Positions 1-64,000 of a DNA stretch of 64,000 nt are shown one piece after another. The notes under the pieces are model-generated. The model ran no database searches, was not told where the DNA came from, and saw nothing but the letters and a program-made list of their open reading frames with translations. The number at the start of each line of letters is the position of its first letter. Within the stretch, counting starts at the first letter, position 1. The position numbers were made by a program, and so were the translations under genes. This DNA is from Myxococcus dinghuensis (lineage in GTDB: Bacteria > Myxococcota > Myxococcia > Myxococcales > Myxococcaceae): NCBI RefSeq assembly GCF_024198235.1, contig NZ_JAKCFB010000016.1:62001-126000 (forward strand), read 5' to 3'.

Positions 1-18
1 GGCCGGCCGCAGCGCGCC

Positions 19-2622
19 TCATGCGCGCCGGCGCTCCTGGGCCATCCCCTCTTCCAGGAGGGCCGCCACGTCCAGCACCAGCACCGTGCGCCGGTTGCCC
101 AGGTCCGTGGCGCCGGAGATGCCCCGGACGGACTGCAGCCGGCCCCCCAGGGGCTTGGTGACGATGTCCTGCTGGCCGTGCAGCTCGTCCACCGCGATGC
201 CCAGCCGCTCCTGCGCCAGCCCCACCACCACCACGAAGTAGCGGCTCACCGGGCGCTCCGGCAGGCCGAACAGCCGCGACAACCGCACGAAGGGCAGCGT
301 CTGGCCCCGCACGTCCAGCACCTCGCGCCGCTCCAGCGTGCGGATGTCCCCCGGCTGGACGGAGAGGATTTCGAGCACGCTGTTGAGCGGCACCGCGTAG
401 GTACGGGCGCTCACCCCCACCACCAGCGCGCGGATGATGGCCAGCGTGACGGGGAGCGTCAGGTGGAACGCCGTGCCCTTCCCGCGCTCGCTCCACACGT
501 CGATGATGCCGGAGAGGTTGCCCAGGTTGTTCTTCACCACGTCCAGGCCCACGCCCCGGCCGGACAGCTCGGACACGCTGCGCGCGGTGGAGAAGCCCGG
601 CAGGAAGATGAGGTTGAGCAGCTCCCGGCGCCCCATCTCCTCCGCCTGCGCGAAGGTGATGAGCCCCCGGCCCAGCGCCACCTCGCGCACGCGCAGCTCG
701 TCGATGCCGGCCCCGTCGTCGCTCACCTCGATGACGACGTGGTTGCCCTTCTGCTCGGCGCGCAGGGCCACCACCGCCCGGCGCGGCTTGCCCGCCGCCA
801 GGCGCACCTCCGGCGGCTCCACGCCGTGGTCGATGGCGTTGCGGATGAGGTGCATCAGCGGGTCGCTCAGCTCCTCGACGATGAGCTTGTCCAGCTCCAC
901 CTCGCCGCCGCCGATGACGAAGTCGATCTCCTTGCCCGCCTCGCGGGTGATGCGTCGCACCAGCCGGGCCAGCTTGTCGAACACCTGGCCCACCGGCACC
1001 ATCCGCGCTTCCAGCAGGCCCTCCTGGAGCGCCTCGAGCTTGCGCTCCAGGCCCCGCGTCTCGCGCGCGAGCTCCTGGCCGAACAGCTTGGAGAGCGGCA
1101 CCGCGCCATCGACACGCGCCGACTCGGCCAGCCGCTGGAGGTTGGCCTTGATGAGCAGCAGCTCGCCCACCATGTTGATGAGGCCGTCCAGCCTGCCGAT
1201 GTCCACGCGCACCGTCTGCGTCAGCGAGCGCAGCGAGGACTCCGCCGGGACCGGCGCGGGCGCCGCGGGTCGGTCCGACGCGGGCGCCGTCCGTCCGGGC
1301 GCGCGGCCACCGGGGCCCTGGAGGTACGTCACGAGCGACGGGACCGGCCCCGAGGTGCCCGGTCCTCGCCCCCCCTGGGACCTCGCCTCCACGACGGAGG
1401 CGGCCCCCGGGTTTCCAACAGGCCCCCGGGCGGGCCTCGTCCCCCGGCCGGCGGCGACCTCTTCGTGCCCCTCCGTGGCCTCGACACCGGACCGGGTCTC
1501 GTCGGCCGAGAGGGCCCAGTCGCCGCTGGCGGGCCCGGGCCGCGCGCCCCAGGTCGCCGGGTCCGCCAGGGGGAGCCACGCCTGCGAGGCGGGCCCCGGA
1601 CCGGGAGGTGGCCCCGCGTCGGCGCGCGCCTCCGGAGCGGCGGCCCGCCGCGACTCCACCACCGGGTGCGAGGCGTCGCCCGCGCGAGCCCCAGGGGCCG
1701 TTGCCGCGGGAGCGGGCGTCGCCCGAGCGCCCTTCTTCCGGCCCCCGCGCCGGGTGGCGGGCGTCTGGGGCAACACGTCCGTGGGCGAGGCCACCACGAG
1801 CGCGGCGTGGGACTCCGCCTGGGCCAGCGGCGCGCGCGACAGCGCCTCCGCGGACCGGGCCGACGCGGACGACGGGCGCACGGTGAGCTGCGACAGCTCC
1901 GCGGGCGTGCCCTTCAGCCCCGACTCCAGCTCCGCCTGGGCCACCTGGGCCCCGAAGATGAGGTCGAACGCGATGCCGTGCGCGCCGCCCGGCTGCGCCG
2001 ACGGCAACGTGCTGATGACCTCGCCCAGCGGCTTGAGGCGCGCGTTCAGGTCCGCCAGGCCCTTGTCGAAGTCGGACAGGTCGAAGGCCGCGCGCACGCG
2101 CCACAGCGACACGCCACGCCGCACGTTCTCCCGGAGCCGGTGCTCCTCGTACTCCGTGAAGACGGCGCGCACCTGCGCGTCCAGCTCCAGCCGATCCAAC
2201 GGGTCCTCGTCCCGCGCGGCCACGGGGGCGCCGAGCCGTCCGAGCCGCTCCGCCATCCCCTCCGCCCGGCGCGACAACCCCTCCGACTCCGAGCCGTGCG
2301 CCGTCTCCGCCAGGAGCGCCTGGAACGCGTCCAGCGCCTCGATGAGCGTGTCCAGCACCGCGTCGTCCAGGAGCAGCTTGCCCAGCCGCAGCCGGTCCAG
2401 CAGGTCCTCCGTGCCGTGGGCCAGCCGGGAGATGCGCTCCTGGCCGAACAGCCCCGCCAACCCCTTGAGCGAGTGCGCCGCGCGGAAGATTCCGTTGACG
2501 CGCTCGGGGTCCGCCTCCTGGCCTCGACGCTCGTCGAGCACCAACAGGTCCTTGCCGAGCGCCTCGAGAATCTCGGTCGCCTCGGCCACGAACTCGGCCA
2601 GGGCCTTGCTCGCGGGACTCAC
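19..2622 (-). CDS. cheA: Chemotaxis-type histidine kinase CheA
   Basis: CheA kinases autophosphorylate on an Hpt histidine and pass the phosphate to CheY-type receivers. This 867-residue protein has an N-terminal Hpt domain with H50 in the HSLKG motif, and a middle region to about residue 260. A long Pro/Ala/Gly-rich linker runs from about 265 to 460. A dimerisation helix follows (about 463-560), then an HATPase with N-box around residue 592 and the DDGAGID and GRGVGLD boxes, and a CheW-like regulatory domain (about 727-860). The start is GTG and shares 4 bp (GTGA) with the stop of the upstream receiver gene, so the two are translationally coupled. No receptor, CheW, CheR or CheB lies on this side; the rest of the cluster, if any, is left of the window. 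Family assignment is firm; the stimulus is unknown. Confidence 0.95.
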   Translation of the reverse strand: MSPASKALAEFVAEATEILEALGKDLLVLDERRGQEADPERVNGIFRAAHSLKGLAGLFGQERISRLAHGTEDLLDRLRLGKLLLDDAVLDTLIEALDAFQALLAETAHGSESEGLSRRAEGMAERLGRLGAPVAARDEDPLDRLELDAQVRAVFTEYEEHRLRENVRRGVSLWRVRAAFDLSDFDKGLADLNARLKPLGEVISTLPSAQPGGAHGIAFDLIFGAQVAQAELESGLKGTPAELSQLTVRPSSASARSAEALSRAPLAQAESHAALVVASPTDVLPQTPATRRGGRKKGARATPAPAATAPGARAGDASHPVVESRRAAAPEARADAGPPPGPGPASQAWLPLADPATWGARPGPASGDWALSADETRSGVEATEGHEEVAAGRGTRPARGPVGNPGAASVVEARSQGGRGPGTSGPVPSLVTYLQGPGGRAPGRTAPASDRPAAPAPVPAESSLRSLTQTVRVDIGRLDGLINMVGELLLIKANLQRLAESARVDGAVPLSKLFGQELARETRGLERKLEALQEGLLEARMVPVGQVFDKLARLVRRITREAGKEIDFVIGGGEVELDKLIVEELSDPLMHLIRNAIDHGVEPPEVRLAAGKPRRAVVALRAEQKGNHVVIEVSDDGAGIDELRVREVALGRGLITFAQAEEMGRRELLNLIFLPGFSTARSVSELSGRGVGLDVVKNNLGNLSGIIDVWSERGKGTAFHLTLPVTLAIIRALVVGVSARTYAVPLNSVLEILSVQPGDIRTLERREVLDVRGQTLPFVRLSRLFGLPERPVSRYFVVVVGLAQERLGIAVDELHGQQDIVTKPLGGRLQSVRGISGATDLGNRRTVLVLDVAALLEEGMAQERRRA

Positions 2623-2993
2623 GGCAGCTTCAGGTACCGACGCAGGAGCGACTCCAGGCTCCCGGGCTGGAAGGGCTTGACCAGGTACTCCGCCGCGCCG
2701 AGCGCCATGCCCCGGTCGCGGTCCTGCTCGCGCCCCTCCGTCGTGATGATGAACAGCGGCACGTCCCGGTAGTTGGGGTTCTTCTTGACGAAGTTGATGA
2801 GCTCCAGCCCGTTGATGTCGGGCATGTTGATGTCGGTGATGATGAGGTCGAACCGGTGGCGCGGCAGCAGCTTGAGCGCCTCGAACCCGCTCGAGGTCAC
2901 CACCGCATCGATGCCTTCCACGGCCTCCACCGTCGACGCGATGTATTCGCGCGACGCCTTGGAGTCCTCGACAATCAGCACCTTGACACGCAT
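2619..2993 (-). CDS. Single-domain response regulator (CheY-like)
   Basis: This is a stand-alone receiver of 124 residues with no output domain. The acidic pocket is E9-D10, the phosphoacceptor is D54 in TDINMP, the switch threonine lies in IITTEG, and the conserved lysine is in YLVKPF. The ATG at MRVKVLIVED was chosen over one nine codons upstream because the first beta strand of a receiver starts here. The stop overlaps the cheA start, so the likely partner is that kinase. Such proteins usually act on a flagellar or pilus polarity target by protein-protein contact; the target is not visible here. Confidence 0.92.
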   Translation of the reverse strand: MRVKVLIVEDSKASREYIASTVEAVEGIDAVVTSSGFEALKLLPRHRFDLIITDINMPDINGLELINFVKKNPNYRDVPLFIITTEGREQDRDRGMALGAAEYLVKPFQPGSLESLLRRYLKLP

Positions 2994-3051
2994 GAGCACA
3001 CGCCCCGGACGGTGCCCCATGCTAACAGAAGCCCTGTCCGGTCGCAGGCCC

Positions 3052-3543
3052 TCAGCCCTTCCTGGCTGGTAGGAGACGAACGAGCCCCTTGTCGGCCAGG
3101 ACCGCCACCCGGGCGCCCTTGAACGCGGGGAGGAAGCCCTTCTGGAAGGCCTCCGAGCGCGCCGGGTCCTCCAGCGTCCCGCTCCCGGGGACCTCCAGCG
3201 CCACGGACTCCACCCGGGCCCGGCTGAGCACCTTGCCCGCCTCCGCCAGGGCGTCGCGCAGCGCGTCCGCGTCGAGCGCCTTGCGCCGCCCGAGCCCCAC
3301 CACGAAGACGCGCGGCACCTCCAGCTTCCCGTCCGAGGGCAGCAGGAGCCAGTCGTCCTTGACGCCGGAGAAGAAGCCGCCCTGGAGCACGCGCGACAAC
3401 GCGCCGCACAAGCGCCAGTCGACGAAGCCCGCGGTGGCGGGCAGCGGCCGGTCGTCCTCCGCCACGAACAGGCACAGGGCGTCCACGCCGGACAGCGAGT
3501 CCAGCCCTTCCATCCCGATGTCGTGCGTCGTCGTCTGGCTCAC
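3052..3543 (-). CDS. Orphan protein resembling the N-terminal domain of M17 leucyl aminopeptidase
   Basis: A 163-residue protein starting at GTG. Its pattern resembles the non-catalytic N-terminal alpha/beta domain of M17 leucyl aminopeptidases: a hydrophobic strand LCLFVAED, a GxVKDDWLLLP segment, VFVVGLG, then an Ala-rich helix and RVESVALEVP. The metal-binding peptidase domain is absent, as the gene ends at residue 163. It sits 58 bp upstream of the receiver gene and 26 bp downstream of nusB on the same strand. A role in binding or scaffolding is possible but not shown. Similarity is judged by eye, so the call is moderate. Confidence 0.6.
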   Translation of the reverse strand: MSQTTTHDIGMEGLDSLSGVDALCLFVAEDDRPLPATAGFVDWRLCGALSRVLQGGFFSGVKDDWLLLPSDGKLEVPRVFVVGLGRRKALDADALRDALAEAGKVLSRARVESVALEVPGSGTLEDPARSEAFQKGFLPAFKGARVAVLADKGLVRLLPARKG

Positions 3544-3569
3544 GGCCCGCTCCTATGCGCTGCTGCGGC

Positions 3570-3992
3570 TCACGCCTTGTTGAGCGCCACGGCCACCCGG
3601 TCCAGCAGGCCGTTGACGAAGGCGCTGGACTCCTCCGTCCCGAAGTTCTTCCCCAGCTCCACCGCTTCGTTGATGGTGACCTTGCGCGGGATGTCCGGCC
3701 GGTACTTCAGCTCGAAGATGCCCACGCGCAGCACGTTGCGGTCGATGCGCGACATGCGGTCCAGGCGCCAGTTGTGGCTGTGCGCCTCGATGAGGCGGTC
3801 GATCTCCGCGCGGTGCGCCTGCACGCCCTCCACCAGCTCCCGGGCGAAGCGCACCGCGTCCGGATCCCGCTTGCCCTCCTCCGAAGCCGTCCAGGCCGAC
3901 TCCAGGGCGTCCATCGCGGACGAGCTCGGGGTCATCTCCAACTGGTAGAGCGCCTGCAACGCACGCTCACGTCCCGTTCTCCGTGCGCCCAT
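3570..3992 (-). CDS. nusB: Transcription antitermination factor NusB
   Basis: NusB binds boxA RNA with NusE (S10) and supports antitermination of rRNA transcription. The 140-residue product is all helical, starts GARRTGRERALQALYQLE and ends with the conserved stretch RNVLRVGIFELKY, TINEAVELGKNFG and FVNGLLDRV, all typical of NusB. The ATG chosen lies two bases after the stop of ribH. The ribH-nusB order is widespread in bacteria, and the two are surely co-transcribed. Confidence 0.95.
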   Translation of the reverse strand: MGARRTGRERALQALYQLEMTPSSSAMDALESAWTASEEGKRDPDAVRFARELVEGVQAHRAEIDRLIEAHSHNWRLDRMSRIDRNVLRVGIFELKYRPDIPRKVTINEAVELGKNFGTEESSAFVNGLLDRVAVALNKA

Positions 3993-3994
3993 GG

Positions 3995-4498
3995 TCAGCC
4001 CTTCTTCCCGTCGAGGTGGGCCATGCGCGTGAACAGGTTGACCATCTCGATGCAGGCCAGGGTGGCCTCCGCGCCCTTGTTGCCCGCCTTCACGCCCGCC
4101 CGGTCGATGGCCTGCTCCACGGTGTCCGTGGTGAGCACGCCGAAGGTGACCGCCGTCGCGGGGTTGGCCGCCGCCGCGTTGAAGGCCACCGAGCCGATGC
4201 CCTTGGCGCACTCCCCCGCCACGTAGTCGAAGTGGGGCGTGCCGCCGCGGATGACGGCGCCCAGGGCGACGACGCCCACGTACTGGCGCGACTCGGCGAC
4301 GCGGCGCACGAGGCCGGGCAGCTCGTAGGTCCCGGGGCAGCGGTACACGTCGACGTCGGCGTCCGGGACGCCGTGGCGCACCAGCGTGTCCACGGCACCC
4401 TTGGCCAGCTCCTCGGTGATGAAGCCGTTGAAGCGGGCCACGCAGATGGCGAAGCGGCCCTTGGGGGGCAGGAAGTCACCTTCGATGTAGCGAGGCAT
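3995..4498 (-). CDS. ribH: 6,7-dimethyl-8-ribityllumazine synthase
   Basis: RibH condenses 5-amino-6-ribitylaminouracil with 3,4-dihydroxybutanone phosphate, the penultimate step of riboflavin synthesis, and forms cytoplasmic icosahedral or pentameric shells. The 167-residue sequence has the family's ARFN near the N terminus, PGTYELP, GAVIRGGTPHFDYV with the catalytic histidine, and FGVLTTDTVEQAIDRAG. It is 39 bp downstream of ribE. Many bacteria have the fused ribBA gene between ribE and ribH; here there is no room for it. Confidence 0.97.
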   Translation of the reverse strand: MPRYIEGDFLPPKGRFAICVARFNGFITEELAKGAVDTLVRHGVPDADVDVYRCPGTYELPGLVRRVAESRQYVGVVALGAVIRGGTPHFDYVAGECAKGIGSVAFNAAAANPATAVTFGVLTTDTVEQAIDRAGVKAGNKGAEATLACIEMVNLFTRMAHLDGKKG

Positions 4499-4537
4499 GC
4501 GGGGCTTCCTACACCACCTGTGCCCCGGCGTCGCCTG

Positions 4538-5200
4538 CTACGGCGTTCCGAAACCCGCCGCCCGGACAGCCGCCTCCGTCAGCCCGCTCCCTCCCGGGAC
4601 GGGCCCCTGCCCCCGCTGGAGCAGGAACAGCCGGGCCACGTACTTGCCGATGGGGTCCGCCTCCAGGTTGACCCGGGCCCCCACCTGCTTGGCCCGCAGC
4701 GTGGTGCGCTCCTGCGTCTCCGGGATGAGCTGCACGGCGAAGCGGTCCGCCCCCACCGAGTTGACGGTGAGGCTGATGCCGTCGATGGCCACCGAGCCCT
4801 TCTCGATGAAGTACGGCGCCAGCGCCGCCGGTAGGCCGAACACCATCACCCACGAGCCGCCCTCCGGGTGGGTCTCCAGCACCTGGCTGACCTGGTCCAC
4901 GTGGCCGGAGACCAGGTGCCCGCCCAGCCGGTCCCCCAGCGCCAGGGCGCGCTCCAGGTTGACCCGGTCGCCCGGCCGCACCGCGTCCAGCGTGGTGCGC
5001 CGCAGCGTCTCCGGCGCGGCCTGGACCCGGAAGGAGTCCCCCGCGCGCTCCACCACCGTGAGGCAGGCGCCGTCGACGGCGATGGACTCGCCCAGCGCGA
5101 ACGAGGCCGCGCCCAGGGACGTGCGGATCCACAGGTCCGTCATCTCCCCGGAGATGACGCGCTCCACCTGGCCAATGTCCTGAATGAGTCCGGTGAACAT
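4538..5200 (-). CDS. ribE: Riboflavin synthase (alpha subunit type)
   Basis: This enzyme dismutates two 6,7-dimethyl-8-ribityllumazine molecules to riboflavin and the pyrimidine precursor. The 220-residue protein begins MFTGLIQDIG, the classic family N terminus. It contains two tandem lumazine-binding repeats: the first with GESIAVDGACLTV and GGHLVSGHVD, the second with KGSVAIDGISLTVN. The start ATG is preceded at 2 nt by an inverted repeat rather than a clear Shine-Dalgarno sequence. It follows ribD by 66 bp and should be in the same transcript. Confidence 0.97.
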   Translation of the reverse strand: MFTGLIQDIGQVERVISGEMTDLWIRTSLGAASFALGESIAVDGACLTVVERAGDSFRVQAAPETLRRTTLDAVRPGDRVNLERALALGDRLGGHLVSGHVDQVSQVLETHPEGGSWVMVFGLPAALAPYFIEKGSVAIDGISLTVNSVGADRFAVQLIPETQERTTLRAKQVGARVNLEADPIGKYVARLFLLQRGQGPVPGGSGLTEAAVRAAGFGTP

Positions 5201-5202
5201 AT

Positions 5203-5224
5203 GGGTGGGGCATATAACCCACCC
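5203..5224 (-). repeat. Inverted repeat just before the ribE start codon
   Basis: GGGTGGG (5203-5209) and CCCACCC (5218-5224) form a perfect 7-bp stem with an 8-nt A/T-rich loop. The stem ends 2 nt before the ribE ATG and would cover the ribosome-binding region. It does not match the FMN riboswitch consensus. It may be a local translation-control hairpin or a chance repeat. Confidence 0.45.
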
Positions 5225-5266
5225 ACCCGCCCGCCGCCCTTCCGGGGGCGCGTGGCGTCATTAGAC

Positions 5267-6430
5267 CTACAGCAAGGCCCGGAGCAGGACGTCCTGTCCC
5301 ACCTGCTCGAAGGTCAGGTCCTTCACGGACAGGGCGTGGGCCATCTCCTTCACGCCCAGGTCCCCGGCCCAGGACAGGCCCTCGCGGCCCAGCAGCTTGG
5401 GGGCCAGGAACAGGGCCAGCTCGTCCGCCAGGTGCTCGCGCAGGAAGGAGCCGTACAACTGCGCGCCGCCCTCGACGAGCACGTGGTTGAGGCCCTCCTT
5501 GTTCAGCCGGCGCAGCACGGCCTTGAGGTCCACGCGGCCCTGCTTCTCGCGCACCTGCCACACCTCCACGCCCTGGGCGAGGAAGCGCCGCGCCTTGCGG
5601 CCCTCCGGGTCCTCCAGCGTGGCGACGATGGTGCGCGCGGGGCTCTTCTGGGTGAAGACGGTGTAGCCCGGCGACAGCCGCAGGTGGCTGTCCACCACGA
5701 CGCGCAAGGGGTCCTTGCCCCCGCCGCCCGGCAGCCGCGTGGTGAGCTTGGGGTCGTCGTGGCGCACGGTGTTGGCGCCCACGAGGATGACGTCCACGGA
5801 GTCGCGCAGCCGGTGGACCCAGGCGCGTGACTTCTCGCCCGTCACCCAGCGCGAGTCCCCCGTCGCCGTGGCCAGCTTGCCGTCCAGCGTCGCCGCGGCC
5901 TTCAGCGTCACCCACGGCAGGCCCGTGCGGATGGACTTGAAGAAGGGCCGGTTGAGCTGGTCCGCCTCCTCCTGGAGGACCCCCGTCACCACCTTCACCC
6001 CGGCGCGCCGCATCCGGGCCACGCCCTTGCCGCTCACCTTGGGGTTGGGGTCCGCCGAGCCGCAGATGACCCGCCGCACGCCGGCCTCGATGATGGCCAT
6101 GCTGCACGGGGGCGTGCGGCCGTAGTGGTCGCACGGCTCCAGCGTCGAGTAGAGGTCCGCGCCCCGGGCGCGCGCGCCGGCGGCCTCCAGCGCCACCACC
6201 TCCGCGTGCGCCGTGCCCGCCTTCTTGTGGTAGCCGCGGGCGATGATGCGGCCGCCCTTCACCAGCACCGCGCCCACCACCGGGTTGGGGCTGGTGCGGC
6301 CCAGGCCCTTGGCCGCCTCCTCCAGCGCGATGCGCATGAAGAACTCGGCCACCGCGCGGTCGAAGTCCGCCGCGCGCTTCGCCCGGGGAGCCCGGGTGGC
6401 CTCCAACCTCGCTCGCGTCAGCAACCGCAT
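5267..6430 (-). CDS. ribD: Bifunctional riboflavin biosynthesis deaminase/reductase RibD
   Basis: RibD deaminates 2,5-diamino-6-ribosylamino-pyrimidinone phosphate and then reduces the ribosyl side chain with NADPH. The 387-residue protein has an N-terminal cytidine-deaminase-type zinc domain with H75-A-E77 and the PCDHYGRTPPC motif (C100, C109), then a reductase domain from about residue 180 (TLDGKLA, GANTVRHDDP, EGG). The ATG chosen gives a 31-residue N-terminal extension with a GAGG 10 nt upstream; a second ATG at residue 32 (MRIALEEAAKG) is closer to the usual family start. It follows nrdR by 11 bp. Confidence 0.95.
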   Translation of the reverse strand: MRLLTRARLEATRAPRAKRAADFDRAVAEFFMRIALEEAAKGLGRTSPNPVVGAVLVKGGRIIARGYHKKAGTAHAEVVALEAAGARARGADLYSTLEPCDHYGRTPPCSMAIIEAGVRRVICGSADPNPKVSGKGVARMRRAGVKVVTGVLQEEADQLNRPFFKSIRTGLPWVTLKAAATLDGKLATATGDSRWVTGEKSRAWVHRLRDSVDVILVGANTVRHDDPKLTTRLPGGGGKDPLRVVVDSHLRLSPGYTVFTQKSPARTIVATLEDPEGRKARRFLAQGVEVWQVREKQGRVDLKAVLRRLNKEGLNHVLVEGGAQLYGSFLREHLADELALFLAPKLLGREGLSWAGDLGVKEMAHALSVKDLTFEQVGQDVLLRALL

Positions 6431-6441
6431 GGTGCCATCCC

Positions 6442-6945
6442 TCAACCGCCCCGGCCGGGAGCCAGCGGGGGCTTCGCCTTGCGCTCCCGCTCCTGGTCCT
6501 CGAGCAGGTCCTTCAGCTCGTGCATGAACTCGGAGATGTCGCGGAAGCTGCGGTACACGGACGCGAACCGGACGTAGGCCACCTCGTCCAGTTGCTGCAG
6601 CCGGCGCATGACCTCCTCGCCGATGACGGACGAGGCCATCTCCTTCTCGCCCGTGCCCTGCAGCAGCCGCTCGATGGCCACCACCGTCTCCTCCAACTGG
6701 TCGGCGGAGACGGGGCGCTTCTCGCAGGCCTTCTTCAGGCCGCTGACGATCTTCTCCCGGTCGAAGGCCTCGCGCCGCCCGTCCTTCTTCACGATGAGCG
6801 GGTAGAGCTCCTCCACCCGCTCGTACGTGGTGAAGCGGCGCTTGCACGCCAGGCACTCGCGGCGCCGGCGGATGACGGACCCCTCGTGCGACTCGCGCGA
6901 GTCGATGACCTTGTTCTCTGCGTCCTGGCAGAACGGGCAACGCAT
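6442..6945 (-). CDS. nrdR: Transcriptional repressor NrdR
   Basis: NrdR represses ribonucleotide reductase genes in response to (d)ATP. The 167-residue protein has a zinc ribbon with C3/C6 and C31/C34, the RRRREC and RRFTTYER segments, and an ATP-cone domain (about 46-136) starting [14 protein letters not shown]. nrdR directly upstream of ribD is a common arrangement in many bacteria. No NrdR boxes or nrd genes were noticed in the window, so its targets lie elsewhere. Confidence 0.97.
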
Positions 6946-6977
6946 GGAGTGCGAGGGGCTTCCGGTCCGGCGCGCGG

Positions 6978-8234
6978 CTACTTCAGCCGCGAGGCGTACA
7001 GCGGGAAGCCCTGGGCCAGCTCCTTCACCTGTCCCTTGATGCGGGTGAGCGCCGCGTCGTCCTGCGCGTGGTCCAGGGCCTCACCGATGAGCCGCCCCAC
7101 CACCGCCATGTCCGCCTCGCGCATGCCGCGCGTGGTGAGCGCGGGCGTGCCCACCCGGACGCCGGAGGTCACCATCGGCTTCTCCGGGTCGAACGGAATC
7201 ATGTTCTTGTTCACGGTGATGCCCGCCTTGCCGAGCACCTCCTCGGCCACCTTGCCCGTGAGCTGCTTGGGGCGCAGGTCCACGAGCATCAGGTGGTTGT
7301 CGGTGCCGCCGGACGTCAGCCGCAGGCCCGCCTTCTTCAAGGCCTCCGCCAGCGCCTGCGCGTTGGCGACGATCTGCCGCTGGTACACCTTGAAGTCCGG
7401 CGCCAGCGCCTCGCGGAACGCCACCGCCTTGCCGGCGATGACGTGCATCAGCGGGCCGCCCTGGATGCCGGGGAAGATCTGGCTGTTGATGGACTTGGCG
7501 TACGCCTCGCGCCCCATCACCATGCCGCCGCGCGGGCCGCGCAGCGTCTTGTGCGTGGTGGTGGTGACGATGTCCGCGAAGGGCACCGGCGAGGGGTGCA
7601 CGCCCGCGGCCACCAGGCCCGCGATGTGCGCCATGTCCACCATCACCGCCGCGCCCACCGCGTCGGCGATCTCCCGGAACTTCGCGAAGTCGAGCACGCG
7701 CGGGTAGGCGCTGGCGCCCACGACGATGACCTTGGGCTTGTGCTCCTGGGCCAGCGCCTGCACCTGCGCGAAGTCGATGGTCTCCGTGTCCCGCGTCAGG
7801 CCGTAGTGGACGACCTTGTAGAGCTTGCCGGAGAAGTTGAAGGCCGCGCCGTGGGTGAGGTGGCCGCCGGAGTTGAGGTCGAGCGACAGCATCGTGTCGC
7901 CCGGCTTCATCAGCGCCATGTACGCGCCCATGTTGGCCTGGCTGCCGGAGTGAGCCTGGACGTTGACGAAGTCCGCGCCGAACAGCTCCCGGGCGCGGGA
8001 GATCGCCAGGTTCTCCACCACGTCCACCACCTCGCAGCCGCCGTAGTAGCGCTTGCCGGGGTAGCCCTCCGCGTACTTGTTGGTGAGCACGGAGCCCACC
8101 GCCTCCAGCACCGCGGGGCTGACGAAGTTCTCGGAGGCGATCAGCTCCAGGCCGTCCTCCTGCCGCTGGGTCTCCTCGCGGACGGTCCGGGCAATCTCCG
8201 GGTCCACCTCGGCCAGCGTGCGGGTGTTCTCCAT
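6978..8234 (-). CDS. glyA: Serine hydroxymethyltransferase
   Basis: GlyA uses PLP to interconvert serine and glycine while loading one-carbon units on tetrahydrofolate. The 418-residue protein has the family landmarks: LIASENF near the N terminus, [13 protein letters not shown], and the PLP-lysine motif [14 protein letters not shown] with K229. Length is normal. It is 32 bp upstream of nrdR and 37 bp downstream of rpiB, all on one strand; glyA beside rpiB is common in bacteria. No glycine riboswitch-like structure fits in the 37-bp gap. Confidence 0.98.
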
Positions 8235-8271
8235 GGCGGGTCTCCTCTCGACGAAAGGTACGGCGAAGGCC

Positions 8272-8715
8272 CTAGCCCTGGGACTCGGCCTCGCGAATCT
8301 TCTGCACGCGGCGCTCGTGCCGCCCGCCCTCGAAGGGCGTGGCGAGGAACGCCTCCAGGATGGCCCGGCCCACGCCGGCCCCCACCACGCGCTGGCCCAG
8401 GCACAGCACGTTGGCGTCGTTGTGCGCCCGCGCCATGCGGGCCTCGAACTCCGTGGTGCACAGCGCCGCGCGCACGCCCCGGTGCTTGTTGGCGACGATG
8501 CTCATGCCGATGCCCGTCCCGCACACCAGCACGCCCAGCGTCGCCTCGCCGGAGGTCACCGCCCGCGACACGCGGGCGGCGAAGTCCGGGTAGTCCACCG
8601 AGTCCCGCGTGACGGGCCCCACGTCCTCGTGGGGCACGCCGCGCTCCTTCAGCGCGGACACCAGCTCCTGGCGGAGCTCCAGGCCCGCGTGGTCGGAAGC
8701 GAGGATGACTTTCAC
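8272..8715 (-). CDS. rpiB: Ribose-5-phosphate isomerase B
   Basis: RpiB interconverts ribose-5-phosphate and ribulose-5-phosphate. The 147-residue product begins [15 protein letters not shown] and has [24 protein letters not shown] (with the catalytic-site cysteine) and NDANVLCLG, all family signatures. It lies 19 bp downstream of fabF and leads into glyA. Confidence 0.95.
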
Positions 8716-8734
8716 GCGGGCATCTCCGGTCGAC

Positions 8735-9988
8735 TCAGAACCGCTTGAAGAGCAACACCGCGTTGGTGCCGCCGAATCCGAACGAGTTGCTCATCACCGC
8801 GTCCACCCGGGCCTCGCGCGCCTGGTTGGGCACGTAGTCCAGGTCGCAGTCCGGATCCGCGCTCGTCTGGTTGATGGTGGGGGGCAGCGCGTTGCGCGAC
8901 AGCACCAGCGCGCTGACCACGCCCTCGTAGCCACCCGCCGCGCCGAGCATGTGGCCCGTCATGGACTTGGTCGACGACACGGCCAGCTTGCGCGCGTGGT
9001 CACCGAACACCGCCTTGATGGCCTTGGTCTCGTTCGCGTCGTTGAACGGCGTGGAGGTGCCGTGCGCGTTGATGTAGCCGACCTCGTCCGGCCGCATGCC
9101 CGCGGACTCCAGCGCCAGGCGCATGCAGCGCGCCGCGCCTTCGCCTTCCGGCGCCGGCTGCGTCACGTGGTAGGCGTCCGAGTTGGCCCCGTAGCCCACC
9201 AGCTCCGCGAGGATGCGGGCGCCGCGCTTCTTGGCGGCCTCCATCTCCTCCAGGACCAGGATGCCCGCGCCCTCGCCCATGACGAAGCCGTCACGGTCCT
9301 TGTCGAACGGCCGGCTGGCCGCCGTCGGGTCGTCGTTGCGCGTGGACAGCGCCTTCATCACGGAGAAGCCACCCACGCCCAGCGGGGTGATGGCCGCCTC
9401 CGCGCCACCGGCGATGGCCGCGTCCGTCTCGCCCAGCTTGATGGACTTCCAGGCCTCGCCGATGGCGTGGGCGCTGGTCGCGCAAGCGGAGACGGGCGCC
9501 CAGTTGGGCCCCTTGCAGTTGTACTTCATCGAGATGAGGCCGGGGGCCATGTTGATGATCATCTGGATGATGAAGAAGGGCGACAGCCGGTCGAACCCCT
9601 TCTCCAGGCCCTTGCGGTGCTGCTCCTCGAGGGAGGCGATCCCGCCGATGCCCGACCCGACGATGACGCCCACCTTCTCCGGCGTGTACCCATGGGGCAC
9701 GTCCGGACCGATGGGCAGCCCCGACTCCTTCACCGCCATCTCCGCGGCGGCCAGGGCGTACTGGGCGTAGAGGTCCATCCGGCGCACCTCGCGCCGGTCG
9801 ATGAACTTCTCCGCCTCGAAATCCTTCACCTCGCCGGCGATTCGCGTGTCGAGCTTCCCGGTGTCGAAGCGGGTGATGGGTGAGATACCCGACTTACCGG
9901 CAAGCAACGTCTGCCAGTTCTTCTCGGTGCCTGTGCCCAGTGCCGAGATGACCCCGGTACCGGTGATGACGACTCGACGGTGTGACAC
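8735..9988 (-). CDS. fabF: 3-oxoacyl-ACP synthase II (FabF)
   Basis: FabF is the elongating beta-ketoacyl-ACP synthase of type II fatty acid synthesis. The 417-residue protein carries the Cys-His-His triad: C169 in [15 protein letters not shown]309 in [11 protein letters not shown] and H346 in [12 protein letters not shown]. Translation starts at GTG with GGAGAGGA a few bases upstream. It follows acpP by 84 bp, and that gap contains a small GC-rich hairpin. Confidence 0.97.
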
Positions 9989-10021
9989 GGTCCTCTCCGG
10001 TGGCGCCTGGGACGCCGGGCA

Positions 10022-10040
10022 CGCCGCGTTCGACGCGGCG
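10022..10040 (-). repeat. GC hairpin between acpP and fabF
   Basis: CGCCGCGT and ACGCGGCG form a perfect 8-bp stem with a 3-nt loop in the 84-bp acpP-fabF gap. There is no T-run after it on the minus strand, so it is more likely a transcript-stabilising or partial-attenuation element than a full terminator. It could lower fabF expression relative to acpP. Confidence 0.4.
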
Positions 10041-10072
10041 AAGCCCCGCCCCCCGGCACGCCGTGTTGCTGA

Positions 10073-10315
10073 CTACTTCTTGTGATTGGTGATGTAGTTG
10101 ATGGCGTCGCCGACGGTCTTGATGTTCTCGGCCTCTTCGTCGGGGATCTCGACCTCGAACTCCTCCTCCATCGCCATCACGAGCTCCACGATGTCGAGGC
10201 TGTCGGCGCCCAGATCCTCGATGAAGGAAGACTCGACCTTGATCTCATCCTCTCCCACGCCGAGCTGATCGGCGATGATGCCCTTGACCTTGGTCTCAAT
10301 TGCGGACGTCGACAT
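10073..10315 (-). CDS. acpP: Acyl carrier protein
   Basis: The acyl carrier protein holds growing acyl chains on a phosphopantetheine arm. The 80-residue acidic protein has S39 in the motif [10 protein letters not shown], which is the attachment site, and typical helix II/III residues. The ATG chosen has GGAGGG 10 nt upstream. It lies between fabG and fabF with its own candidate promoter in the 105-bp gap after fabG, as expected for a very abundant protein. Confidence 0.98.
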
Positions 10316-10384
10316 AAGTGCTGAACCCTCCAGGAACCAGATGTAGGCCCGGAAGGCTTCCCGAGCCCTGTCGAAAGCCGGCGC

Positions 10385-10413
10385 GGTATATCCCACGGCC
10401 GGCGCCAATCCAA
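10385..10413 (-). promoter_or_regulatory. Candidate sigma-70-type promoter of acpP
   Basis: On the minus strand TTGGAT (10413-10408) and TATACC (10390-10385) are separated by exactly 17 bp, giving a predicted start about 60 nt before the acpP ATG. Both hexamers match the vegetative consensus at four positions. It is the only good pair seen in the fabG-acpP gap. Confidence 0.5.
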
Positions 10414-10420
10414 CCTTGGG

Positions 10421-11167
10421 TTACATGTACATGCCGCCGTTGACCCGGAGCACCTCGCCGGTGATGTAGGAGGAAGCGTCACCCGAGAGGAAGAGGACGG
10501 CCTGGGCCACCTCCTCCGGGTTGCCCAGGCGTCCCAGGGGGATGCCCTCCAACATCTTCTGGCGGAGTTCGTCGCTCAGGTGGGACGTCATGTCCGTCCC
10601 GATGAAGCCCGGGGACACGGCGTTCACCCGGATGTTGCGGCTGGACAGCTCCCGGGCCACCGACTTGGTGAGCCCGATGAGGCCTGCTTTGGAGGCCGAG
10701 TAGGCCGCCTGCCCCACGTTGCCCATCTCCCCCACGACGGAGGTGACGTTGACGATGGCGCCCGAGCGCTGCTTCATCATGGGACGGCTGGCGGCGCGGA
10801 TGAGGGCGAAGGCGCCCTTCAGGTTGGTGTCCAGCTGCTTGTCCCAGTCGTCGTCCTTCACGCGCATGACCAGGCCGTCCACCGCCATGCCGGCGTTGTT
10901 GACGAGCACGTCCAGCCGCCCGTGCGTCTTGACGACCCCCTCGATGGCGTTGGCGCACGCGATGGCGTCCGACACGTCGAACTTCAACGCCTCCGCCTTC
11001 GCGCCCGCCGCCTGCAGCAGGCCCACCGTCTCCTGGGCCGCAGCCTCGTTGCCCGCATAGCTGATGACGACGGTGGAGGCGCCCGCCTTGGCGAAGCCCA
11101 CCGCGATGGACCTGCCGATGCCCCGCGAACCGCCGGTGACCAGCACCACCTTGTCCTTGAAGCTCAT
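10421..11167 (-). CDS. fabG: 3-oxoacyl-ACP reductase FabG
   Basis: FabG is the NADPH-dependent reductase of fatty acid elongation. This 248-residue short-chain dehydrogenase has TGGSRGIG at residues 11-18, NNAG at about 90-93 and the catalytic S143, Y156, K160. The C-terminal YITGEVLRVNGGMYM is typical of FabG rather than other SDRs. It starts 4 bp after the fabD stop. Confidence 0.96.
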   Translation of the reverse strand: MSFKDKVVLVTGGSRGIGRSIAVGFAKAGASTVVISYAGNEAAAQETVGLLQAAGAKAEALKFDVSDAIACANAIEGVVKTHGRLDVLVNNAGMAVDGLVMRVKDDDWDKQLDTNLKGAFALIRAASRPMMKQRSGAIVNVTSVVGEMGNVGQAAYSASKAGLIGLTKSVARELSSRNIRVNAVSPGFIGTDMTSHLSDELRQKMLEGIPLGRLGNPEEVAQAVLFLSGDASSYITGEVLRVNGGMYM

Positions 11168-11171
11168 GCGC

Positions 11172-12104
11172 TCACCCCAGCGCCGCGAGCACCTTCTCCA
11201 GGCTCGCGGCGTCCTCGACGTTGAAGGTTTCGATGTCCTTCGTGATGCGCTTGACCAGACCGCACAGCACCTTGCCCGGACCCAGCTCCACCACGCGCGT
11301 GACGCCCTCTGCCTTGAGCGCCTCCACGCATTCGATCCACCGCACCGGCGAACTCACCTGCTCCAGGAGGAGCGGCACCACCCGCGCCGCGTCCGCGTTG
11401 GGGCGGGCCTCCACGTTCGTCACCACCGGGACGGACGGGGCGCCCACCTTCATGCTCCCCAGCACCGCCGCCAGCCGGGGCTTCACCGGCTCCATCAGCG
11501 CGCAGTGGAAGGGCGCGGACACCGGCAGGGGCATGACGCGCTTGGCGCCCGCCTCCTTGCACTTCGCCCCGGCGCGCTCCACCGCCGCCGCGTCGCCGGC
11601 GATCACCGTCTGCTCGGGCGAGTTGTAGTTGGCCGGGGCGACGACCTGCCCCTCCGCCGCCGCGTCACAGGCCGCCTTCACCTTGCCCGGCTCCAGCCCC
11701 AGCACCGCCGCCATGGCCCCCACGCCCGCCGGCACCGCCTCCTGCATGAAGGTGCCACGCGCGCGCACCGCCCGGGCCGCGTCGCCCAGGTTCAGCGAGC
11801 CCGCCGCCACCAGCGCCGAGTACTCACCCAGCGAGTGCCCCGCGACGAACGCCGCCGCCGGCCCCCGCTTGGAGAAGACCGCGTGCGCCGCCACGGACAC
11901 CGTCAGGATGGCCGGCTGCGTGTTCGCCGTCAGCTTCAGCGCGTCTTCTGGCCCCTCGAAGCAAAGGTTGGAGAGCTTCTCCCCGAGCGCATCGTCGACG
12001 GCCTCGAAGACGGCGCGGGCCTCGGGGAACTTCTCGAAGAGGTCCTTGCCCATCCCCACGGCCTGACTGCCCTGCCCGGGAAACACGAATGCGACCTTCG
12101 CCAT
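11172..12104 (-). CDS. fabD: Malonyl-CoA:ACP transacylase FabD
   Basis: FabD moves malonyl from CoA to ACP to feed chain extension. The 310-residue protein has FPGQGSQ at the N terminus, the nucleophile S91 in GHSLGEYSAL and H200 in SAPFH. Start ATG follows a GGAGG at a rather long 12-nt spacing. The 257 bp between plsX and this gene, where fabH normally sits, contain no recognisable ketoacyl synthase. Confidence 0.96.
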   Translation of the reverse strand: MAKVAFVFPGQGSQAVGMGKDLFEKFPEARAVFEAVDDALGEKLSNLCFEGPEDALKLTANTQPAILTVSVAAHAVFSKRGPAAAFVAGHSLGEYSALVAAGSLNLGDAARAVRARGTFMQEAVPAGVGAMAAVLGLEPGKVKAACDAAAEGQVVAPANYNSPEQTVIAGDAAAVERAGAKCKEAGAKRVMPLPVSAPFHCALMEPVKPRLAAVLGSMKVGAPSVPVVTNVEARPNADAARVVPLLLEQVSSPVRWIECVEALKAEGVTRVVELGPGKVLCGLVKRITKDIETFNVEDAASLEKVLAALG

Positions 12105-12361
12105 GTGCGGTCTCTGCCTCCTGATACGACTCGATTCCTGTCCTACCTGGCGGTCCTACCGGCGCGTCACCGCGCCACCTCGTGGCAGGTCCGCCCGCAC
12201 GGGGAACCCCGCGCCTCGCGTCGCTCCCGCGCCTTCACGCGCCGCGGCCCACCAACCTGGGAGGAGGCCACGTCCTGGGAGCACTTCGCGCTGCGCCACA
12301 TCCTTGCCACGAGGGTTCTCCAGAAGAGATTCGTCGGAACCCAACGCCCGGGCTCCGCTCT

Positions 12362-13423
12362 CTAATCGGAAACAACCTCGTCTGTCGCCCTTTTTCCCCT
12401 CTGGTGGGTAGGAAGCCAGACCCCGGCCTTTTCGATGCAACGCGTCAGCTCCTCCTGGAGCCCCCCCTGCGCGGCCGCGAGCGCGGCCCCCAGCGCGTTG
12501 TGGAGGGCCCGGGGAGAAGAGCGGCCATGCGCCACGATGCCCACCCCGCGAATCCCGAGGAGGGGCGCGCCGCCGTACTCGGCGTAGTCCACCACGCGGC
12601 GCAGGCCCGCCAGGGCCTTCTGGAGCAGCAGCGCCCCCAGCTTCTCCGACAAGCCGCCGCGCTTCTCGATGGCCTGCCGCAACAGGCCGATGACGCCCAT
12701 GCCCACGCCCTCGGATGTCTTGAGGACGACATTTCCGGTGAAGCCGTCCGTCACCACCACCTGGACGTCGCCGGAGAACAGGTCCTTGCCCTCCACGTAG
12801 CCGGCGAAGTCCAGGTCGGACTGGCGCAGGAGGTCGCTCGCCTCACGGGTCAGCGGCGTGCCCTTCGACGGCTCCTCGCCATTGGAGAGCACCGCCACCC
12901 GGGGCCGGGCCACGCCCTGGCGCACGCGCACGTACGCCTCGCCCATGACGGCGAACTGGGCCAGGTGCGAGGGCTTGCAGTCGACGTTCGCCCCCGCGTC
13001 CAGCAGCAGGCAGCGCCCGCCCCCCTTGAGCGCGGGGAAGAGCGTGGCGATGGCCGGCCGCTCCACCCCCGGCAGCCGCCCCAGGGTGAGCAGCCCGCCC
13101 GCCATGACGGCGCCCGAGTTGCCGGCGGAGACGAGCGCGTCGCCCTGCCCGTCTCGCACCAGCTCGAAGCCCACGCGCAGGGAGGAGTCGCGCTTGCGGC
13201 GGAAGGCGGTGGAGGCGTGGTCGTCCATCTCCACCACCTCCGAGGCGTGGTGGACGCGCACGTTGGTGGGGGGACGGGCCTTGCCCAGCAGGGGGCCGAT
13301 CCGGGCCGTGTCCCCCACGAGGATGACCTCGTGGTCCGGGTGGGCCCGGGCGAAGAGCACCGCGCCCTCCACCGGCGCGTCCGGGGCGAGGTCGCCCCCC
13401 ATCGCGTCCAGCACCAGCCTCAT
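12362..13423 (-). CDS. plsX: Phosphate acyltransferase PlsX
   Basis: PlsX makes acyl-phosphate from acyl-ACP, the first step of phospholipid synthesis in the PlsX/PlsY route. The 353-residue protein starts MRLVLDAMGGDLAPDA and contains SAGNSGAVMAGG, LLDAGANVDCKP and VVVTDGFTGNVVLK, all conserved in the family. The start was taken at the DAMGGD motif; the upstream in-frame extension lacks coding character. It is the first gene of the fab cluster and lies head to head with rpmF across a 452-bp gap. Confidence 0.96.
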   Translation of the reverse strand: MRLVLDAMGGDLAPDAPVEGAVLFARAHPDHEVILVGDTARIGPLLGKARPPTNVRVHHASEVVEMDDHASTAFRRKRDSSLRVGFELVRDGQGDALVSAGNSGAVMAGGLLTLGRLPGVERPAIATLFPALKGGGRCLLLDAGANVDCKPSHLAQFAVMGEAYVRVRQGVARPRVAVLSNGEEPSKGTPLTREASDLLRQSDLDFAGYVEGKDLFSGDVQVVVTDGFTGNVVLKTSEGVGMGVIGLLRQAIEKRGGLSEKLGALLLQKALAGLRRVVDYAEYGGAPLLGIRGVGIVAHGRSSPRALHNALGAALAAAQGGLQEELTRCIEKAGVWLPTHQRGKRATDEVVSD

Positions 13424-13875
13424 CCCCGTCGCCCCGTCGTCTGTGTGCGTGCCATACCCCGGCCCTGCCCGCCCCTCCGGGGGCCGGGCGGCGCGCAGCA
13501 CACCAGGAAGCCCCCAGGGGGGCAACGACTGGCTGAAGGCCCCGCCCGGGTGCGCACAGGTGCGAACGCACGGGGTGGCCCGCGCCGCGCTGATCCCGGA
13601 CCCGGGAGGATGCGGGGGCGCGGGAGGACGTTGTCGCGGTGTCCCGGCTCGGGTATCACCCGGCGGGGAGGCGGCGGCGTCCCTCCGTGGGGGAGCCCAC
13701 TTCGGGAGATCTCGCGCATTGACTCGGGCCTTTCGAGCCGCTAGGTTCCGCCGCCTTTCAAGCCGGACAGGGAGTACGCGAGTTGATCGCGACCGCTTCC
13801 CTGGATCGGTGTTGGACCGACATGTTGCGCAGGGAGCCGGGGACCCCGGCACAGCGCGTGAGACAGAGGTGAGCC
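13424..13875. other. Intergenic region between plsX and rpmF (452 bp)
   Basis: This gap between divergent plsX and rpmF holds no convincing gene on either strand. It contains the rpmF promoter near 13719-13747 and presumably the plsX-fab promoter, for which I see no clear consensus pair. The sequence is GC-rich with a few short inverted repeats. Confidence 0.6.
13719..13747 (+). promoter_or_regulatory. Candidate sigma-70-type promoter of rpmF
   Basis: TTGACT (13719-13724) and TAGGTT (13742-13747) are separated by 17 bp. This is one of the better vegetative promoter matches in the window and predicts a 5' leader of about 120 nt before the rpmF GTG start. Confidence 0.55.
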
Positions 13876-14064
13876 GTGGGTGTCCCCAAGAAGCGTACTT
13901 CCAAGATGCGTCGTGACCGCCGCCGCGCGGCGAACAACAACCTGCGCACCGCCGTGCAGGTGACCAAGTGCCCGAACTGCAAGGAGCCGGTGATGCCGCA
14001 CCGCGCCTGCACCTCCTGCGGGCAGTACAAGGGCCGCGAGCTGCTGCCCCAGGCCGAGGGCTGA
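13876..14064 (+). CDS. rpmF: 50S ribosomal protein L32
   Basis: L32 is a small zinc-ribbon protein of the large ribosomal subunit. The 62-residue basic protein starts GTG-GGT-GTC-CCC (MGVPKKRTSK), has an Arg-rich N terminus and two zinc knuckles, C32/C35 and C45/C48. A GGTGA lies just upstream. In most bacteria rpmF lies between yceD and plsX in one operon. Here it is on the opposite strand, converging on yceD, with its own promoter and terminator. Confidence 0.96.
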   Translation: MGVPKKRTSKMRRDRRRAANNNLRTAVQVTKCPNCKEPVMPHRACTSCGQYKGRELLPQAEG

Positions 14065-14076
14065 AGTCTCCTCGCT

Positions 14077-14097
14077 GACGCCCACCCGTTGGGCGTC
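14077..14097 (+). repeat. Hairpin just after rpmF
   Basis: GACGCCCA and TGGGCGTC form a perfect 8-bp stem with a 5-nt loop, starting 13 nt after the rpmF stop. It has no T-run and may protect the mRNA end or assist the terminator that follows. Confidence 0.5.
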
Positions 14098-14107
14098 GTG
14101 GAGGACC

Positions 14108-14151
14108 AGGGCCGCGCCTCTCCTCTGGAGGGGTCGCGGCCCTCGCCTTTT
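14108..14151 (+). terminator. Rho-independent terminator of rpmF
   Basis: AGGGCCGCG and CGCGGCCCT form a perfect 9-bp outer stem. It is extended inward by a CCTCTCC/GGAGGGG stem with one wobble and closed by a 3-nt loop. A TTTT run follows at 14148-14151. Position and strand fit rpmF, which converges on yceD. Confidence 0.75.
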
Positions 14152-14194
14152 CGGGCCCCCGCCGTGGCAGGGGCCCCACGTTCCCACCGCGGCG

Positions 14195-14803
14195 TCAGTT
14201 GCTCAGCTTGATGTTCTTGAGCGGCGCCAGGCGCGGATCCACGGGCTTCGTGTCGCACTGGCACGTCGCCTCGTTGCGGTTGATGCCGCACTGCGGGCAC
14301 AGCCCCTTGCAGTCGTCCTTGCAGACGGCGTTCATGGGCAGGGCCAGCAGCAGCTGCTCCCGGACGATGGGGTCCAGGTCGATGACCTTCCCGTCGAAGA
14401 CCTCCTGGTCCGCGTCGTCCATCGTGAAGGAGCCGCCGGATTCGGACTGGTGGCGCTCCTTCTTCTCCATGGCCCCCTCGTCGTCCGAGTCGTCCTTGAA
14501 GTCGTCTCCACGGACGAGCGACTCCGGAACCAGGTTCAGGGTGAAGGACACGGGCACCGCCAGCTCCACGTCCTTCAGGCAGCGCTTGCAGGGGCTCGTC
14601 ACGTCCGCCGTGAAGCGCCCCTCCAGCAGCACGCCGCCGCTCAGCTTGCGCAGCGACGCCTTGAGCTGGGACGGACGGGTGGGCCGAAAGCCGGTGTCCT
14701 GGCCGCCCTCCGACCCCGACAGCGCGGCATTCAACAGTTCGAGACCGACGGGCTCATCGAGCTTCAGCCCCGCCTCATGGATTTGTTCAACCTTTACGAG
14801 CAT
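14195..14803 (-). CDS. yceD: YceD/DUF177 family protein
   Basis: YceD-family proteins are conserved with rpmF in bacteria and are linked to 23S rRNA/ribosome assembly. The 202-residue protein has SPCKRCL in the middle, an acidic insert around 100-120, and the C-terminal cysteine cluster CKDDCKGLCPQCG followed by DPRLAPLKNI. The Cys groups look able to bind zinc. It faces rpmF tail to tail, which is unusual; the family normally sits upstream of rpmF in the same operon. Confidence 0.88.
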   Translation of the reverse strand: MLVKVEQIHEAGLKLDEPVGLELLNAALSGSEGGQDTGFRPTRPSQLKASLRKLSGGVLLEGRFTADVTSPCKRCLKDVELAVPVSFTLNLVPESLVRGDDFKDDSDDEGAMEKKERHQSESGGSFTMDDADQEVFDGKVIDLDPIVREQLLLALPMNAVCKDDCKGLCPQCGINRNEATCQCDTKPVDPRLAPLKNIKLSN

Positions 14804-14966
14804 TTACGTGACTTCCAGGCAAAAATGGGCGGGGAACATAGAGGGAGGCCCCTCGACCGTCAACACGCCCGGGTTCGACGCCACCACGCAGATGTCACCG
14901 CGCCGTCACCCTGGACGATACGGCCCTCGTGGATCCTCCCGACAACGCTTTGATAGGGTCGGTTCG

Positions 14967-15893
14967 ATGCACAGGCACGATTTGCCGTCGCGGCTGGGGG
15001 TCCTCCTCCTGGTGATGGGCCTCGCGGCGCCCCCCGGACTCGCCCACAACCTCTTCCCGCCGCCCGCCCTCTCGCAGCTCGGGCCGGCGAGCCCCGAAAT
15101 CACCCGCGCCCGCGAGCAGATCGACAACGGCGAGTTCGAGGAGGCCCGGCGCACGCTGCAGGCCGGGCTCGACGCGCCGGACGTCACGGATGATCAGCTC
15201 GTGGAGCTCTACCGCCTGCTCGGCCTCACCGCCCTGTACCTGGGCGACGAGAACCAGGCCCGCGAGGCCTACGAGAAGCTGCTCCAGGCCCGGCCGGACT
15301 ACGAGCTGCCGCGCACCGCGCCGCCGAAGCTGCGCGCGCTCTACGCCCGCATCAAGGAGGACATCCGCAGCCGCCGGGTGCGCCCGGTGACGCTGGACGT
15401 GTCCCCCGTCCCCAACTCCCGGGGGGGCCAGCCGCTGGAGGTGTCCGCCACCATCCAGGAGCTGGCGCTGGGCGCCCGCGCGCGCATGTTCTACCGGCGC
15501 GCCGGAGACCAGGCCTACAACTCCGTCGACTTCGTCAAGGACCGCAACGACAAGGAGCAGTTCCGCGCGGTGGTGCCCGCGTACGACGTGCCCGCGGAGT
15601 CGGAGCCCTACGAGGTCGAGTACTACTTCGAGGTCGCGGACGCCGCGCAGCGCCGGCTGGCCGGCCGCGGTGACTCGTTCCAGCCGCTGATGTTCCAGGT
15701 GCTGCCGCAGCAGCAGACGGCCGCCGCGGACGGCGAGGTCTCCTCGGGCCGCCCCTGGTACAAGAGCCCCTGGCTCTGGGTGGCCGTGGGCGCGGTGGCC
15801 ATCGGCGGCACCGCGGGCGTGGTGGCCCTCTCCTCCTCCGAGGACCGGGGCCGCGTCCCCATCACCATCCGCGTGGACCCCTCCCAGCCATGA
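14967..15893 (+). CDS. TPR-like exported protein with C-terminal membrane anchor
   Basis: A 308-residue protein with an N-terminal signal sequence (about 1-26, ending near GLAHN). A helical TPR-type region follows (about 40-115: ITRAREQIDNGEFEEARRTL, ALYLGDENQAREAYEKLL). A beta-rich domain at about 130-245 contains EVSATIQELALGARARMFYRR, and a transmembrane helix lies near the C terminus (about 270-290). It overlaps the next lipoprotein gene by ATGA. Proteins of this build are common in myxobacterial envelopes; the precise function is not known. The start was set at the ATG before the signal sequence. Confidence 0.8.
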   Translation: MHRHDLPSRLGVLLLVMGLAAPPGLAHNLFPPPALSQLGPASPEITRAREQIDNGEFEEARRTLQAGLDAPDVTDDQLVELYRLLGLTALYLGDENQAREAYEKLLQARPDYELPRTAPPKLRALYARIKEDIRSRRVRPVTLDVSPVPNSRGGQPLEVSATIQELALGARARMFYRRAGDQAYNSVDFVKDRNDKEQFRAVVPAYDVPAESEPYEVEYYFEVADAAQRRLAGRGDSFQPLMFQVLPQQQTAAADGEVSSGRPWYKSPWLWVAVGAVAIGGTAGVVALSSSEDRGRVPITIRVDPSQP

Positions 15894-16399
15894 GCCCCTC
15901 CTCCCTCAAGCTGCTGCCCCTGGCCGCCCTGCTGTGCGGCTGCGGCCCCGAGTCCTCCGGCCCCACGGGCCGCTTCGGCCTGGACGTGGTCATGTCGAGC
16001 GCCGTCGCCAACGAGGTGCACGCGCTCCAGGTCACCGTGCTCACGCGCGGCTCGAGCCGCAGCTGCACCGAGCTGCAGCGCACCTGCCTCAACTCGCAGG
16101 TCAAGCGCGAGGACATGGTCGCCCTCCAGGACGCGCGCGGCAACGAAGGGCGCGCGCTGCGCTTCACCGTGGACCTGGCGGCCATGCAGAACGGCGGCAG
16201 CCAGTCGCTGGACGTGGACGTGCCGGTGGGGCGCGACTACGCGCTCGTCATCGAGGCCATGGCCGTGGGCAGCCCGTCGCGCTTCCTGGGCAGCTCCTGC
16301 AACTACCTCAAGGTGGTCAACTCCGGGGACAACGCGCCCCTGGTGGCCGCCCCCCTGGTGCTGACCGAGCAGTCCTGCGATCCGTCCATCGCTCCCTGA
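15890..16399 (+). CDS. Putative lipoprotein
   Basis: A 169-residue protein translationally coupled to the TPR-like gene. The N terminus PLAALLCGCG gives a plausible lipobox with lipidated C18. The mature part is beta-rich with four cysteines (two near residues 58-66 and two near the C terminus), probably disulfide-bonded. No family was recognised. Co-location suggests that it forms an envelope complex with the TPR-like membrane protein. Confidence 0.75.
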   Translation: MSPSSLKLLPLAALLCGCGPESSGPTGRFGLDVVMSSAVANEVHALQVTVLTRGSSRSCTELQRTCLNSQVKREDMVALQDARGNEGRALRFTVDLAAMQNGGSQSLDVDVPVGRDYALVIEAMAVGSPSRFLGSSCNYLKVVNSGDNAPLVAAPLVLTEQSCDPSIAP

Positions 16400-16493
16400 G
16401 CGGGTGGCCGCCCACGCCGCCGGGTAGCGCGCGCGCCCCGCGCCCGGCGGCCCGAGCCGCTACACCTCATCATCGAGTTTCGAGAGGACCTTC

Positions 16494-17174
16494 ATGACCC
16501 GCATCCTGATCATCGAGGACGAGCAGGACCTGGCCGGGCTCGTCGAGTACAACCTGCGCGCGGCCGGCTTCGACACGGAGACGGCGAACACCGGCGCGGG
16601 GGGACTGGCGCGCGCCCGGGCCAACCCGCCGGACCTGCTGCTGCTGGACCTGATGCTGCCGGACATCGCCGGCGGCGAGGTGCTGCGCATGCTCAAGCAG
16701 GACCCGGAGCTGCGCAAGACGTCCGTCATCATCGTCAGCGCCAAGGGCCAGGAGTCCGACCGCGTCCTGGGCCTGGAGCTGGGCGCGGACGACTACGTGG
16801 TGAAGCCCTTCTCCGTCCGGGAGCTGCTCCTGCGCGTCAAGGCGGTGCTGCGGCGCGCGGACGCCGAGGAGGGCCCCGCCCAGGTGCTCGGCGCGGGCGA
16901 CATCGCCCTGGACACCTCGCGCCACCAGGTGCGCGTGAAGGACGTGGAGGTGGTGCTCACCGCCCTGGAGTTCCGCCTGCTGCGCACGCTGCTGGAGCGC
17001 AGCGACCGGGTGCAGACGCGCGAGGTGCTCCTGTCCGACGTCTGGGGCATCCAGGCGGAGATCCACACCCGCACGGTGGACACGCACATCAAGCGGCTGC
17101 GCGAGAAGCTCGGCCCCGCCGGCGACATCATCGAGACGGTGCGCGGCGTCGGCTACAAGCTCAGCCCTCCCTGA
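16494..17174 (+). CDS. phoB: OmpR/PhoB-family response regulator
   Basis: A DNA-binding response regulator of 226 residues. The receiver (1-120) has phosphoacceptor D52 in LLDLMLP and a YVVKPF motif. The C-terminal winged helix (about 130-225) has LTALEFRLLRTLLER, TRTVDTHIKRLREKLG and RGVGYKL. It lies 9 bp upstream of a PhoR-type kinase, so the pair forms a complete two-component system. The PhoB label rests on close resemblance to PhoB/PhoP and the PhoR partner; a different signal is possible. Confidence 0.88.
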   Translation: MTRILIIEDEQDLAGLVEYNLRAAGFDTETANTGAGGLARARANPPDLLLLDLMLPDIAGGEVLRMLKQDPELRKTSVIIVSAKGQESDRVLGLELGADDYVVKPFSVRELLLRVKAVLRRADAEEGPAQVLGAGDIALDTSRHQVRVKDVEVVLTALEFRLLRTLLERSDRVQTREVLLSDVWGIQAEIHTRTVDTHIKRLREKLGPAGDIIETVRGVGYKLSPP

Positions 17175-17183
17175 CCCACCGCC

Positions 17184-18548
17184 ATGCCCCTGCGCTATAC
17201 GCTGCTGCCCCTGCTGCTCCCCGCGACGCTGGTGGGTGTGCTCGTGGCCGTGCTCGGCACGCCGGGCAACGCGGTGGCCGTGGCGCTCGTCACGCTCGCC
17301 GGCTCCCTCATGGCGCTGGGCCTCAGCCGCGGCGCGCTCCACCGCCAGCTCGACAGCCTGACGCGCAGCACCCGGGGGCTCGCCGAGGGCGCCGGGGGCG
17401 TGGCCCGTCCCGACCCGGACCAGCTCGAGGAGGTGGCCAGCCTCGAGGGCGCCATCGACTCGCTGCACGCGCGCATGTCCGCCCGCAGCGCGGAGCTGAC
17501 GCAGGAGTCGCAGACCCTGGCCGCGGTGCTGGACAGCATGGCCGAGGGCATCTGGGTGACGGACGCCGAGGGCACCGTGGTGCGCCACAACGACGCGCTC
17601 CGGCAGATGCTGCGCCCCGGCGGCGGCGGGCCCATCATCGGCCAGCGCCCCCTGGCCCTCATCCGCGACGACCAGCTGCACGACGCCGTCATGCGCGCCT
17701 GCCACGAGGGCGCCTCCAGCCGCCTGGAGCTGGCGCTCGAGGGGCTGTTCCCCCGGACGCTCGCCATCCGGGTGACGCCCGTGGGCCAGGACCTGCCGGG
17801 CAGCGCCGCCGTCTTCCACGACGTCACGGAGCTGCGCCGCCTGGAGAAGGTGCGCAAGGACTTCGTGGCCAACGTCTCCCACGAGCTGCGCACCCCCATC
17901 ACCGCCATCCGCGGCTACGCGGAGACGCTCCAGGGTGGCGCGCTGAAGGACGCCCAGGTCGCTCCACGCATGGTGGAGATCATCCACCGCCAGTCCGAGC
18001 GCCTGTCCGAGCTGGTGGAGGACCTGCTGGAGCTGTCCCGGCTGGAGTCCCGCGAGGTGAGCCTGAAGCTCACGGAGGTCTCCCTGGCGGAGGCCGCCGC
18101 CCGCGCCGCCGACACCGTGCGCCCCAAGGCCGAGGGCAAGGGCCAGACGGTTTCACTCCATGTCCCTGCGGACCTCGTGGCCGTGGGGGACTCTCGGGCG
18201 GTGGAGCAGGTGCTGCTGAACCTGCTCGACAACGCGGTGAAGTACACGCCCGCGGGCGGGCGGGTGGACGTGGACGGAGCGTGCGAGGACGGGCGGTGCG
18301 TGGTGCGCGTGCGGGACACGGGGCTGGGCATCGAGCCGCGCCACCTGTCGCGCATCTTCGAGCGCTTCTACCGGGTGGACAAGGGCCGCAGCCGGGACAT
18401 GGGGGGCACGGGGCTGGGGCTGTCCATCGTCAAGCACCTGCTCCAGGCCATGGACGGCGAGGTCAAGGTCGAGAGCCAGCCGAACGAGGGGAGCACCTTC
18501 ACGATTTTTCTGCCCCAGGCGGTCCCCGCGCGCTCGGCGACGGGGTAG
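17184..18548 (+). CDS. phoR: PhoR-type sensor histidine kinase
   Basis: A membrane histidine kinase of 454 residues with two N-terminal transmembrane helices (about 5-25 and 31-48) and almost no periplasmic loop. A PAS-like domain follows (about 108-215, AVLDSMAEGIWVTDAEG), then HisKA with H233 in NVSHELRTP and an HATPase with NLLDNAVKYTP and GTGLGLSIVKHLL. The lack of a sensor loop with a PAS domain matches PhoR, which senses through the Pst-PhoU complex. The pst-phoU genes lie 14 kb downstream beside a second, kinase-less PhoP-type regulator. Confidence 0.88.
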   Translation: MPLRYTLLPLLLPATLVGVLVAVLGTPGNAVAVALVTLAGSLMALGLSRGALHRQLDSLTRSTRGLAEGAGGVARPDPDQLEEVASLEGAIDSLHARMSARSAELTQESQTLAAVLDSMAEGIWVTDAEGTVVRHNDALRQMLRPGGGGPIIGQRPLALIRDDQLHDAVMRACHEGASSRLELALEGLFPRTLAIRVTPVGQDLPGSAAVFHDVTELRRLEKVRKDFVANVSHELRTPITAIRGYAETLQGGALKDAQVAPRMVEIIHRQSERLSELVEDLLELSRLESREVSLKLTEVSLAEAAARAADTVRPKAEGKGQTVSLHVPADLVAVGDSRAVEQVLLNLLDNAVKYTPAGGRVDVDGACEDGRCVVRVRDTGLGIEPRHLSRIFERFYRVDKGRSRDMGGTGLGLSIVKHLLQAMDGEVKVESQPNEGSTFTIFLPQAVPARSATG

Positions 18549-18560
18549 GATGGGACGACC

Positions 18561-19505
18561 ATGCGGGTCGCCATCCTCGCGGACATCCACGGCAACCTCC
18601 CCGCCTGCGAGGCCGTCCTCGAGGACATCGCCCGCTCCGTGGCTCCCGACTACATCGTCGCCGCCGGAGACCTGGCCCTGCGGGGGGCCCACCCTCGCGA
18701 GACGGTGGACCTGCTGTTCGACCGCTGCGACTCCGTCCTGATGGGCAACACGGACTGCTACCTCGCCGGCAACTACCTGGGGGGTGCGTACCGCGAGCGG
18801 GACCACTGGAAGACGGAGCTGTTGCGCTGGACGCGGGACCAGTTGGGTGAGGCGCACCTGCGCCAGTTGGGCAGCCTCCCCTTCTCCGTGCGCTACACGC
18901 CGCGCAAGGGGCAGGACCTGTTCGTCTGCCACGCCAACCCGCGCAACCTCGAGGAGTCGCTGGACCCCACGCTGGACGACGTCGCGGTGCGCCGCTTCTT
19001 CGCGCACCTGGACGCGGCCGCGTGCGCCTTCGGGCACCTGCACTTCCCCTATCGCCGCCGCGTGGGCCGCATGCTCATCGCGGACGTGGCCAGCGCGGGC
19101 ATCCCCCGGGACGGGGACCTGCGGCCGGCCTACGGCGTCTTCACCTTCACGCCCAAGGGCTGGCGCGTGCAGATCCGCCGCGTGCGCTACCCGGTGCGCA
19201 AGGCCACCCAGGCGCTCACCGCGCGCCGCGTGCCGGGCGGTCCGCTGCTCATCCACAAGCTGGTGGAGGCGCGCTACCGCCACCACCACGCGCTGATGGA
19301 GGCCGCGCGGCGCCACTCCGGCCTGCCGCCGCCGGGGCCCGTGCTGCGTCCGCCTCCGGGCGCGGTGGCCCGCACCGCCGCGGTGCCGCTCGACCACCGT
19401 CCGCCCACGGAGGTGGACCCCACCAGCCTCCCCACGGACCTGGACGGGACGGTGACGGACGCCACGCCGCTGCCGCTCGACCTCCTGAACGATTTGGACG
19501 GCTGA
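18561..19505 (+). CDS. YfcE-like calcineurin-type phosphoesterase
   Basis: A 314-residue metallophosphoesterase. The metal motifs are D8-I-H10-G-N, GDLAL (about 35-40), GNTD in place of GNHD, and the later histidine motifs HANP and FGHLHFP. These mark the YfcE/MJ0936 group, which cleaves phosphodiesters. Residues from about 245 form a Pro-rich extension absent from the core family. It is 12 bp after phoR and may be part of that transcript. Substrate unknown. Confidence 0.82.
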   Translation: MRVAILADIHGNLPACEAVLEDIARSVAPDYIVAAGDLALRGAHPRETVDLLFDRCDSVLMGNTDCYLAGNYLGGAYRERDHWKTELLRWTRDQLGEAHLRQLGSLPFSVRYTPRKGQDLFVCHANPRNLEESLDPTLDDVAVRRFFAHLDAAACAFGHLHFPYRRRVGRMLIADVASAGIPRDGDLRPAYGVFTFTPKGWRVQIRRVRYPVRKATQALTARRVPGGPLLIHKLVEARYRHHHALMEAARRHSGLPPPGPVLRPPPGAVARTAAVPLDHRPPTEVDPTSLPTDLDGTVTDATPLPLDLLNDLDG

Positions 19506-19568
19506 GCGCGGTTGTCGCCAGGGCGTTGCTTGCGCCCGCGCGGGGCGGGTGGTTGAGGGCAGGCCACC

Positions 19569-20087
19569 ATGACTCCTCGCGAACTGCCGCTCCTGCTGGT
19601 CCGCCACGCCGTGGCCGAAGACGCCCACGCGCTGGGCGACGGGGCCCGCGCCCTCACCCCCGAGGGCCGCGCCCTCTTCCGTCAGCACGCGCGCAAGCTG
19701 GCGCGCCTGACGCCGCTGGTGGGCATCTTCACCAGCCCCCTGGTCCGCGCCGTCCAGACGGCGGAGCTGCTCGCCGAGTGCTTCGGCCTGTCCCAGGTGG
19801 AGGTCCATCCCGCGCTGCTGCCCCGCAAGGGCGCGCACACGCGCATCCTCAAGCTGGCCCGGAGCGTGGGCCCGGGCTACGCCCTGGTGGGCCACAACCC
19901 GTCCCTCGAGCGGGCCCTGGCGCTCGCGCTGGAGGCCGGAGGCGACGAGGCGCCGGACAAGCTGCGCAAGGGCACGGTGGCCGCGCTCCAGCCCTCCGGG
20001 AAGAAGGGCTACCGGCTGGACTGGTGGGCCGCGCCGGGCCGGACGGTGAAGCACTTCGGACCGGAGGCGCTGACCCGGGCGCGCTAG
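19569..20087 (+). CDS. sixA: SixA-type phosphohistidine phosphatase
   Basis: A 172-residue histidine-phosphatase-superfamily protein with the catalytic R12-H13-A motif, TSPLVRAVQTAELL and the second histidine in LVGHNPSLE. Length and motifs match SixA, which removes phosphate from phosphohistidine on signalling or phosphotransfer proteins. It lies downstream of phoR and a phosphoesterase, but no clear link to that system is shown. Its end overlaps the convergent DUF1634 gene by 4 bp. Confidence 0.85.
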   Translation: MTPRELPLLLVRHAVAEDAHALGDGARALTPEGRALFRQHARKLARLTPLVGIFTSPLVRAVQTAELLAECFGLSQVEVHPALLPRKGAHTRILKLARSVGPGYALVGHNPSLERALALALEAGGDEAPDKLRKGTVAALQPSGKKGYRLDWWAAPGRTVKHFGPEALTRAR

Positions 20088-20515
20088 CCCTCCGCGGCCC
20101 CCAGGAGGAACGACACCAGCAGGAGGGCCAGCACCACGGTGGTGATGACGACGTAGAGCCGGTCGCGCTGCTGGCGGAAGATGAGCAGCGACAGCGCCAC
20201 GCGCGTCACCGGCACCGCCATCATCACCAGGAGGCCCGCCATGACGAAGGACTGGCCGCGCGCGGCCAGCGCCCCGGCCACCACGTCCGCCAGCCCGTGC
20301 GGCACCGGGTGCGGCGCGGTGAGCCGCTCCAGCGCCTCCGACGACACCAGGTAGTCCGGGTGGCGGAAGAACGTCACCAGCGTGCCCAGCGTCACCAGCG
20401 ACAGGCTCGCCAGCACGCCGTAGCGCAAGAGGTCGCTGATGAGCAGCTCCGGGACGAGCGGCGCGGCCTCGCCCGGCGTCGCGGTGGTGGCCCCCGGCTT
20501 CGGCGCGTCGTTCAC
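20084..20515 (-). CDS. DUF1634 membrane protein
   Basis: A 143-residue protein with three predicted transmembrane helices (about 32-50, 85-103 and 120-140), including LLRYGVLASLSLVTLGTLVTF and FVMAGLLVMMAVPVTRVALS, the DUF1634 pattern. It starts at GTG overlapping the TauE/SafE stop by 4 bp. DUF1634 genes are very often coupled to TauE/SafE-type exporters, and the encoded protein is probably an accessory subunit. The role has not been worked out. Confidence 0.82.
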   Translation of the reverse strand: MNDAPKPGATTATPGEAAPLVPELLISDLLRYGVLASLSLVTLGTLVTFFRHPDYLVSSEALERLTAPHPVPHGLADVVAGALAARGQSFVMAGLLVMMAVPVTRVALSLLIFRQQRDRLYVVITTVVLALLLVSFLLGAAEG

Positions 20516-21354
20516 GACATCCACCCCTTGCGCAGCATCTCGAAGGCCACCCACAGCAGCACGCCGACGAAGAGCGCGCGCAGCCACAGCGCGTTCACCC
20601 GGCCCATCAGGTAGCGCGACCCCAGCCACGCGCCCAGCGTGACGCCCACGCACACCGGCCCCGCGATGAACGGGTCGATGTGGCCCCGCGCGAAGTACAC
20701 GCCCGCGCTGGCCGCCGCCGTCACGCCAATCATGAAGTTGCTGGTGGCCGTGGACACCTTGAGCGGCAGCCGCATGGCCAGGTCCATGGCCGGCACCTTC
20801 AGCGCGCCGGAGCCGATGCCCAGCATCCCGCTCACCGTGCCCGCCACGTACATCAACCCCAGCCCCGCCAGCGGCCGGGTGACGCGGTACTCCACCTCGC
20901 GGCCCGCGGCCTCGTCCCAGTAGCTGCCGTGCAGCCCCAGCCGGTCCGCCAGCGCGTCGTCGGGTACCGGCGCGGCCTCCGCCGACCGCATGCGGCGCAG
21001 CATCACCAGCGCGGAGTACGCCATGACGGCGCCGAAGACGAGGTACACGCCCCGCCCGCCCACGCGGCCCGACAGGAACGCCCCGGTGAGCGCGCCCGCG
21101 GTGGTGGCCACCTCCAGGAACATGGCCACGCGCAGGTTGGCCATGCGCTCACGCACATAGGCCGCGGCCGCGCCGCTCGAGGTGGCGATGACGGAGACGA
21201 TGGACGCCCCCACCGCGTAGTGGATGTCCACCTTGAGCAACAGCGTCAGCACGGGGATGAGGATGAGCCCACCCCCGATGCCCAGGAGCGAGCCCAGGAG
21301 GCCCGCTCCAACGGAGATGCCGAGGACGACGAGCGTGAAGAGAAGGGGAGTCAT
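20512..21354 (-). CDS. TauE/SafE-family anion exporter
   Basis: A 280-residue polytopic membrane protein with two related halves. The glycine-rich GAGLLGSLLGIGGGLILIP in the first half and SGMLGIGSGALKVPAMD in the second are the signature of TauE/SafE permeases, which move sulfite, sulfoacetate or other organic anions. The start was set at MTPLLF; a GTG 11 codons upstream (21387) is also possible and neither has a clear Shine-Dalgarno. It forms a pair with the downstream DUF1634 gene. Substrate unknown. Confidence 0.88.
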   Translation of the reverse strand: MTPLLFTLVVLGISVGAGLLGSLLGIGGGLILIPVLTLLLKVDIHYAVGASIVSVIATSSGAAAAYVRERMANLRVAMFLEVATTAGALTGAFLSGRVGGRGVYLVFGAVMAYSALVMLRRMRSAEAAPVPDDALADRLGLHGSYWDEAAGREVEYRVTRPLAGLGLMYVAGTVSGMLGIGSGALKVPAMDLAMRLPLKVSTATSNFMIGVTAAASAGVYFARGHIDPFIAGPVCVGVTLGAWLGSRYLMGRVNALWLRALFVGVLLWVAFEMLRKGWMS

Positions 21355-21460
21355 GCGGCGTGGGGCCGCATCCTTCCCCTCCCCCACCGGAAATCAACCA
21401 GGACTCGCGTCCCGGTCAGGGCCGCCCGCTCGCCTGCCTGCTTCGGCGCGCCCCCGGCAA

Positions 21461-22222
21461 TCAGGTCCCGGCGACGGACAGGTGCCGGCCGTCGCCGTTG
21501 GCCAGGCCGTTCTCGTTGCTGGCGGCCGTCAGGCCGTCACCGGGGCTGAGCACGTCGCCGCTGAGCTCGCGCAGGAGCGCCTCGCCCACCAGCTCCGTCA
21601 TGGGGATGAACCGCCCGTGCGTGGAGCGCCACACGTGCACCTGGGCGCTGCCGATGTCGAACCACCACCCGTGCAGCCGCAGCTTGCCGGCGGCGACGCG
21701 CTCCTTCACCAGCGGGTAGCTGCCCAGGTTCTGAAGCTGCTGGAGGACGTTGAGCTGGGACAGCCGGTCGTACTCGGACAGGCCCTCGCCCACGCCGCTG
21801 CCCGCCTTCAGGGTGCGCAGCGACGCCTCGCCGTGCTCCAGCCAGCGCGACAGGTTGGGCGCGCCCGGCACCTTGCCGCCCGCCAGGACCGCCTTCATCG
21901 CGCCGCAGCTCGAGTGGCCGCAGATGACCACGTCCTCCACCTCCAGGTTGCTCAGCGCGAACTCCAGCGCGGCCGCCTCGGACTGGTCGCCCGTGGAGAC
22001 ACCGGACGCGTCCGACGGGGGCACCATGTTCCCCACGTTGCGCACGACGAACAGGTCGCCGGGGTCCGTCGACACGAGCAGGTTGGGCACCAGCCGGCTG
22101 TCGGAGCAGGAGATGAAGAGACAATCCGGGGACTGACCGTCGGCCAGACGCGCGAACATCTCCCGATAGGCGGGCCGGCCCTTGAGCTGGAAGTCCAGCA
22201 GACCACGAATGAGCTTCTTCAT
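21461..22222 (-). CDS. can: Beta-class carbonic anhydrase
   Basis: Carbonic anhydrase interconverts CO2 and bicarbonate. The 253-residue protein has all beta-class residues: zinc ligands C39, H103 and C106 (ISCSDSR, CGHSSCGA) and the D41/R43 dyad. It overlaps the end of the SulP transporter gene by ATGA. SulP-anhydrase coupling is a recurring arrangement for bicarbonate uptake and fixation in bacteria. About 30 C-terminal residues beyond the family core are of low complexity. Confidence 0.95.
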   Translation of the reverse strand: MKKLIRGLLDFQLKGRPAYREMFARLADGQSPDCLFISCSDSRLVPNLLVSTDPGDLFVVRNVGNMVPPSDASGVSTGDQSEAAALEFALSNLEVEDVVICGHSSCGAMKAVLAGGKVPGAPNLSRWLEHGEASLRTLKAGSGVGEGLSEYDRLSQLNVLQQLQNLGSYPLVKERVAAGKLRLHGWWFDIGSAQVHVWRSTHGRFIPMTELVGEALLRELSGDVLSPGDGLTAASNENGLANGDGRHLSVAGT

Positions 22223-23766
22223 TGGGCACCTTCGGAGGCGAGAGTGTTGGACGAAACCTGCGAACCGATGACTTGCTGCGAGGGCCGCGTCGTGCCGCTG
22301 CGGACCCAGACTTCCTCGAGCGACTCCATGGCGACCGAGCCACCCGTCTTGCGATACGTGTCGCTCCAGCTCTCGAGCGCCTCGAAGCCGGAGTGGTCCA
22401 GCGTGTCCACCGCGAGGTCGATCCTCACGCTCGCGCCCGGCGGCACCTGCGCCAGCGCCATGGACAACCGGGGCACGCCCACGAAGGTGAGCGAACCCGT
22501 CACCCGGACCTCGTATGCCCCCTGGACCTGGGCGACGTCGACCTGGACGCTGCCCAGACGCCACAACAACCGCAGCACCGCCACCAGCAATCCCAGCCCG
22601 ATCCCCGCGAGCAGGTTGATGCCGACGACGCCCGCCACCGTCACCGCGTAGACGAGCACCTCACCGCGCCGCGACAGCTCGCGGATGTGGTGCATGTTCA
22701 CCAGCTTCGCGCCGACGACCACCAGCAGCCCCGCCAACACCGTCAGTGGCACCAGCCCCGCCACATGCCCCAGCATGGTAACGAAGAGCAGCAGCCACAC
22801 GCCATGAAGGAGTGCGGAGGCACGCGACTTCGCGCCCGCCGCGATGTTCGCCGCGCTGCGGACGATGACGCCGGTGATCGGCAGGCCACCCACGAGCCCG
22901 GACACCGTGTTCGCCACGCCCTGCGCGAACAGCTCCTTGTCCAGGTTCGCCCGGGGCCCCGTGTGCATCTTGTCCGTGGCCACCGCGGACAACAGCGACT
23001 CCGCGCTCGCCACCAGTGCCAGCGACAGCACCGCCGTCACGAACACGCCCCAGTTGCCCGTGGGCAGCGCCGGCAACTGGATACTGCTGAACACATTGGC
23101 CGGCAGCTCCACGCGCGCCACGTCCGCGCCCCAGAACACCGACACCGCCGAGGCCCCCACGACCGCCACCAGCGGCGCGGGCACCAGCTTCAGCTTGCCC
23201 TTCGCCAGGAAGGGCCACACCACCATCAGCGCGATGGTCAACAGCCCCAGCGCCGCCGCGGGGCCGTGCAGGGAGAGGATCTGCTCCGGCAGCTCCTTCA
23301 CGTTCTGGAACGCGCTCGACTGGGGGCTGCCCCCCAGCACGATGTGGACCTGCCCCAGCACGATGAGGATGCCGATGCCCGCCAGCATGCCGTGAATCAC
23401 CGCGGGCGAGATGGCCAGCGCCGCCCGCGCGACCTTCAAGCCACCGAACAACATCTGCAACAGGCCCGCGGCGGCCACCGCCGCGCACGTCATGGCCAGG
23501 CCCATCTGCTGGATGAAGCCGAACACCATCACCGCCAGGCCGGCCGCCGGGCCGCTCACCTGCAGCGGCGCGCCGCCCAACATGCCCACCACCAGTCCAC
23601 CCACCACTCCCGCGATGAGACCGGACACGATGGGCGCACCCGACGCGAGCGCAATGCCCATGCACAGGGGCAGCGCGACCAGGAACACCACCAGGGAGGC
23701 AGGCAGGTCCGCGGCCAATGACTTCCAGGCCGGGCCAGCTCCCCCATGACTCGTCGACATCGCCAT
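22219..23766 (-). CDS. SulP-family anion (probable bicarbonate) transporter with STAS domain
   Basis: A 515-residue transporter with about 10-12 membrane helices (about 20-405) and a cytoplasmic STAS domain (about 415-495, containing DTLDHSGFEALES). Its start PASLVVFLVALPLCMGIALASGAP is the SulP signature. SulP proteins carry sulfate, bicarbonate or other anions. Coupling to carbonic anhydrase favours bicarbonate, as in BicA-type systems, but this is inferred. A GGAGG lies only 3 nt before the first ATG and 9 nt before a second ATG two codons later, so translation may begin at 23760. The operon is preceded by a sigma-54 promoter. Confidence 0.9.
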   Translation of the reverse strand: MAMSTSHGGAGPAWKSLAADLPASLVVFLVALPLCMGIALASGAPIVSGLIAGVVGGLVVGMLGGAPLQVSGPAAGLAVMVFGFIQQMGLAMTCAAVAAAGLLQMLFGGLKVARAALAISPAVIHGMLAGIGILIVLGQVHIVLGGSPQSSAFQNVKELPEQILSLHGPAAALGLLTIALMVVWPFLAKGKLKLVPAPLVAVVGASAVSVFWGADVARVELPANVFSSIQLPALPTGNWGVFVTAVLSLALVASAESLLSAVATDKMHTGPRANLDKELFAQGVANTVSGLVGGLPITGVIVRSAANIAAGAKSRASALLHGVWLLLFVTMLGHVAGLVPLTVLAGLLVVVGAKLVNMHHIRELSRRGEVLVYAVTVAGVVGINLLAGIGLGLLVAVLRLLWRLGSVQVDVAQVQGAYEVRVTGSLTFVGVPRLSMALAQVPPGASVRIDLAVDTLDHSGFEALESWSDTYRKTGGSVAMESLEEVWVRSGTTRPSQQVIGSQVSSNTLASEGAQ

Positions 23767-23783
23767 ACACCTCCACGAGAAGA

Positions 23784-23801
23784 CGCCACCCGACGGTGGC
23801 G
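23784..23801 (-). repeat. Hairpin in the leader of the SulP operon
   Basis: CGCCACC and GGTGGCG form a perfect 7-bp stem with a CGAC loop. It lies between the predicted transcription start and the SulP ribosome-binding site, so it could affect mRNA stability or translation. Confidence 0.5.
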
Positions 23802-23826
23802 CACGCCAAGTCTCGTGGGGCTGATG

Positions 23827-23841
23827 GCAACATGCGTGCCA
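23827..23841 (-). promoter_or_regulatory. Sigma-54 promoter (-24/-12) of the SulP-carbonic anhydrase operon
   Basis: On the minus strand the sequence TGGCACG-CATG-TTGC matches the sigma-54 consensus TGGCACG-N4-TTGC without mismatch, including the invariant GG (-24) and GC (-12) spaced correctly. Predicted start is near 23816, about 50 nt before the transporter ATG. The genes next upstream encode a sigma-54 activator and its kinase. Confidence 0.85.
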
Positions 23842-23905
23842 TGCCCGGGTGCGGGCTCCCCAGAGGGAAGCCGCTCATCCGGGGGCAGGCGGGCGATGCA
23901 AACAA

Positions 23906-23957
23906 TTTGAAGTGGGCGCGGCGGACTTCAAGAAACTTGAGGAAAGGAACTTGAAGT
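23906..23957. promoter_or_regulatory. Cluster of CTTGAAGT-type sites, probable enhancer (UAS)
   Basis: Three copies of an 8-mer lie together: TTTGAAGT (23906-23913), its inverse ACTTCAAG (23925-23932) and CTTGAAGT (23950-23957), plus a partial copy ACTTGA (23935-23940). They lie about 90-140 bp upstream of the predicted sigma-54 start, the usual enhancer distance. The likely binder is the adjacent NtrC-type regulator. The stretch is clearly richer in A/T than its surroundings. Confidence 0.65.
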
Positions 23958-23987
23958 CGCCCGGGGCCGGGGCGCGGGGCGCCCGCC

Positions 23988-25331
23988 TCAGGACTCCTCC
24001 AGCTTGCGGAGGAACGTGGGGTAGGACAGGCCCAGCACCTTGGCCGCCTCCATGCGCCGGCCCTCCAGCCGGCCGAGGACGTGCTTGACGTACAGCCGCT
24101 CGACCTCGTCGACCGGGCGGGGCGGCCCCGACACGACGAAGGCATCCGGGTCCACGGTGGCCGGCCCGTGGTGGCCCCGGGGCTCCAGGGCCTGCAGTTC
24201 CAGCGCGGGCCCCGGCTCCAGCACCAGCGCCCGCTCCAGCACGTTGCGCAGCTCGCGCACGTTGCCTGGGAAGGGGTAGCGCTCCAGGCGCGCGCGGGCC
24301 GCGGCGGAGAAGTCCACGGGGCGGCGCCCCAGCTCCGCGCACAGCTCCACGAGCAGCGACTCCGCCAGCGGCAGCACGTCCTCACGCCGCTCGCGCAGGG
24401 GTGGAATCTCCACGCGGAAGACGCTCAGGCGGAAGTAGAGGTCCTCGCGGAAGCGCCCCTCGGCCACCTCGCGGGTGAGGTCGCGGTTGGTGGCCGTCAC
24501 CACGCGCGCGTTGCTGGTCAATTCCGCCGTGCCACCCAGGCGGCGGAACGCCCCCTGGTCCAGGAAGGTGAGCAGCTTGGCCTGGAGGCTCAGCGGCAGC
24601 TCGCCGATCTCGTCGAGGAAGAGCACGCCCCCGTCGGCCACCTCCACCAGGCCACGGCGGGCCGCGCGCGCGTCCGTGAAGGCGCCGCGCTCGTGGCCGA
24701 ACAGCTCGCTCTCCACCAGCGCGGACGGCAGCGCCGCGCAGTTGACGTGGACGAAGGGCCCCGGCCCGCCCTGCACCGAGTACAGGTGCCGCGCGAGCAC
24801 CTCCTTGCCCGCCCCCGTCTCGCCGGTGATGAGCACCGGGCTGCGCGGCGCCTTGGCGATGCGCTCGACCATCTGCAGCGCGGCGAGCATCGCGGGCGCG
24901 CGGGGACGCAGGAGCCGGCGCCGCCCGCCCAGCTCGCTCTCCGCGCGCTGCAACCGCTCGTGCAGTTGCAGGTCCGCCGCCGCCCGCTTGGCGCGCAGCA
25001 CCAGGTCGTCCAGCTCCACCGGCTTGGACAGGTAGTCCCGCGCGCCCAGCTTGATGGCGTCCACCGCGCTGGCGATGTCGCCGTGCGCCGTCACCATCAT
25101 CACCGCCGTGTCCGGGAACTGCGCGCGCAGCTCGGGCAGGAAGTGGATGCCGTCCCCGTCCGGCAGGCGCCGGTCCAGCACCACCACCTCCGGCGCCTGG
25201 CGCGCGAGCGAGGTGCGGGCGTCGTGGAGCGAGTGCGCCACCGTGACGCGGAACCCCTCCTGCTTGAGCATGGTCGCCGCCAGCGAGGCGAAGGTCCGGT
25301 CGTCGTCCACCAGCAACAGATGGGTGCTCAT
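23988..25331 (-). CDS. NtrC-family sigma-54-dependent response regulator
   Basis: A 447-residue activator with a receiver (1-120, phosphoacceptor D53 in LDRRLP), an AAA+ domain (Walker A GETGAGKE at about 170-177, Walker B GGVLFLDE at about 234-241) and a Fis-type helix-turn-helix at the C terminus (about 410-447). The sigma-54 contact loop reads GAFTDA (216-221) instead of GAFTGA. It overlaps the kinase gene by ATGA. The sigma-54 promoter and repeat sites just downstream of its stop point to the SulP-anhydrase operon as its target; this is inferred from position. Confidence 0.93.
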
Positions 25332-27004
25332 GACGTGCGCTCCAGGGGCAGCCGCAGCGTGAACAGGCTGCCCTGAGGACGACGGGTATAGGTCAGACTG
25401 CCACCATGCGCCTCCACGGACGTGCGCGCCATGGGCAGCCCCAGGCCCACGCCCTTGGCCCGCCCCGTGGCGAAGGGCTCCCACAGCCGGGGCTCGAGCC
25501 GCGGGTCGACGCCCCCGCCGTTGTCCTCCACCAGCAGCACCGCCTCCCCTGCGTCCCTCGACAGGTTCACCGACACCCAGGGGGCGGAGCGCAGGCCCGT
25601 GTCCCTCGCCACCGCGCCGGCCTCCACCGCGTTGCGCACCAGGTTGTCGATGGCGGACACCAGCAGCGCGGCGTCCCCCTGCACGGTGAGCCCCTCCTCC
25701 AACGACGTGCGCAGCTCCACCGCCTCCGACTCCGGCAGCATCCGCACCGCCTGGAGCGCGTCCTCCACCAGCAGGTGCAGCTCGCAGCTGCGGCGCAGCG
25801 CCGCGCGCGGGGCGCCGAACGACAGCAGCGAGCGCGCCAGGTGCCCCAGCCGCTCCACCTGCGAGCGCAGGCCCCGCACCGGCAGCTCGCTGCCCGCGGG
25901 CGTCGCGCGCAGCACGGACAGCGCGGCCTGGATGCCGTTGAGCGCGTTCTTCACCTCGTGCGCGATGAGCGACGCCGCCGTGCCCAGCGCCGCCATCGTC
26001 TCCTGTCGGCGCAGCCGCTCCTCGGCCGCCAGGAGCGAACGGTACGAATGACGCAACAGCACCAGGAACAGCGCGAGCGTGCAGATGAGCAGCGCGATGT
26101 GGAAGGCCAGTTGACGCAGGAAGCGCGAGCGCAGGCTCGCCGTGGCGGCCTCCTCCTCCTCCAGCACCACCAGGAGCAGCTCGCTGCGCCCCACCCACGC
26201 CGCCGCGCCCATCATCCGCGCGCCGTCCAGCGTCACCGGGCCCGGCGCCTTCGCCAGCGCGCGGAGCTGCGAGGAGAAGTCCTCCGGGTAGGGCAGCGGC
26301 GGCGCCGGCAGGAGCAGCCGCCCCTGTGAGTCCATGAGGAACAGCGCCGTCTCCTCGGTGGCCCGCGTGGGCAGCGCCTCCGTGCGCACCTCCCCCAGCA
26401 GCACGCCCTTGAGCTCTCCGCCCTTGATCATCGGCACCGCGACGACGAGCGGCCCGCCCTCCCCCTCCATCAGGTCGATGGCCGGCGCGCGCCGGGCCAC
26501 CATCTGCTGGAACCAGGGCCGGCGGGTGATGGGGGACGCGCCCAGCGACATCCCCGGCGGGTCGCTCCACACGCGCTCGCCCCGGGGCCCCAGCAGCGCC
26601 ACGCCCTCCGAGAACAGCGACGAGTGGTAGAACGCGCTGTCGAGCAGCGCCCGCTCCGCGGGGGAGGCCCCGTCCTCGGGGAAGAGCGTCGGGTGCCCCG
26701 CCACGCGCGCCAGCTCCGCCTCCAACAACCCCAGGTGGACCCCCAGCGCGTCCGCCTGGACCCGCGCCTGGTTCGACAGGTGGTCCAGCAGCTCCTCGCG
26801 CGCGTTGCCCACGTCCTCCAGGTAGCCGAGCACCGGGCTCGTCAGCGCCACCACCCCCACCAGCCCCAACCCCAGGAGCGCGGACCGCCCCCCGCGGCGC
26901 TGCGCGTGCGCCAGCTCACCGGGCGTCGGCGTCAACGAGGGGACCGGCAACGTCACCGGCGGCGGCGGCTCGGGAGGCGACTGGGGAGGTTCGGGCGAGG
27001 TCAT
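25328..27004 (-). CDS. NtrB-like sensor histidine kinase with periplasmic sensor domain
   Basis: A 558-residue kinase. A Pro-rich N-terminal tail (1-30) is followed by TM1 (about 41-60), a large Cache-like periplasmic domain (about 61-298) and TM2 (about 301-317). HisKA has H349 in AHEVKNALNGI and the HATPase has DNLVRNAVEAG, DNGGGV and GVGLGLPMARTS. The H-box with VKN is typical of kinases that pair with NtrC regulators. The start was taken at MTSPEPP; an upstream GTG would add 17 residues. It forms an operon with the activator; the sensed molecule is unknown, though an anion or CO2-related cue would fit the neighbour genes. Confidence 0.9.
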   Translation of the reverse strand: MTSPEPPQSPPEPPPPVTLPVPSLTPTPGELAHAQRRGGRSALLGLGLVGVVALTSPVLGYLEDVGNAREELLDHLSNQARVQADALGVHLGLLEAELARVAGHPTLFPEDGASPAERALLDSAFYHSSLFSEGVALLGPRGERVWSDPPGMSLGASPITRRPWFQQMVARRAPAIDLMEGEGGPLVVAVPMIKGGELKGVLLGEVRTEALPTRATEETALFLMDSQGRLLLPAPPLPYPEDFSSQLRALAKAPGPVTLDGARMMGAAAWVGRSELLLVVLEEEEAATASLRSRFLRQLAFHIALLICTLALFLVLLRHSYRSLLAAEERLRRQETMAALGTAASLIAHEVKNALNGIQAALSVLRATPAGSELPVRGLRSQVERLGHLARSLLSFGAPRAALRRSCELHLLVEDALQAVRMLPESEAVELRTSLEEGLTVQGDAALLVSAIDNLVRNAVEAGAVARDTGLRSAPWVSVNLSRDAGEAVLLVEDNGGGVDPRLEPRLWEPFATGRAKGVGLGLPMARTSVEAHGGSLTYTRRPQGSLFTLRLPLERTS

Positions 27005-27122
27005 GGAGGGCTCGACCCCCGCGTTGTGACACAGCCCCCCGCCCCAGGGAACCACGCAGGACCGCGCTCATCTCCATTCTCGATTTTCGTGAATCACCCT
27101 CCACGTTGGCCTGACACCGACA

Positions 27123-27137
27123 ATGATTGACAATCAT
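27123..27137. promoter_or_regulatory. 15-bp perfect palindrome between divergent genes, probable operator
   Basis: ATGATTG-A-CAATCAT is a perfect dyad with 7-bp arms in the 235-bp gap between the kinase gene (minus) and the FG-GAP lipoprotein gene (plus). It lies 35 bp upstream of the candidate -35 box of the plus-strand gene and about 120 bp before the kinase start. A dimeric repressor or activator could bind here. Confidence 0.5.
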
Positions 27138-27171
27138 GCCACCGCGAAGCGCGCAGTACCTTTTGACTCAC

Positions 27172-27201
27172 TTGAAAGACTTTGACGCCGCTCACTATAC
27201 G
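27172..27201 (+). promoter_or_regulatory. Candidate promoter of the FG-GAP lipoprotein gene
   Basis: TTGAAA (27172-27177) and TATACG (27196-27201) are spaced by 18 bp in an A/T-rich patch, predicting a start about 30 nt before the ATG at 27240. An AAAGGTG at about 8 nt from that ATG is a suitable ribosome-binding site. Confidence 0.5.
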
Positions 27202-27239
27202 GGCGCATCACCATCCAAAACCAGACAAAGGTGACGCGC

Positions 27240-30089
27240 ATGGAATCCAGAAGAAGGCGGCAGGGCAGCATGTGGCAGGGACTCCAGTTGTCGGCGGTGG
27301 GACTGCTGGCGTTGACGGCCTGTGGCGAGACGCAGGCCCCGGAGGCCTCGGCGTTGGACACGCGGGAGGCGGCGGCGAACGGCGAATGTCAGGTCATCCC
27401 GCCCTTCGACCCCAACTTCGAGCCGGAGCTGGAGTGGGCCTGGACGGGCAGCCCGGTCATGCCCTCGCACAACCAGGTCATGATGACGCCCATCGTCGTG
27501 GACGTGAACGCGGACGGCGTCCCCGACGTCGTCTTCAGCAGCTTCACGGGCAGCAACTACACGACCAACGGCGTGCTGCGCGCCATCAACGGCGCGAACG
27601 GCAGCGACATCTGGACGGTGACGGACGCCAGCCTGCGCGTCCGCGGCGCGGCGAGCGTGGCCGCCGCGGACATCGACGGGGACGGGCTGGTGGAGATCTG
27701 CGCGATTCCGGAGAGCGGCACCGGCATCCTCTGCTTCGAGAACACCGGGGCGTTCAAGTTCCGCACCGCGGTGTCCTCGAACAACTGGGGTGGCGTGTCC
27801 TTCTCCGACCTGGACGGCGACGGCACGGTGGAGATCATCAACGGCAACCACGTGTTCAGCAACACGGGCGCGCTGAAGTGGTCGGCCCCTTCGGGTGTGG
27901 CCGGCCCGGTGGGTGGCATCAGCTACGCGGTGGACCTCGACGGGGACGGGCGCCAGGAGGTCATCATCGGCGCGAGCATCTACCGGTATGACGGCACGCT
28001 GAAGTGCCAGAACACCAGCGTCGGCGCCGCGCTCACCGGCGTGGCCAACTTCGACGCGGACCCCGCCGGCGAGGTCGTCCTCGTGCACGGCGGACGCGTC
28101 TCGCTGATGGATGACAACTGCGCCCTGCTCTGGACGCAGACGATTCCGGGCGGCGGCACGGGCGGCGCGCCCAACATCGCGGACTTCGACGCGGACGGGC
28201 AGCCGGAGATCGGCGTGGCCGGCGCCTCGCGCTACGCCGTCTTCGAGACCAACGGCACCGTGAAGTGGTCCAGCCCCACCCAGGACAACAGCTCCAACGT
28301 GACGGGCTCGTCCACGTTCGACTTCGAGGGCGACGGCAAGGCGGAGGTCATCTACGGCGACGAGGTCCGGCTGCGCATCTACGACGGCGCCACCGGCGCG
28401 GTGCGCTTCAACGTGCAGCACGCCTCCGGGACCACGTACGAGAACCCGCTCGTCGTCGACGTGGATGGCGACGACAACGCCGAAATCGTGGTGGCCGCCA
28501 ACAACTACGCGTTCTCCGGCCCCACCGGCATCCGCGTGTTCCGCGACCGCAAGGACGGCTGGGTGAACACCCGCCGCATCTGGAACCAGCACGCCTACTC
28601 CGTCACCCACATCAACGACGACGGCACCGTGCCCGCCAGCTACACCCCCAACTGGCTCACGCCGGGCCTCAACACCTTCCGCGCCAACACCCAGGGCAGC
28701 GGCAGCACCAGCCCCTTCGCCGCGGCCGACCTCGTCGTGAGCGAGGTGACGTCCGCGTGTGAGCGCGCCACCGGCACCCTCCGGCTGAACGCGCGCGTGG
28801 TGAACCAGGGCGACGCCGCCACCTCCGCCGGCATGCACGTGGCCTTCTATCTGGGCAACCCCGCCGCCGGGGGGACGCTGCTCGGCGTCGCCACGCTGAC
28901 CTCCGTGCTCCCCGCCGGGAGTGCCGCGCTCGTCACGCTCGCGCTCGCCACGCCGCCGGGTGGCACGGGCGACGTCTGGGCCGTGGCGGACGACGACGGC
29001 GCCGGCGTGGGCCGCGAGACGGAGTGCAACGAGACCAACAACACCCGCAACGCGCCGCTCGACCTGGCGTGCACCACCAACACGCCCCCCGTCGCCGTGT
29101 GCCGCGACGTCACCGTCGACGCCGGCGCCACCACGTGCAGCGCCTCCGCGAACGTGGACGACGGCAGCCATGACCCGGACCAGCACCCCGGCCCGTTCAC
29201 GGTCTCCCAGGCGCCCGCCGGTCCCTTCGCCACGGGCACCCACACCGTGACGCTCACCGTCTCCGACGGCCAGGACACCGACACCTGCACCGCCACCGTC
29301 ACCGTGGTGGACGTCACCCCGCCCACCATCGCCTGCCCGCCCGAGCGCATCGTCGACGCGACCGGCCCTGACGGCGCCTTCGTCACCCCCGCGCCCGCCA
29401 CCGCCGCCGACGCGTGCGGCGCCACCGTCAGCGGGCCCGCGGCCGGCGTCTACCCGCTCGGCACCACCGCGGTGACGTACACCGCCACGGACGCCGCCGG
29501 GCACAGCGCCTCCTGCACCACCGCCATCCACGTGGTGAAGCGCGACGCCACGCCCCCCAGCCTCGTCATGTGCGACGTGCCCCGCTACACGTCCGCCGCC
29601 CAGGTCAAGGCGTGCGGCTGGGCCACCGCCAGCCCCGGCGGCGCCCCCATCAGCGTCGTGCTGCTCACCATCGACGGCGGCGCGCCCATCCGCCTCACGC
29701 CGGACGCCGGTGGCGGCCACGCCGTCCTCTGGCTGGACCTGGCCGAGGGCCACCACACCCTCACGCTCACCGTCATCGACACCAACGGGGGCATCGCCAC
29801 CCAGAGCCGCGAGGTGACGGTGGACCGCACCGCCCCTGTCCTCGGCATCGTGTCCCCCGCCCCGGGTGACACGGTGCCCTGGACGGTGGACATCGTCTCC
29901 CAGGTGACGGACCTGACGCCCGTGCGCGTCACCGCCAACTGGATCACCAGCACGGACGTCCCCGCGGGCACGAGCGTCGCCACCGTCCCCGTGACGTTCT
30001 CGCGCGCGGGCGCCAACGTCGTCCTGATCCGCGCCACGGACGCGGCGGGCAACACCTCCGAGCAGGTGCTCGAGGTCGACGTCCAGTAG
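27240..30089 (+). CDS. Large lipoprotein with FG-GAP/VCBS repeats, CARDB-like and HYR domains
   Basis: A 949-residue surface or secreted lipoprotein. The signal sequence ends in LLALTAC with lipidated C28. Residues about 70-430 hold at least six Ca-binding FG-GAP/VCBS repeats with DxNxDG-type loops (DVNADG, DIDGDG, DLDGDG twice, DFDADG, DVDGDD), which should fold as a beta-propeller. A CARDB-like beta sandwich follows (about 500-615), then HYR/Ig-like domains (about 618-780, with paired cysteines) and further Ig-like modules to the end (ATDAAGNTSEQVLEV). This build suggests adhesion or surface binding. Known proteins of this type in myxobacteria have no settled function. Confidence 0.85.
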   Translation: MESRRRRQGSMWQGLQLSAVGLLALTACGETQAPEASALDTREAAANGECQVIPPFDPNFEPELEWAWTGSPVMPSHNQVMMTPIVVDVNADGVPDVVFSSFTGSNYTTNGVLRAINGANGSDIWTVTDASLRVRGAASVAAADIDGDGLVEICAIPESGTGILCFENTGAFKFRTAVSSNNWGGVSFSDLDGDGTVEIINGNHVFSNTGALKWSAPSGVAGPVGGISYAVDLDGDGRQEVIIGASIYRYDGTLKCQNTSVGAALTGVANFDADPAGEVVLVHGGRVSLMDDNCALLWTQTIPGGGTGGAPNIADFDADGQPEIGVAGASRYAVFETNGTVKWSSPTQDNSSNVTGSSTFDFEGDGKAEVIYGDEVRLRIYDGATGAVRFNVQHASGTTYENPLVVDVDGDDNAEIVVAANNYAFSGPTGIRVFRDRKDGWVNTRRIWNQHAYSVTHINDDGTVPASYTPNWLTPGLNTFRANTQGSGSTSPFAAADLVVSEVTSACERATGTLRLNARVVNQGDAATSAGMHVAFYLGNPAAGGTLLGVATLTSVLPAGSAALVTLALATPPGGTGDVWAVADDDGAGVGRETECNETNNTRNAPLDLACTTNTPPVAVCRDVTVDAGATTCSASANVDDGSHDPDQHPGPFTVSQAPAGPFATGTHTVTLTVSDGQDTDTCTATVTVVDVTPPTIACPPERIVDATGPDGAFVTPAPATAADACGATVSGPAAGVYPLGTTAVTYTATDAAGHSASCTTAIHVVKRDATPPSLVMCDVPRYTSAAQVKACGWATASPGGAPISVVLLTIDGGAPIRLTPDAGGGHAVLWLDLAEGHHTLTLTVIDTNGGIATQSREVTVDRTAPVLGIVSPAPGDTVPWTVDIVSQVTDLTPVRVTANWITSTDVPAGTSVATVPVTFSRAGANVVLIRATDAAGNTSEQVLEVDVQ

Positions 30090-30151
30090 CCCGGGCCAGC
30101 GCCTCCCGCATCGAGCCGTCCCGTCGTTCGCCGCGGGAGGAGGACACGACG

Positions 30152-30181
30152 GGGCCCGGGCGCATGCGCGCGCCCGGGTCC
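30152..30181 (+). terminator. Strong GC hairpin after the FG-GAP gene
   Basis: CCCGGGCGC (30155-30163) and GCGCCCGGG (30170-30178) pair perfectly around a 6-nt loop, and three more pairs including one wobble extend the stem to 12 bp. There is no T-run, so it is a terminator-like element that may need Rho. It separates the lipoprotein gene from the phosphate locus. Confidence 0.5.
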
Positions 30182-30287
30182 GCGTCACCCGCCTGCCTGC
30201 CTGCCCACCTCCGCGAGACGCCGCTTACACAATCGTTGCAAACGCGTCACGCGTACGGAAAGCAAGGGGCGCAGACTCCGCGGCGTC

Positions 30288-30989
30288 ATGGCCCACGTCC
30301 TCATCGTCGACGACGAACCCGATCTCGCACAGCTCATCGACTTCAACCTGCGTGATGCGGGGTTCTCCACCCAGCTCGCCGGGACCGGAGAAGCCGCGCT
30401 CGCCTCGGCGCGGGAGCGACCTCCCGACCTGGTCCTGCTGGACCTGATGCTCCCGGACATGTCCGGCATCGACGTATGCCGGCAGCTTCGGGCCGGGAGC
30501 CAGTCCCGCGGCCTGCTCATCGTCATGCTCACCGCCAAGGGCGAGGAGGCCGACCGCATCCGAGGCTTCGAGGTCGGCGCGGACGACTACGTCGTCAAGC
30601 CCTTCAGCGTCCGGGAGCTGGTCCTGCGCCTCAAGGCCATCCTCCGGCGCGGGGGCCCCGCCCAGGCCGCCGCCGGCGCGACGGCCGCCCCGCTGGCGCT
30701 CGGCAGCCTCAAGCTCGACCTGTCCGCGCACCGCTTCTACGTCGACGAGAAGGAGGTCCCCCTCACCGCGCTGGAGTTCCGGCTGCTGGGGCACCTCATG
30801 ACCCGCACCGGCCGCGTCCAGACGCGCGAGCAACTGCTCGAGGAGGTCTGGGGCCTGTCCTCGTCCCTGGAGACGCGCACCATCGACACCCACGTCATGC
30901 GCCTGCGCGACAAGCTCGGCCCCGCGCGCGGCCTGCTGGAGACGGTGCGCGGCGTGGGCTACCGCATCGTCAGCCCCGAGGCCGGTTGA
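30288..30989 (+). CDS. Orphan PhoP/PhoB-type response regulator of the pst locus
   Basis: A 233-residue OmpR-family regulator. The receiver has phosphoacceptor D52 in LLDLMLP and YVVKPFSVREL; an Ala-rich linker (about 122-135) leads to a winged helix with LTALEFRLLGHLM, TRTIDTHVMRLRDKLG and RGVGYRI. No kinase gene is adjacent. It lies directly before a porin and the pstSCAB-phoU genes, so a role in phosphate control is very likely. Myxococcus xanthus is known to have an orphan regulator, PhoP4, that takes its signal from a distant kinase; this gene may be the counterpart, with the PhoR at 17-18.5 kb as a possible donor. Confidence 0.85.
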   Translation: MAHVLIVDDEPDLAQLIDFNLRDAGFSTQLAGTGEAALASARERPPDLVLLDLMLPDMSGIDVCRQLRAGSQSRGLLIVMLTAKGEEADRIRGFEVGADDYVVKPFSVRELVLRLKAILRRGGPAQAAAGATAAPLALGSLKLDLSAHRFYVDEKEVPLTALEFRLLGHLMTRTGRVQTREQLLEEVWGLSSSLETRTIDTHVMRLRDKLGPARGLLETVRGVGYRIVSPEAG

Positions 30990-30998
30990 TTGCGGATT

Positions 30999-31070
30999 GT
31001 TTCGTGACGCGGATGTTTCACGGCGTCCCTCAAACAGCCACGGACGTTACCTAGAAGCCAGTTTCGTGAC
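30999..31070 (+). promoter_or_regulatory. Direct repeats upstream of the phosphate porin, possible Pho-type boxes
   Basis: GTTTCGTGAC occurs twice, at 30999-31008 and 31061-31070, with a related TGTTTCACGG at 31015-31023 (16 bp period to the first). The second exact copy overlaps the proposed GTG start of the porin. The spacing does not match the 11-bp E. coli Pho box, so this is only a candidate site for the adjacent PhoP-type regulator. Confidence 0.4.
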
Positions 31071-32367
31071 CCTCCCGAAACCCTTCCCGACGCGTCGTGT
31101 TGTCGCCACCCTCCTCACGCTGTCCCTGAGCCCCGCATGGGCCCAGGAGACCACGCCGGTCCAGGAGTCCGCCACGCAAGCCACCGAGCCCGCCCCGGAG
31201 AACGCCACCCAGGAGGCGGGTCTGACGCCCGACACGGACGTCACCCCGGCGGAGCAGATCTCCGCCCTCGATGAACGGATGACCACCGCCGAGGGCAAGG
31301 TCGCCGCCCTCGAGGAGCAGAACGTCGAGACCAAGAACGACCTGTCCGCCCTCAAGAAGCTCAAGATCTCCGGCTACGTCCAGGCCCGCTACCAGGACCA
31401 GGAGAGCCTGGACGCCACCGGCGCCGGCGGCTTCAGCCGCTTCAGCGTCCGCCGCGGCCGCATCAAGACGACCTACACCACGGACTGGGCGCAGTTGATG
31501 CTGCAGATCGACGCGGTGCCCACCACCGGCGTCACGGTGCGGGACGCCGAGGCCACCCTCTACATCCCCGGCACCCACCAGCAGATGTCGCTCACCCTCG
31601 GACAGATGAAGTGGCCCTTCGGCTACGAGGCCGTCCAGTCCTCCAGCGACCGCGAGATGCCCGAGCGCACCCGCGTCGTGCGCGCCTTCCTCCCCGACGA
31701 GCGCGACCGCGGCATCAAGTTCGCCGGCACCTTCCTCGAGGGGAAGTTCAACTTCAGCGCCGGCCTCTTCGACGGCAACGGAATCTTCAATCAGGGATTC
31801 ATCGGCACGGACAACGACAAGGAGAAGGACTTCATCGGCCGGGCGGGCTTCGACCTCGGCTGGCTGTCGGGCGGCGTGTCCGGCTGGTACGGCCACTCCA
31901 TTGCCAAGGGTCCCAACGATGCGTATCGCAAGGCCTACGAGAGGGACCGCGTGGCACTGGATGCGCAGATGTACCTGGACGTGCTCCCGCTGGGCGGCAC
32001 CGCCCTCAAGGGTGAGTACATCACCGGCAAGACGTACGCGAAGAGCTCCGGGGACACGAAGGTCGAACAGTTGGGGGTGCCCGCGAGCGGCTGGTACGCG
32101 CTGCTCGTCCAGAACGTGGGCCTCTCCGACGCGGTGGCCGTGCGCTACGACTTCTTCGACCCGGAGAACGGCCGGAAGAACAGCGCCAACGACGGCAAGC
32201 CGCACGGCAACAACTCCGTGGGCACGCTGGGCGTCGCCCTCCTCCACTACTTCGGCGAGAACATGAAGGTCACCGCCGCCTACGAGATGCCGATGACGGG
32301 CGCGCCCGACGGCGCCAAGGACCCGCACGACAACCTCTTCACCCTCCAGATGCAGGCCAAGTACTAG
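31066..32367 (+). CDS. OprP/OprO-type phosphate-selective porin
   Basis: A 433-residue outer membrane beta-barrel protein. A signal peptide (about 1-26, ending AWAQ) precedes a short acidic coiled coil (about 55-95, ISALDERMTTAEGKVAALEEQ). A porin domain begins at KISGYVQARYQDQ and alternates strands up to the C-terminal LQMQAKY. The domain pattern fits the phosphate-selective porin O and P family. The start is taken as GTG at 31066 because it gives the signal peptide a normal length; an ATG at 30997 is in frame. It lies upstream of pstS and should admit phosphate. Confidence 0.85.
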   Translation: MTLPKPFPTRRVVATLLTLSLSPAWAQETTPVQESATQATEPAPENATQEAGLTPDTDVTPAEQISALDERMTTAEGKVAALEEQNVETKNDLSALKKLKISGYVQARYQDQESLDATGAGGFSRFSVRRGRIKTTYTTDWAQLMLQIDAVPTTGVTVRDAEATLYIPGTHQQMSLTLGQMKWPFGYEAVQSSSDREMPERTRVVRAFLPDERDRGIKFAGTFLEGKFNFSAGLFDGNGIFNQGFIGTDNDKEKDFIGRAGFDLGWLSGGVSGWYGHSIAKGPNDAYRKAYERDRVALDAQMYLDVLPLGGTALKGEYITGKTYAKSSGDTKVEQLGVPASGWYALLVQNVGLSDAVAVRYDFFDPENGRKNSANDGKPHGNNSVGTLGVALLHYFGENMKVTAAYEMPMTGAPDGAKDPHDNLFTLQMQAKY

Positions 32368-32397
32368 GCCCGCCCGTTTCCAGGAGCTGACACCGCC

Positions 32398-33219
32398 ATG
32401 AAGGCCTTCCTCCAGTCTCTCGTCGTCGCCGTCCTCCTCGCCCTGCCGCTCGCGGCGCACGCGGGCAACCTCACCGTGAAGGGCTCGGACACCATGGTCA
32501 TCCTCGGCCAGCGCTGGGCCGAGGAGTTCATGAAGAAGAACGCGGCCACCAAGGTGCAGGTCACCGGCGGTGGCTCCGGCGTGGGGCTCGCCGCCCTCCA
32601 GAACGGCACCACCGAGATCGCCATGTCCAGCCGCGAGATGAAGGACGCGGAGAAGCAGAAGCTGCGCTCGCGCTACAACACCACCGGCACGGAGGTCCCC
32701 GTCGCCAAGGACGGCGTCACCTTCTACGTCCACGAGGGCAGCCCGGTGAACTCGCTCACCGTGGAGCAGTTGCGCGGCATCTACGTGGGTGACGTCACCA
32801 ACTGGAAGCAGGTGGGCGGCCCGGACGCGCCCATCATCGTCTACTCCCGCGAGAACTCCTCCGGCACCTACTCCTTCGTCAAGGACCACGTCCTGGACGG
32901 CGAGGACTACGCGGCCTCCGCCCAGACGCTGCCCGGCACCGCCGCGGTGGTCAACGCCGTCTCCAAGGAGAAGAACAGCATCGGCTACGGCGGCGCCGCC
33001 TACGCCAAGGGCATCAAGGAGCTGAAGATCAAGGTCGGCAACGAGGAGATCGCCCCCTCCGCGGAGAACATCAAGACGGGCAAGTACCCCCTGTCTCGCG
33101 ACCTGTACTTCTACCTGCGCAACAAGCCGGCCGGCGACGCGAAGGCCTTCATCGACTTCGCCCTGTCCCCGGAAGGCCAGGCGCTGGTCACCAAGGTGGG
33201 CTACTTCCCGGTGAAGTGA
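32398..33219 (+). CDS. pstS: Phosphate ABC transporter substrate-binding protein PstS
   Basis: A 273-residue periplasmic binding protein with a cleavable signal peptide (about 1-22, ending AAHAG). Phosphate-binding segments are KGSDTM near the N terminus, GGGSGVGLAAL, AMSSREMK and YSRENSSGTYSF. AGGAG lies 11 nt before the ATG. It belongs to the shorter PstS group common outside the enterics. It delivers phosphate to PstCAB. Confidence 0.95.
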   Translation: MKAFLQSLVVAVLLALPLAAHAGNLTVKGSDTMVILGQRWAEEFMKKNAATKVQVTGGGSGVGLAALQNGTTEIAMSSREMKDAEKQKLRSRYNTTGTEVPVAKDGVTFYVHEGSPVNSLTVEQLRGIYVGDVTNWKQVGGPDAPIIVYSRENSSGTYSFVKDHVLDGEDYAASAQTLPGTAAVVNAVSKEKNSIGYGGAAYAKGIKELKIKVGNEEIAPSAENIKTGKYPLSRDLYFYLRNKPAGDAKAFIDFALSPEGQALVTKVGYFPVK

Positions 33220-33261
33220 CGCACGCCGTCACACGAATGTCACGCGAGGCCCGGAGTCACT

Positions 33262-34269
33262 ATGGATAGACAGGCGACCATGGAGCAGGGTCTCACGCAA
33301 ACCGCCTTCGCGCCCGCGCTGTCCCCGGCGGCGCGGCGGCGGCAACTCCGGGAGAAGGCCATCGCGGGCATCATCACGCTGATGGCCTTCACCGGCATCG
33401 CCGCACTCATCCTCATCATCGTCTTCGTGGCCAAGGAGGCGCTGGCGCTGTTCACCGACCCGGCCGCCCGCCACGAGGCCAGCCTCTCCAAGATGTTCCT
33501 CGCCCAGGACGTCCCGGCCGGCCGGCCGGCGTTCCGCTGGCAGCCCGTCTCCAAGATCCCCAAGGTCAGCATGATCCCGCTGTTCGTGGGGACCTTGAAG
33601 ACCACGGTGGTCTCCATGATGGTGGCGGTGCCGCTGGGCGTGTTCGGCGCGCTGTTCGCCGCGGAGTTCGCGCCCCGGCGCCTGCGCGAGCTGCTCAAGC
33701 CGGTCATCGAGCTGCTCGCGGGCATCCCCTCCGTGGTGCTGGGCTTCTTCGCCCTGATGGTGATGTCCACGGTGGTCAAGGACGTGTTCCACTTCGACCG
33801 GCCGCTCAACGCGATGGTCGCGGGCCTGGGCCTGGCGCTGGCCATCGTCCCCGTCATCTTCACGGTGTCCGAGGACGCGCTCACCGCGGTGCCCCGCAGC
33901 TACCGCGAGGCGTCCCTGGCGCTGGGCGCCACGCCCTGGGAGACGGCGTGGAAGGTGGTGCTGCCCGCGGCGGCCCCCGGCATCCTCGCCGCGTGCGTGC
34001 TGGGCTTCGGCCGCGCCATCGGCGAGACGATGATCGTCCTCATGGCCAGCGGCAACGCGGACGTCATCTCCTGGAGCCTGGGAGACTCCGCCCGCTCCCT
34101 GTCGGCGACCATCGCCGCGGAGATGGGCGAGGTCGTCGTGGGCAGCCCCCACTACTCGCTGCTGTTCTTCATCGGCGTGCAGCTGTTCATCTTCACCTTC
34201 GTCCTCAACCTGCTGGCGTCCACCTGGACCAAGCGCGTGATGCGCCGGCTCACCGGAGGTGCCGCGTGA
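33262..34269 (+). CDS. pstC: Phosphate ABC transporter permease PstC
   Basis: A 335-residue inner-membrane permease with six or seven helices and the EAA loop around [32 protein letters not shown]-type residues (split here: [15 protein letters not shown] and [12 protein letters not shown]). A large extracytoplasmic loop after TM1 (about 55-100) is typical of PstC. GGAG lies 6 nt before the ATG. Its stop overlaps the pstA start by GTGA. Confidence 0.95.
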
Positions 34270-35177
34270 AGCACGCCACACGCCGCACCGTGGGCCTGGC
34301 CCTCACCGCGTTCACCGGGCTGTGCGCCTTCGTCATCGTCGCCGTGCTGGCGCTCATCCTCGCCGACATCCTCGAGGGCGGCGCGGCGGGCGTCACCTGG
34401 ACCTTCCTCACCCAGCCGCCCAGCGACGGGATGATGGGCGGCGGCATCTTCCCCGCCATCTTCGGCACCGCCGCGCTCACCCTGCTGATGACGGTGGCGG
34501 TGATGCCGGTGGGGGTGCTGACGGCCGTCTACCTCCACGAGTACGCCCCGCCCGACTCGCTCTTCGCGCGCTGGGTGCGCGTGGCGGTGGTGAACCTGGC
34601 GGGCGTGCCCTCCATCGTCTTCGGCCTGTTCGGCCTGGGCTTCTTCATCCTCTTCGTGGGCCGGGGCATGGACCGCGTCTTCGGCCACGAGGAGATGTAC
34701 TGGGCCCAGCCCGGCATCCTCTGGGCGTCCCTGACGCTCGCGGTGCTGACCCTGCCGGTGGTCATCGTCTCCACGGAGGAGGCGCTGCGCGCGGTGCCCC
34801 TGGACCACCGCACCGCCAGCCTCGCGCTGGGCGCCACCCAGTCCCAGACGCTGGCCCGCGTCGTCCTGCCGGGCGCGCTGCCGGGCATCCTCACCGGCGC
34901 GGTGCTCGCCATCTCCCGCGGCGCGGGCGAGGTCGCCCCCATCCTCTTCACCGGGGCGGCCTACTTCCTCCCGGAGCTGCCCACCCACCTCAACTCCCAG
35001 TTCATGCACCTGGGCTACCACACGTACGTGATGGCCACCCAGTCGCCGGACGTGGAGGCCACCCGCCCCCTGCTGTACGCGACGGTGCTGGTGCTGCTGC
35101 TGCTCACGTTCGCCCTCAACCTCGTCGCGGTCATCATCCGGACGCGCACGCGCCGCAAGGCCGCCGGCGCTCACTGA
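34266..35177 (+). CDS. pstA: Phosphate ABC transporter permease PstA
   Basis: A 303-residue permease starting at GTG, 4 bp inside the end of pstC, with GGAGGTG 6 nt upstream. Six helices are visible; the PstA-specific segments [31 protein letters not shown] and the EAA loop [19 protein letters not shown] are all present. It pairs with PstC to form the phosphate channel. Confidence 0.95.
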
Positions 35178-35191
35178 CGGTACGCCCACGC

Positions 35192-35968
35192 ATGTCCCTC
35201 TCTCCCAATCCACCGCGCCCGAAGATGGAGGCCCGCGAGCTGACGCTGCGCTACGGCACCAAGGCGGCCATCCAGAAGGTCTCCCTGGCCATCCTCGACC
35301 GGCGCGTCACCGCCCTCATCGGCCCGTCCGGCTGCGGCAAGTCCACCTTCCTGCGCTCGCTCAACCGGATGAACGACCTCATCCCGGGCACCAACCACAC
35401 CGGCACCATCCTCCTGGACGACACGGACATCCACGACCGCAGCGTGGACGTGGTGGACCTGCGGCGCCGCGTGGGCATGGTCTTCCAGAAGTCCAACCCC
35501 TTCCCGAAGAGCATCTTCGAGAACGTCGCCTACGGGCTGCGCGTGGGCGGGATGAAGGACAAGGCCGCGCTCGCCCAGCGCGTGGAGAAGTCCCTGCGCG
35601 GCGCCGCCCTGTGGGACGAGGTCAAGGACCGGCTCCACGACAGCGCCCTGGGCCTGTCCGGCGGCCAGCAGCAGCGCCTGTGCATCGCGCGCGCGCTCGC
35701 CGTGGAGCCCCAGGTGCTGCTCATGGACGAGCCCGCAAGCGCCCTGGACCCCATCGCCACGGCGAAGATCGAGGAGCTCATCCACGAGCTGAAGTCGACG
35801 TACACCATCGCCATCGTCACCCACAACATGCAGCAGGCCGCCCGGGTGAGTGACCGCACCGCTTTCTTCTACATGGGCGAGCTGGTGGAATGCGGGCCCA
35901 CCGAGCAGATCTTCACCAACCCGCGCGAGAAGCGCACCGAGGACTACGTCACCGGCAAGTTCGGGTGA
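35192..35968 (+). CDS. pstB: Phosphate ABC transporter ATPase PstB
   Basis: A 258-residue ABC ATPase with Walker [10 protein letters not shown] (44-52), signature LSGGQQQR (155-162), Walker B LLMDEP (about 176-181) and the H-loop in IVTHNM. The segments [10 protein letters not shown] and [15 protein letters not shown] are specific to PstB. It lies 14 bp after pstA and powers phosphate import. Confidence 0.97.
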
Positions 35969-35994
35969 GCGGAAGGTAGAAGGGATTCGCGCAG

Positions 35995-36681
35995 ATGCCG
36001 TTGACCCACACAGACAAGGCCTTCGAGCAGGACCTGAGGGACTTGCGCGAGAAGCTCCTGGCCATGGGCGCCAAGGTGGAGGGCCTCATCTCCCAGAGCA
36101 TGCGCGCCCTGACGGACCGGGACAGCCCGCTGGCGGAGAAGGTCGTCGCCGCGGACAAGGACGTCAACCGCCTGGAGGTGGAGGTGGACGAGCTGTGCCG
36201 GCGCATCCTCGCGCTGCGCCAGCCGGCCGCCAGCGACCTGCGGCTCATCACCACGGCGTTGAAGATCGTCACGGACCTGGAGCGCATCGGCGACCTGGCC
36301 GTCAACATCGCCGAGCGCTCCATCGACCTCAACCAGGTCCCCCCGCTGGCGCCCTACATCGACACGCCCCGGCTGGCGGAGCTGGCGCAGCAGCAGGTCA
36401 AGCGCGCGCTGGACGCGTTCGTGTCCAGCGACGCGGCGAAGGCGGAGGAGGTGCTCCAGGGCGACGACCTGCTCGACGCGCTCTTCCTCAAGATCTTCAA
36501 CGAGCTGCTGGCCTACATGATGGAGGACTCGCGCAACATCCGCCGCGCCACGGCGTTGATGTTCATCGCCAAGCACCTGGAGCGCATCGGCGACCACGCG
36601 ATGAACGTCGCGGAGATGGTCGTCTACATGGTGCGGGGCAAGGACATCCGCCACCCCCGCAGCCGCAACCTCGGGGAGTAG
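35995..36681 (+). CDS. phoU: Phosphate signalling protein PhoU
   Basis: PhoU is a helical cytoplasmic protein that damps PhoR signalling when phosphate is ample. The 228-residue protein has two PhoU repeats, each with the metal-site motif: ERIGDLAVNIAE in the first and ERIGDHAMNVAE in the second. It is 26 bp after pstB, the usual last gene of the locus. Confidence 0.96.
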   Translation: MPLTHTDKAFEQDLRDLREKLLAMGAKVEGLISQSMRALTDRDSPLAEKVVAADKDVNRLEVEVDELCRRILALRQPAASDLRLITTALKIVTDLERIGDLAVNIAERSIDLNQVPPLAPYIDTPRLAELAQQQVKRALDAFVSSDAAKAEEVLQGDDLLDALFLKIFNELLAYMMEDSRNIRRATALMFIAKHLERIGDHAMNVAEMVVYMVRGKDIRHPRSRNLGE

Positions 36682-36823
36682 CCACGCGCGGCCGGGCTTC
36701 ACCCGGGCGTGACGCGGATTTGGCCTGGGCGCCGCGCACGCTCCGCGGCGCTGACGCGGGGGCTCTCTAGCGTGTCGGTCGGGTCGCGCGATGAGCGCGC
36801 GTCCCTTCGAGGACCGTCCGCGA

Positions 36824-38029
36824 ATGCCCCTTGCTTCCGCCCTCCTCCTCTTCGCCGCCTGCTTCGGCCTCACCGCCATCCTCATCCAGTACGCGCTCGT
36901 GCTGCGCCACCGCCGCGACCGCGCGCTCACCCTCCCCCCGGACGCGCCCCGCCCGGGCATCTCCATCCTCAAGCCGCTGTGCGGCGTGGATGACGACCTG
37001 GAAGCCAACCTGGAGCACTTCGCGCACCTGGACTACGCGGGCGCGTACGAGGTGGTGCTGGGCGTCAAGGACCACCGCGACCCGGCCTTCGCCGTGGCCC
37101 GCGCGACCGTGGCGCGCTGGCCCCACGTCTTCCGCCTGGCCCTCCAGGAGGGCACCCCCGGCCTCAATCCGAAAGTGAACCAGCTCATCACCCTGGCGGA
37201 CCACGCGCGCCACGACCTGTTCGTCATCAGCGACAGCAACACCCGCGTGGGCGCCGGGTACCTGGAGGAGATCGCCGCGGGCTTCGCCGACCCCACGGTG
37301 GGCTGCGTCACGCACCCGGTGGCGGGCATCGGCGAGCGCACCTTCGGCTCGCTCCTGGACAACCTCTACCTGGCCTCCAGCGCGGCGGCGGGGATGATCG
37401 GCGCCAAGCGCTTCGCCAACCAGGACATCGTGGTGGGCAAGTCCATGGCGCTGCGCCGCGCGGACGTGGAGTCCCTGGGCGGCTTCTTCTCCGTCCGGGA
37501 CGTGCTCGCGGAGGACTACGTCATCGGACAGTGGGTGACGCGCAAGCTGGGCCGCCGCGTGGTGGTGGCGCGCACGCCGGTGTTCAACGTCTCACTGGGC
37601 AAGAGCGTGGGCGCCTTCTTCCAGCGCTACCTGCGCTGGAGCGTCATCCACCGGACGGCCGTGACGCCCGCCACCTACCTGGCGCAGTCGCTGCTCAACC
37701 CGGCGCCCCTGGCGGTTTTCGGTGCCATGCTCAACCCCTCCCCGCGGTCGGTGCTGCTTGCCCTGGGGGTCGTGGTGGGCAAGGTGCTCGTCGACCTCGC
37801 CGCGTTCCGCGCGCTGCGCCCCCAGCCGGTGTCCGCGTGGGCCCTTCCCGCGGTGCTGGTGAAGGACGTGCTCCTCTATGTCGCGTGGTGGCATGGCCTG
37901 TTCTTCCGCACCGTGGAGTGGCGCGGGACGCGGCTGCGCGTGGGCCCCGGCACCCGGCTCGTGGGCCGCGTCCGCACGTCCGCGGACGACACCGCCCTCA
38001 CCCCCCAGGACGAGTGGGCCGCCAGCTGA
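36824..38029 (+). CDS. GT21-type glycosyltransferase (ceramide glucosyltransferase/HpnI-like)
   Basis: A 401-residue membrane glycosyltransferase. An N-terminal transmembrane anchor (about 3-25) leads to a GT-A domain with ISILKPLCGVDDDLEANLEHF, SDSNTRV, LAEDYVIGQ and RYLRW (Q/RxxRW), the processive-type motif set. Two or three C-terminal membrane helices follow. This arrangement matches GT21 enzymes, which act on ceramide or, as HpnI, on hopanoid intermediates. Myxobacteria make sphingolipid-like lipids, so a lipid acceptor is plausible but inferred. The start was set at the ATG that begins the anchor; one 11 codons upstream (36791) is also possible. Confidence 0.82.
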   Translation: MPLASALLLFAACFGLTAILIQYALVLRHRRDRALTLPPDAPRPGISILKPLCGVDDDLEANLEHFAHLDYAGAYEVVLGVKDHRDPAFAVARATVARWPHVFRLALQEGTPGLNPKVNQLITLADHARHDLFVISDSNTRVGAGYLEEIAAGFADPTVGCVTHPVAGIGERTFGSLLDNLYLASSAAAGMIGAKRFANQDIVVGKSMALRRADVESLGGFFSVRDVLAEDYVIGQWVTRKLGRRVVVARTPVFNVSLGKSVGAFFQRYLRWSVIHRTAVTPATYLAQSLLNPAPLAVFGAMLNPSPRSVLLALGVVVGKVLVDLAAFRALRPQPVSAWALPAVLVKDVLLYVAWWHGLFFRTVEWRGTRLRVGPGTRLVGRVRTSADDTALTPQDEWAAS

Positions 38030-38110
38030 CGCACAGACGTTTCCTCTCGCTCGCGTGGGTTTCACGCGGCAGCCGTGAAGACGACGCGAGCGATGCCTAC
38101 GTTGCCTGGC

Positions 38111-38944
38111 ATGCCCACCCGGACGCTGGCGCATCTTTCGGATCTCCACCTCGACCTCACCCCCACGAGTGACGCCGCCGCGCGCGCCCTCGTCGACGCG
38201 CTCCAGGCCGGCCACGTGGACCACGCGGTGGTGACCGGGGACCTGACGCACCAGGGCTCGAACGCGGAGTACGCGCGGTTCCACGAGCTGTTCGCCCCGC
38301 TGCTGGACACGGGCCGCGTCACCATCATCCCCGGCAACCACGACCGCCCGGGAGAGGACGTGGGCGGTACCTGGATGGAGGGCCAGAAGGTACGCACGGT
38401 GGAGCGGCCGGGGCTGTTCCTGGTGTGCGTGGACTCCACCGGCGAGCACAACCGCAACTACTTCGCGAGCCACGGTGAGCTGACGCGCGACACGCTGGAG
38501 CAGGTGGACGCCGCGCTCGACACCGCGCCCGTCGACGCGCTCGTGGCGGTGCTCCTGCATCACCACGTGCTGCCCCTGCCCGAGGAGAGCTTCCCGGAGC
38601 GGCTCGCCACGCGCATGGGCTGGCCCCACGCCTCCGAGCTCCCCCTGGGCGCGGAGCTGGTGACGCGCGCGCAGGGCCGCTGCGACCTGGTGCTGCACGG
38701 CCACCGCCACCGGCCCAACGACTGCGTGCTGGACACCGCCGAGGGCCGCCCCTTGCGCGTCTTCAACGCGGGCAGCTCCACGGACCTGGGGCGCTTCCGG
38801 GTGTTCGGCCACTCGGACGGACGGCTGGTGGGCGAGCCCGCCTGGTGCCGCACGGCCCGCACGGAGACGCCCCGGACGGCGAGTCACAACGTCCGCCCCG
38901 CCCTCCAGTACCTGGTGACGCAGTTGGGCATGGCCCTCTTCTGA
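38111..38944 (+). CDS. CpdA-like calcineurin-type phosphoesterase
   Basis: A 277-residue metallophosphoesterase with all metal motifs: S-D11-L-H13, TGDLTH, GNHDRP, LHHHVLPLP and GHRHRPN. The arrangement is that of class III cyclic nucleotide phosphodiesterases (CpdA/Icc). The substrate may be cAMP but is not proven. The ATG just before RTLAHLSDLH was chosen over two upstream ones. Confidence 0.82.
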   Translation: MPTRTLAHLSDLHLDLTPTSDAAARALVDALQAGHVDHAVVTGDLTHQGSNAEYARFHELFAPLLDTGRVTIIPGNHDRPGEDVGGTWMEGQKVRTVERPGLFLVCVDSTGEHNRNYFASHGELTRDTLEQVDAALDTAPVDALVAVLLHHHVLPLPEESFPERLATRMGWPHASELPLGAELVTRAQGRCDLVLHGHRHRPNDCVLDTAEGRPLRVFNAGSSTDLGRFRVFGHSDGRLVGEPAWCRTARTETPRTASHNVRPALQYLVTQLGMALF

Positions 38945-38975
38945 GCGCCTGCCCCGCCGCCCTCCAGCCAGCTCC

Positions 38976-39422
38976 GTGGATTCCACCGGCCGCGAATGCG
39001 CCGGGTCCGCAGGGGGGTTCTTCCCGTGTCGGGGAGGATGCTTGGCGCGACTGGACACGGACGAATTCTCCAGGAAGGTCCTGGTCGTCGACGACGACGC
39101 GGACTGGCGGGAGTTCCTGCGGCTCAGCCTGGAGGAGCTCGGCTACGAGGCCACCGAGGCGGCCGATGGCCGCGAGGCCCTGGAGAGCCTGCAACGCGGG
39201 GAACGCTACGAGGTGATGCTGCTGGACCTCCACATGCCCGGCATGAGCGGGCGGGAGGTCGTCGAGCGGCTGCCCCGGGGTCAGCTGCCGCGAATCGTAT
39301 TCCTGACGTCCGCCGCCGCACAGGACGTGGGCGCCGCACTGTTGTCCGGTCCCCACTACTACCTGCCCAAGGGCGCGAGCCAGGACCAATTGTCACTCCT
39401 CTTGCAGTCACTTGGTGAGTGA
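38976..39422 (+). CDS. Single-domain response regulator
   Basis: A receiver domain with VLVVDDDADWREFL, phosphoacceptor aspartate in LLDLHMPG, FLTSAA and YLPKGAS. The last reads YLPKG rather than the usual KP, a divergent switch site. The start is uncertain. The GTG at 38976 gives 148 residues with an odd Gly/Cys-rich leader, while a TTG at 39042 directly after GGGGAGGA gives 126. No output domain or adjacent kinase is present. Targets unknown. Confidence 0.8.
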   Translation: MDSTGRECAGSAGGFFPCRGGCLARLDTDEFSRKVLVVDDDADWREFLRLSLEELGYEATEAADGREALESLQRGERYEVMLLDLHMPGMSGREVVERLPRGQLPRIVFLTSAAAQDVGAALLSGPHYYLPKGASQDQLSLLLQSLGE

Positions 39423-39497
39423 GCAACCGGGCCCCAACGGATACGGTAGAGGGCCCTGGAGAGGAGGGCCATCATCGTCACGGAGCTGCTCATCATC

Positions 39498-40781
39498 TTG
39501 TTGCTCGTCCTGGCCAACGGCGTGTTCGCCGGGGCGGAGCTGGCGATCATTTCCGTGCGACGCACCCGGCTCAAGGAGCTGATGGACGCGGGGAGCAGCT
39601 CGGCGAAGTCCGTGGAGGCCCTGCGGGCCAACCCGGAGCGGTTCCTGGCCACGGTGCAGATCGGCATCACCGTCATCGGCGCGACGGCGGCCGCCTTCGG
39701 TGGCGCGAGCATCGCCACCCGGCTCGCCGGGGTGCTCGTCGACGTGGGCATCCCCGAGCAGACGGCGGATGAGGTCGCCCTGGCGGGCGTGGTCGCGGCG
39801 GTCTCCTACCTCTCCCTCGTGCTGGGGGAGCTGGTGCCCAAGTCCCTCGCGCTCCGGGCCAGCGAGCGCTACGCGCTGATCATCGGCAAGCCGCTGCGCG
39901 GCCTGTCGTGGTTGATGCGCCCCGTGGTGTGGTTCCTCACGGCCAGCTCGAACGTGGTGCTGCGCCTGTTCGGGGACCGGACGAACTTCAGCGAGAGCCG
40001 GCTGTCCGCCGAGGAGCTCCAGGCGCTGGTGGAGGAGGCGGCGAAGCAGGGCTCGCTGGACCCGCGCGCCGGGGAGATCGCCGCGCGCGCGTTCGAGATG
40101 GGCGAGCTGACGGTGGGCGAGCTGATGATTCCGCGCGAGCAGATCATCGCGCTGCGCCGCCACGCGAGCGCGGAGGAGATCCGGCGGCTGCTGCTGGAGA
40201 GCGGGCACTCGCGCATGCCGGTGTTCGAGGGGACGCTCGACAACATCGTCGGCTACGTCATCGCCAAGGACCTGCTCGCGGTGGCCTGGGAGGGCAACCT
40301 CATCGTCCTCGAGGACGTGCTGCGTCCGCCGCTGTTCCTCGTGGAGACCATGCGCGCCATGGACGCCCTCAAGGAGCTGCAGCGCCGGCGCATGCAGCTG
40401 GCGCTCATCGTGGACGAGCGCGGCGGCGTGGTGGGGCTGGTGACGGTGGAGGACCTGGTCGAGGAGCTGGTGGGCGACATCCTCAGCGAGTCGGAGACCC
40501 CCGAGGAGCTGGTGCGCCGCGAGGGCCCCGCGGTGGCCGTGGTCCAGGGCTCGGCCGCCATCCGGGACGTCAACCGCGAGCTGGGCCTGGAGCTGGACGA
40601 GGACGAGGACTACTCGACGGTTGCGGGCTTGAGCATCGCGCTGGCGGGCGGCGCCATCCCGGAGCCGGGCGCGAAGCTGCGCACCAAGGACGGCCTCGAG
40701 CTGGAGGTGCTGGAGGCCACGCCCCGGCGCGTGCGCACCGTGCGCATCCACCTGCCCGACCCCAAGCCCGAGGCCTCCTGA
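39498..40781 (+). CDS. CorC/HlyC-type CBS-domain membrane protein (DUF21)
   Basis: A 427-residue protein with an N-terminal DUF21 membrane domain (about 1-185: NGVFAGAELAIISVRRTRL, LGELVPKSLAL), a CBS pair (about 205-330: ELMIPREQI, SRMPVFEGTLDNIVGYV, IVDERGGVVGLVTVEDLVEE) and a CorC/HlyC domain (about 345-420, DYSTVAGL). Such proteins take part in Mg/Co or Na export. The coordinates use TTG 39498. The family N terminus (TELLIILLLVLANG) and the GGAGAGGAGGG at 39458-39468 both point to a start about 20-25 nt upstream, where only ATC and GTC codons are found. Confidence 0.88.
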   Translation: MLLVLANGVFAGAELAIISVRRTRLKELMDAGSSSAKSVEALRANPERFLATVQIGITVIGATAAAFGGASIATRLAGVLVDVGIPEQTADEVALAGVVAAVSYLSLVLGELVPKSLALRASERYALIIGKPLRGLSWLMRPVVWFLTASSNVVLRLFGDRTNFSESRLSAEELQALVEEAAKQGSLDPRAGEIAARAFEMGELTVGELMIPREQIIALRRHASAEEIRRLLLESGHSRMPVFEGTLDNIVGYVIAKDLLAVAWEGNLIVLEDVLRPPLFLVETMRAMDALKELQRRRMQLALIVDERGGVVGLVTVEDLVEELVGDILSESETPEELVRREGPAVAVVQGSAAIRDVNRELGLELDEDEDYSTVAGLSIALAGGAIPEPGAKLRTKDGLELEVLEATPRRVRTVRIHLPDPKPEAS

Positions 40782-40794
40782 CGGCCCGTCCGCT

Positions 40795-42150
40795 TCAGGG
40801 CACCGGAGCGAGCACCTCCTCGAGGATGAAGTCCCCCTCCCGCTCACCGGGCCCCAACTGCCAGCCCGGCGCCAGCTCCAACACCCAGCCCACGCCCTCC
40901 AGGCGCGAGCCCTCGGCGTCCGAGATGGGGCCCGCCACCACCGCGAACGCGCCGTCCGCCGAGACGAGCACCTCCGCGGTCGCCTCGAGCGAACCCCAGT
41001 CCTCCACGAGGCGCGCGCCGGGGAAGACGGTGCCGTGCTCGGCGAGCGCGACATGGGGCCCCGGGTTGACCAGGAAGTCCCCGCCACTCAGCACCAGCCG
41101 CAGCACGGGCCCCTCCACCAGCAGCGCGCGCATCCGCTCCGCGCGCGCCCGCGTCACCCGCTCCCGGTCCACCTCCGCCTCGCGCAGGGCATCGCCGTTG
41201 TAGCGCTTCGCGCGCGCCGCCACCGCCGACGCGACGACGACGGGCGCCTCCGGCAGACGCAACGCGCGCGCGAGCAGCAGCCCCAGGTCCCCGTCCGCGA
41301 GGACGGCGGCGCGCCACGTGTTCGCGGCGGAGGAGTCGTCGAGCAGCGCCCCGTACGCGGGGCCGGAGGCTTCCGCGAAGGCGCGCACGAACGAGCGCCG
41401 CAGCGCCCCCGTCGACAGGTTCTCGAGCACCAGCCGCCTGCGGGCCTCCGCGTCCCTCGCGCTGACGGCCAGGCCGGTGTCCTCGGCGAGCCCCTCCTCC
41501 CGCTCGAGCGCCCGCTCCTCGACGGCGCCGGTGGGGAAGCGTGCCTGACGCGCGGCCCGGAACACGAGCGCGTCCTCGATGGCCTCGCGCCGCTCGGCGG
41601 GCCGCTGCGCCTGGAGGGCGCTCGCGAGCGCGCGCCACTCGAGCTGCAGCAGCGTCCGCCCCTCGGCGCTGTCGAGGTGCGCGTTGGCCCCCTCCCCCAG
41701 CTCCTCGTGTCCCCGCGAGACCCGCGTCCGGTGGAAGGCCTCGTGGATCAGCAACGCGTCGAGCCGCTCCGGCGACTCGGGCAACGGCGCGCGCAATTGC
41801 ACCCACGTCGCGCCCGCCCAGGTCAGCGCGGTGTCCGCGAGGTCCACGCCCTCCGGAATCACCCCCAACCACGGCCCCGTGCCCACCGCGGCGCGGCCGG
41901 ACGTGCCCGGACGCTGACTGGCGACGAAGACGCGCGTGTCGGGTTCGACGACCAACAAGGGCCCGCACAAGGACTGGCCCCACAAGCGCTGGCCGTCCAC
42001 GGCGCAGCGGCGTTGGAAGTCGGAGAACCGCTGGGAGAGGGCTCCCACGTCCACCACTTGCGGCGTGGCGACCTCGGCCTCCGAACGTCCCGCGGCCGCC
42101 AACCCGAGACAGAGGACTCCCGCCTGAACGGCCCATGCCGTCAGTCCCAT
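40795..42150 (-). CDS. Secreted protein with HExxH metallopeptidase motif
   Basis: A 451-residue protein with a signal peptide (about 1-24) and the zinc-peptidase motif H136-E-A-F-H140 in a helix (LIHEAFHRTRV). Glutamates in the following helices (SAEGRTLLQLEWRAL, EREEGLAEDTG) could supply the third zinc ligand as in gluzincins. The C-terminal 150 residues are beta-rich with no family that I recognise. It converges with the CBS gene, 13 bp apart. A peptidase role is likely but the family is not assigned. Confidence 0.65.
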   Translation of the reverse strand: MGLTAWAVQAGVLCLGLAAAGRSEAEVATPQVVDVGALSQRFSDFQRRCAVDGQRLWGQSLCGPLLVVEPDTRVFVASQRPGTSGRAAVGTGPWLGVIPEGVDLADTALTWAGATWVQLRAPLPESPERLDALLIHEAFHRTRVSRGHEELGEGANAHLDSAEGRTLLQLEWRALASALQAQRPAERREAIEDALVFRAARQARFPTGAVEERALEREEGLAEDTGLAVSARDAEARRRLVLENLSTGALRRSFVRAFAEASGPAYGALLDDSSAANTWRAAVLADGDLGLLLARALRLPEAPVVVASAVAARAKRYNGDALREAEVDRERVTRARAERMRALLVEGPVLRLVLSGGDFLVNPGPHVALAEHGTVFPGARLVEDWGSLEATAEVLVSADGAFAVVAGPISDAEGSRLEGVGWVLELAPGWQLGPGEREGDFILEEVLAPVP

Positions 42151-42228
42151 GCTTCACTCCTTTTCATCACCGCGCCGGTCCCCCTTCCGCACGTCCCACC
42201 GGCGCTTGCGCCCGCCGGGCGCGGCGGC

Positions 42229-43353
42229 TCACGGACCGTTCGTATCCCGGTCGCGAATCACCGCGTATGCGGGGCGCAGGCGGCCGGCGGTGTCGTAGGA
42301 CAAGGGACTTCCATCGAGCGGCTCCGGCGCGATGATGCCCCGGTCCTGCATCGCGCACGTGGCGGCCGTCGAGCAGCGATTGGCGTAGTTGTAATAGTAG
42401 ACACGGGTGATACGCGCGCTGAGGTTGGGCAGTCGGAGGATGAACTTCGCCGTGTCCCGCTGCGACGCATCACCGAACACCTGACCATCCGCGTTCCGGT
42501 AGAAGGCGCCCACCTCGGTCAGCCAGATGTGTCCCACGTCCCAGCTCGAATCCAGCCCGCCGAGCCAGTTGACGAACGTGCGCGTCGTGCAGCTCATGTC
42601 CCCCGGGACACAGTGGTGCCCACCGGACTGATAGCGATTGGCGTCGTGGTGGGTGTGTACGCTCCACAGCTTCGGCCGGTGGCTCCGGAGGAACACGCGG
42701 TAGCGGTCCCAGTAGGGGTCGTTCGGCGTGGCGTCGAACTCACCGGCGACCACGGTGCACTCCGGGCAGAGGCTCACCACGAGCCGGTAGTAGAACGCCG
42801 CGCGCAGCGGACCGCAGCGCTCCAGGTCCTCGCTGTCGCACGCCGCCTGGTCCAGCGGGACGCCGCTCTGGAGGACGGTGTTGGGGAAGTTCGGCTCGTT
42901 CCAGGCCCCGACGAGCGTGACGGCGGGATACGCGGCGTGGAAGGCCTCGAACGCCGCGCGGTACTCGACGTCCGTGGGCGCCAGATACTTGCCGCTGGCA
43001 ACTTTATAGCGATCACTCGGCCCCAGCGTCACATAGGGTTCCACGCCCTGGGCCGCCGTCGCCTGGAGCCACGCCTCGAACGTCTGTCGGCGCGAGTCCG
43101 TCGTGGGGCGCTGCGCGACGTCATATGGGACGACGGCCCGTGCCCGCCGCACGTTGAGTCCACTCCACGCCGGGTGGGTGAACGTGTCCGGGTCCGAGTC
43201 GGAGATGCCGACGGCGAAGTCGACCGCGGCCCCTCGGGATTCCCCCTCCCCGTCCTCCCCCCGGGACTGCTGGGGTGGGGCGTCACAGCCACCGAGGGAC
43301 ACTCCGACGAGCACCACGCACAGACAGCTCCACGGCTTCGAGGATGAGCGCAT
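42229..43353 (-). CDS. Glycoside hydrolase clan A-like lipoprotein
   Basis: A 374-residue lipoprotein (lipobox VSLGGC, C23) with a TIM-barrel pattern. The proposed acid/base is E153 in GAWNEPNFP, the NEP motif of clan GH-A. The proposed nucleophile is E280 in IWLTEVGAFY, at the right distance. A strand motif WSVHTHHDAN lies between. It resembles GH5/GH39-type or related cellulase-fold proteins of actinobacteria and myxobacteria. Substrate unknown. The ATG with GAGGGA 10 nt upstream was chosen over a TTG six codons earlier. Confidence 0.72.
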   Translation of the reverse strand: MRSSSKPWSCLCVVLVGVSLGGCDAPPQQSRGEDGEGESRGAAVDFAVGISDSDPDTFTHPAWSGLNVRRARAVVPYDVAQRPTTDSRRQTFEAWLQATAAQGVEPYVTLGPSDRYKVASGKYLAPTDVEYRAAFEAFHAAYPAVTLVGAWNEPNFPNTVLQSGVPLDQAACDSEDLERCGPLRAAFYYRLVVSLCPECTVVAGEFDATPNDPYWDRYRVFLRSHRPKLWSVHTHHDANRYQSGGHHCVPGDMSCTTRTFVNWLGGLDSSWDVGHIWLTEVGAFYRNADGQVFGDASQRDTAKFILRLPNLSARITRVYYYNYANRCSTAATCAMQDRGIIAPEPLDGSPLSYDTAGRLRPAYAVIRDRDTNGP

Positions 43354-43412
43354 GGGCGCATCGTCCCTCAATGCCTCTCATCCCTCCAAACCCAGCCCGA
43401 CCACGCGCCGCG

Positions 43413-43847
43413 TCAGCCTTTGACCTCGCGCAAGGCCGTGTAGAGCGGGCCGGAGACCAGTTGTACCGGCGTCGCGACCCCATGGGCGTTGTCGATGGAG
43501 ACGACAACCAGTCGGCGGGGGTCTTCACGGGCGAGGCGGGCCGAGCAGCGGCTGCCCGCGATGAACAGATGCAGCAGCGATTCGGGGAGGCTCACGGACG
43601 TCACGACGCGCACCGGGCCCTCGGGCCTGTCGAAGACGAAGACCACCTCCGTGCCGTAGTACGCGACGTGATTGACACGTCCTCCCCGGACCAGCGCGCT
43701 CATGGATTCGATCCTCCCGGGCGTGACGGGAAGTCCACTGGCGAGGAACTTCTCGAGATGCCATTGGAAGTCGGAGGAGTGGCCGAGGATCCAGAACGGC
43801 AAGATCAGACAGAGCACGACGATGGTGACGCCGAAGAGGAACCACAT
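43413..43847 (-). CDS. Small membrane protein of unknown function
   Basis: A 144-residue protein with one N-terminal transmembrane helix (about 2-20, LFGVTIVVLCLILPFWIL) and a soluble beta-rich domain (about 45-135, GRIESMSALVRGGR, TEVVFVFDRPEGPVRVVTSVSLP). This layout suggests a membrane-anchored domain of the kind found in DUF3592-like proteins, but the match is weak. It lies 59 bp upstream of the glycosidase-like lipoprotein gene on the same strand. Confidence 0.6.
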   Translation of the reverse strand: MWFLFGVTIVVLCLILPFWILGHSSDFQWHLEKFLASGLPVTPGRIESMSALVRGGRVNHVAYYGTEVVFVFDRPEGPVRVVTSVSLPESLLHLFIAGSRCSARLAREDPRRLVVVSIDNAHGVATPVQLVSGPLYTALREVKG

Positions 43848-44034
43848 CCCTTCACCATCCCGGGTCCTCGCGGAGTGAGTCAATCCCGGGCGACCCCGCA
43901 GGCGACCCGCGCCGTTCCGCCGAATCCCCTCGAAAGGCGCGCGCCACCTGCACTAGCCTCGGGTGCCCCAAGAGGCGCAGCCTGCCCCGGCCGTGCATGG
44001 GGCGTGTCCACCCGTCGTCCGAGCGAGCATCGTG

Positions 44035-44559
44035 ATGTCCGAGAAGTCCTCCGCCGCGTCGATCCTCCCCCCCGACTACTCCCCGAAGATCAACCTCGAG
44101 GCCTTCCAGCAGAGCCAGCGCAGTGACTGGTTCCTGGAGCAGTTCGTCGCGTTCATGAACGCGCTCGACCACTCGGTGGGCCTGACGCTCTCCGTCGGGG
44201 GCACGCTGGTGACCGGCAAGCTCATCTCCCCCAAGGAGTACTTCCAGACCATCGGCCAGCAGATGGAGGCCGCGTTCGCCAAGGGCGGACTGCCCTCCGA
44301 CGTCAGCAAGCAGGTGGGCGCCTTCATCCAGTCGCGGAGCGAGACGGCGGCGCCCAGCGAGGAGCTGCTCCGGGCCGCGGAGAAGGCCGCCATCGCCGCC
44401 GACATCCTGCCCCTGTCGGGCAACCAGCGCGCCTACATCCACCTGAAGGACGCGGGCATCCTCGTCCCGGGCACCGGCACCCGCACGAGCCTGGGCGGCA
44501 TGCTCTGGCGCGGCCGCATCTCGGAGGTCGAGGGCTTCATCATCGGCGAGGCCACCTAG
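44035..44559 (+). CDS. GvpU-like gas vesicle accessory protein homologue
   Basis: A 174-residue protein. Its core GLTLSVGGTLVTGKLIS-PKEYF, the mid segment AYIHLKDAGIL and the end LWRGRISEVEGFIIGEA follow the order and spacing of Bacillus megaterium GvpU as I recall it (SLNVNGAVISGTMISAKEYF, HFIHLK, FWRGKIAEVDGFFLG). GvpU helps gas vesicles cluster in Bacillus. No other gvp gene is seen in this window. In myxobacteria, which are not known to float, the family may have another role. The start was set at MSEKSS; an upstream GTG/ATG would add 24 unlikely residues. Confidence 0.7.
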   Translation: MSEKSSAASILPPDYSPKINLEAFQQSQRSDWFLEQFVAFMNALDHSVGLTLSVGGTLVTGKLISPKEYFQTIGQQMEAAFAKGGLPSDVSKQVGAFIQSRSETAAPSEELLRAAEKAAIAADILPLSGNQRAYIHLKDAGILVPGTGTRTSLGGMLWRGRISEVEGFIIGEAT

Positions 44560-44725
44560 CCTTCGCCGCCGCATCCCCCAAGTCGTCCCGTGCCGCCGGG
44601 TCTACCCCGGCGCACGGAGGCGCCCCTCGGGTGGCGAGGGTGGCCGGTTCGGCCTCCGCCCCGACTTCCGCTAGACTCAGGCCTTCCGCCCCACCCACGT
44701 CGACACCTCACGGGAGGTTCGTCCG

Positions 44726-44806
44726 ATGAGCAGTGGTGAGCAGCCGAGTCACGCGCGGCCCACGCCCGGGTGGTGCCCCGATGTCCTCCTGTCACGGAGG
44801 CGGTGA
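44726..44806 (+). CDS. Candidate 26-residue leader peptide
   Basis: ATG at 44726 has GGGAGG 8 nt upstream and reads 26 codons to a TGA that overlaps the ATG of the next gene (TGATG). The peptide starts MSSGEQPSHA and ends LLSRRR. The strong ribosome-binding site and one-base overlap suggest a translated leader coupled to the next gene. It has no recognisable domain and needs proof of translation. Confidence 0.4.
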   Translation: MSSGEQPSHARPTPGWCPDVLLSRRR

Positions 44807-45234
44807 TGCTCCGGCACACCCTGTCCTCCGCGTTGGTGCAACTGCGCATCCGGGTGGCCTCGGGGGACCCGAGCTTCCAGGCCGCGCTCCGGTTCGTCCA
44901 CCGGTCGGAGCGCTTGGGCCCCAAGGCCCGGGACGAGCTGGACAAGCTGCTCGCCGCGGTCCGCGCAGAGACGACGGCCCCGGACCTGACGGAGCCCTTC
45001 TCTCATACCCAGCAGGTCTCCCAGGTCGAGGTCCGCGCCTGGAAGGAGGCCTGCGAGACGGCCCGCAGGAACATGGCGTCACCCCGAGTCGGTGGGTTGG
45101 GTCTCACCGCCTGGGAGGACCCCGGCGGGCTCTCCCGGCTGGAGTCCCTGGGGCTCTTGTCGCTGGCGCTGCACCGGTTGGCGATGACGCCGGAGTTCGG
45201 CGCCGGGCCCCTGTTGCCGGGCCTGCGACGTTGA
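44806..45234 (+). CDS. Conserved-type hypothetical protein, helical
   Basis: A 142-residue protein starting at ATG with GGAGG 6 nt upstream. It appears all-helical (LSSALVQLRIRVASGD, ARDELDKLLAAVRAE, SRLESLGLLSLALHRLA) with no signal peptide, membrane segment or known motif. It is coupled to the small upstream reading frame and followed at 29 bp by another small gene. I do not recognise a family. Confidence 0.6.
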   Translation: MLRHTLSSALVQLRIRVASGDPSFQAALRFVHRSERLGPKARDELDKLLAAVRAETTAPDLTEPFSHTQQVSQVEVRAWKEACETARRNMASPRVGGLGLTAWEDPGGLSRLESLGLLSLALHRLAMTPEFGAGPLLPGLRR

Positions 45235-45263
45235 ATCGCGCGACCTTGTGTAGCATCGGGCGC

Positions 45264-45557
45264 ATGACCGACGCCGAGCGCACACATCACGCGATTGAGT
45301 TCCTGGAGCGACTCCAGACCCTCACCGAGTCGGAGGCCGAGGCGCTCGTCGAGGAGCACGCCGGCACCGAGCTCCCCGGGGTGCTCGAGACGTACACGGA
45401 GGGACTCCTGAACGAGCTGGCGCCGCTGATTCCGGAGGCGGCCCGCAACCAGGTCCTGGAGGAGATCTCCTCGCTCATGCTGTTGGGTTATCTGGTGCGC
45501 GCCAACGAGGAGACCGCGCGCGTCTCCCGACACGAGCCGCCCATGGGCAGCGCGTAG
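45264..45557 (+). CDS. Small acidic helical protein of unknown function
   Basis: A 97-residue, strongly acidic protein with heptad-like helices (AIEFLERLQTLTESEAEALVEE, LETYTEGLLNELAPLIPEA). No signal sequence or motif is visible. It sits between the 142-residue gene and the ASCH-like gene on the same strand and could form an operon with them. Confidence 0.6.
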   Translation: MTDAERTHHAIEFLERLQTLTESEAEALVEEHAGTELPGVLETYTEGLLNELAPLIPEAARNQVLEEISSLMLLGYLVRANEETARVSRHEPPMGSA

Positions 45558-45579
45558 GCCCGGCCGCGAGGAGCCGTCG

Positions 45580-46302
45580 ATGCAGGACGTCCGCAGCATC
45601 AACTTCGCCGGACCCTATCGGTATACGAGCCGAGGCACCGGGGTGTTCCACTTCCCGCTCGCCCGCCCGTGGACCTGGGCGCTCACGCATCACGGGATGT
45701 GGAACGTCTTCGTGCACGACCACGAGCCCGCGCGCCTGGGGATGCCCGCGCGCCGCCATCCCCTGCACCCGCCGCCGGAGCTGATGGGGTGCTGGCTGGC
45801 CATCTATGCCACGCGCGAGTACGACGCGGAGGCGGTGGAGTGGCTCCGCAAGGGCCACGGCCTGGAGGCCCCCGCCGCCAGCGCCCTGCCCTCCCGCGCC
45901 TACGTGGCGATGGCGCGCCTGGCCGAGGTGTCCACGCTCGGCAATGACTATCGCTCGTTCGGGGTCGACCCGTGGTGGAAGCCCGCGGGCGCGTCCAGCC
46001 GGGGCACGGTGGCGTGGTGGCTGGAAGAGATTCAAGTCTTCGAGCCCCTGGAGGCCGCCGAGGCCCAGCGACTGGTGCCGCTGGACCCGGAGCTGCTGCC
46101 CGACCTGCGTGAGCGGGTCCGCATGGCCCGCGACGGCTTCTGGCGTCCGGAGCGATACGAGGTCCCGCCTCCCGTGCCGGCGGCGCCGCCCCCCAGCGCC
46201 GAACCACCGCGGCCCACGCGCCGCGAGCTTCCCGCGGACGACAGCCCCGTGCCGCCCATGGGCCCCGTGGAGCAACTGGGCCTGTTCGGCGGAGGGAGCT
46301 GA
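45580..46302 (+). CDS. Putative ASCH/PUA-like domain protein
   Basis: A 240-residue protein. The N-terminal segment RPWTWALTHHGMWNV followed by GCWLAIYAT about 35 residues later recalls the PW(A/T)WAI ... RG-IHA pattern of ASCH domains, which bind RNA or modified nucleotides. The C-terminal 60 residues are Pro-rich and end PVEQLGLFGG. GAGGAG lies 6 nt before the ATG. The fold call is by eye and tentative. Confidence 0.5.
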   Translation: MQDVRSINFAGPYRYTSRGTGVFHFPLARPWTWALTHHGMWNVFVHDHEPARLGMPARRHPLHPPPELMGCWLAIYATREYDAEAVEWLRKGHGLEAPAASALPSRAYVAMARLAEVSTLGNDYRSFGVDPWWKPAGASSRGTVAWWLEEIQVFEPLEAAEAQRLVPLDPELLPDLRERVRMARDGFWRPERYEVPPPVPAAPPPSAEPPRPTRRELPADDSPVPPMGPVEQLGLFGGGS

Positions 46303-46330
46303 AGGCCGAGGGGCCCCCACGGACGCGCCA

Positions 46331-47068
46331 CTACGTCCGGGGCGTCCCCTCCGGTTCGAAGTGGGCCAGGAAGACCTTGAACTGGAGCGAGACGAAGAGC
46401 ACGCGGGGCGATGCGAAGCCGGCGCGGGCGAGCATCTCGACGAGCGCGGCGTCGGACTCGATGGGCTGATGGGATTGCAGGTGTTGCCGTCGACGCGCCA
46501 GCTCCTCGGAAGGGACACCGAACGCGCGCAGCCGCTGCACCTCCACGTCCATCAGCACCGGGTCCTTGCCGACGCGGCAGCCCACGACAAGCGGGGCTCC
46601 GGGGACCAGACGCCGGGCCACCTCCCTGAGCAGCTCCAGCCGGGCCGCCTCCCCGGCCACGTGGTGCAGGACGCCCATCAACTGGGCGCCGTCGAACGGC
46701 GCGCGCTCGGGGAGGGTCCGCAGCTCCCCCAGGTGGAGCGTCGTGCGGGAGAGCAGCCCCTCGGACTCCAGGCGGGTGCGCGCGACGGCGAGCATCGGGT
46801 CCGAGGGCTCCACGCCGGTGAAGCGCCAGCCAGGCACACCGAACCGCGGATAGGGCACCAGCTCCGCCCCCGTCCCCACCCCCACGAAGAGCAGTGACGC
46901 GGCATCCTTCCCCGCGAGTCGGGCCGTGAGCGCGCTGGCGCCCAGCTCGTACACCGCGGAGAAGCCAGCGAGGCTGATGGCGGCCTGGGCGTCGTAGTGC
47001 GCGGCGCGCTCGGCGCCGAAGTTCGGCGGAACGGGGTGATAGGCGGGGTGCGAGTGGTCGTGAGCCAT
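46331..47068 (-). CDS. Class I SAM-dependent methyltransferase
   Basis: A 245-residue protein. Motif I is LLFVGVGTGAELVPYP (about 58-73), motif II GVEPSDPML (about 85-93), and LMGVLHHVAGEAARLELLREVARRLVPGA marks the later motifs (split here: LMGVLHHVA and LLREVARRLVPGAPL). It has the general arrangement of small-molecule methyltransferases (Methyltransf_11/25). A His-rich start (MAHDHSHPAYHP) is unusual. Substrate unknown; it is not in an operon with its neighbours. Confidence 0.82.
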   Translation of the reverse strand: MAHDHSHPAYHPVPPNFGAERAAHYDAQAAISLAGFSAVYELGASALTARLAGKDAASLLFVGVGTGAELVPYPRFGVPGWRFTGVEPSDPMLAVARTRLESEGLLSRTTLHLGELRTLPERAPFDGAQLMGVLHHVAGEAARLELLREVARRLVPGAPLVVGCRVGKDPVLMDVEVQRLRAFGVPSEELARRRQHLQSHQPIESDAALVEMLARAGFASPRVLFVSLQFKVFLAHFEPEGTPRT

Positions 47069-47228
47069 GGCGGAGGTCCTCTGCGCGCTGCGTGAACGCG
47101 GTGGAGGATGCGGCTGGGGCGCCCTCGAGGGGAGGGCGCGGATTCAGGCCCCATCGGCGGACTCTCCGGTTCCCACCCGCCACCCGCTCGCCCGCAGGGA
47201 GCCCCGGCCCCAACCAAGAACAAACTTC

Positions 47229-47255
47229 AATTCCAGAATTGATTGCCTGAGGCAA
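47229..47255. promoter_or_regulatory. Two tandem palindromes before a lipoprotein gene
   Basis: AATTC-CA-GAATT (47229-47240) and TTGCCT-G-AGGCAA (47243-47255) are two perfect dyads separated by 2 bp, about 45-70 bp before the ATG at 47299, in a markedly A/T-rich patch. They may be operators; no clear -35/-10 pair was found. Confidence 0.4.
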
Positions 47256-47298
47256 CCTATGTCATCCTGACCGCACACTGCTCGCTGGAGGCATTGCC

Positions 47299-47649
47299 AT
47301 GCGATTCGTCGCGGCGTTTGCGTTCACGTCATTGCTGTTCGTGGGTTGTGGCGAAGGCGTCGAGGAAGCCTCACCCGCCGTTCCCCAGGACCCCGCGCAG
47401 GCCGGAGACAGGCCCGTGACGGCCATGGCCTGTCAGTACCGGGTCGTCTGGAGCGCGGCCGGTGTCTGGGAGAAGCCGACCCAGGGGTCGACGCTCCTCA
47501 AGCACAAGTACGCGGGAGAGGTCGTCGGCGGGTACTGCGATTGGACCTACTACAACGACAGCGAAGGCGTCGAGTTCTTCGCGGTCTCCACCTCCTCCGC
47601 GGAGGACGGCATCGGGTGGATGAAGCGAGCCGGGGTCGTCAAACTCTAG
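47299..47649 (+). CDS. Small lipoprotein with SH3-like region
   Basis: A 116-residue lipoprotein with lipobox LLFVGC (C17) and an acidic linker (about 20-42). The mature domain (about 45-116) has a bacterial SH3-like look: YRVVWSAAGVWEKPTQGSTLL, GEVVGGYC, and a final GWMKRAGVVKL. Two cysteines may be disulfide-linked. Such domains bind peptides or cell wall. Codon use is a little less GC3-biased than in the core genes. Confidence 0.65.
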   Translation: MRFVAAFAFTSLLFVGCGEGVEEASPAVPQDPAQAGDRPVTAMACQYRVVWSAAGVWEKPTQGSTLLKHKYAGEVVGGYCDWTYYNDSEGVEFFAVSTSSAEDGIGWMKRAGVVKL

Positions 47650-47675
47650 TCATGTGGACGGGCACGGAGAACGCC

Positions 47676-47987
47676 ATGCGAACCACCAGTCTTCGACGTC
47701 TTGCGTTGTCGATGGGTTTCCTGTTGGCGGCATGTGGAGGGAGTGAGCAGGACCCTTCGCCCCCTCTCCCCCACGATGACGACGCGGTCGAGCTCTCGGA
47801 AAACGAAGCGCGACTCTGCGTCGTCCAGCCTCCGGATGCGTGTGTTCCTGGATACAGGACCTGTGGGGTCCGCTGCTGTGATGAGAGTCTCATGCAGTCC
47901 GAGCAGGCTTGCGGAAGCTGTCGACCCTGGGCCGATGCCGTGTGCGCGACCCATGGAGGCGTCAAGCGCATCCGTTGGTCTCCATAG
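47676..47987 (+). CDS. Small cysteine-rich lipoprotein
   Basis: A 103-residue lipoprotein with lipobox LLAAC (C20). The mature region holds eight cysteines (C48, C56, C63, C67, C68, C79, C82, C90), enough for four disulfides. GGAGA lies 6 nt before the ATG. It follows the previous lipoprotein gene by 26 bp and is probably co-transcribed. No family was recognised. Confidence 0.6.
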   Translation: MRTTSLRRLALSMGFLLAACGGSEQDPSPPLPHDDDAVELSENEARLCVVQPPDACVPGYRTCGVRCCDESLMQSEQACGSCRPWADAVCATHGGVKRIRWSP

Positions 47988-48047
47988 GCCTCGTCTCCTC
48001 GGATACACCGCGGCGACGGCGTGGAGTCCGTCGCGGCCCCCGACGAC

Positions 48048-48836
48048 TCATGCCCCCGCGGCCTTGTCTCCGAGCAGCCGCGCGATGAGCGCGGCTCGGG
48101 ACTGCACGCCGAAGCGGCGGTAGAGCGTCTTCGTGTATTGGTTCACCGTGAAGCGGCTGATGCCGAGCCGCTCGGCGATCTGCTTGTCCGCGAGTCCGTC
48201 GAGCAACAGGTCGAGCGTCTGACGCTCACGCGGAGCCAGCCTGCCGTCCGGAGCCTCGCGTATCGAGGGCGCCGGAGGATCGAACATGGCGCCGCACTCG
48301 GCATGGAACAGGTGAAGCAGCTCGCGGTCGGCCACGTCGAAGGGGCGTCCACTCCGCTCGCGATAGAGCCCGATGCCCCGCGCAACCCCCGGGAGCCCCG
48401 ACCACCGGCTCGAATACAACGAGTCATCGAGTCCCGTGGGGCGCAGGTAGTGCTCGATGTAGGGAGCGCCATACCAGCTCGGGTCATCCACCAGCTCGCG
48501 ACGTGTCGCCGTGACGAGGGTGCCAGGCGTCGAGCAGCGCGCCCGCAGGGAACGGATGGCGGGATTGCATTCGCTCCCCAGCGTCCGGAGCGCCTGGAGC
48601 GCGGGCACGGCGCTCCCGCTCCAGCCCTCCAGGACGATCTCCGTGAACCCCGCCTGGCCCCCGGGCCGGAAGTCCCGCTCCATCACGCACGCCCCCGCCT
48701 CCGCTCCCAGGATTCGACAGAGCCCGGCGAGCAGATGCCGGGACCGAGCCTCCACGACCATGGGCTGCTCGTGTGTCTCGTTGATCAGGCGAACGAGCGC
48801 ATGGACCTGCGGGCTTCGAAGCATGCCGTCGCGCAT
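48048..48836 (-). CDS. LuxR-family transcriptional regulator
   Basis: A 262-residue regulator. The C-terminal LuxR helix-turn-helix (about 200-255) reads LAPRERQTLDLLLDGLADKQIAERLGISRFTVNQYTKTLYRRFGV-type residues (seen as APRERQTLDLLL, KQIAERLGIS and TVNQYTKTLYRRFG). The N-terminal 190 residues look like a GAF-type sensor domain rather than an AHL-binding or receiver domain. It lies between small secreted-protein genes and is divergent from one of them. A role in controlling them is possible but not shown. Confidence 0.82.
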   Translation of the reverse strand: MRDGMLRSPQVHALVRLINETHEQPMVVEARSRHLLAGLCRILGAEAGACVMERDFRPGGQAGFTEIVLEGWSGSAVPALQALRTLGSECNPAIRSLRARCSTPGTLVTATRRELVDDPSWYGAPYIEHYLRPTGLDDSLYSSRWSGLPGVARGIGLYRERSGRPFDVADRELLHLFHAECGAMFDPPAPSIREAPDGRLAPRERQTLDLLLDGLADKQIAERLGISRFTVNQYTKTLYRRFGVQSRAALIARLLGDKAAGA

Positions 48837-49003
48837 GGGACCTCCGTTCTCTCGCCCGGCTCAGCATCTCCCTAATTTTAGCGAATTCCAACTTAACTCG
48901 GCCTGCCCGAGGATTTCCGTCCAGCAGGACACGAAGGCCGCAGCGCGCCTTGGAAGCCGACTCACGACCGCGGGCACATGAGGTGCCCAGAGAGAGATGC
49001 GAG

Positions 49004-49615
49004 ATGAACGCGTCGCCGTTGTTTCGATTGGGATGTGCCGTCATCTTGTTGGCGGGCTGTGGGATGCCTCCGCCGGATGATTCCGCTCCTACCGCTCCCT
49101 CGGGTGGTGACGAAGCGCTGCTCGAGGACATCATCGTCAACGTGACCGCGACCGGGGAGGTGGAGCAGTACACGCTGCTCGTCACGCGCGCTGAACGGGA
49201 GGCGCAGGAGGCCACCCGGATGCGGCAGCAGGCGGGGCTGGATGGACAGGTGCAGCCACACATCCTGCCGATCGTCCTGGACTGCAACAACCCCAGTGCC
49301 CTCTGGCTCTACTCGTCCCAGAATTACGGGGGGTCTCGACTCTGCCTGAACCGGAACCCCGCGGATGGCATCGGCGTGCTCGACCTCTCGAAGGTCGTCT
49401 ATCTCACCGTCATCAGCCTGCCGGTCATCATCTACTGGAATGGCCAGGTGCGGAGCCTCTGGGCGGGAGCCGAGGGTGGAAACCTGGCCCAGTGCGATCT
49501 GGTGAAGCAGCTCTGCTACACCGGCGCCGCGCCCTACGTGGGCTTTGTCTCCGGGCAGAGGATTCCGGCCATCACCGCGGATACCCGGCTCAACACCGCG
49601 TGGCTCAGCATCTAG
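49004..49615 (+). CDS. Putative lipoprotein
   Basis: A 203-residue lipoprotein with lipobox ILLAGC (C20) and an acidic spacer. The mature part has DIIVNVTATGEVEQYTLLVTRAE, then a domain with LWLYSSQNYGGSRLCLN and a C-terminal hydrophobic beta region. The stretch with SQNYGGSRLCL recalls the betagamma-crystallin-like Y-x-x-x-x-F/Y-G-x-S pattern, but this is weak. Divergent from the LuxR gene across 167 bp. Confidence 0.6.
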   Translation: MNASPLFRLGCAVILLAGCGMPPPDDSAPTAPSGGDEALLEDIIVNVTATGEVEQYTLLVTRAEREAQEATRMRQQAGLDGQVQPHILPIVLDCNNPSALWLYSSQNYGGSRLCLNRNPADGIGVLDLSKVVYLTVISLPVIIYWNGQVRSLWAGAEGGNLAQCDLVKQLCYTGAAPYVGFVSGQRIPAITADTRLNTAWLSI

Positions 49616-49748
49616 GACGGACAGGCTCCTCCGCGCGGTGACACGCCACGGTGGGAGCCGTCCATCTGGGATGATTTGCGTTTGCTGCCCCATCGCTCCG
49701 AAAGCCGGCGGTGCGCATGGGCCTCACTCCTCCGGCTCCGGACTCTCC

Positions 49749-50309
49749 ATGACATCCTTCCGTGCCCTGGCTCGTCTCCTGTTCGCGCTGACTCTCTTCC
49801 TCGGAACCGAAGCCGCGGCCCAGAGCTGCGCGAGCCTGGTTCAACAGCAATTCGACTTCATGAAGCTGGGCGGCAACCGCTTCGTGATGATTACGGGTAT
49901 CTCCCTGCGCCCTGCCACGCCATCGCAGCAACCGCTGATCTCGCACTTCAGCGGATATGTGAACGGCTACGTGCCAGAATACTACGTGCAGATCCCCAAC
50001 GGCATCCGGCTTCGGATGCCGGCGAGGTTGACCAGTCCGGCCAACAATGGCGTGCAGTTCTTCGACGACCGGACCTACGTCACCACGCAGTCCGGAACGA
50101 CCGACACCCAGCACTTCTCCGTGTTCGCCCCAGACAAGCTCCAGTTCGAGCTGGATGACACCGGCGCATTGACCGTCACGCTCAACACCTGGAGCAACAT
50201 CAAACACACCGTCTCGTCGCCGACCTGCAACGGCAACGTGATGACCGGCTACGTCAGCACCCTGCTGTACGCCTTCACGTTCAGGCAACTGAACCTGACG
50301 CTCCCCTGA
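49749..50309 (+). CDS. Exported protein of unknown function
   Basis: A 186-residue protein with a clear cleavable signal peptide (about 1-25, ending AAAQS). The mature part is beta-rich (SHFSGYVNGYVPEYYVQIP, IRLRMPARLTSP, VFAPDKLQFELDD) with a pair of cysteines far apart. No family recognised. There is no good Shine-Dalgarno before the ATG; the start was chosen from the signal peptide. Confidence 0.6.
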   Translation: MTSFRALARLLFALTLFLGTEAAAQSCASLVQQQFDFMKLGGNRFVMITGISLRPATPSQQPLISHFSGYVNGYVPEYYVQIPNGIRLRMPARLTSPANNGVQFFDDRTYVTTQSGTTDTQHFSVFAPDKLQFELDDTGALTVTLNTWSNIKHTVSSPTCNGNVMTGYVSTLLYAFTFRQLNLTLP

Positions 50310-50415
50310 ACGAGTACTGGCACGCCTGGCGCCGCTCCCTGGAGCAGACCGCACAGGCGTGCATCTCCGTCGCAGGGGAGGTACGCACGCCAGCCTCGTC
50401 CTCCCTGTGGCCCGA

Positions 50416-50955
50416 CTACTCGAGGCGGGAAGCCCCAGCGTCGGAGGCGCCAGCGTCCGAACTCCCGGCGTCGGCGGTTCCGGCGTCCGTGCCACCATCC
50501 GGGTCGTATTCCATGGTCTTCGTGCAGGTCGAGTTGCAGCCCACGCTGCAGTAGAGCTGCGTGCAACCCGTCGCCGTAGGGTCACAGCCCCGGGGCGGAT
50601 CGCAGATGGCCCCTGAACATGAGCCGCTGCATTGGACCTTGCCGCGTCCACTACCCTGGGCGGCCGTCCCCCCCGCCGAAGCTCGCGGGAAATCCACCCT
50701 GACGTCGAGGGACGAGACCCTCTTGCCGTTCACCTCGCGGACGGTCGGCGCGCCCATGGCGGTGAGCGTCGCGCCCTCGAGGCGCCGTGCGACCACGGGG
50801 TCCGTCGCGTCGGTCATCGCGCAGGCAACGGTGTCCTCGTTCGTGACGGATTGCCTCCTGTGAGAGGCCTCTCCATCCTCACCACATCCGAACAACGCCG
50901 CGACCGACAGTCCCACCGCCAGGCCAACGACTCGCAACTGACTGGAAGCCTTCAT
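50416..50955 (-). CDS. Cysteine-rich lipoprotein with DAG repeat tail
   Basis: A 179-residue lipoprotein (lipobox AALFGC, C24). Residues about 105-145 hold a dense cysteine cluster (CSGSCSGAIC, GCDP, GCTQLYCSVGCNSTC). The last 30 residues are short Asp-Ala-Gly repeats (TDAGTADAGSSDAG), typical of myxobacterial surface lipoproteins. AGGA lies 10 nt before the ATG. Function unknown. Confidence 0.65.
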   Translation of the reverse strand: MKASSQLRVVGLAVGLSVAALFGCGEDGEASHRRQSVTNEDTVACAMTDATDPVVARRLEGATLTAMGAPTVREVNGKRVSSLDVRVDFPRASAGGTAAQGSGRGKVQCSGSCSGAICDPPRGCDPTATGCTQLYCSVGCNSTCTKTMEYDPDGGTDAGTADAGSSDAGASDAGASRLE

Positions 50956-51188
50956 GCGCCCACATCCTTTCTGGTTCGAGGGGGCTCCATGACTTTTCGG
51001 CAACGCCTGCTTCGGGTTGCGTCCGGGCCGTCGAATCTCATCCAGTCATGTTGGGCAGCGCCGTGGCGCGGGTACCGCCGAGGACCTGATATATCATTGG
51101 AGGGTCCCCGTATCGTGCGGCCAGGGAAGAGTGGACATCGCTGGCCGCTGATCCGCCACGTGAGAGCGCCACGTCCCGAGACGGCAGC

Positions 51189-51503
51189 TCACCAACAAGA
51201 GGGCATGCCACCGGGCGTCAGGACACACCTCCACTCAGTCCATTGCGTGACGTACTGACAGATTCCTGGATACCGACAGGAGAGCTGGGCGCAATAGCGC
51301 ACCTGCCTGATTTCGGTATCACTACAGCACCCGGAATCGCCCCATACCGTACAGCTGATCTGGGTCTCGAAAGCCTCGACGTCCGCGGGCTGTTCGGAGG
51401 ACTCCGGAGGCAACGCTTCCTCCCCCTCTCCGCCCTCGGGAGCAACTCCACACGAAGTCATGATTCCGAGAACGAGGACACCCAGGGCGACGTGGAGCTT
51501 CAT
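51189..51503 (-). CDS. Small eight-cysteine lipoprotein
   Basis: A 104-residue lipoprotein with lipobox IMTSC (C18), an acidic linker (20-47) and a compact C-terminal domain with eight cysteines (C51, C59, C60, C71, C76, C82, C93, C103), consistent with four disulfides. GGAGGG lies 8 nt before the ATG. The knottin-like layout is unlike any family that I know. It has the same general plan as the 103-residue gene at 47.7 kb but a different cysteine spacing. Confidence 0.6.
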   Translation of the reverse strand: MKLHVALGVLVLGIMTSCGVAPEGGEGEEALPPESSEQPADVEAFETQISCTVWGDSGCCSDTEIRQVRYCAQLSCRYPGICQYVTQWTEWRCVLTPGGMPSCW

Positions 51504-51717
51504 GCTTGGACCCTCCAGCGAGAATATGCGACGCATTACAATCTCAACTGGATGACAAGAGGAAGATGAGTGGAATCGACCCCACCATGCCCTCCCGCCA
51601 GCTCCAGGCTCTTCACCGGGGCACGGCGTCTTCTCCGTCCCCCGACGACCCCAGTGGCCTCGAGGCCCCGGGAATCCACCCGCCCCTCGTGTCATCTCGG
51701 GCGGGCGCTGGCCCGAC

Positions 51718-52134
51718 TCAATCCTCCCACTCGGTGAAGAAGGAGAAGTGGAGGGACTCCTCACCACAAGAGTCCGTGCACTCCCATTGGGACACCCAGG
51801 TACCGAACACCCGGAAGGGCATGAGGCGGGTACAGTCCCAGGACACGTTGGGGTCGGGCTCCGGGTCGCTCTTGGAGAACGCCATGGGTCCGAGGTGGAG
51901 CCGCACGGTGTTGCCCTTCTCCGAGGGGATGAAGCGCTTCTGCGCCCAGGACCAGAGCGGTACCCCACGAGCTACGGCGAGCAGACGATAGGCCTCGCGG
52001 TCCGCGACCTTCAGGGCGAACTCGCCGTGCTCATTCGTCACCAAGGGACATGAATTCCGGGAGCACCCACAATCCACGTCGCAAGTTCTTGAACGCCAAC
52101 TGGAACCGCCAGGTCGAACCCGACACAACCCCAT
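51718..52134 (-). pseudogene. Probable remnant of a carboxypeptidase-regulatory-like domain protein
   Basis: The C-terminal 90-100 codons look genuine: LVTNEHGEFALKVADREAYRLLAVARG is the CarboxypepD_reg-like pattern, followed by EKGNTVRLHLGPMAF and a Cys-containing end (WECTDSCGEE). Upstream of about 52100 the same frame loses coding character and there is no signal peptide or good start. The domain normally follows a longer N-terminal part. I read this as a 5'-truncated gene; the start given is nominal. Confidence 0.45.
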
Positions 52135-52227
52135 CAAGCGACGGGTTTGTCTCATACATCTCGAACACATCCCGAAGACAATCTCGAACGACCTGACTCC
52201 AGAGATGACTCGCGTAGGGATGTGCCC

Positions 52228-52368
52228 ATGCATGACGACGAACGCATCATCCGCGAATGCCTTCGCGCCGCGGTGGAGGAGACCTCGAGCTGGTCGCGGT
52301 ACATTTCGGTGAGTCCCGGGGACGTCGAAGCCCTCTTCGAGCGCTGGCGAGCAACCCACGGCGCCTGA
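52228..52368 (+). CDS. Small protein or 46-codon fragment
   Basis: The frame from ATG 52228 reads MHDDERIIRECLRAAVEE and ends EALFERWRATHGA. The segment IRECLRAAVE resembles the start of small actinobacterial and proteobacterial hypothetical proteins that I have seen begin with EIRECLRAAVEG. AGGG lies about 8 nt upstream. It may be a short real gene or a remnant of one. Confidence 0.4.
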   Translation: MHDDERIIRECLRAAVEETSSWSRYISVSPGDVEALFERWRATHGA

Positions 52369-52714
52369 CCGGGCGCCCACGGTCCCAACCGTGGAGACCA
52401 ATGCAGGCCCCCCCCGTCCTCCCCGCCAACGCTCGCCTTCGCCGCCCCAACCCACGGTCGGGATGGGTCAACGACGCGGGCCGAGCGGACCTGGACCTCC
52501 TCGATCCGTCCCTGTCTCCCGCGACTTCGACGCCGTAGGGCGGGAGGGGAACCGAGGGCCGAGGCGCGGGAGCCCCGGCCGTCCCCCTGGCCCTCGGGCG
52601 CCCTGGGGAGCCCCCCGGCCCCTCTCGGAAGGTGTCATTCCGGAGGCGCTGGTGGGATTGTGTGCTTGCGTCCGTCGATGACTTCGACTACTTGTGCCCC
52701 CGTCACAGGCGTTT
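52369..52714. other. Intergenic region before tRNA-Arg (346 bp)
   Basis: No gene is supported here. The region is GC-rich and contains the tRNA promoter near its right end. I saw no repeat of the tRNA 3' end, so there is no sign of an integrated element. Confidence 0.5.
52666..52694 (+). promoter_or_regulatory. Candidate promoter of tRNA-Arg
   Basis: TTGCGT (52666-52671) and TACTTG (52689-52694) are spaced by 17 bp. The predicted start is about 13 nt before the mature tRNA 5' end. Confidence 0.5.
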
Positions 52715-52788
<74 letters not shown>

Positions 52789-52797
52789 CAGACGGAA

Positions 52798-52840
52798 GTG
52801 CCCGGGACTGTTGAGGTTTCCCCTCACCGGTCCCGGGCAC
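52798..52840 (+). terminator. Perfect hairpin after tRNA-Arg
   Basis: GTGCCCGGGAC (52798-52808) and GTCCCGGGCAC (52830-52840) pair over 11 bp, and TGAGG/CCTCA in the loop can extend the structure. It starts 9 nt after the tRNA. There is no T-run, so it may act as a processing or Rho-assisted terminator element. Confidence 0.55.
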
Positions 52841-53110
52841 CACTCCTCCGCCAAGACCTTTCGCCCCCAAATCGCCCGAACGCACCTGTCGACGGCGGAC
52901 ATCCCGACCGCGCGGACACACCTGTCCCAGTTCGGCGAAGGACGCCGTCGACGCGGACCGCACACGGGCGCAACCCTCGCTCCCCCACCGTCATTCCGCG
53001 TCGAATCCCCTCATTTTTTCGAAGGTCCGTGGGGGCTTTTCCTATTGGCGCGGAAATGACCGGCGCAGCAGATACATCCCAGGCCCATGGTGGGCCGCAA
53101 GGAGCCGAGG

Positions 53111-53479
53111 ATGCGAATCGAAATCCGAGCCCGTCACTTCTCCCTCACGGACACCCTGCGCGACTACTGCGAGCGCCGCGCGCGCTTCGCGATGGGGCGA
53201 CTGTCGGACCGGGTCCGGGACGTGACGGTGCGCTTGGAGGACATCAACGGCCCACGCGGAGGCGTGGACAAGGTCGCCAAGGTGACAGTGCGGCTGGAGC
53301 ACGGCGGGCAACTGGCGGTGGAGGCGTCCGAAGCCACCCTGGCCGCCGCCGTGGACCGCGCGCTGGAGCGGGCGGGACACGCGCTGAGCAAGGCCCTGGG
53401 ACGCTCCCAGCGCATCGCCAGCGACAGCGTGAGGACGGCGTCGTGGCAACCCGAGGAGCTGCTCCCCTCCCCGTCCTGA
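53111..53479 (+). CDS. hpf: Ribosome hibernation-promoting factor (HPF/YfiA/RaiA) family
   Basis: A 122-residue protein with the short HPF fold: MRIEIRARHFSLTDTLRDYCERR, the strand DVTVRLEDING, KVTVRLEHGGQLAVEASEATLAAAVDRALERAGHAL-type residues (seen as KVTVRLEHGG and AVEASEATLAAAVDRALE). These proteins sit in the 30S decoding centre and silence ribosomes in stationary phase. AAGGAG lies 7 nt before the ATG. The long-form dimerisation domain is absent. Confidence 0.88.
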   Translation: MRIEIRARHFSLTDTLRDYCERRARFAMGRLSDRVRDVTVRLEDINGPRGGVDKVAKVTVRLEHGGQLAVEASEATLAAAVDRALERAGHALSKALGRSQRIASDSVRTASWQPEELLPSPS

Positions 53480-53497
53480 CGTGACTCGAACCGGTGA

Positions 53498-53523
53498 GCC
53501 CTCCCGCATCGACGCGGGAGGGC
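53498..53523 (+). terminator. GC hairpin after hpf
   Basis: GCCCTCCCGC and GCGGGAGGGC form a perfect 10-bp stem with a 6-nt loop, 18 nt after the hpf stop. There is no T-run. It likely marks the hpf transcript end or a processing site before the thioredoxin gene. Confidence 0.55.
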
Positions 53524-53591
53524 CCATCCGGTGGCAGGATGCGCGGCAGGGCGCGCCACACCGCGCGGCCGCCAACGTGGAGGTCGAAGTG

Positions 53592-54134
53592 ATGTCTGGC
53601 ACATGGGCGCGGGCGAGAGGCACCTGGGAACAGGCCCGCCGCCGCTGGTGGGTCCGCTGGGGCGTGGACCTGCTCCTCATCGGCCTCGTCTTCGTGGCCG
53701 TGAGCACCTGGCAGACGCGACGCCACGCCCGCGCGGGCACCCCCGCCCCGGACTTCACGCTGCGCACGCTGAGCGGAGACACGGTGAGCCTGGAGTCCCT
53801 GCGCGGCCGCCCCGTGGTGCTCGCCTTCTGGGCCCCCTGGTGTGGTGTCTGCGGCGCGGAGTCCTCCAACCTCTCCCAGCTCCGGAAGCTCGCGGGGGAC
53901 TCGGCCCACGTGGTGTCCGTCGCCGTGGCGTACGAGGACACGGCGGACGTCCAGCGCTTCGTCGACGCCCACGGCGTGGACTATCCCGTCCTCCTGGGGG
54001 ACGACGCGCTCCAGCGCACCTGGCGCGTGGACGTCTTCCCCACGGTGTACTTCCTCTCGCCCGAAGGACACATCCAGCGCTCCGTGGTCGGCTACACCAC
54101 GCTCGCGGGGCTGTCCTGGCGGTGGTGGCTGTAG
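53592..54134 (+). CDS. TlpA/ResA-like membrane-anchored thioredoxin
   Basis: A 180-residue protein with an N-terminal basic region, one transmembrane helix (about 24-40) and a periplasmic thioredoxin fold. The fold has APDFTLRTLSGD, the redox pair C84/C87 in WCGVC, and the cis-Pro site in VDVFPTVYFL. The WCxxC of ResA/TlpA-type reductases supports periplasmic disulfide reduction, for example in cytochrome maturation. GGAGG lies 8 nt before the ATG. The partner is unknown. Confidence 0.85.
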   Translation: MSGTWARARGTWEQARRRWWVRWGVDLLLIGLVFVAVSTWQTRRHARAGTPAPDFTLRTLSGDTVSLESLRGRPVVLAFWAPWCGVCGAESSNLSQLRKLAGDSAHVVSVAVAYEDTADVQRFVDAHGVDYPVLLGDDALQRTWRVDVFPTVYFLSPEGHIQRSVVGYTTLAGLSWRWWL

Positions 54135-54146
54135 TCCACCTCGCGC

Positions 54147-57100
54147 TCAACGCCCACCGGCGACGAGCCGCCGCAACCAGTCCGCCCAGTTGCGTCGGGG
54201 CGCGACCGGGTACGCCACGCTGGCGGGGACACGCAGCTCCACCTCCGTGCCCGCGCCCGCCCGGCACCAGATTTCGAGCTGCGCGCCAATCCGCAGCGCG
54301 CGCTCGCGCATTCCGGACAGCCCCCAGTGCCCGGGCTTGCCACCGTCCCGGAGGAAGGCCTCCTCCACGCCCCGTCCGTCGTCGCGGATGCGCAGCCGCA
54401 GCATGCCGAAGTCATACGTCAGCTCGGCCTCGATGCGCCCGGCCTCCGCGTGCTGGAAGGCGTTCATCAGCGCCTCGCGCCCGATGTGGAAGACCTCGTC
54501 GCGCACCACCGCGTCCAACGGCACCGCCGCCCCCTCCTCCAACATGCGGAACGCGACGTCGTACTCCTCCGTGAGCGCGGCGCCCACCCGGGCGAGCGAA
54601 GCGGCCAGCTCCTCGGTCATCTCCGTCGCCGCGCGCAGGTCCATCACCCGATCCCGCCCCTCCACGATGACCTCGTCCGCGCGGTCCAACGCCTTCTCCA
54701 GGGACACGCGCGCCGGGTGGTCCGGAGGAATCATCTCCGCGGCGGACTGGAAGCGCAGCACCAGCCCGTGGACGCCCTGCAACAGCGTGTCATGCAGCTC
54801 CCGCGCGATTCGCACCCGCTCGCTGTGACGCTCCTCGAGCAACCGGCGCACGTTGGCCTGCACCTGCCGCACCCGCAACAGGTACAGCCCCCACACCACG
54901 GCCAGCCCGCTCACGCCGCACAGCAAGCGGAACCACCCCGTCTGGAAGAAGGCCGGGGGCAGGAAGAAGTCGAGCGTCGCGCCCGTCTCGTTCCAGACGC
55001 CGTCGTTGTTCGCGGCGATGACGCGGAAGCGGTAGTGCCCCGGCTCCAGGCGCGAGTAGTACGCCGTGCGCCGCGTCCCGACGTCCTGCCAGTCCTCGTC
55101 CACGCCCTCCAGGCGATAGCGGAAGCGCACCCGCTCGGGGATGGAGAGGCTCAGCGCGGTGTAGTCGATCTCGAGGTTCCCCGCCCGCCGAGGCAGCGAC
55201 AGCCCCTCCCCGAGCGGGAGGTCCACACCGTCCACGCGCAGGTGGCGGATGGCGACCGGCGGCGGCAGCGGGTTGCGGGGGATGCGCGCCGGGTCCACCC
55301 ACACCACGCCGTTGCTCGTCGCGAACCACAGCCGTCCATCCGGCCCCTGCACCATCGTCGGCAGCGGGCGCACCAGGGCGGGCCGCCCCGGCAGGCCATC
55401 CAGGAAGTCGAAGTGCTCGGCGCGGGCCCGGTGGTCCGGTTGTGCGAAGGCGCGGGACAGCTCCGCCGCCGACACGTGGAGGATGCCCGGGACGGCGTGG
55501 AGCCAGAGACTCCCATCCGGCATCTCCTGCACACCCGAGACGCCCCGAAGGGTCTCCCCCGCCAGCTCCACCTGGAGGCTCCGGAAGCGCTCGCCGTCCA
55601 GGTACGCGAGCCCCTGGACGCCACCCATCCACACCCGGGTCCCCACGAACAACGACGTCGCGACACCGACGTCCAGCCCCTCCGCCTGGCCCCAGCGACG
55701 CACCTGCGTGCCATCGATCCGGACGGCCTCCGCGTCGTGCCCCAACCAGACGCGGCCTCGGGCATCCGTCGCGAGGACGATGACGCGGGGCTGGCTGGTC
55801 AACCGGAGCGCGTCGCCAATCGGCGTCCACGTCCCGCCCTTCCACCGCCAGAGCCCTTCCCGCACGAAGGCGACCCACACCGCGCCCTCCGCGTCGCGGA
55901 CCATCGCCTGCACCTGCACCGTGTTCCCTGGGAACGGGTAGGCCGTGGCGAGCACGGGGCGCCCGCGCTCCAGGCGCCACAGGCCGTTCTCCGCGCCGAA
56001 CCACACCGTACCCTCCGCGTCCCGGTACGCCTTTCGAACGGCCGCGCCCAGTTCGAGCGTCTCCACGGAGTGGCTCGACAGGCGCATCAGCGGCCGGTTC
56101 GTGGTGCCAGCCCACACGGCGCCGTCGCCATCCACGGCCAGGGCGAAGTCGTGCGCGCCGCTCGGAAACTCCGCGGGCACCAGCACGCTGCGGCGGAGCC
56201 TGTCCAACCCGGCGCTCGTCCCCACCCAGAGCGTCCCCTCCCGGTCCTCGAGGATGGGCCACGCGTAGTCCGCGCTGAGCCCGTCGCGCTCCCTGAACAC
56301 CTCCACGCCCGCGGCGTCACGCCCGGGCGACGCGTCCCCCAGGCGCTCGTGCCACGCAATCCGTCGCAGGCCATCCCCCAGCGACGTCACCCACAGGCTG
56401 CCCTCGCGATCGAACAGCAGGCCCGCGGACTCGACCTCCAACCGGGCCTGCCGGGGATGAGGCACGCCTCCGGACAGGGCGACACGCCGCACGTGGCCCT
56501 GGAGCTCCGCCGCCCAGATGGCCCCGTCGGGGCCCTGGACCAGCCGCCCTCCCCACTTCGGCAGTGAGACGCCCACGGGGCGGAACCGCGTGCCGCCCTT
56601 CTCCAGGTACATGAGCGCGTCGCCCACGACGGCCCACACCGCGTCGTCCCGGTCCACCAGCAGCGCGTAGACGCGGTTGCCCACCACGCCCCACGCCTCG
56701 CCCAGTCGCGTCCACCGCCCGCCCTCGAACAGGTTGAGGCCCCCCAACGGCCCCGCCGCCCACACCCGCCCCTCGTCATCCAGGGCCAGCGACATGAGGG
56801 AGGACTTCTGGAGGCCCTCGCCCGCTCCGTAGCGCGTCATCTTCCCGTCGCGCAGGAAGGCCAGTCCCCCATGGGTGAACGACATCCACAGGCCACCGTC
56901 CGGCGTGGGCAGCAACGCGCTGACGGGTCCCACCATGCGGCCATCCGGCGCCACGAAGCGCTCGAAGCGGACCCCGTCGAACGTGTAGAGCGTCGCCCCC
57001 GTGGCCAGCCACAGGAACCCGTCGCGGGTCTGCGCGATGACGGAGACCTGACCGGGAGCCCCGTCCTTCACCGTCCAGCGCGAGTGATAGAACTGCGCGA

Positions 57101-57224
57101 TGCTCCGCTCTCGCGGCTGCGCGCGCGGGGAGCCCCACGGCACCAGGAGCAGGAGCGCGAGCCAGGGCCACGCGCTCCCACCACCACCGGTACGTCGCCG
57201 ACGATGAAGCACCGCCTCGCTCAT
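54147..57224 (-). CDS. Beta-propeller (Reg_prop/Y_Y_Y) sensor histidine kinase
   Basis: A 1025-residue kinase. After a signal sequence (about 12-37), the periplasmic part holds repeated Reg_prop segments (DGFLWLATG, DGGLWMSF, DDAVWAV, EGTLWVGTSAGLDRL, DGRLWFATSNGVVWVDP) forming two beta-propellers, then a Y_Y_Y domain (about 665-740, ending LEPGHYRFRVIAANNDGVW). A transmembrane helix (about 760-780) leads to a HisKA_3 domain with H811 in ELHDTLLQGVHG and an HATPase with DDGRGV and GLSGMRERA. There is no receiver or DNA-binding domain. It lies 108 bp downstream of the GH16 gene on the same strand. No response regulator is near. Confidence 0.9.
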   Translation of the reverse strand: MSEAVLHRRRRTGGGGSAWPWLALLLLVPWGSPRAQPRERSIAQFYHSRWTVKDGAPGQVSVIAQTRDGFLWLATGATLYTFDGVRFERFVAPDGRMVGPVSALLPTPDGGLWMSFTHGGLAFLRDGKMTRYGAGEGLQKSSLMSLALDDEGRVWAAGPLGGLNLFEGGRWTRLGEAWGVVGNRVYALLVDRDDAVWAVVGDALMYLEKGGTRFRPVGVSLPKWGGRLVQGPDGAIWAAELQGHVRRVALSGGVPHPRQARLEVESAGLLFDREGSLWVTSLGDGLRRIAWHERLGDASPGRDAAGVEVFRERDGLSADYAWPILEDREGTLWVGTSAGLDRLRRSVLVPAEFPSGAHDFALAVDGDGAVWAGTTNRPLMRLSSHSVETLELGAAVRKAYRDAEGTVWFGAENGLWRLERGRPVLATAYPFPGNTVQVQAMVRDAEGAVWVAFVREGLWRWKGGTWTPIGDALRLTSQPRVIVLATDARGRVWLGHDAEAVRIDGTQVRRWGQAEGLDVGVATSLFVGTRVWMGGVQGLAYLDGERFRSLQVELAGETLRGVSGVQEMPDGSLWLHAVPGILHVSAAELSRAFAQPDHRARAEHFDFLDGLPGRPALVRPLPTMVQGPDGRLWFATSNGVVWVDPARIPRNPLPPPVAIRHLRVDGVDLPLGEGLSLPRRAGNLEIDYTALSLSIPERVRFRYRLEGVDEDWQDVGTRRTAYYSRLEPGHYRFRVIAANNDGVWNETGATLDFFLPPAFFQTGWFRLLCGVSGLAVVWGLYLLRVRQVQANVRRLLEERHSERVRIARELHDTLLQGVHGLVLRFQSAAEMIPPDHPARVSLEKALDRADEVIVEGRDRVMDLRAATEMTEELAASLARVGAALTEEYDVAFRMLEEGAAVPLDAVVRDEVFHIGREALMNAFQHAEAGRIEAELTYDFGMLRLRIRDDGRGVEEAFLRDGGKPGHWGLSGMRERALRIGAQLEIWCRAGAGTEVELRVPASVAYPVAPRRNWADWLRRLVAGGR

Positions 57225-57332
57225 CCGTCTCCGCACTCCGGGCGCGGCCCGCGAGTCGCCGGATTATCTCCCGGAGGAATCACCGGACATCCCCCGGAAG
57301 GGGGACGGCGACCTCGCGCCCCCGCGGAGGGG

Positions 57333-58676
57333 TTACAAGCGCACGAGCTCCACGTCATCCATGTGGATGAAGTTGGCGCCGTTCCCCGTGGTGGCGCGGG
57401 TGTGGAAGCCCAGCTCGAGGTAGCCCCCCGTCACGGAGATGGCGGGTGACTCCACGAGCGTCCAGGCGCCGTACGTCCCCAGCTCCGTGAACGCCGGAGC
57501 GCACTCCGGACACGTCTTGGCCTGGATGCGCGCCAGGTCGAAGGTGCCGCCCTTGCGCACCCACGCGCGGACCTTGTAGCTGCCGGACGCCAGCCCCGAC
57601 ACCGCCTGGAACGTCCACACCTCGAAGGGCGCGGCGTTGTTCCAGTGGGACAGGTGGTAGCTGCCGGAGTGCCCCCCGTTGTACGTCTCGCTGAAGTCCG
57701 CGGCCTCCGTCCCGTTGGGGCTCCAGGTGGACCAGCCGCTCATGCCGCCCTCGAAGCCCGGGTTGGCCAGCGCGACGCCCGAGCCCCCGCCCGGCTGGTA
57801 CCAACGCACCCACTCCACCTCCATCGTCTTGCGCTGCCCCGTCGGCAGGTCGATGGCGGCGGCCCCGGGGTTTCCGTACCAGTTCCCGCCCAGCGCCAGG
57901 TTCAGCAGGATGTAGTGAGGTTGCTGGAAGCCCGGCTCGTTGTGCGCGTAGTCCGCCGTCGCGCGGACCTCGTTGTCGAGCCGGAACACCATGCGGCTCG
58001 CGGACCACTCCACCTCGTAGGTGTGGAACGCATCCGCCAGCGAATACCCGCGGTCCGCGCCCGCGCCCCAGTCACCACCGGCCCAGTGCGTGGCGACCTT
58101 CATCCACGAAGGCGAACCCGAGTGCCACTCGAGGATGTCGATCTCCCCCGCGCGCGGCCAGCCCACGCTGGAGATGTTCGCGCCCAGCGTCCAGAACGCC
58201 GGCCACATGCCGTAACCCGAAGGGACCTTGATGCTCGCGACGAGCTTGCCGTATTGCCGCTCCACCTTGCTCTTGGTGTGGATGCGGCCCGAATAGAACG
58301 AACGCGCGCCATAGCCGGCGCACCGCGAATCGTAGGGCCCGTCCGACGTGCGCTCCGCGGTGAGGATGAGCTTTCCACCGCTCACCGTGACGTTCTGCGC
58401 GCGCGGGAACTCCAGCTCCCCGGTGCCGAAGTTGCAGTTGTTCGTGACGGGGTCGTAGTTGCTCGTCAGCACGTTCCAGTTCGCCGTGTTGAGGCTCGTG
58501 CCCGTGAAGTCGTCCTGCCACGCCAGCGTCCACCCCGCGCCGGGGTCGTAGGCCCGCTCCTCCTGGACCTGCTCCACCAGCGGCGAGGGCGCGAGCACCT
58601 CCGCCTCCCGACCACAGCCCGCCAGCACCAGGGCCCCACACAGCCACCCCCACCGCGATTCGCGTCGTCCCACCAT
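57333..58676 (-). CDS. GH16 endo-beta-glucanase lipoprotein with carbohydrate-binding domain
   Basis: A 447-residue lipoprotein (lipobox LVLAGC, C21) with a GH16 domain (about 45-300). The catalytic motif EIDILE gives nucleophile E178 and acid/base E183, with MWPAFWTLG just upstream, as in laminarinases (beta-1,3-glucanases). The C-terminal 140 residues (about 308-447, NPGFEGGMSGW ... MDDVELVRL) form a CBM4/9-type beta sandwich. Substrates may be fungal or algal beta-glucans, which suits a predatory soil bacterium. A GAGG lies 9 nt before the ATG. The kinase gene follows. Confidence 0.9.
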   Translation of the reverse strand: MVGRRESRWGWLCGALVLAGCGREAEVLAPSPLVEQVQEERAYDPGAGWTLAWQDDFTGTSLNTANWNVLTSNYDPVTNNCNFGTGELEFPRAQNVTVSGGKLILTAERTSDGPYDSRCAGYGARSFYSGRIHTKSKVERQYGKLVASIKVPSGYGMWPAFWTLGANISSVGWPRAGEIDILEWHSGSPSWMKVATHWAGGDWGAGADRGYSLADAFHTYEVEWSASRMVFRLDNEVRATADYAHNEPGFQQPHYILLNLALGGNWYGNPGAAAIDLPTGQRKTMEVEWVRWYQPGGGSGVALANPGFEGGMSGWSTWSPNGTEAADFSETYNGGHSGSYHLSHWNNAAPFEVWTFQAVSGLASGSYKVRAWVRKGGTFDLARIQAKTCPECAPAFTELGTYGAWTLVESPAISVTGGYLELGFHTRATTGNGANFIHMDDVELVRL

Positions 58677-58846
58677 GTCGTCCACCTCAGAGATGTGCCG
58701 AATCTGCGATTGCTCGCTTATCCGATATTTCAAGAATCGACACCCCTCCTCTCGTGGCATCCGGGGCTCCTCCGCCTGGATGCGCATGGATTGTCCGGAG
58801 GCGGACGGTGCGTAGCTTCTGACGCATCGGCTCGGAAGGAGGCGCC

Positions 58847-59590
58847 ATGGCCATCACCTCGGTATTCGGCGACGTGGACCTGCCCTGGAAGCGGCGGGAC
58901 TGGCGGTCGCGGCTGAAGCGGACCGCGCGCCGTTACGAGCGGCGCCCCGTCCTGCGAACGCCCACGGGCGCCACGGACGCGGAGACGGCGACGCGGCGCG
59001 TGCTCCTGTACTTCATGCTCCCGGCGTGGCTGGTGCCGGGCGTGGTGGACTGGGTGTGGCACAAGCGCACGGACATCGAGCACACCAGCGGCGCGGGCGA
59101 GTCACTCATCCATTGTCTGATGATGACGGAGGTGGGTGTCCCGGTGCTGATGGGACTGTTGATGGAGATCAACCCGCTGACGCTCTCCCTCATGCTGGGG
59201 CACTCGCTCGTCCACGAGGCCACCGCCTTCGCGGACGTGGCCTACGCGGTGAACCACCAGCGCGACGTTCAGCCCCGCGAGCAACACACGCACAGCTTCC
59301 TGGAGGTGCTGCCCTTCATGGCGGTGTCCTCCATCGTCTGCCTGCACTGGGACCAGTTCCTGGCCATCTGGGGGCTGGGCGGGAGGAAGGGCCGGTGGCG
59401 CTTCGCCTTGAAGAAGCGGCGACTGCCACCTGGCTATCTGCGGGTCATCCTCACGGCGATCGGCGCCACCATCGCCCTGCCGTACGCCAACGAGCTGTGG
59501 CGCTGCGTGCGCGCCCAGCGCCGGGGCGAGGCGCTGCCGCCTTGGAAGGTGGGCCCCCACGAGTCCGTGGCGTTCGAGGAGCCCCACTGA
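58847..59590 (+). CDS. Histidine-rich integral membrane protein, possible metal-dependent enzyme
   Basis: A 247-residue protein with about four membrane helices (about 52-70, 92-118, 155-172, 198-215). Many His and acidic residues cluster near the membrane: DWVWHKRTDIEH (68-79), LIHCLMMTE, LGHSLVHEATAFADV (H119, H123, E124, D130), EQHTHSFLE (H147, H149) and CLHWDQF (H167). The spacing resembles membrane di-iron hydroxylases/desaturases. Homologues that I recall carry an unsupported 'diguanylate cyclase' label; no GGDEF is present. Function unknown. It is convergent with the sulfate operon. Confidence 0.65.
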   Translation: MAITSVFGDVDLPWKRRDWRSRLKRTARRYERRPVLRTPTGATDAETATRRVLLYFMLPAWLVPGVVDWVWHKRTDIEHTSGAGESLIHCLMMTEVGVPVLMGLLMEINPLTLSLMLGHSLVHEATAFADVAYAVNHQRDVQPREQHTHSFLEVLPFMAVSSIVCLHWDQFLAIWGLGGRKGRWRFALKKRRLPPGYLRVILTAIGATIALPYANELWRCVRAQRRGEALPPWKVGPHESVAFEEPH

Positions 59591-59603
59591 CGCGCCCCAC
59601 GCG

Positions 59604-60671
59604 TCAGATGGCGTAGTCCCCCACGAAGACGGAGGCGGAGAGCACGTCGGCGCGCACCGCGTCCCCCTCGGTGAGGCCCAACGCGTCGAACTCCGAGCGC
59701 GACACCTGCACGGTGATTTCGTCGCCGGAGGGGAGCGCGAGCAGCACCTTGACGAAGCCCCCCACCGCCTTGAGCCGGGCGACACGACCGGTGACGGGCT
59801 GGGGGCCAGGGGTGCTGACCTCGTGTCGGGCGAGCTTGATGTCGTGCGGGCGCACGAAGGCATGCACCGCCTCGCCCTCGCGTGCGGCGGCGGGGACGTC
59901 CAACGCGAGCGAGCCCACCTCGGCCTTCCCTGCCTGGACGCGCCCCCGCAGGACGCTGGCGCCGCCGATGAAGGACGCGACGAAGGGCGAGGCCGGGTGG
60001 TTGTAGATGTCCTCGGGCGCGCCGGCCTGCGCCACCCGCCCCTCGCTCATCACCACCACGTGCTGAGAGATTTCGAGCGCCTCCTCCTGGTCGTGCGTCA
60101 CCAGCAGCGTGGTGAGTCCGGTCCGCGAGTGCAGCGCGTGCAGCCACTCGCGCAGCTCCTCCCGCACCCGCGTGTCGAGCGCGCCGAAGGGCTCGTCCAG
60201 GAGCAGCACCCGCGGGCGGATGGCCAGGGCCCGCGCGAAGGCCACACGCTGCCGCTGGCCACCGGACAACTGCCCCGGGTAGCGATGCCCCAGCGCCTCC
60301 AACTGGACCAGGCGCAGCATCTCGTCCACCCGGGCCTCCGTCTCCGCCCGGGGCAGGCGCCGCACCTCCAGGCCGAAGGCGATGTTCTCTCGCACCGTCA
60401 TGTGCCGGAAGAGCGCGTAGCTCTGGAAGACGACCCCCACGCCCCGCTGCTGCACGGGCTGCCGGGTACAGTCCACGCCGTCGATGTGGACCCGACCTGC
60501 GTCGGGGGCTTCCAGCCCCGCGATGAGGCGCAGGAGCGTGGACTTGCCCGCGCCGGAGGGGCCCAGCAGGGAGGTGATGGCGCCCGTGGGGGCGTGGAAC
60601 GAGACGTCCGAGACGGCCGGACTGCCGCCGGGGGAGAACCTCCGGGTGACCTGCTCGACGACGACGCTCAT
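59604..60671 (-). CDS. cysA: Sulfate ABC transporter ATPase CysA
   Basis: A 355-residue ABC ATPase with Walker A GPSGAGKST (37-45), Q-loop FQSYALF, signature LSGGQRQR (about 134-141), Walker B LLLDEPFGALD and a C-terminal TOBE-type region (about 240-350). Phrases such as FRHMTVRENIAFGL and REWLHALH are typical of CysA. It overlaps the cysW stop by ATGA and closes the operon. Confidence 0.94.
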   Translation of the reverse strand: MSVVVEQVTRRFSPGGSPAVSDVSFHAPTGAITSLLGPSGAGKSTLLRLIAGLEAPDAGRVHIDGVDCTRQPVQQRGVGVVFQSYALFRHMTVRENIAFGLEVRRLPRAETEARVDEMLRLVQLEALGHRYPGQLSGGQRQRVAFARALAIRPRVLLLDEPFGALDTRVREELREWLHALHSRTGLTTLLVTHDQEEALEISQHVVVMSEGRVAQAGAPEDIYNHPASPFVASFIGGASVLRGRVQAGKAEVGSLALDVPAAAREGEAVHAFVRPHDIKLARHEVSTPGPQPVTGRVARLKAVGGFVKVLLALPSGDEITVQVSRSEFDALGLTEGDAVRADVLSASVFVGDYAI

Positions 60672-61519
60672 GAGGCCTCGCTCCTCCACTCCACGTATTT
60701 CTTCAGCACCAGCGTCACGAGCGCGAGCAGCGTGAGCAGCGACGCCACCGCGAACGCGCCCGTGAAGTCGTATTCGTTGTAGAGAATCTCCGCGTGCAGC
60801 GGCAGCGTGGTGGTGACGCCGCGCACGTGGCCGGACACCACGGACACCGCGCCGAACTCCCCCATCGCCCGCGCGTTGCAGAGGATGACGCCGTAGAGCA
60901 CGCCCCACTTCACCTTCGGCAGCGTGACGCGGAGGAACGTGCGCCAGCCCCCGGCGCCCAGCGTCAGCGCCGCCTCCTCCTCGTCGCTGCCCTGCGCCTG
61001 CATCACCGGCAGCACCTCGCGCACGACGAACGGCAGGGTGATGAACACCGTGGCCAGGACGATGCCCGGCACCGCGAAGATGACGTGCAGGTCCCACTCC
61101 GCCAGCCAGGGCCCCAGCCACCCCTGGCGCCCGAAGAGCAGCACGAAGATGAGCCCCGCGATGACGGGGGACACGCTGAACGGCAGGTCGATGAGGGTGA
61201 GCAGGAGCGCGCGCCCCGGGAAGCGGAAGCGCGACAGGAGCCACGCCGCGGCCAGGCCGAACACCAGGTTGAGCGGCACCGCGATTCCGGCGGCCGTCAA
61301 CGTCAGGAGGATGGCCGAGCGCGCCTCCGGATGGGAGACGGCGGCGAGATAACCCGCGGAGCCCTTCTGGAACGCGAAGGTGAAGACGGCGACCAGCGGC
61401 ACGAACAGGAAGACGCCCAGGAACACGAGCGCCACCGCGATGAGCGCCCAGCGCAGCAAGGGCGAGCCGCCCAGCGTGCGCGCCTGCCGCCGCGCCATGG
61501 GTGTGGAGGGAGCGAACAT
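60668..61519 (-). CDS. cysW: Sulfate ABC transporter permease CysW
   Basis: A 283-residue permease with six helices and the EAA loop EEEAALTLGAGGWRTFLRVTLP-type residues (seen as EEEAALTLGAGGW and FLRVTLPKVKW). CysW-specific segments NARAMGEFGAVSVVSGHVRG and TLPLHAEILYNEYD are present. The start may be the ATG used here or one seven codons later. It lies 5 bp after cysT. Confidence 0.94.
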   Translation of the reverse strand: MFAPSTPMARRQARTLGGSPLLRWALIAVALVFLGVFLFVPLVAVFTFAFQKGSAGYLAAVSHPEARSAILLTLTAAGIAVPLNLVFGLAAAWLLSRFRFPGRALLLTLIDLPFSVSPVIAGLIFVLLFGRQGWLGPWLAEWDLHVIFAVPGIVLATVFITLPFVVREVLPVMQAQGSDEEEAALTLGAGGWRTFLRVTLPKVKWGVLYGVILCNARAMGEFGAVSVVSGHVRGVTTTLPLHAEILYNEYDFTGAFAVASLLTLLALVTLVLKKYVEWRSEAS

Positions 61520-61524
61520 GTCCG

Positions 61525-62361
61525 TCAGGTCCCCGGCCGGGTCTCCAGCCGGCGGTGGCTCCAGCGCTGGAGCAGGTTGACGACGAGCAGCAGCAGGAAC
61601 GACGCCACGAGCATCACCACGGCGATGGCCGTCGCCCCCGCGTAGTCGTACTGCTCCAGCTTCGTGACGATGAGCAGCGGCACGATTTCGGTGCGCATGG
61701 GCATGTTGCCGGAGATGAAGACGACGGAGCCGTACTCCCCCAGCGCCCGGGCGAAGGCCAGGGTGAAGCCGCTGAGCAGCGCGGGCAGCACCGCGGGGAA
61801 CAGCACGCGGGAGAAGGTCTGCCACGGCGTGGCGCCCAGCGTCGCGGCGGCCTCCTCCACGTCCGCGTCGATGTCCTCCAGCACCGGTTGCACCGTGCGC
61901 ACCACGAAGGGCAACCCGATGAAGGTCAGCGCCACCGCCACGCCCAGCGAGCTGTAGGCGACCTTGAGCCCGAGCGCCTCCAGGTGCTGGCCATACCAAC
62001 CCTTCGCCGAGAACAGCGTCGTCAGCGTCAGCCCCGCCACCGCCGTGGGCAGCGCGAAGGGCAGGTCCACCAGCGACTCCACCAGCGACCGCCCGGGGAA
62101 GCGGTAGCGCACCAACACCCATGCGACGAGGAGTCCGAACACGACGTTGATGAGCGCCGCCGCGAAGGACGCCAGGAAGCTGAGCCGGTACGCGGCGAGC
62201 GCGCGCGGCGCCGTCACGGTGTCCCAGAACTGCGGCCAGCTCAGGGACACCGTCTTCAGCACGAGGCTCGACAGGGGGATGAGGACGAGCAACCCCACGT
62301 AGGCCCAGGTGAACCCGAGCGACAGGCGGAAGCCGGGCAGGACGCGATGCGGAGAGGACAT
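61525..62361 (-). CDS. cysT: Sulfate ABC transporter permease CysT
   Basis: A 278-residue permease with six helices. The CysT-type segments VESLVDLPFALPTAVAGLTL, EEAAATLGATPWQTFSRVLFP-type EAA loop (seen as EEAAATLGATPW) and ARALGEYGSVVFISGNMP are all present. It is 7 bp downstream of the binding-protein gene and works with CysW and CysA. Confidence 0.95.
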   Translation of the reverse strand: MSSPHRVLPGFRLSLGFTWAYVGLLVLIPLSSLVLKTVSLSWPQFWDTVTAPRALAAYRLSFLASFAAALINVVFGLLVAWVLVRYRFPGRSLVESLVDLPFALPTAVAGLTLTTLFSAKGWYGQHLEALGLKVAYSSLGVAVALTFIGLPFVVRTVQPVLEDIDADVEEAAATLGATPWQTFSRVLFPAVLPALLSGFTLAFARALGEYGSVVFISGNMPMRTEIVPLLIVTKLEQYDYAGATAIAVVMLVASFLLLLVVNLLQRWSHRRLETRPGT

Positions 62362-62368
62362 GCGCGCC

Positions 62369-63391
62369 TCAGCGGGCCTGTGGGACGTAGATGCGGTCGA
62401 AGACGGCGCCGTCGTCGAAGTGGGCCGCCTGGGCCTTGCGCCAGCCGCCGAAGGCCTCGTCGATGGTGAACAGCTTCACGTCGGCGAACCGGGCGGCATG
62501 CCGCTGCGCGACGGCGGCCGAGCGGGGCCGGTAGTGGTGCCGGGCCGCCAGCTCCTGGCCCTCCTCCGAGTACAGGTAGCGCAGGTACGCCTCCGCCACC
62601 GCGCGCGTGCCGCGCTTGTCCACGTTGTGGTCCACCACCGCGACGGGGGGCTCGGCGAGGATGCTCTCCGACGGGACGACGATTTCGAAGCGCTCGCGCC
62701 CCACCTCGTCCGTCAGCAGGAAGGCCTCGTTCTCCCATGCGATGAGCACGTCCCCCAGGCCACGCTCCGCGAACGTGGTGGTGGCGCCGCGCGCCCCGGA
62801 GTCCAGCACCGGCACGTTGCGGAACAGCTTCTCCACGTAGGCCTGGGCCGTGGCCTCCGTGCCACCCGGCTTGCGCAGCGCGTGGCCCCAGGCCGCCAGG
62901 TAGTTCCACCGCGCCCCACCCGACGTCTTCGGGTTGGGGGTGATGACGGAGATGCCCTCGCGCACCAGGTCATCCCAGTCGCGGATGCCCTTCGGGTTGC
63001 CCTTGCGCACCACGAATACGATGGTGGAGGTGTAGGGCGCGCTGTTCTGCTCCAGCCGCTTCTGCCAGTCCTCCGGAATCAGCTTCGCCTTGTCGTGGAG
63101 CATGTCCACGTCGTAGGCGAGCGCCAACGTCACGACGTCCGCCTCCAGGCCATCGATGACGGCCCGCGCCTGCTTGCCGGAGCCGCCGTGGGACTGCCGG
63201 ATGGAGACCTTCTTCCCCGTGGTCGCCTCCCAGTGCTTCGCGAAGGCGGTGTTGAAGTCCTCGTACAGCTCCCGCGTGGGGTCGTACGAGACGTTGAGCA
63301 ACGTGACGGGCGCGGAGGCGTCACCCGAGGACTTCGAACAGCCCGACAGCACCAGCACGACGAGCAGGGGGAACGAGACGCGGAAGGACAT
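62369..63391 (-). CDS. sbp: Sulfate-binding lipoprotein (Sbp family)
   Basis: A 340-residue binding protein. The N terminus VLVLSGC is a lipobox (C18), so it is lipid-anchored where the enteric homologue is free in the periplasm. Family signatures include [40 protein letters not shown] and [17 protein letters not shown]. It heads the permease genes by 7 bp and follows the partial porin gene by 11 bp. Confidence 0.94.
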
Positions 63392-63402
63392 GGCGGGGCC
63401 TC

Positions 63403-64000
63403 TCACCAGCTCACCTGGAACCGGGACATGAAGACGGACTCGGGGATGCGGTCGCCCTCGACGGCGCCCCCGGCGAACGAGGTGTGGTCGTACGTGGTGG
63501 CCACGCGGATGTTGCCGTTGAGGTACCAGTTGGCGACGGCGCCCCACCCGCGCGCCTTGTGCGCCGAACGCGTCGGGTCCGCGTAGATGGGGAACGCGTC
63601 CGGGTCGACGTCGAGCCCGGCGTAGCGCGCCCCCACCTCGACGGCGCCCCACCCGCTGCCCGCGCCCCCGAAGGGGTCGGTCGGCTTCACCCCGTCGTAC
63701 GACGCGCTGCCCCCGAAGAGGACGTAGGACGCGCTGGCCTGCCACGACTCGAACCGCAGCCGCGCGTGCTGCGCGCCCAGGCTGACCTCCTGCGAGGACG
63801 ACACGTACTCGGCCATGGCCCCCAGGGGCCCCAGGTAGAGATAGCCCTGGGGCGACAAGCGGGTGTGCTCGCCGTGGGCGACCACCGTCTCCGCCACGCT
63901 CGCGCCGGTGCGGAAGATGAAGAACGTCTGCTGCCCCATGGTGCGCAGCGGCGCCTCGCCCGTGGTGGACGCGGACCCGAACTGCTGCCCGTGCGACGCC
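63403..64000 (-). CDS. OprO/OprP-family porin, C-terminal part (runs off the window)
   Basis: The last ~199 codons of an outer membrane beta-barrel. The frame stays open from the right window edge through 63939, so the ATG there is internal. Strands alternate ([59 protein letters not shown]) and the end MSRFQVSW has the aromatic C terminus of porins. The DTRVGA-free Y-A-G-L-D and N-W-Y-L-N-G-N patterns fit the phosphate-selective porin family. Its place before sbp-cysTWA suggests a sulfate-inducible porin. Confidence 0.8.

Follow-up and report, generated by a model that had tools for sequence, protein, structure and literature searches.

A candidate upstream activating sequence of tandem palindromes between an NtrC-type regulator gene and a sulP-carbonic anhydrase operon in Myxococcus dinghuensis

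Three palindromic repeats downstream of an NtrC-type regulator gene of M. dinghuensis very probably form an upstream activating sequence (UAS), with two stronger operators (sites B and C) and a weaker one (site A), where the adjacent regulator would activate sulP and a carbonic anhydrase gene via sigma-54. The sites, their symmetry, spacing and conservation, their co-occurrence with the regulator and the one detectable target were established computationally. While this type of switch is well known, the sites and the apparent single target are new. In bacteria with very many sigma-54 activators, they give a two-component system that seemingly serves one operon a defined operator that can be tested, and they would tie sigma-54 control to an operon for an anion transporter and a carbonic anhydrase. 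No description of this UAS, of the regulator or of sigma-54 control of a SulP-carbonic anhydrase operon was found in the open-licence PMC literature.

Genomic context of the repeats

The window, i.e. the whole analysed stretch of 64 kb, belongs to a genome of 10.4 Mb. On its minus strand, genes for a histidine kinase and an NtrC-type regulator are followed by a gap of 221 bp and by genes for a SulP protein, a beta-carbonic anhydrase and a TauE/SafE permease. The repeats sit inside this gap, directly past the stop codon of the regulator gene. The features are, in order of transcription:

25328-27055, minus strand: membrane histidine kinase; start codon uncertain, perhaps at ~27004
23988-25331, minus strand: NtrC-type response regulator with REC, AAA+ (with GAFTDA) and Fis-type HTH; presumed UAS-binding protein
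23941-23955: site A, TTCAAGTTCCTTTCC on the minus strand, imperfect palindrome and weakest of the three; centre at ~-133; one-base overlap with site B
23927-23941: site B, CTCAAGTTTCTTGAA on the minus strand, palindrome; centre at ~-119
23897-23911: site C, TTCAAATTGTTTGCA on the minus strand, palindrome; centre at ~-89; distal half outside the interval first annotated
23826-23841, minus strand: sigma-54 -24/-12 element TGGCACGCATGTTGCC; predicted start at ~23815
22219-23766, minus strand: SulP-family anion transporter; presumed first gene of the target operon
21461-22225, minus strand: beta-carbonic anhydrase; presumed second gene of the operon, overlapping the sulP stop codon
20512-21387, minus strand: TauE/SafE-family permease; next in line, putative member of the transcript

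The SulP protein scored above the Pfam cut-off for PF00916 but below the NCBIfam equivalog cut-offs for BicA (154.2 vs 880) and DauA (174.9 vs 614), and it also remained below the cut-off of TIGR00815 (150.8 vs 380). Three SulP paralogues are reported for M. xanthus in the available part of PMC3924187. A sulfate permease of this species, MXAN6505, is named in the accessible text of PMC5131308; no link between it and the SulP of the window was found.

The repeat unit is a 15-bp palindrome

According to the first-pass annotation, three 8-mers of one family and a half-site lie within 52 bp, about 90-140 bp upstream of the predicted start (~23815), and this description could be confirmed. The 8-mer TTTGAAGT is located at 23906-23913 (plus strand) with one mismatch to CTTGAAGT, which itself occurs at 23925-23932 (minus strand) and 23950-23957 (plus strand), and the half-site CTTGAGG lies between the latter two. 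The surrounding patch is A/T-rich as claimed, with a GC content of 46-48% compared to 70.7% for the window; 61-bp stretches that are equally A/T-rich make up 0.03%.

A cluster of this kind could also be produced by chance or by codon bias, as members of the 8-mer family (≤1 mismatch) are 3.5 times more common in the window than in shuffled sequence (49 vs a mean of 14), and single copies therefore mean little. However, this is the sole place in 64 kb with three members within 52 bp, no such cluster occurred in 60 first-order Markov controls of 64 kb each, and the observed density of the 8-mers predicts only ~0.025 clusters. Moreover, the sites are kept in all 34 SulP loci described below, and a matrix built from other loci puts those of the window on top. 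With conservation excluding chance, the probability of such an artefact is practically negligible.

For comparison, 52 distinct loci with a regulator of at least ~58% identity were collected, 34 of them with SulP next to the regulator and 18 without. A motif search without symmetry constraint was carried out on 24 hand-chosen loci of these 52. It returned 58 sites in 24 loci with 1180 bits from 300 starts, compared to at most 296 bits in 20 shuffled sets with 40 starts each. The 58 sites do not give an unbiased rate, since eight non-SulP loci were picked for sites visible by eye and the other ten were omitted. Tested for symmetry, the recovered matrix gave r 0.91 for a 15-bp centre, while other centres reached at most 0.38. 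Thus, the repeat unit is the 15-bp palindrome TKMAAR-N3-YTTKMA, which had initially been parsed wrongly. The originally proposed unit TTGAAGT-N11-ACTTCAA was found exactly in only two of the 52 loci (L001 and L002) and joins the halves of neighbouring palindromes, namely the right half of one and the left half of the next. A variant, TTAAGT-N11-ACTTAA, takes its place in four M. xanthus-group loci among the 34 SulP loci. In addition, the interval 23906-23957 omits the distal half (23897-23902) of the promoter-proximal palindrome.

Exact 6-bp inverted repeats were tried as an alternative way to find the unit and rejected, as none of the spacers stood out clearly among the 34 SulP loci. Spacer 3 was present in seven loci (3.1 in shuffles) and spacer 11 in twelve (2.7 in shuffles), while spacers 5, 7, 9 and 18 each occurred in 14-16. 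The words with spacer 11 were TGAAGT (L001, L002), TTAAGT (the four M. xanthus-group loci) and other words in the remainder; with spacers 16 and 18, nine loci showed repeats made up of halves of these two sites, A and B. Many exact repeats pair the halves of neighbouring sites or fall elsewhere, and for the former reason the motif search was used in their stead. The 3-bp centre is singled out by the degenerate matrix and not by exact inverted repeats.

A second matrix was derived from 18 sites of the eight non-SulP loci. With it, the three sites of the window ranked 1-3 in 64 kb (scores 19.0, 15.8 and 15.3), followed by 12.2 for the next match; the best score on the reversed sequence was 14.2.

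A further copy of the repeat had been proposed near the promoter of an FG-GAP gene. CTTGAAAG is indeed present at 27171-27178, but as a related site it did not hold up: it is a single match with a score of at most 10.6, below the 14.2 of the reversed sequence, and no match was found in the scanned flanks of relatives, several of them short. The FG-GAP gene lies beside the kinase gene in only one of nine relatives with longer flanks (G011). Given this and the weak match, the copy was not counted. The element may instead be the -35 part of an ordinary promoter, TTGAAA-N18-TATACG, which was recognised by eye and is not part of the promoter scan output.

Inverted repeats directly behind a stop codon could alternatively act as RNA, i.e. 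as a terminator or attenuator that ends the kinase-regulator operon, and the RNA of the window does fold better than its shuffles (z -3.0), as does that of L018 (z -3.5). Still, z-values between -1.4 and +1.4 were obtained for four of six folded orthologous stretches; the stems are not the same from locus to locus, and L012 is almost stemless. No terminator-like site was found, and no Rfam family matched at gathering scores in 20000-31500. A function as RNA is thus highly improbable.

Promoter and geometry

The -24/-12 match TGGCACGCATGTTGC at 23827-23841 (minus strand) is the only exact one in 64 kb. With one mismatch allowed, three matches were found where 4.8 are expected; at this chance level, the element on its own would be no evidence unless it is conserved. 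Such conservation was observed: in an alignment of the gene-oriented gap of 22 loci, the -24/-12 element and the upstream blocks are conserved with much else being variable, and the element is present in 22 of 22 aligned loci and, with at most one mismatch, in all 34 SulP loci.

The main pair of sites has a spacing of 30-33 bp in all 34 SulP loci. The GG of the -24 region follows 67-71 bp after the start of the last site in 30 of them and 80 bp after it in the other four. In the window, the dyad operators are helically phased and centred at -133, -119 and -89 from the predicted start, within the ~80-150 bp upstream that are usual for a UAS. Counted from the -24 region, however, site C is only ~64 bp away, closer than the 80-150 bp regarded as typical in the available part of PMC7910581.

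The geometry varies in some relatives. The four loci with a UAS-promoter distance of 80 bp (L003, L005, L007 and L009) exceed the usual 67-71 bp by 9-13 bp. In the M. xanthus group (L015, L016, L018, L022, L057 and L059, the last from M. xanthus strain AM003), 24 bp separate the third site from site B rather than 13-14 bp, which suggests an independent origin or shift of the third operator.

Conservation and co-occurrence with the regulator

The first-pass annotation had interpreted the repeats as a UAS for an NtrC-type activator and had named an alignment of relatives as a check. The tandem pair is conserved upstream of the -24/-12 element in 34 of 34 SulP loci and occurs together with the adjacent regulator, in agreement with this interpretation. 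These 34 loci fall on one side of one branch of the regulator tree and hence do not represent independent events. Of the 28 loci not used to train the matrix (trained on 24 of 52), 21 have the pair, although their independence is partial, since many are closely related to loci of the training set.

A sequence model of the B-C pair matched 24 of 25 genomes of the same genus and none of 16 genomes from other families of the order. In the exceptional genome (G020), searches for the HTH of the regulator (E up to 1e-6) and for this SulP (E up to 1e-20) both came back empty. The regulator is located beside the UAS in all 24 genomes that carry it (19 + 5); five genomes (G001, G006, G007, G018 and G023) gave no match in the nucleotide search, yet their UAS lies 40 bp from an HTH-coding match. 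The close named relatives found with the regulator are mostly from Myxococcus, Pyxidicoccus, Archangium and Corallococcus. One further locus (L060, BNCN01000006.1) is titled Comamonas sp. KCTC 72670, but shares the sequence downstream of the regulator with the same-genus genome G024, and the title looks wrong.

Adjacency alone is not binding, and the UAS could mainly serve another activator that uses the sulP promoter; according to the available parts of PMC9765219 and PMC11841059, NtrC-type activators with paired or tandem sites are numerous in myxobacteria. However, such an activator would have to accompany the regulator in each of the genomes studied, including the 24 same-genus genomes with both and G020 with neither. 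A nearly equal operator also accompanies sister regulators at another class of genes (11 of 18 loci), the recognition-helix region is identical in 39 of 52 regulators, and the sites of NmpR and Nla28 have a different sequence. Another activator as the main user is therefore clearly improbable, and the adjacent regulator is preferred as the binding protein.

Number of targets

With the tandem model, 150 of 8098 first-look candidates in the M. dinghuensis genome were scored, and one strong place was obtained (40.4 bits, E 3e-9). Among these scored candidates, the next matches were the adjacent region of site A (E 0.05) and five others with E of at least ~0.1. Of 46 degenerate palindromes in this genome, only the two at the UAS are close together. 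Single degenerate sites are not enriched genome-wide (46 vs 79 for the reversed pattern) and thus cannot define a regulon, so that only the tandem pair is informative. Three SulP matches were detected in the genome, and the UAS coincides only with the copy in the window. Given the one tandem place, the regulator looks dedicated to the sulP-carbonic anhydrase operon as far as can be judged from sequence. In another genome, a weak match to the UAS model away from the sulP locus (G005:C19:78298-78330, L172; E 0.013) points to a possible second target there.

Regulator and histidine kinase

The regulator contains the domains PF00072, PF00158, PF25601 and PF02954, all above the gathering score. This combination of a receiver, an AAA+ domain for sigma-54 activation and a Fis-type HTH is that of the NtrC family. 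In the tree, the 34 SulP-linked regulators are separated by one branch (support 95/89) from the 18 others. The recognition-helix region reads LGLSYPTFL(R/K) in 39 of 52 regulators and differs by a few residues in the others; its good conservation fits a shared operator.

In place of GAFTGA, the L1 loop has GAFTDA in 50 of 52 regulators, GSFTDA in one and GAFTSA in another. Within this regulator family, the motif that contacts sigma-54 is thus nearly fixed in the variant form GAFTDA. This form is listed among the variants that keep activity in the accessible text of PMC4641369.

Among the best NCBIfam matches of the regulator was AtoC with 361.5 (cut-off 714), and ZraR followed further down with 273.7 (cut-off 760). 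Because these scores are far below the cut-offs, an assignment as AtoC or ZraR equivalog was rejected. The kinase likewise matched AtoS (126.7 bits) and ZraS (101.0 bits) far below the family cut-offs. Its sensor domain appears to be Cache-like, based on a weak Pfam match below the cut-off and on the predicted fold. The best 50 matches listed in a fold search with the sensor were kinase cores and long multi-domain chains and gave no clue to a ligand.

Proposed mechanism and comparison with known systems

By analogy with the NtrC family, the kinase encoded upstream would phosphorylate the adjacent regulator, whose dimers would bind to sites B and C, which are separated by about three turns of the helix, and the AAA+ ring would assemble there. 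The ring would then loop to the sigma-54 polymerase poised ~70 bp further on at the -24/-12 element and remodel this polymerase by ATP hydrolysis, so that sulP and the carbonic anhydrase gene would be switched on. As a plain guess, the signal might be the supply of inorganic carbon or of another anion.

The enhancer of enteric glnA, bound by NtrC, consists of tandem dyads separated by about three turns of the helix; it serves a -24/-12 promoter and lies ~100-140 bp upstream of the transcription start. The UAS of M. dinghuensis resembles it in the tandem dyads, their spacing and the promoter type, but differs in its operator TKMAAR-N3-YTTKMA, in its location in an A/T-rich patch of a GC-rich genome and in its one detectable target.

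Two regulators of M. xanthus were considered for comparison. In the available part of PMC11841059, NmpR sites are given as GCGCA-N5-TGCGC, with several target operons demonstrated in gel-shift and reporter assays. NmpR is similar as an NtrC-type response regulator of the same phylum with paired palindromes upstream of sigma-54 promoters, and the gap of 15 bp between sites B and C corresponds to its preferred inter-site gap of 14-15 bp as stated there. The half-site and the length of the centre are different in the present case, however, and there is one detectable target instead of the several operons of that account. Nla28 recognises tandem half-sites CT(C/G)CG(C/G)AG and has a large regulon according to the accessible parts of PMC9765219 and PMC7910581. 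It shares with the present system the occurrence of repeats upstream of myxobacterial sigma-54 promoters, but differs in the sequence of the sites, in their arrangement as tandem half-sites and in the size of the regulon, as far as these sources describe it. An identification of the window's sites as NmpR or Nla28 sites was rejected, since the recovered matrix differs in both sequence and centre. The resemblance to AtoSC and ZraSR consists in their being among the best NCBIfam matches; the scores are far below the cut-offs, and the target genes are others.

Sister regulators at efflux loci

Of the 18 loci without SulP, eleven (L070, L072, L073, L074, L075, L081, L082, L083, L014, L019 and L021) carry similar pairs with 21-32 bp between the sites, and in 11 of 11 the pair is directly followed by an outer-membrane efflux gene (PF02321). 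The best palindrome of these sister loci is CTGAAAG-N3-CTTTCAG. Nine regulator loci lacked a pair beside the regulator, and a scan of the whole locus revealed one in two of them (L070 and L081), located ~2.7 and 3.2 kb beyond the regulator and immediately in front of the outer-membrane efflux gene. Both are included in the count, with the stretch supplied from this earlier scan, but not in the matrix. No pair was found in the other seven of the 18 loci, in the stretch scanned or in the whole fetched locus. In L072, L075 and L082, genes for CusA/CzcA-type permeases follow, which are cut by the ends of the loci and score below the full-length cut-off.

A -24/-12 match is present in seven of the eleven efflux-linked loci, at a distance of 59 bp in six and of 69 bp in L014, and absent in four. 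The steps between these distances and the 67-71 and 80 bp of the SulP loci correspond to about one helical turn. Taken together, the UAS-promoter distances of 59, ~69 and 80 bp among relatives are a naturally occurring test of looping and helical phase.

One regulator-operator module may have been moved between the unrelated jobs of metal-RND-type efflux and the SulP-carbonic anhydrase operon, although we consider this rather unlikely. The recognition-helix region and TKMAAR-N3-YTTKMA would have been largely kept, with the loop changed by approximately whole helical turns. Zinc is the usual cofactor of beta-carbonic anhydrase, and under such a scenario a metal such as zinc, and not inorganic carbon, might still be what the SulP-carbonic anhydrase system responds to.

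Flanking genes

The gene of the FG-GAP/HYR repeat protein (27231-30089) is divergent from the kinase gene; it occupies the same place in G011, but not in eight other relatives. In the stretches 16494-18548, 30288-30989 and 32398-35177 of the window, two OmpR-type response regulators and a PhoR-like kinase were named by eye, together with phosphate ABC transporter-like genes (pstS, pstC and pstA) that were recognised in the same way.
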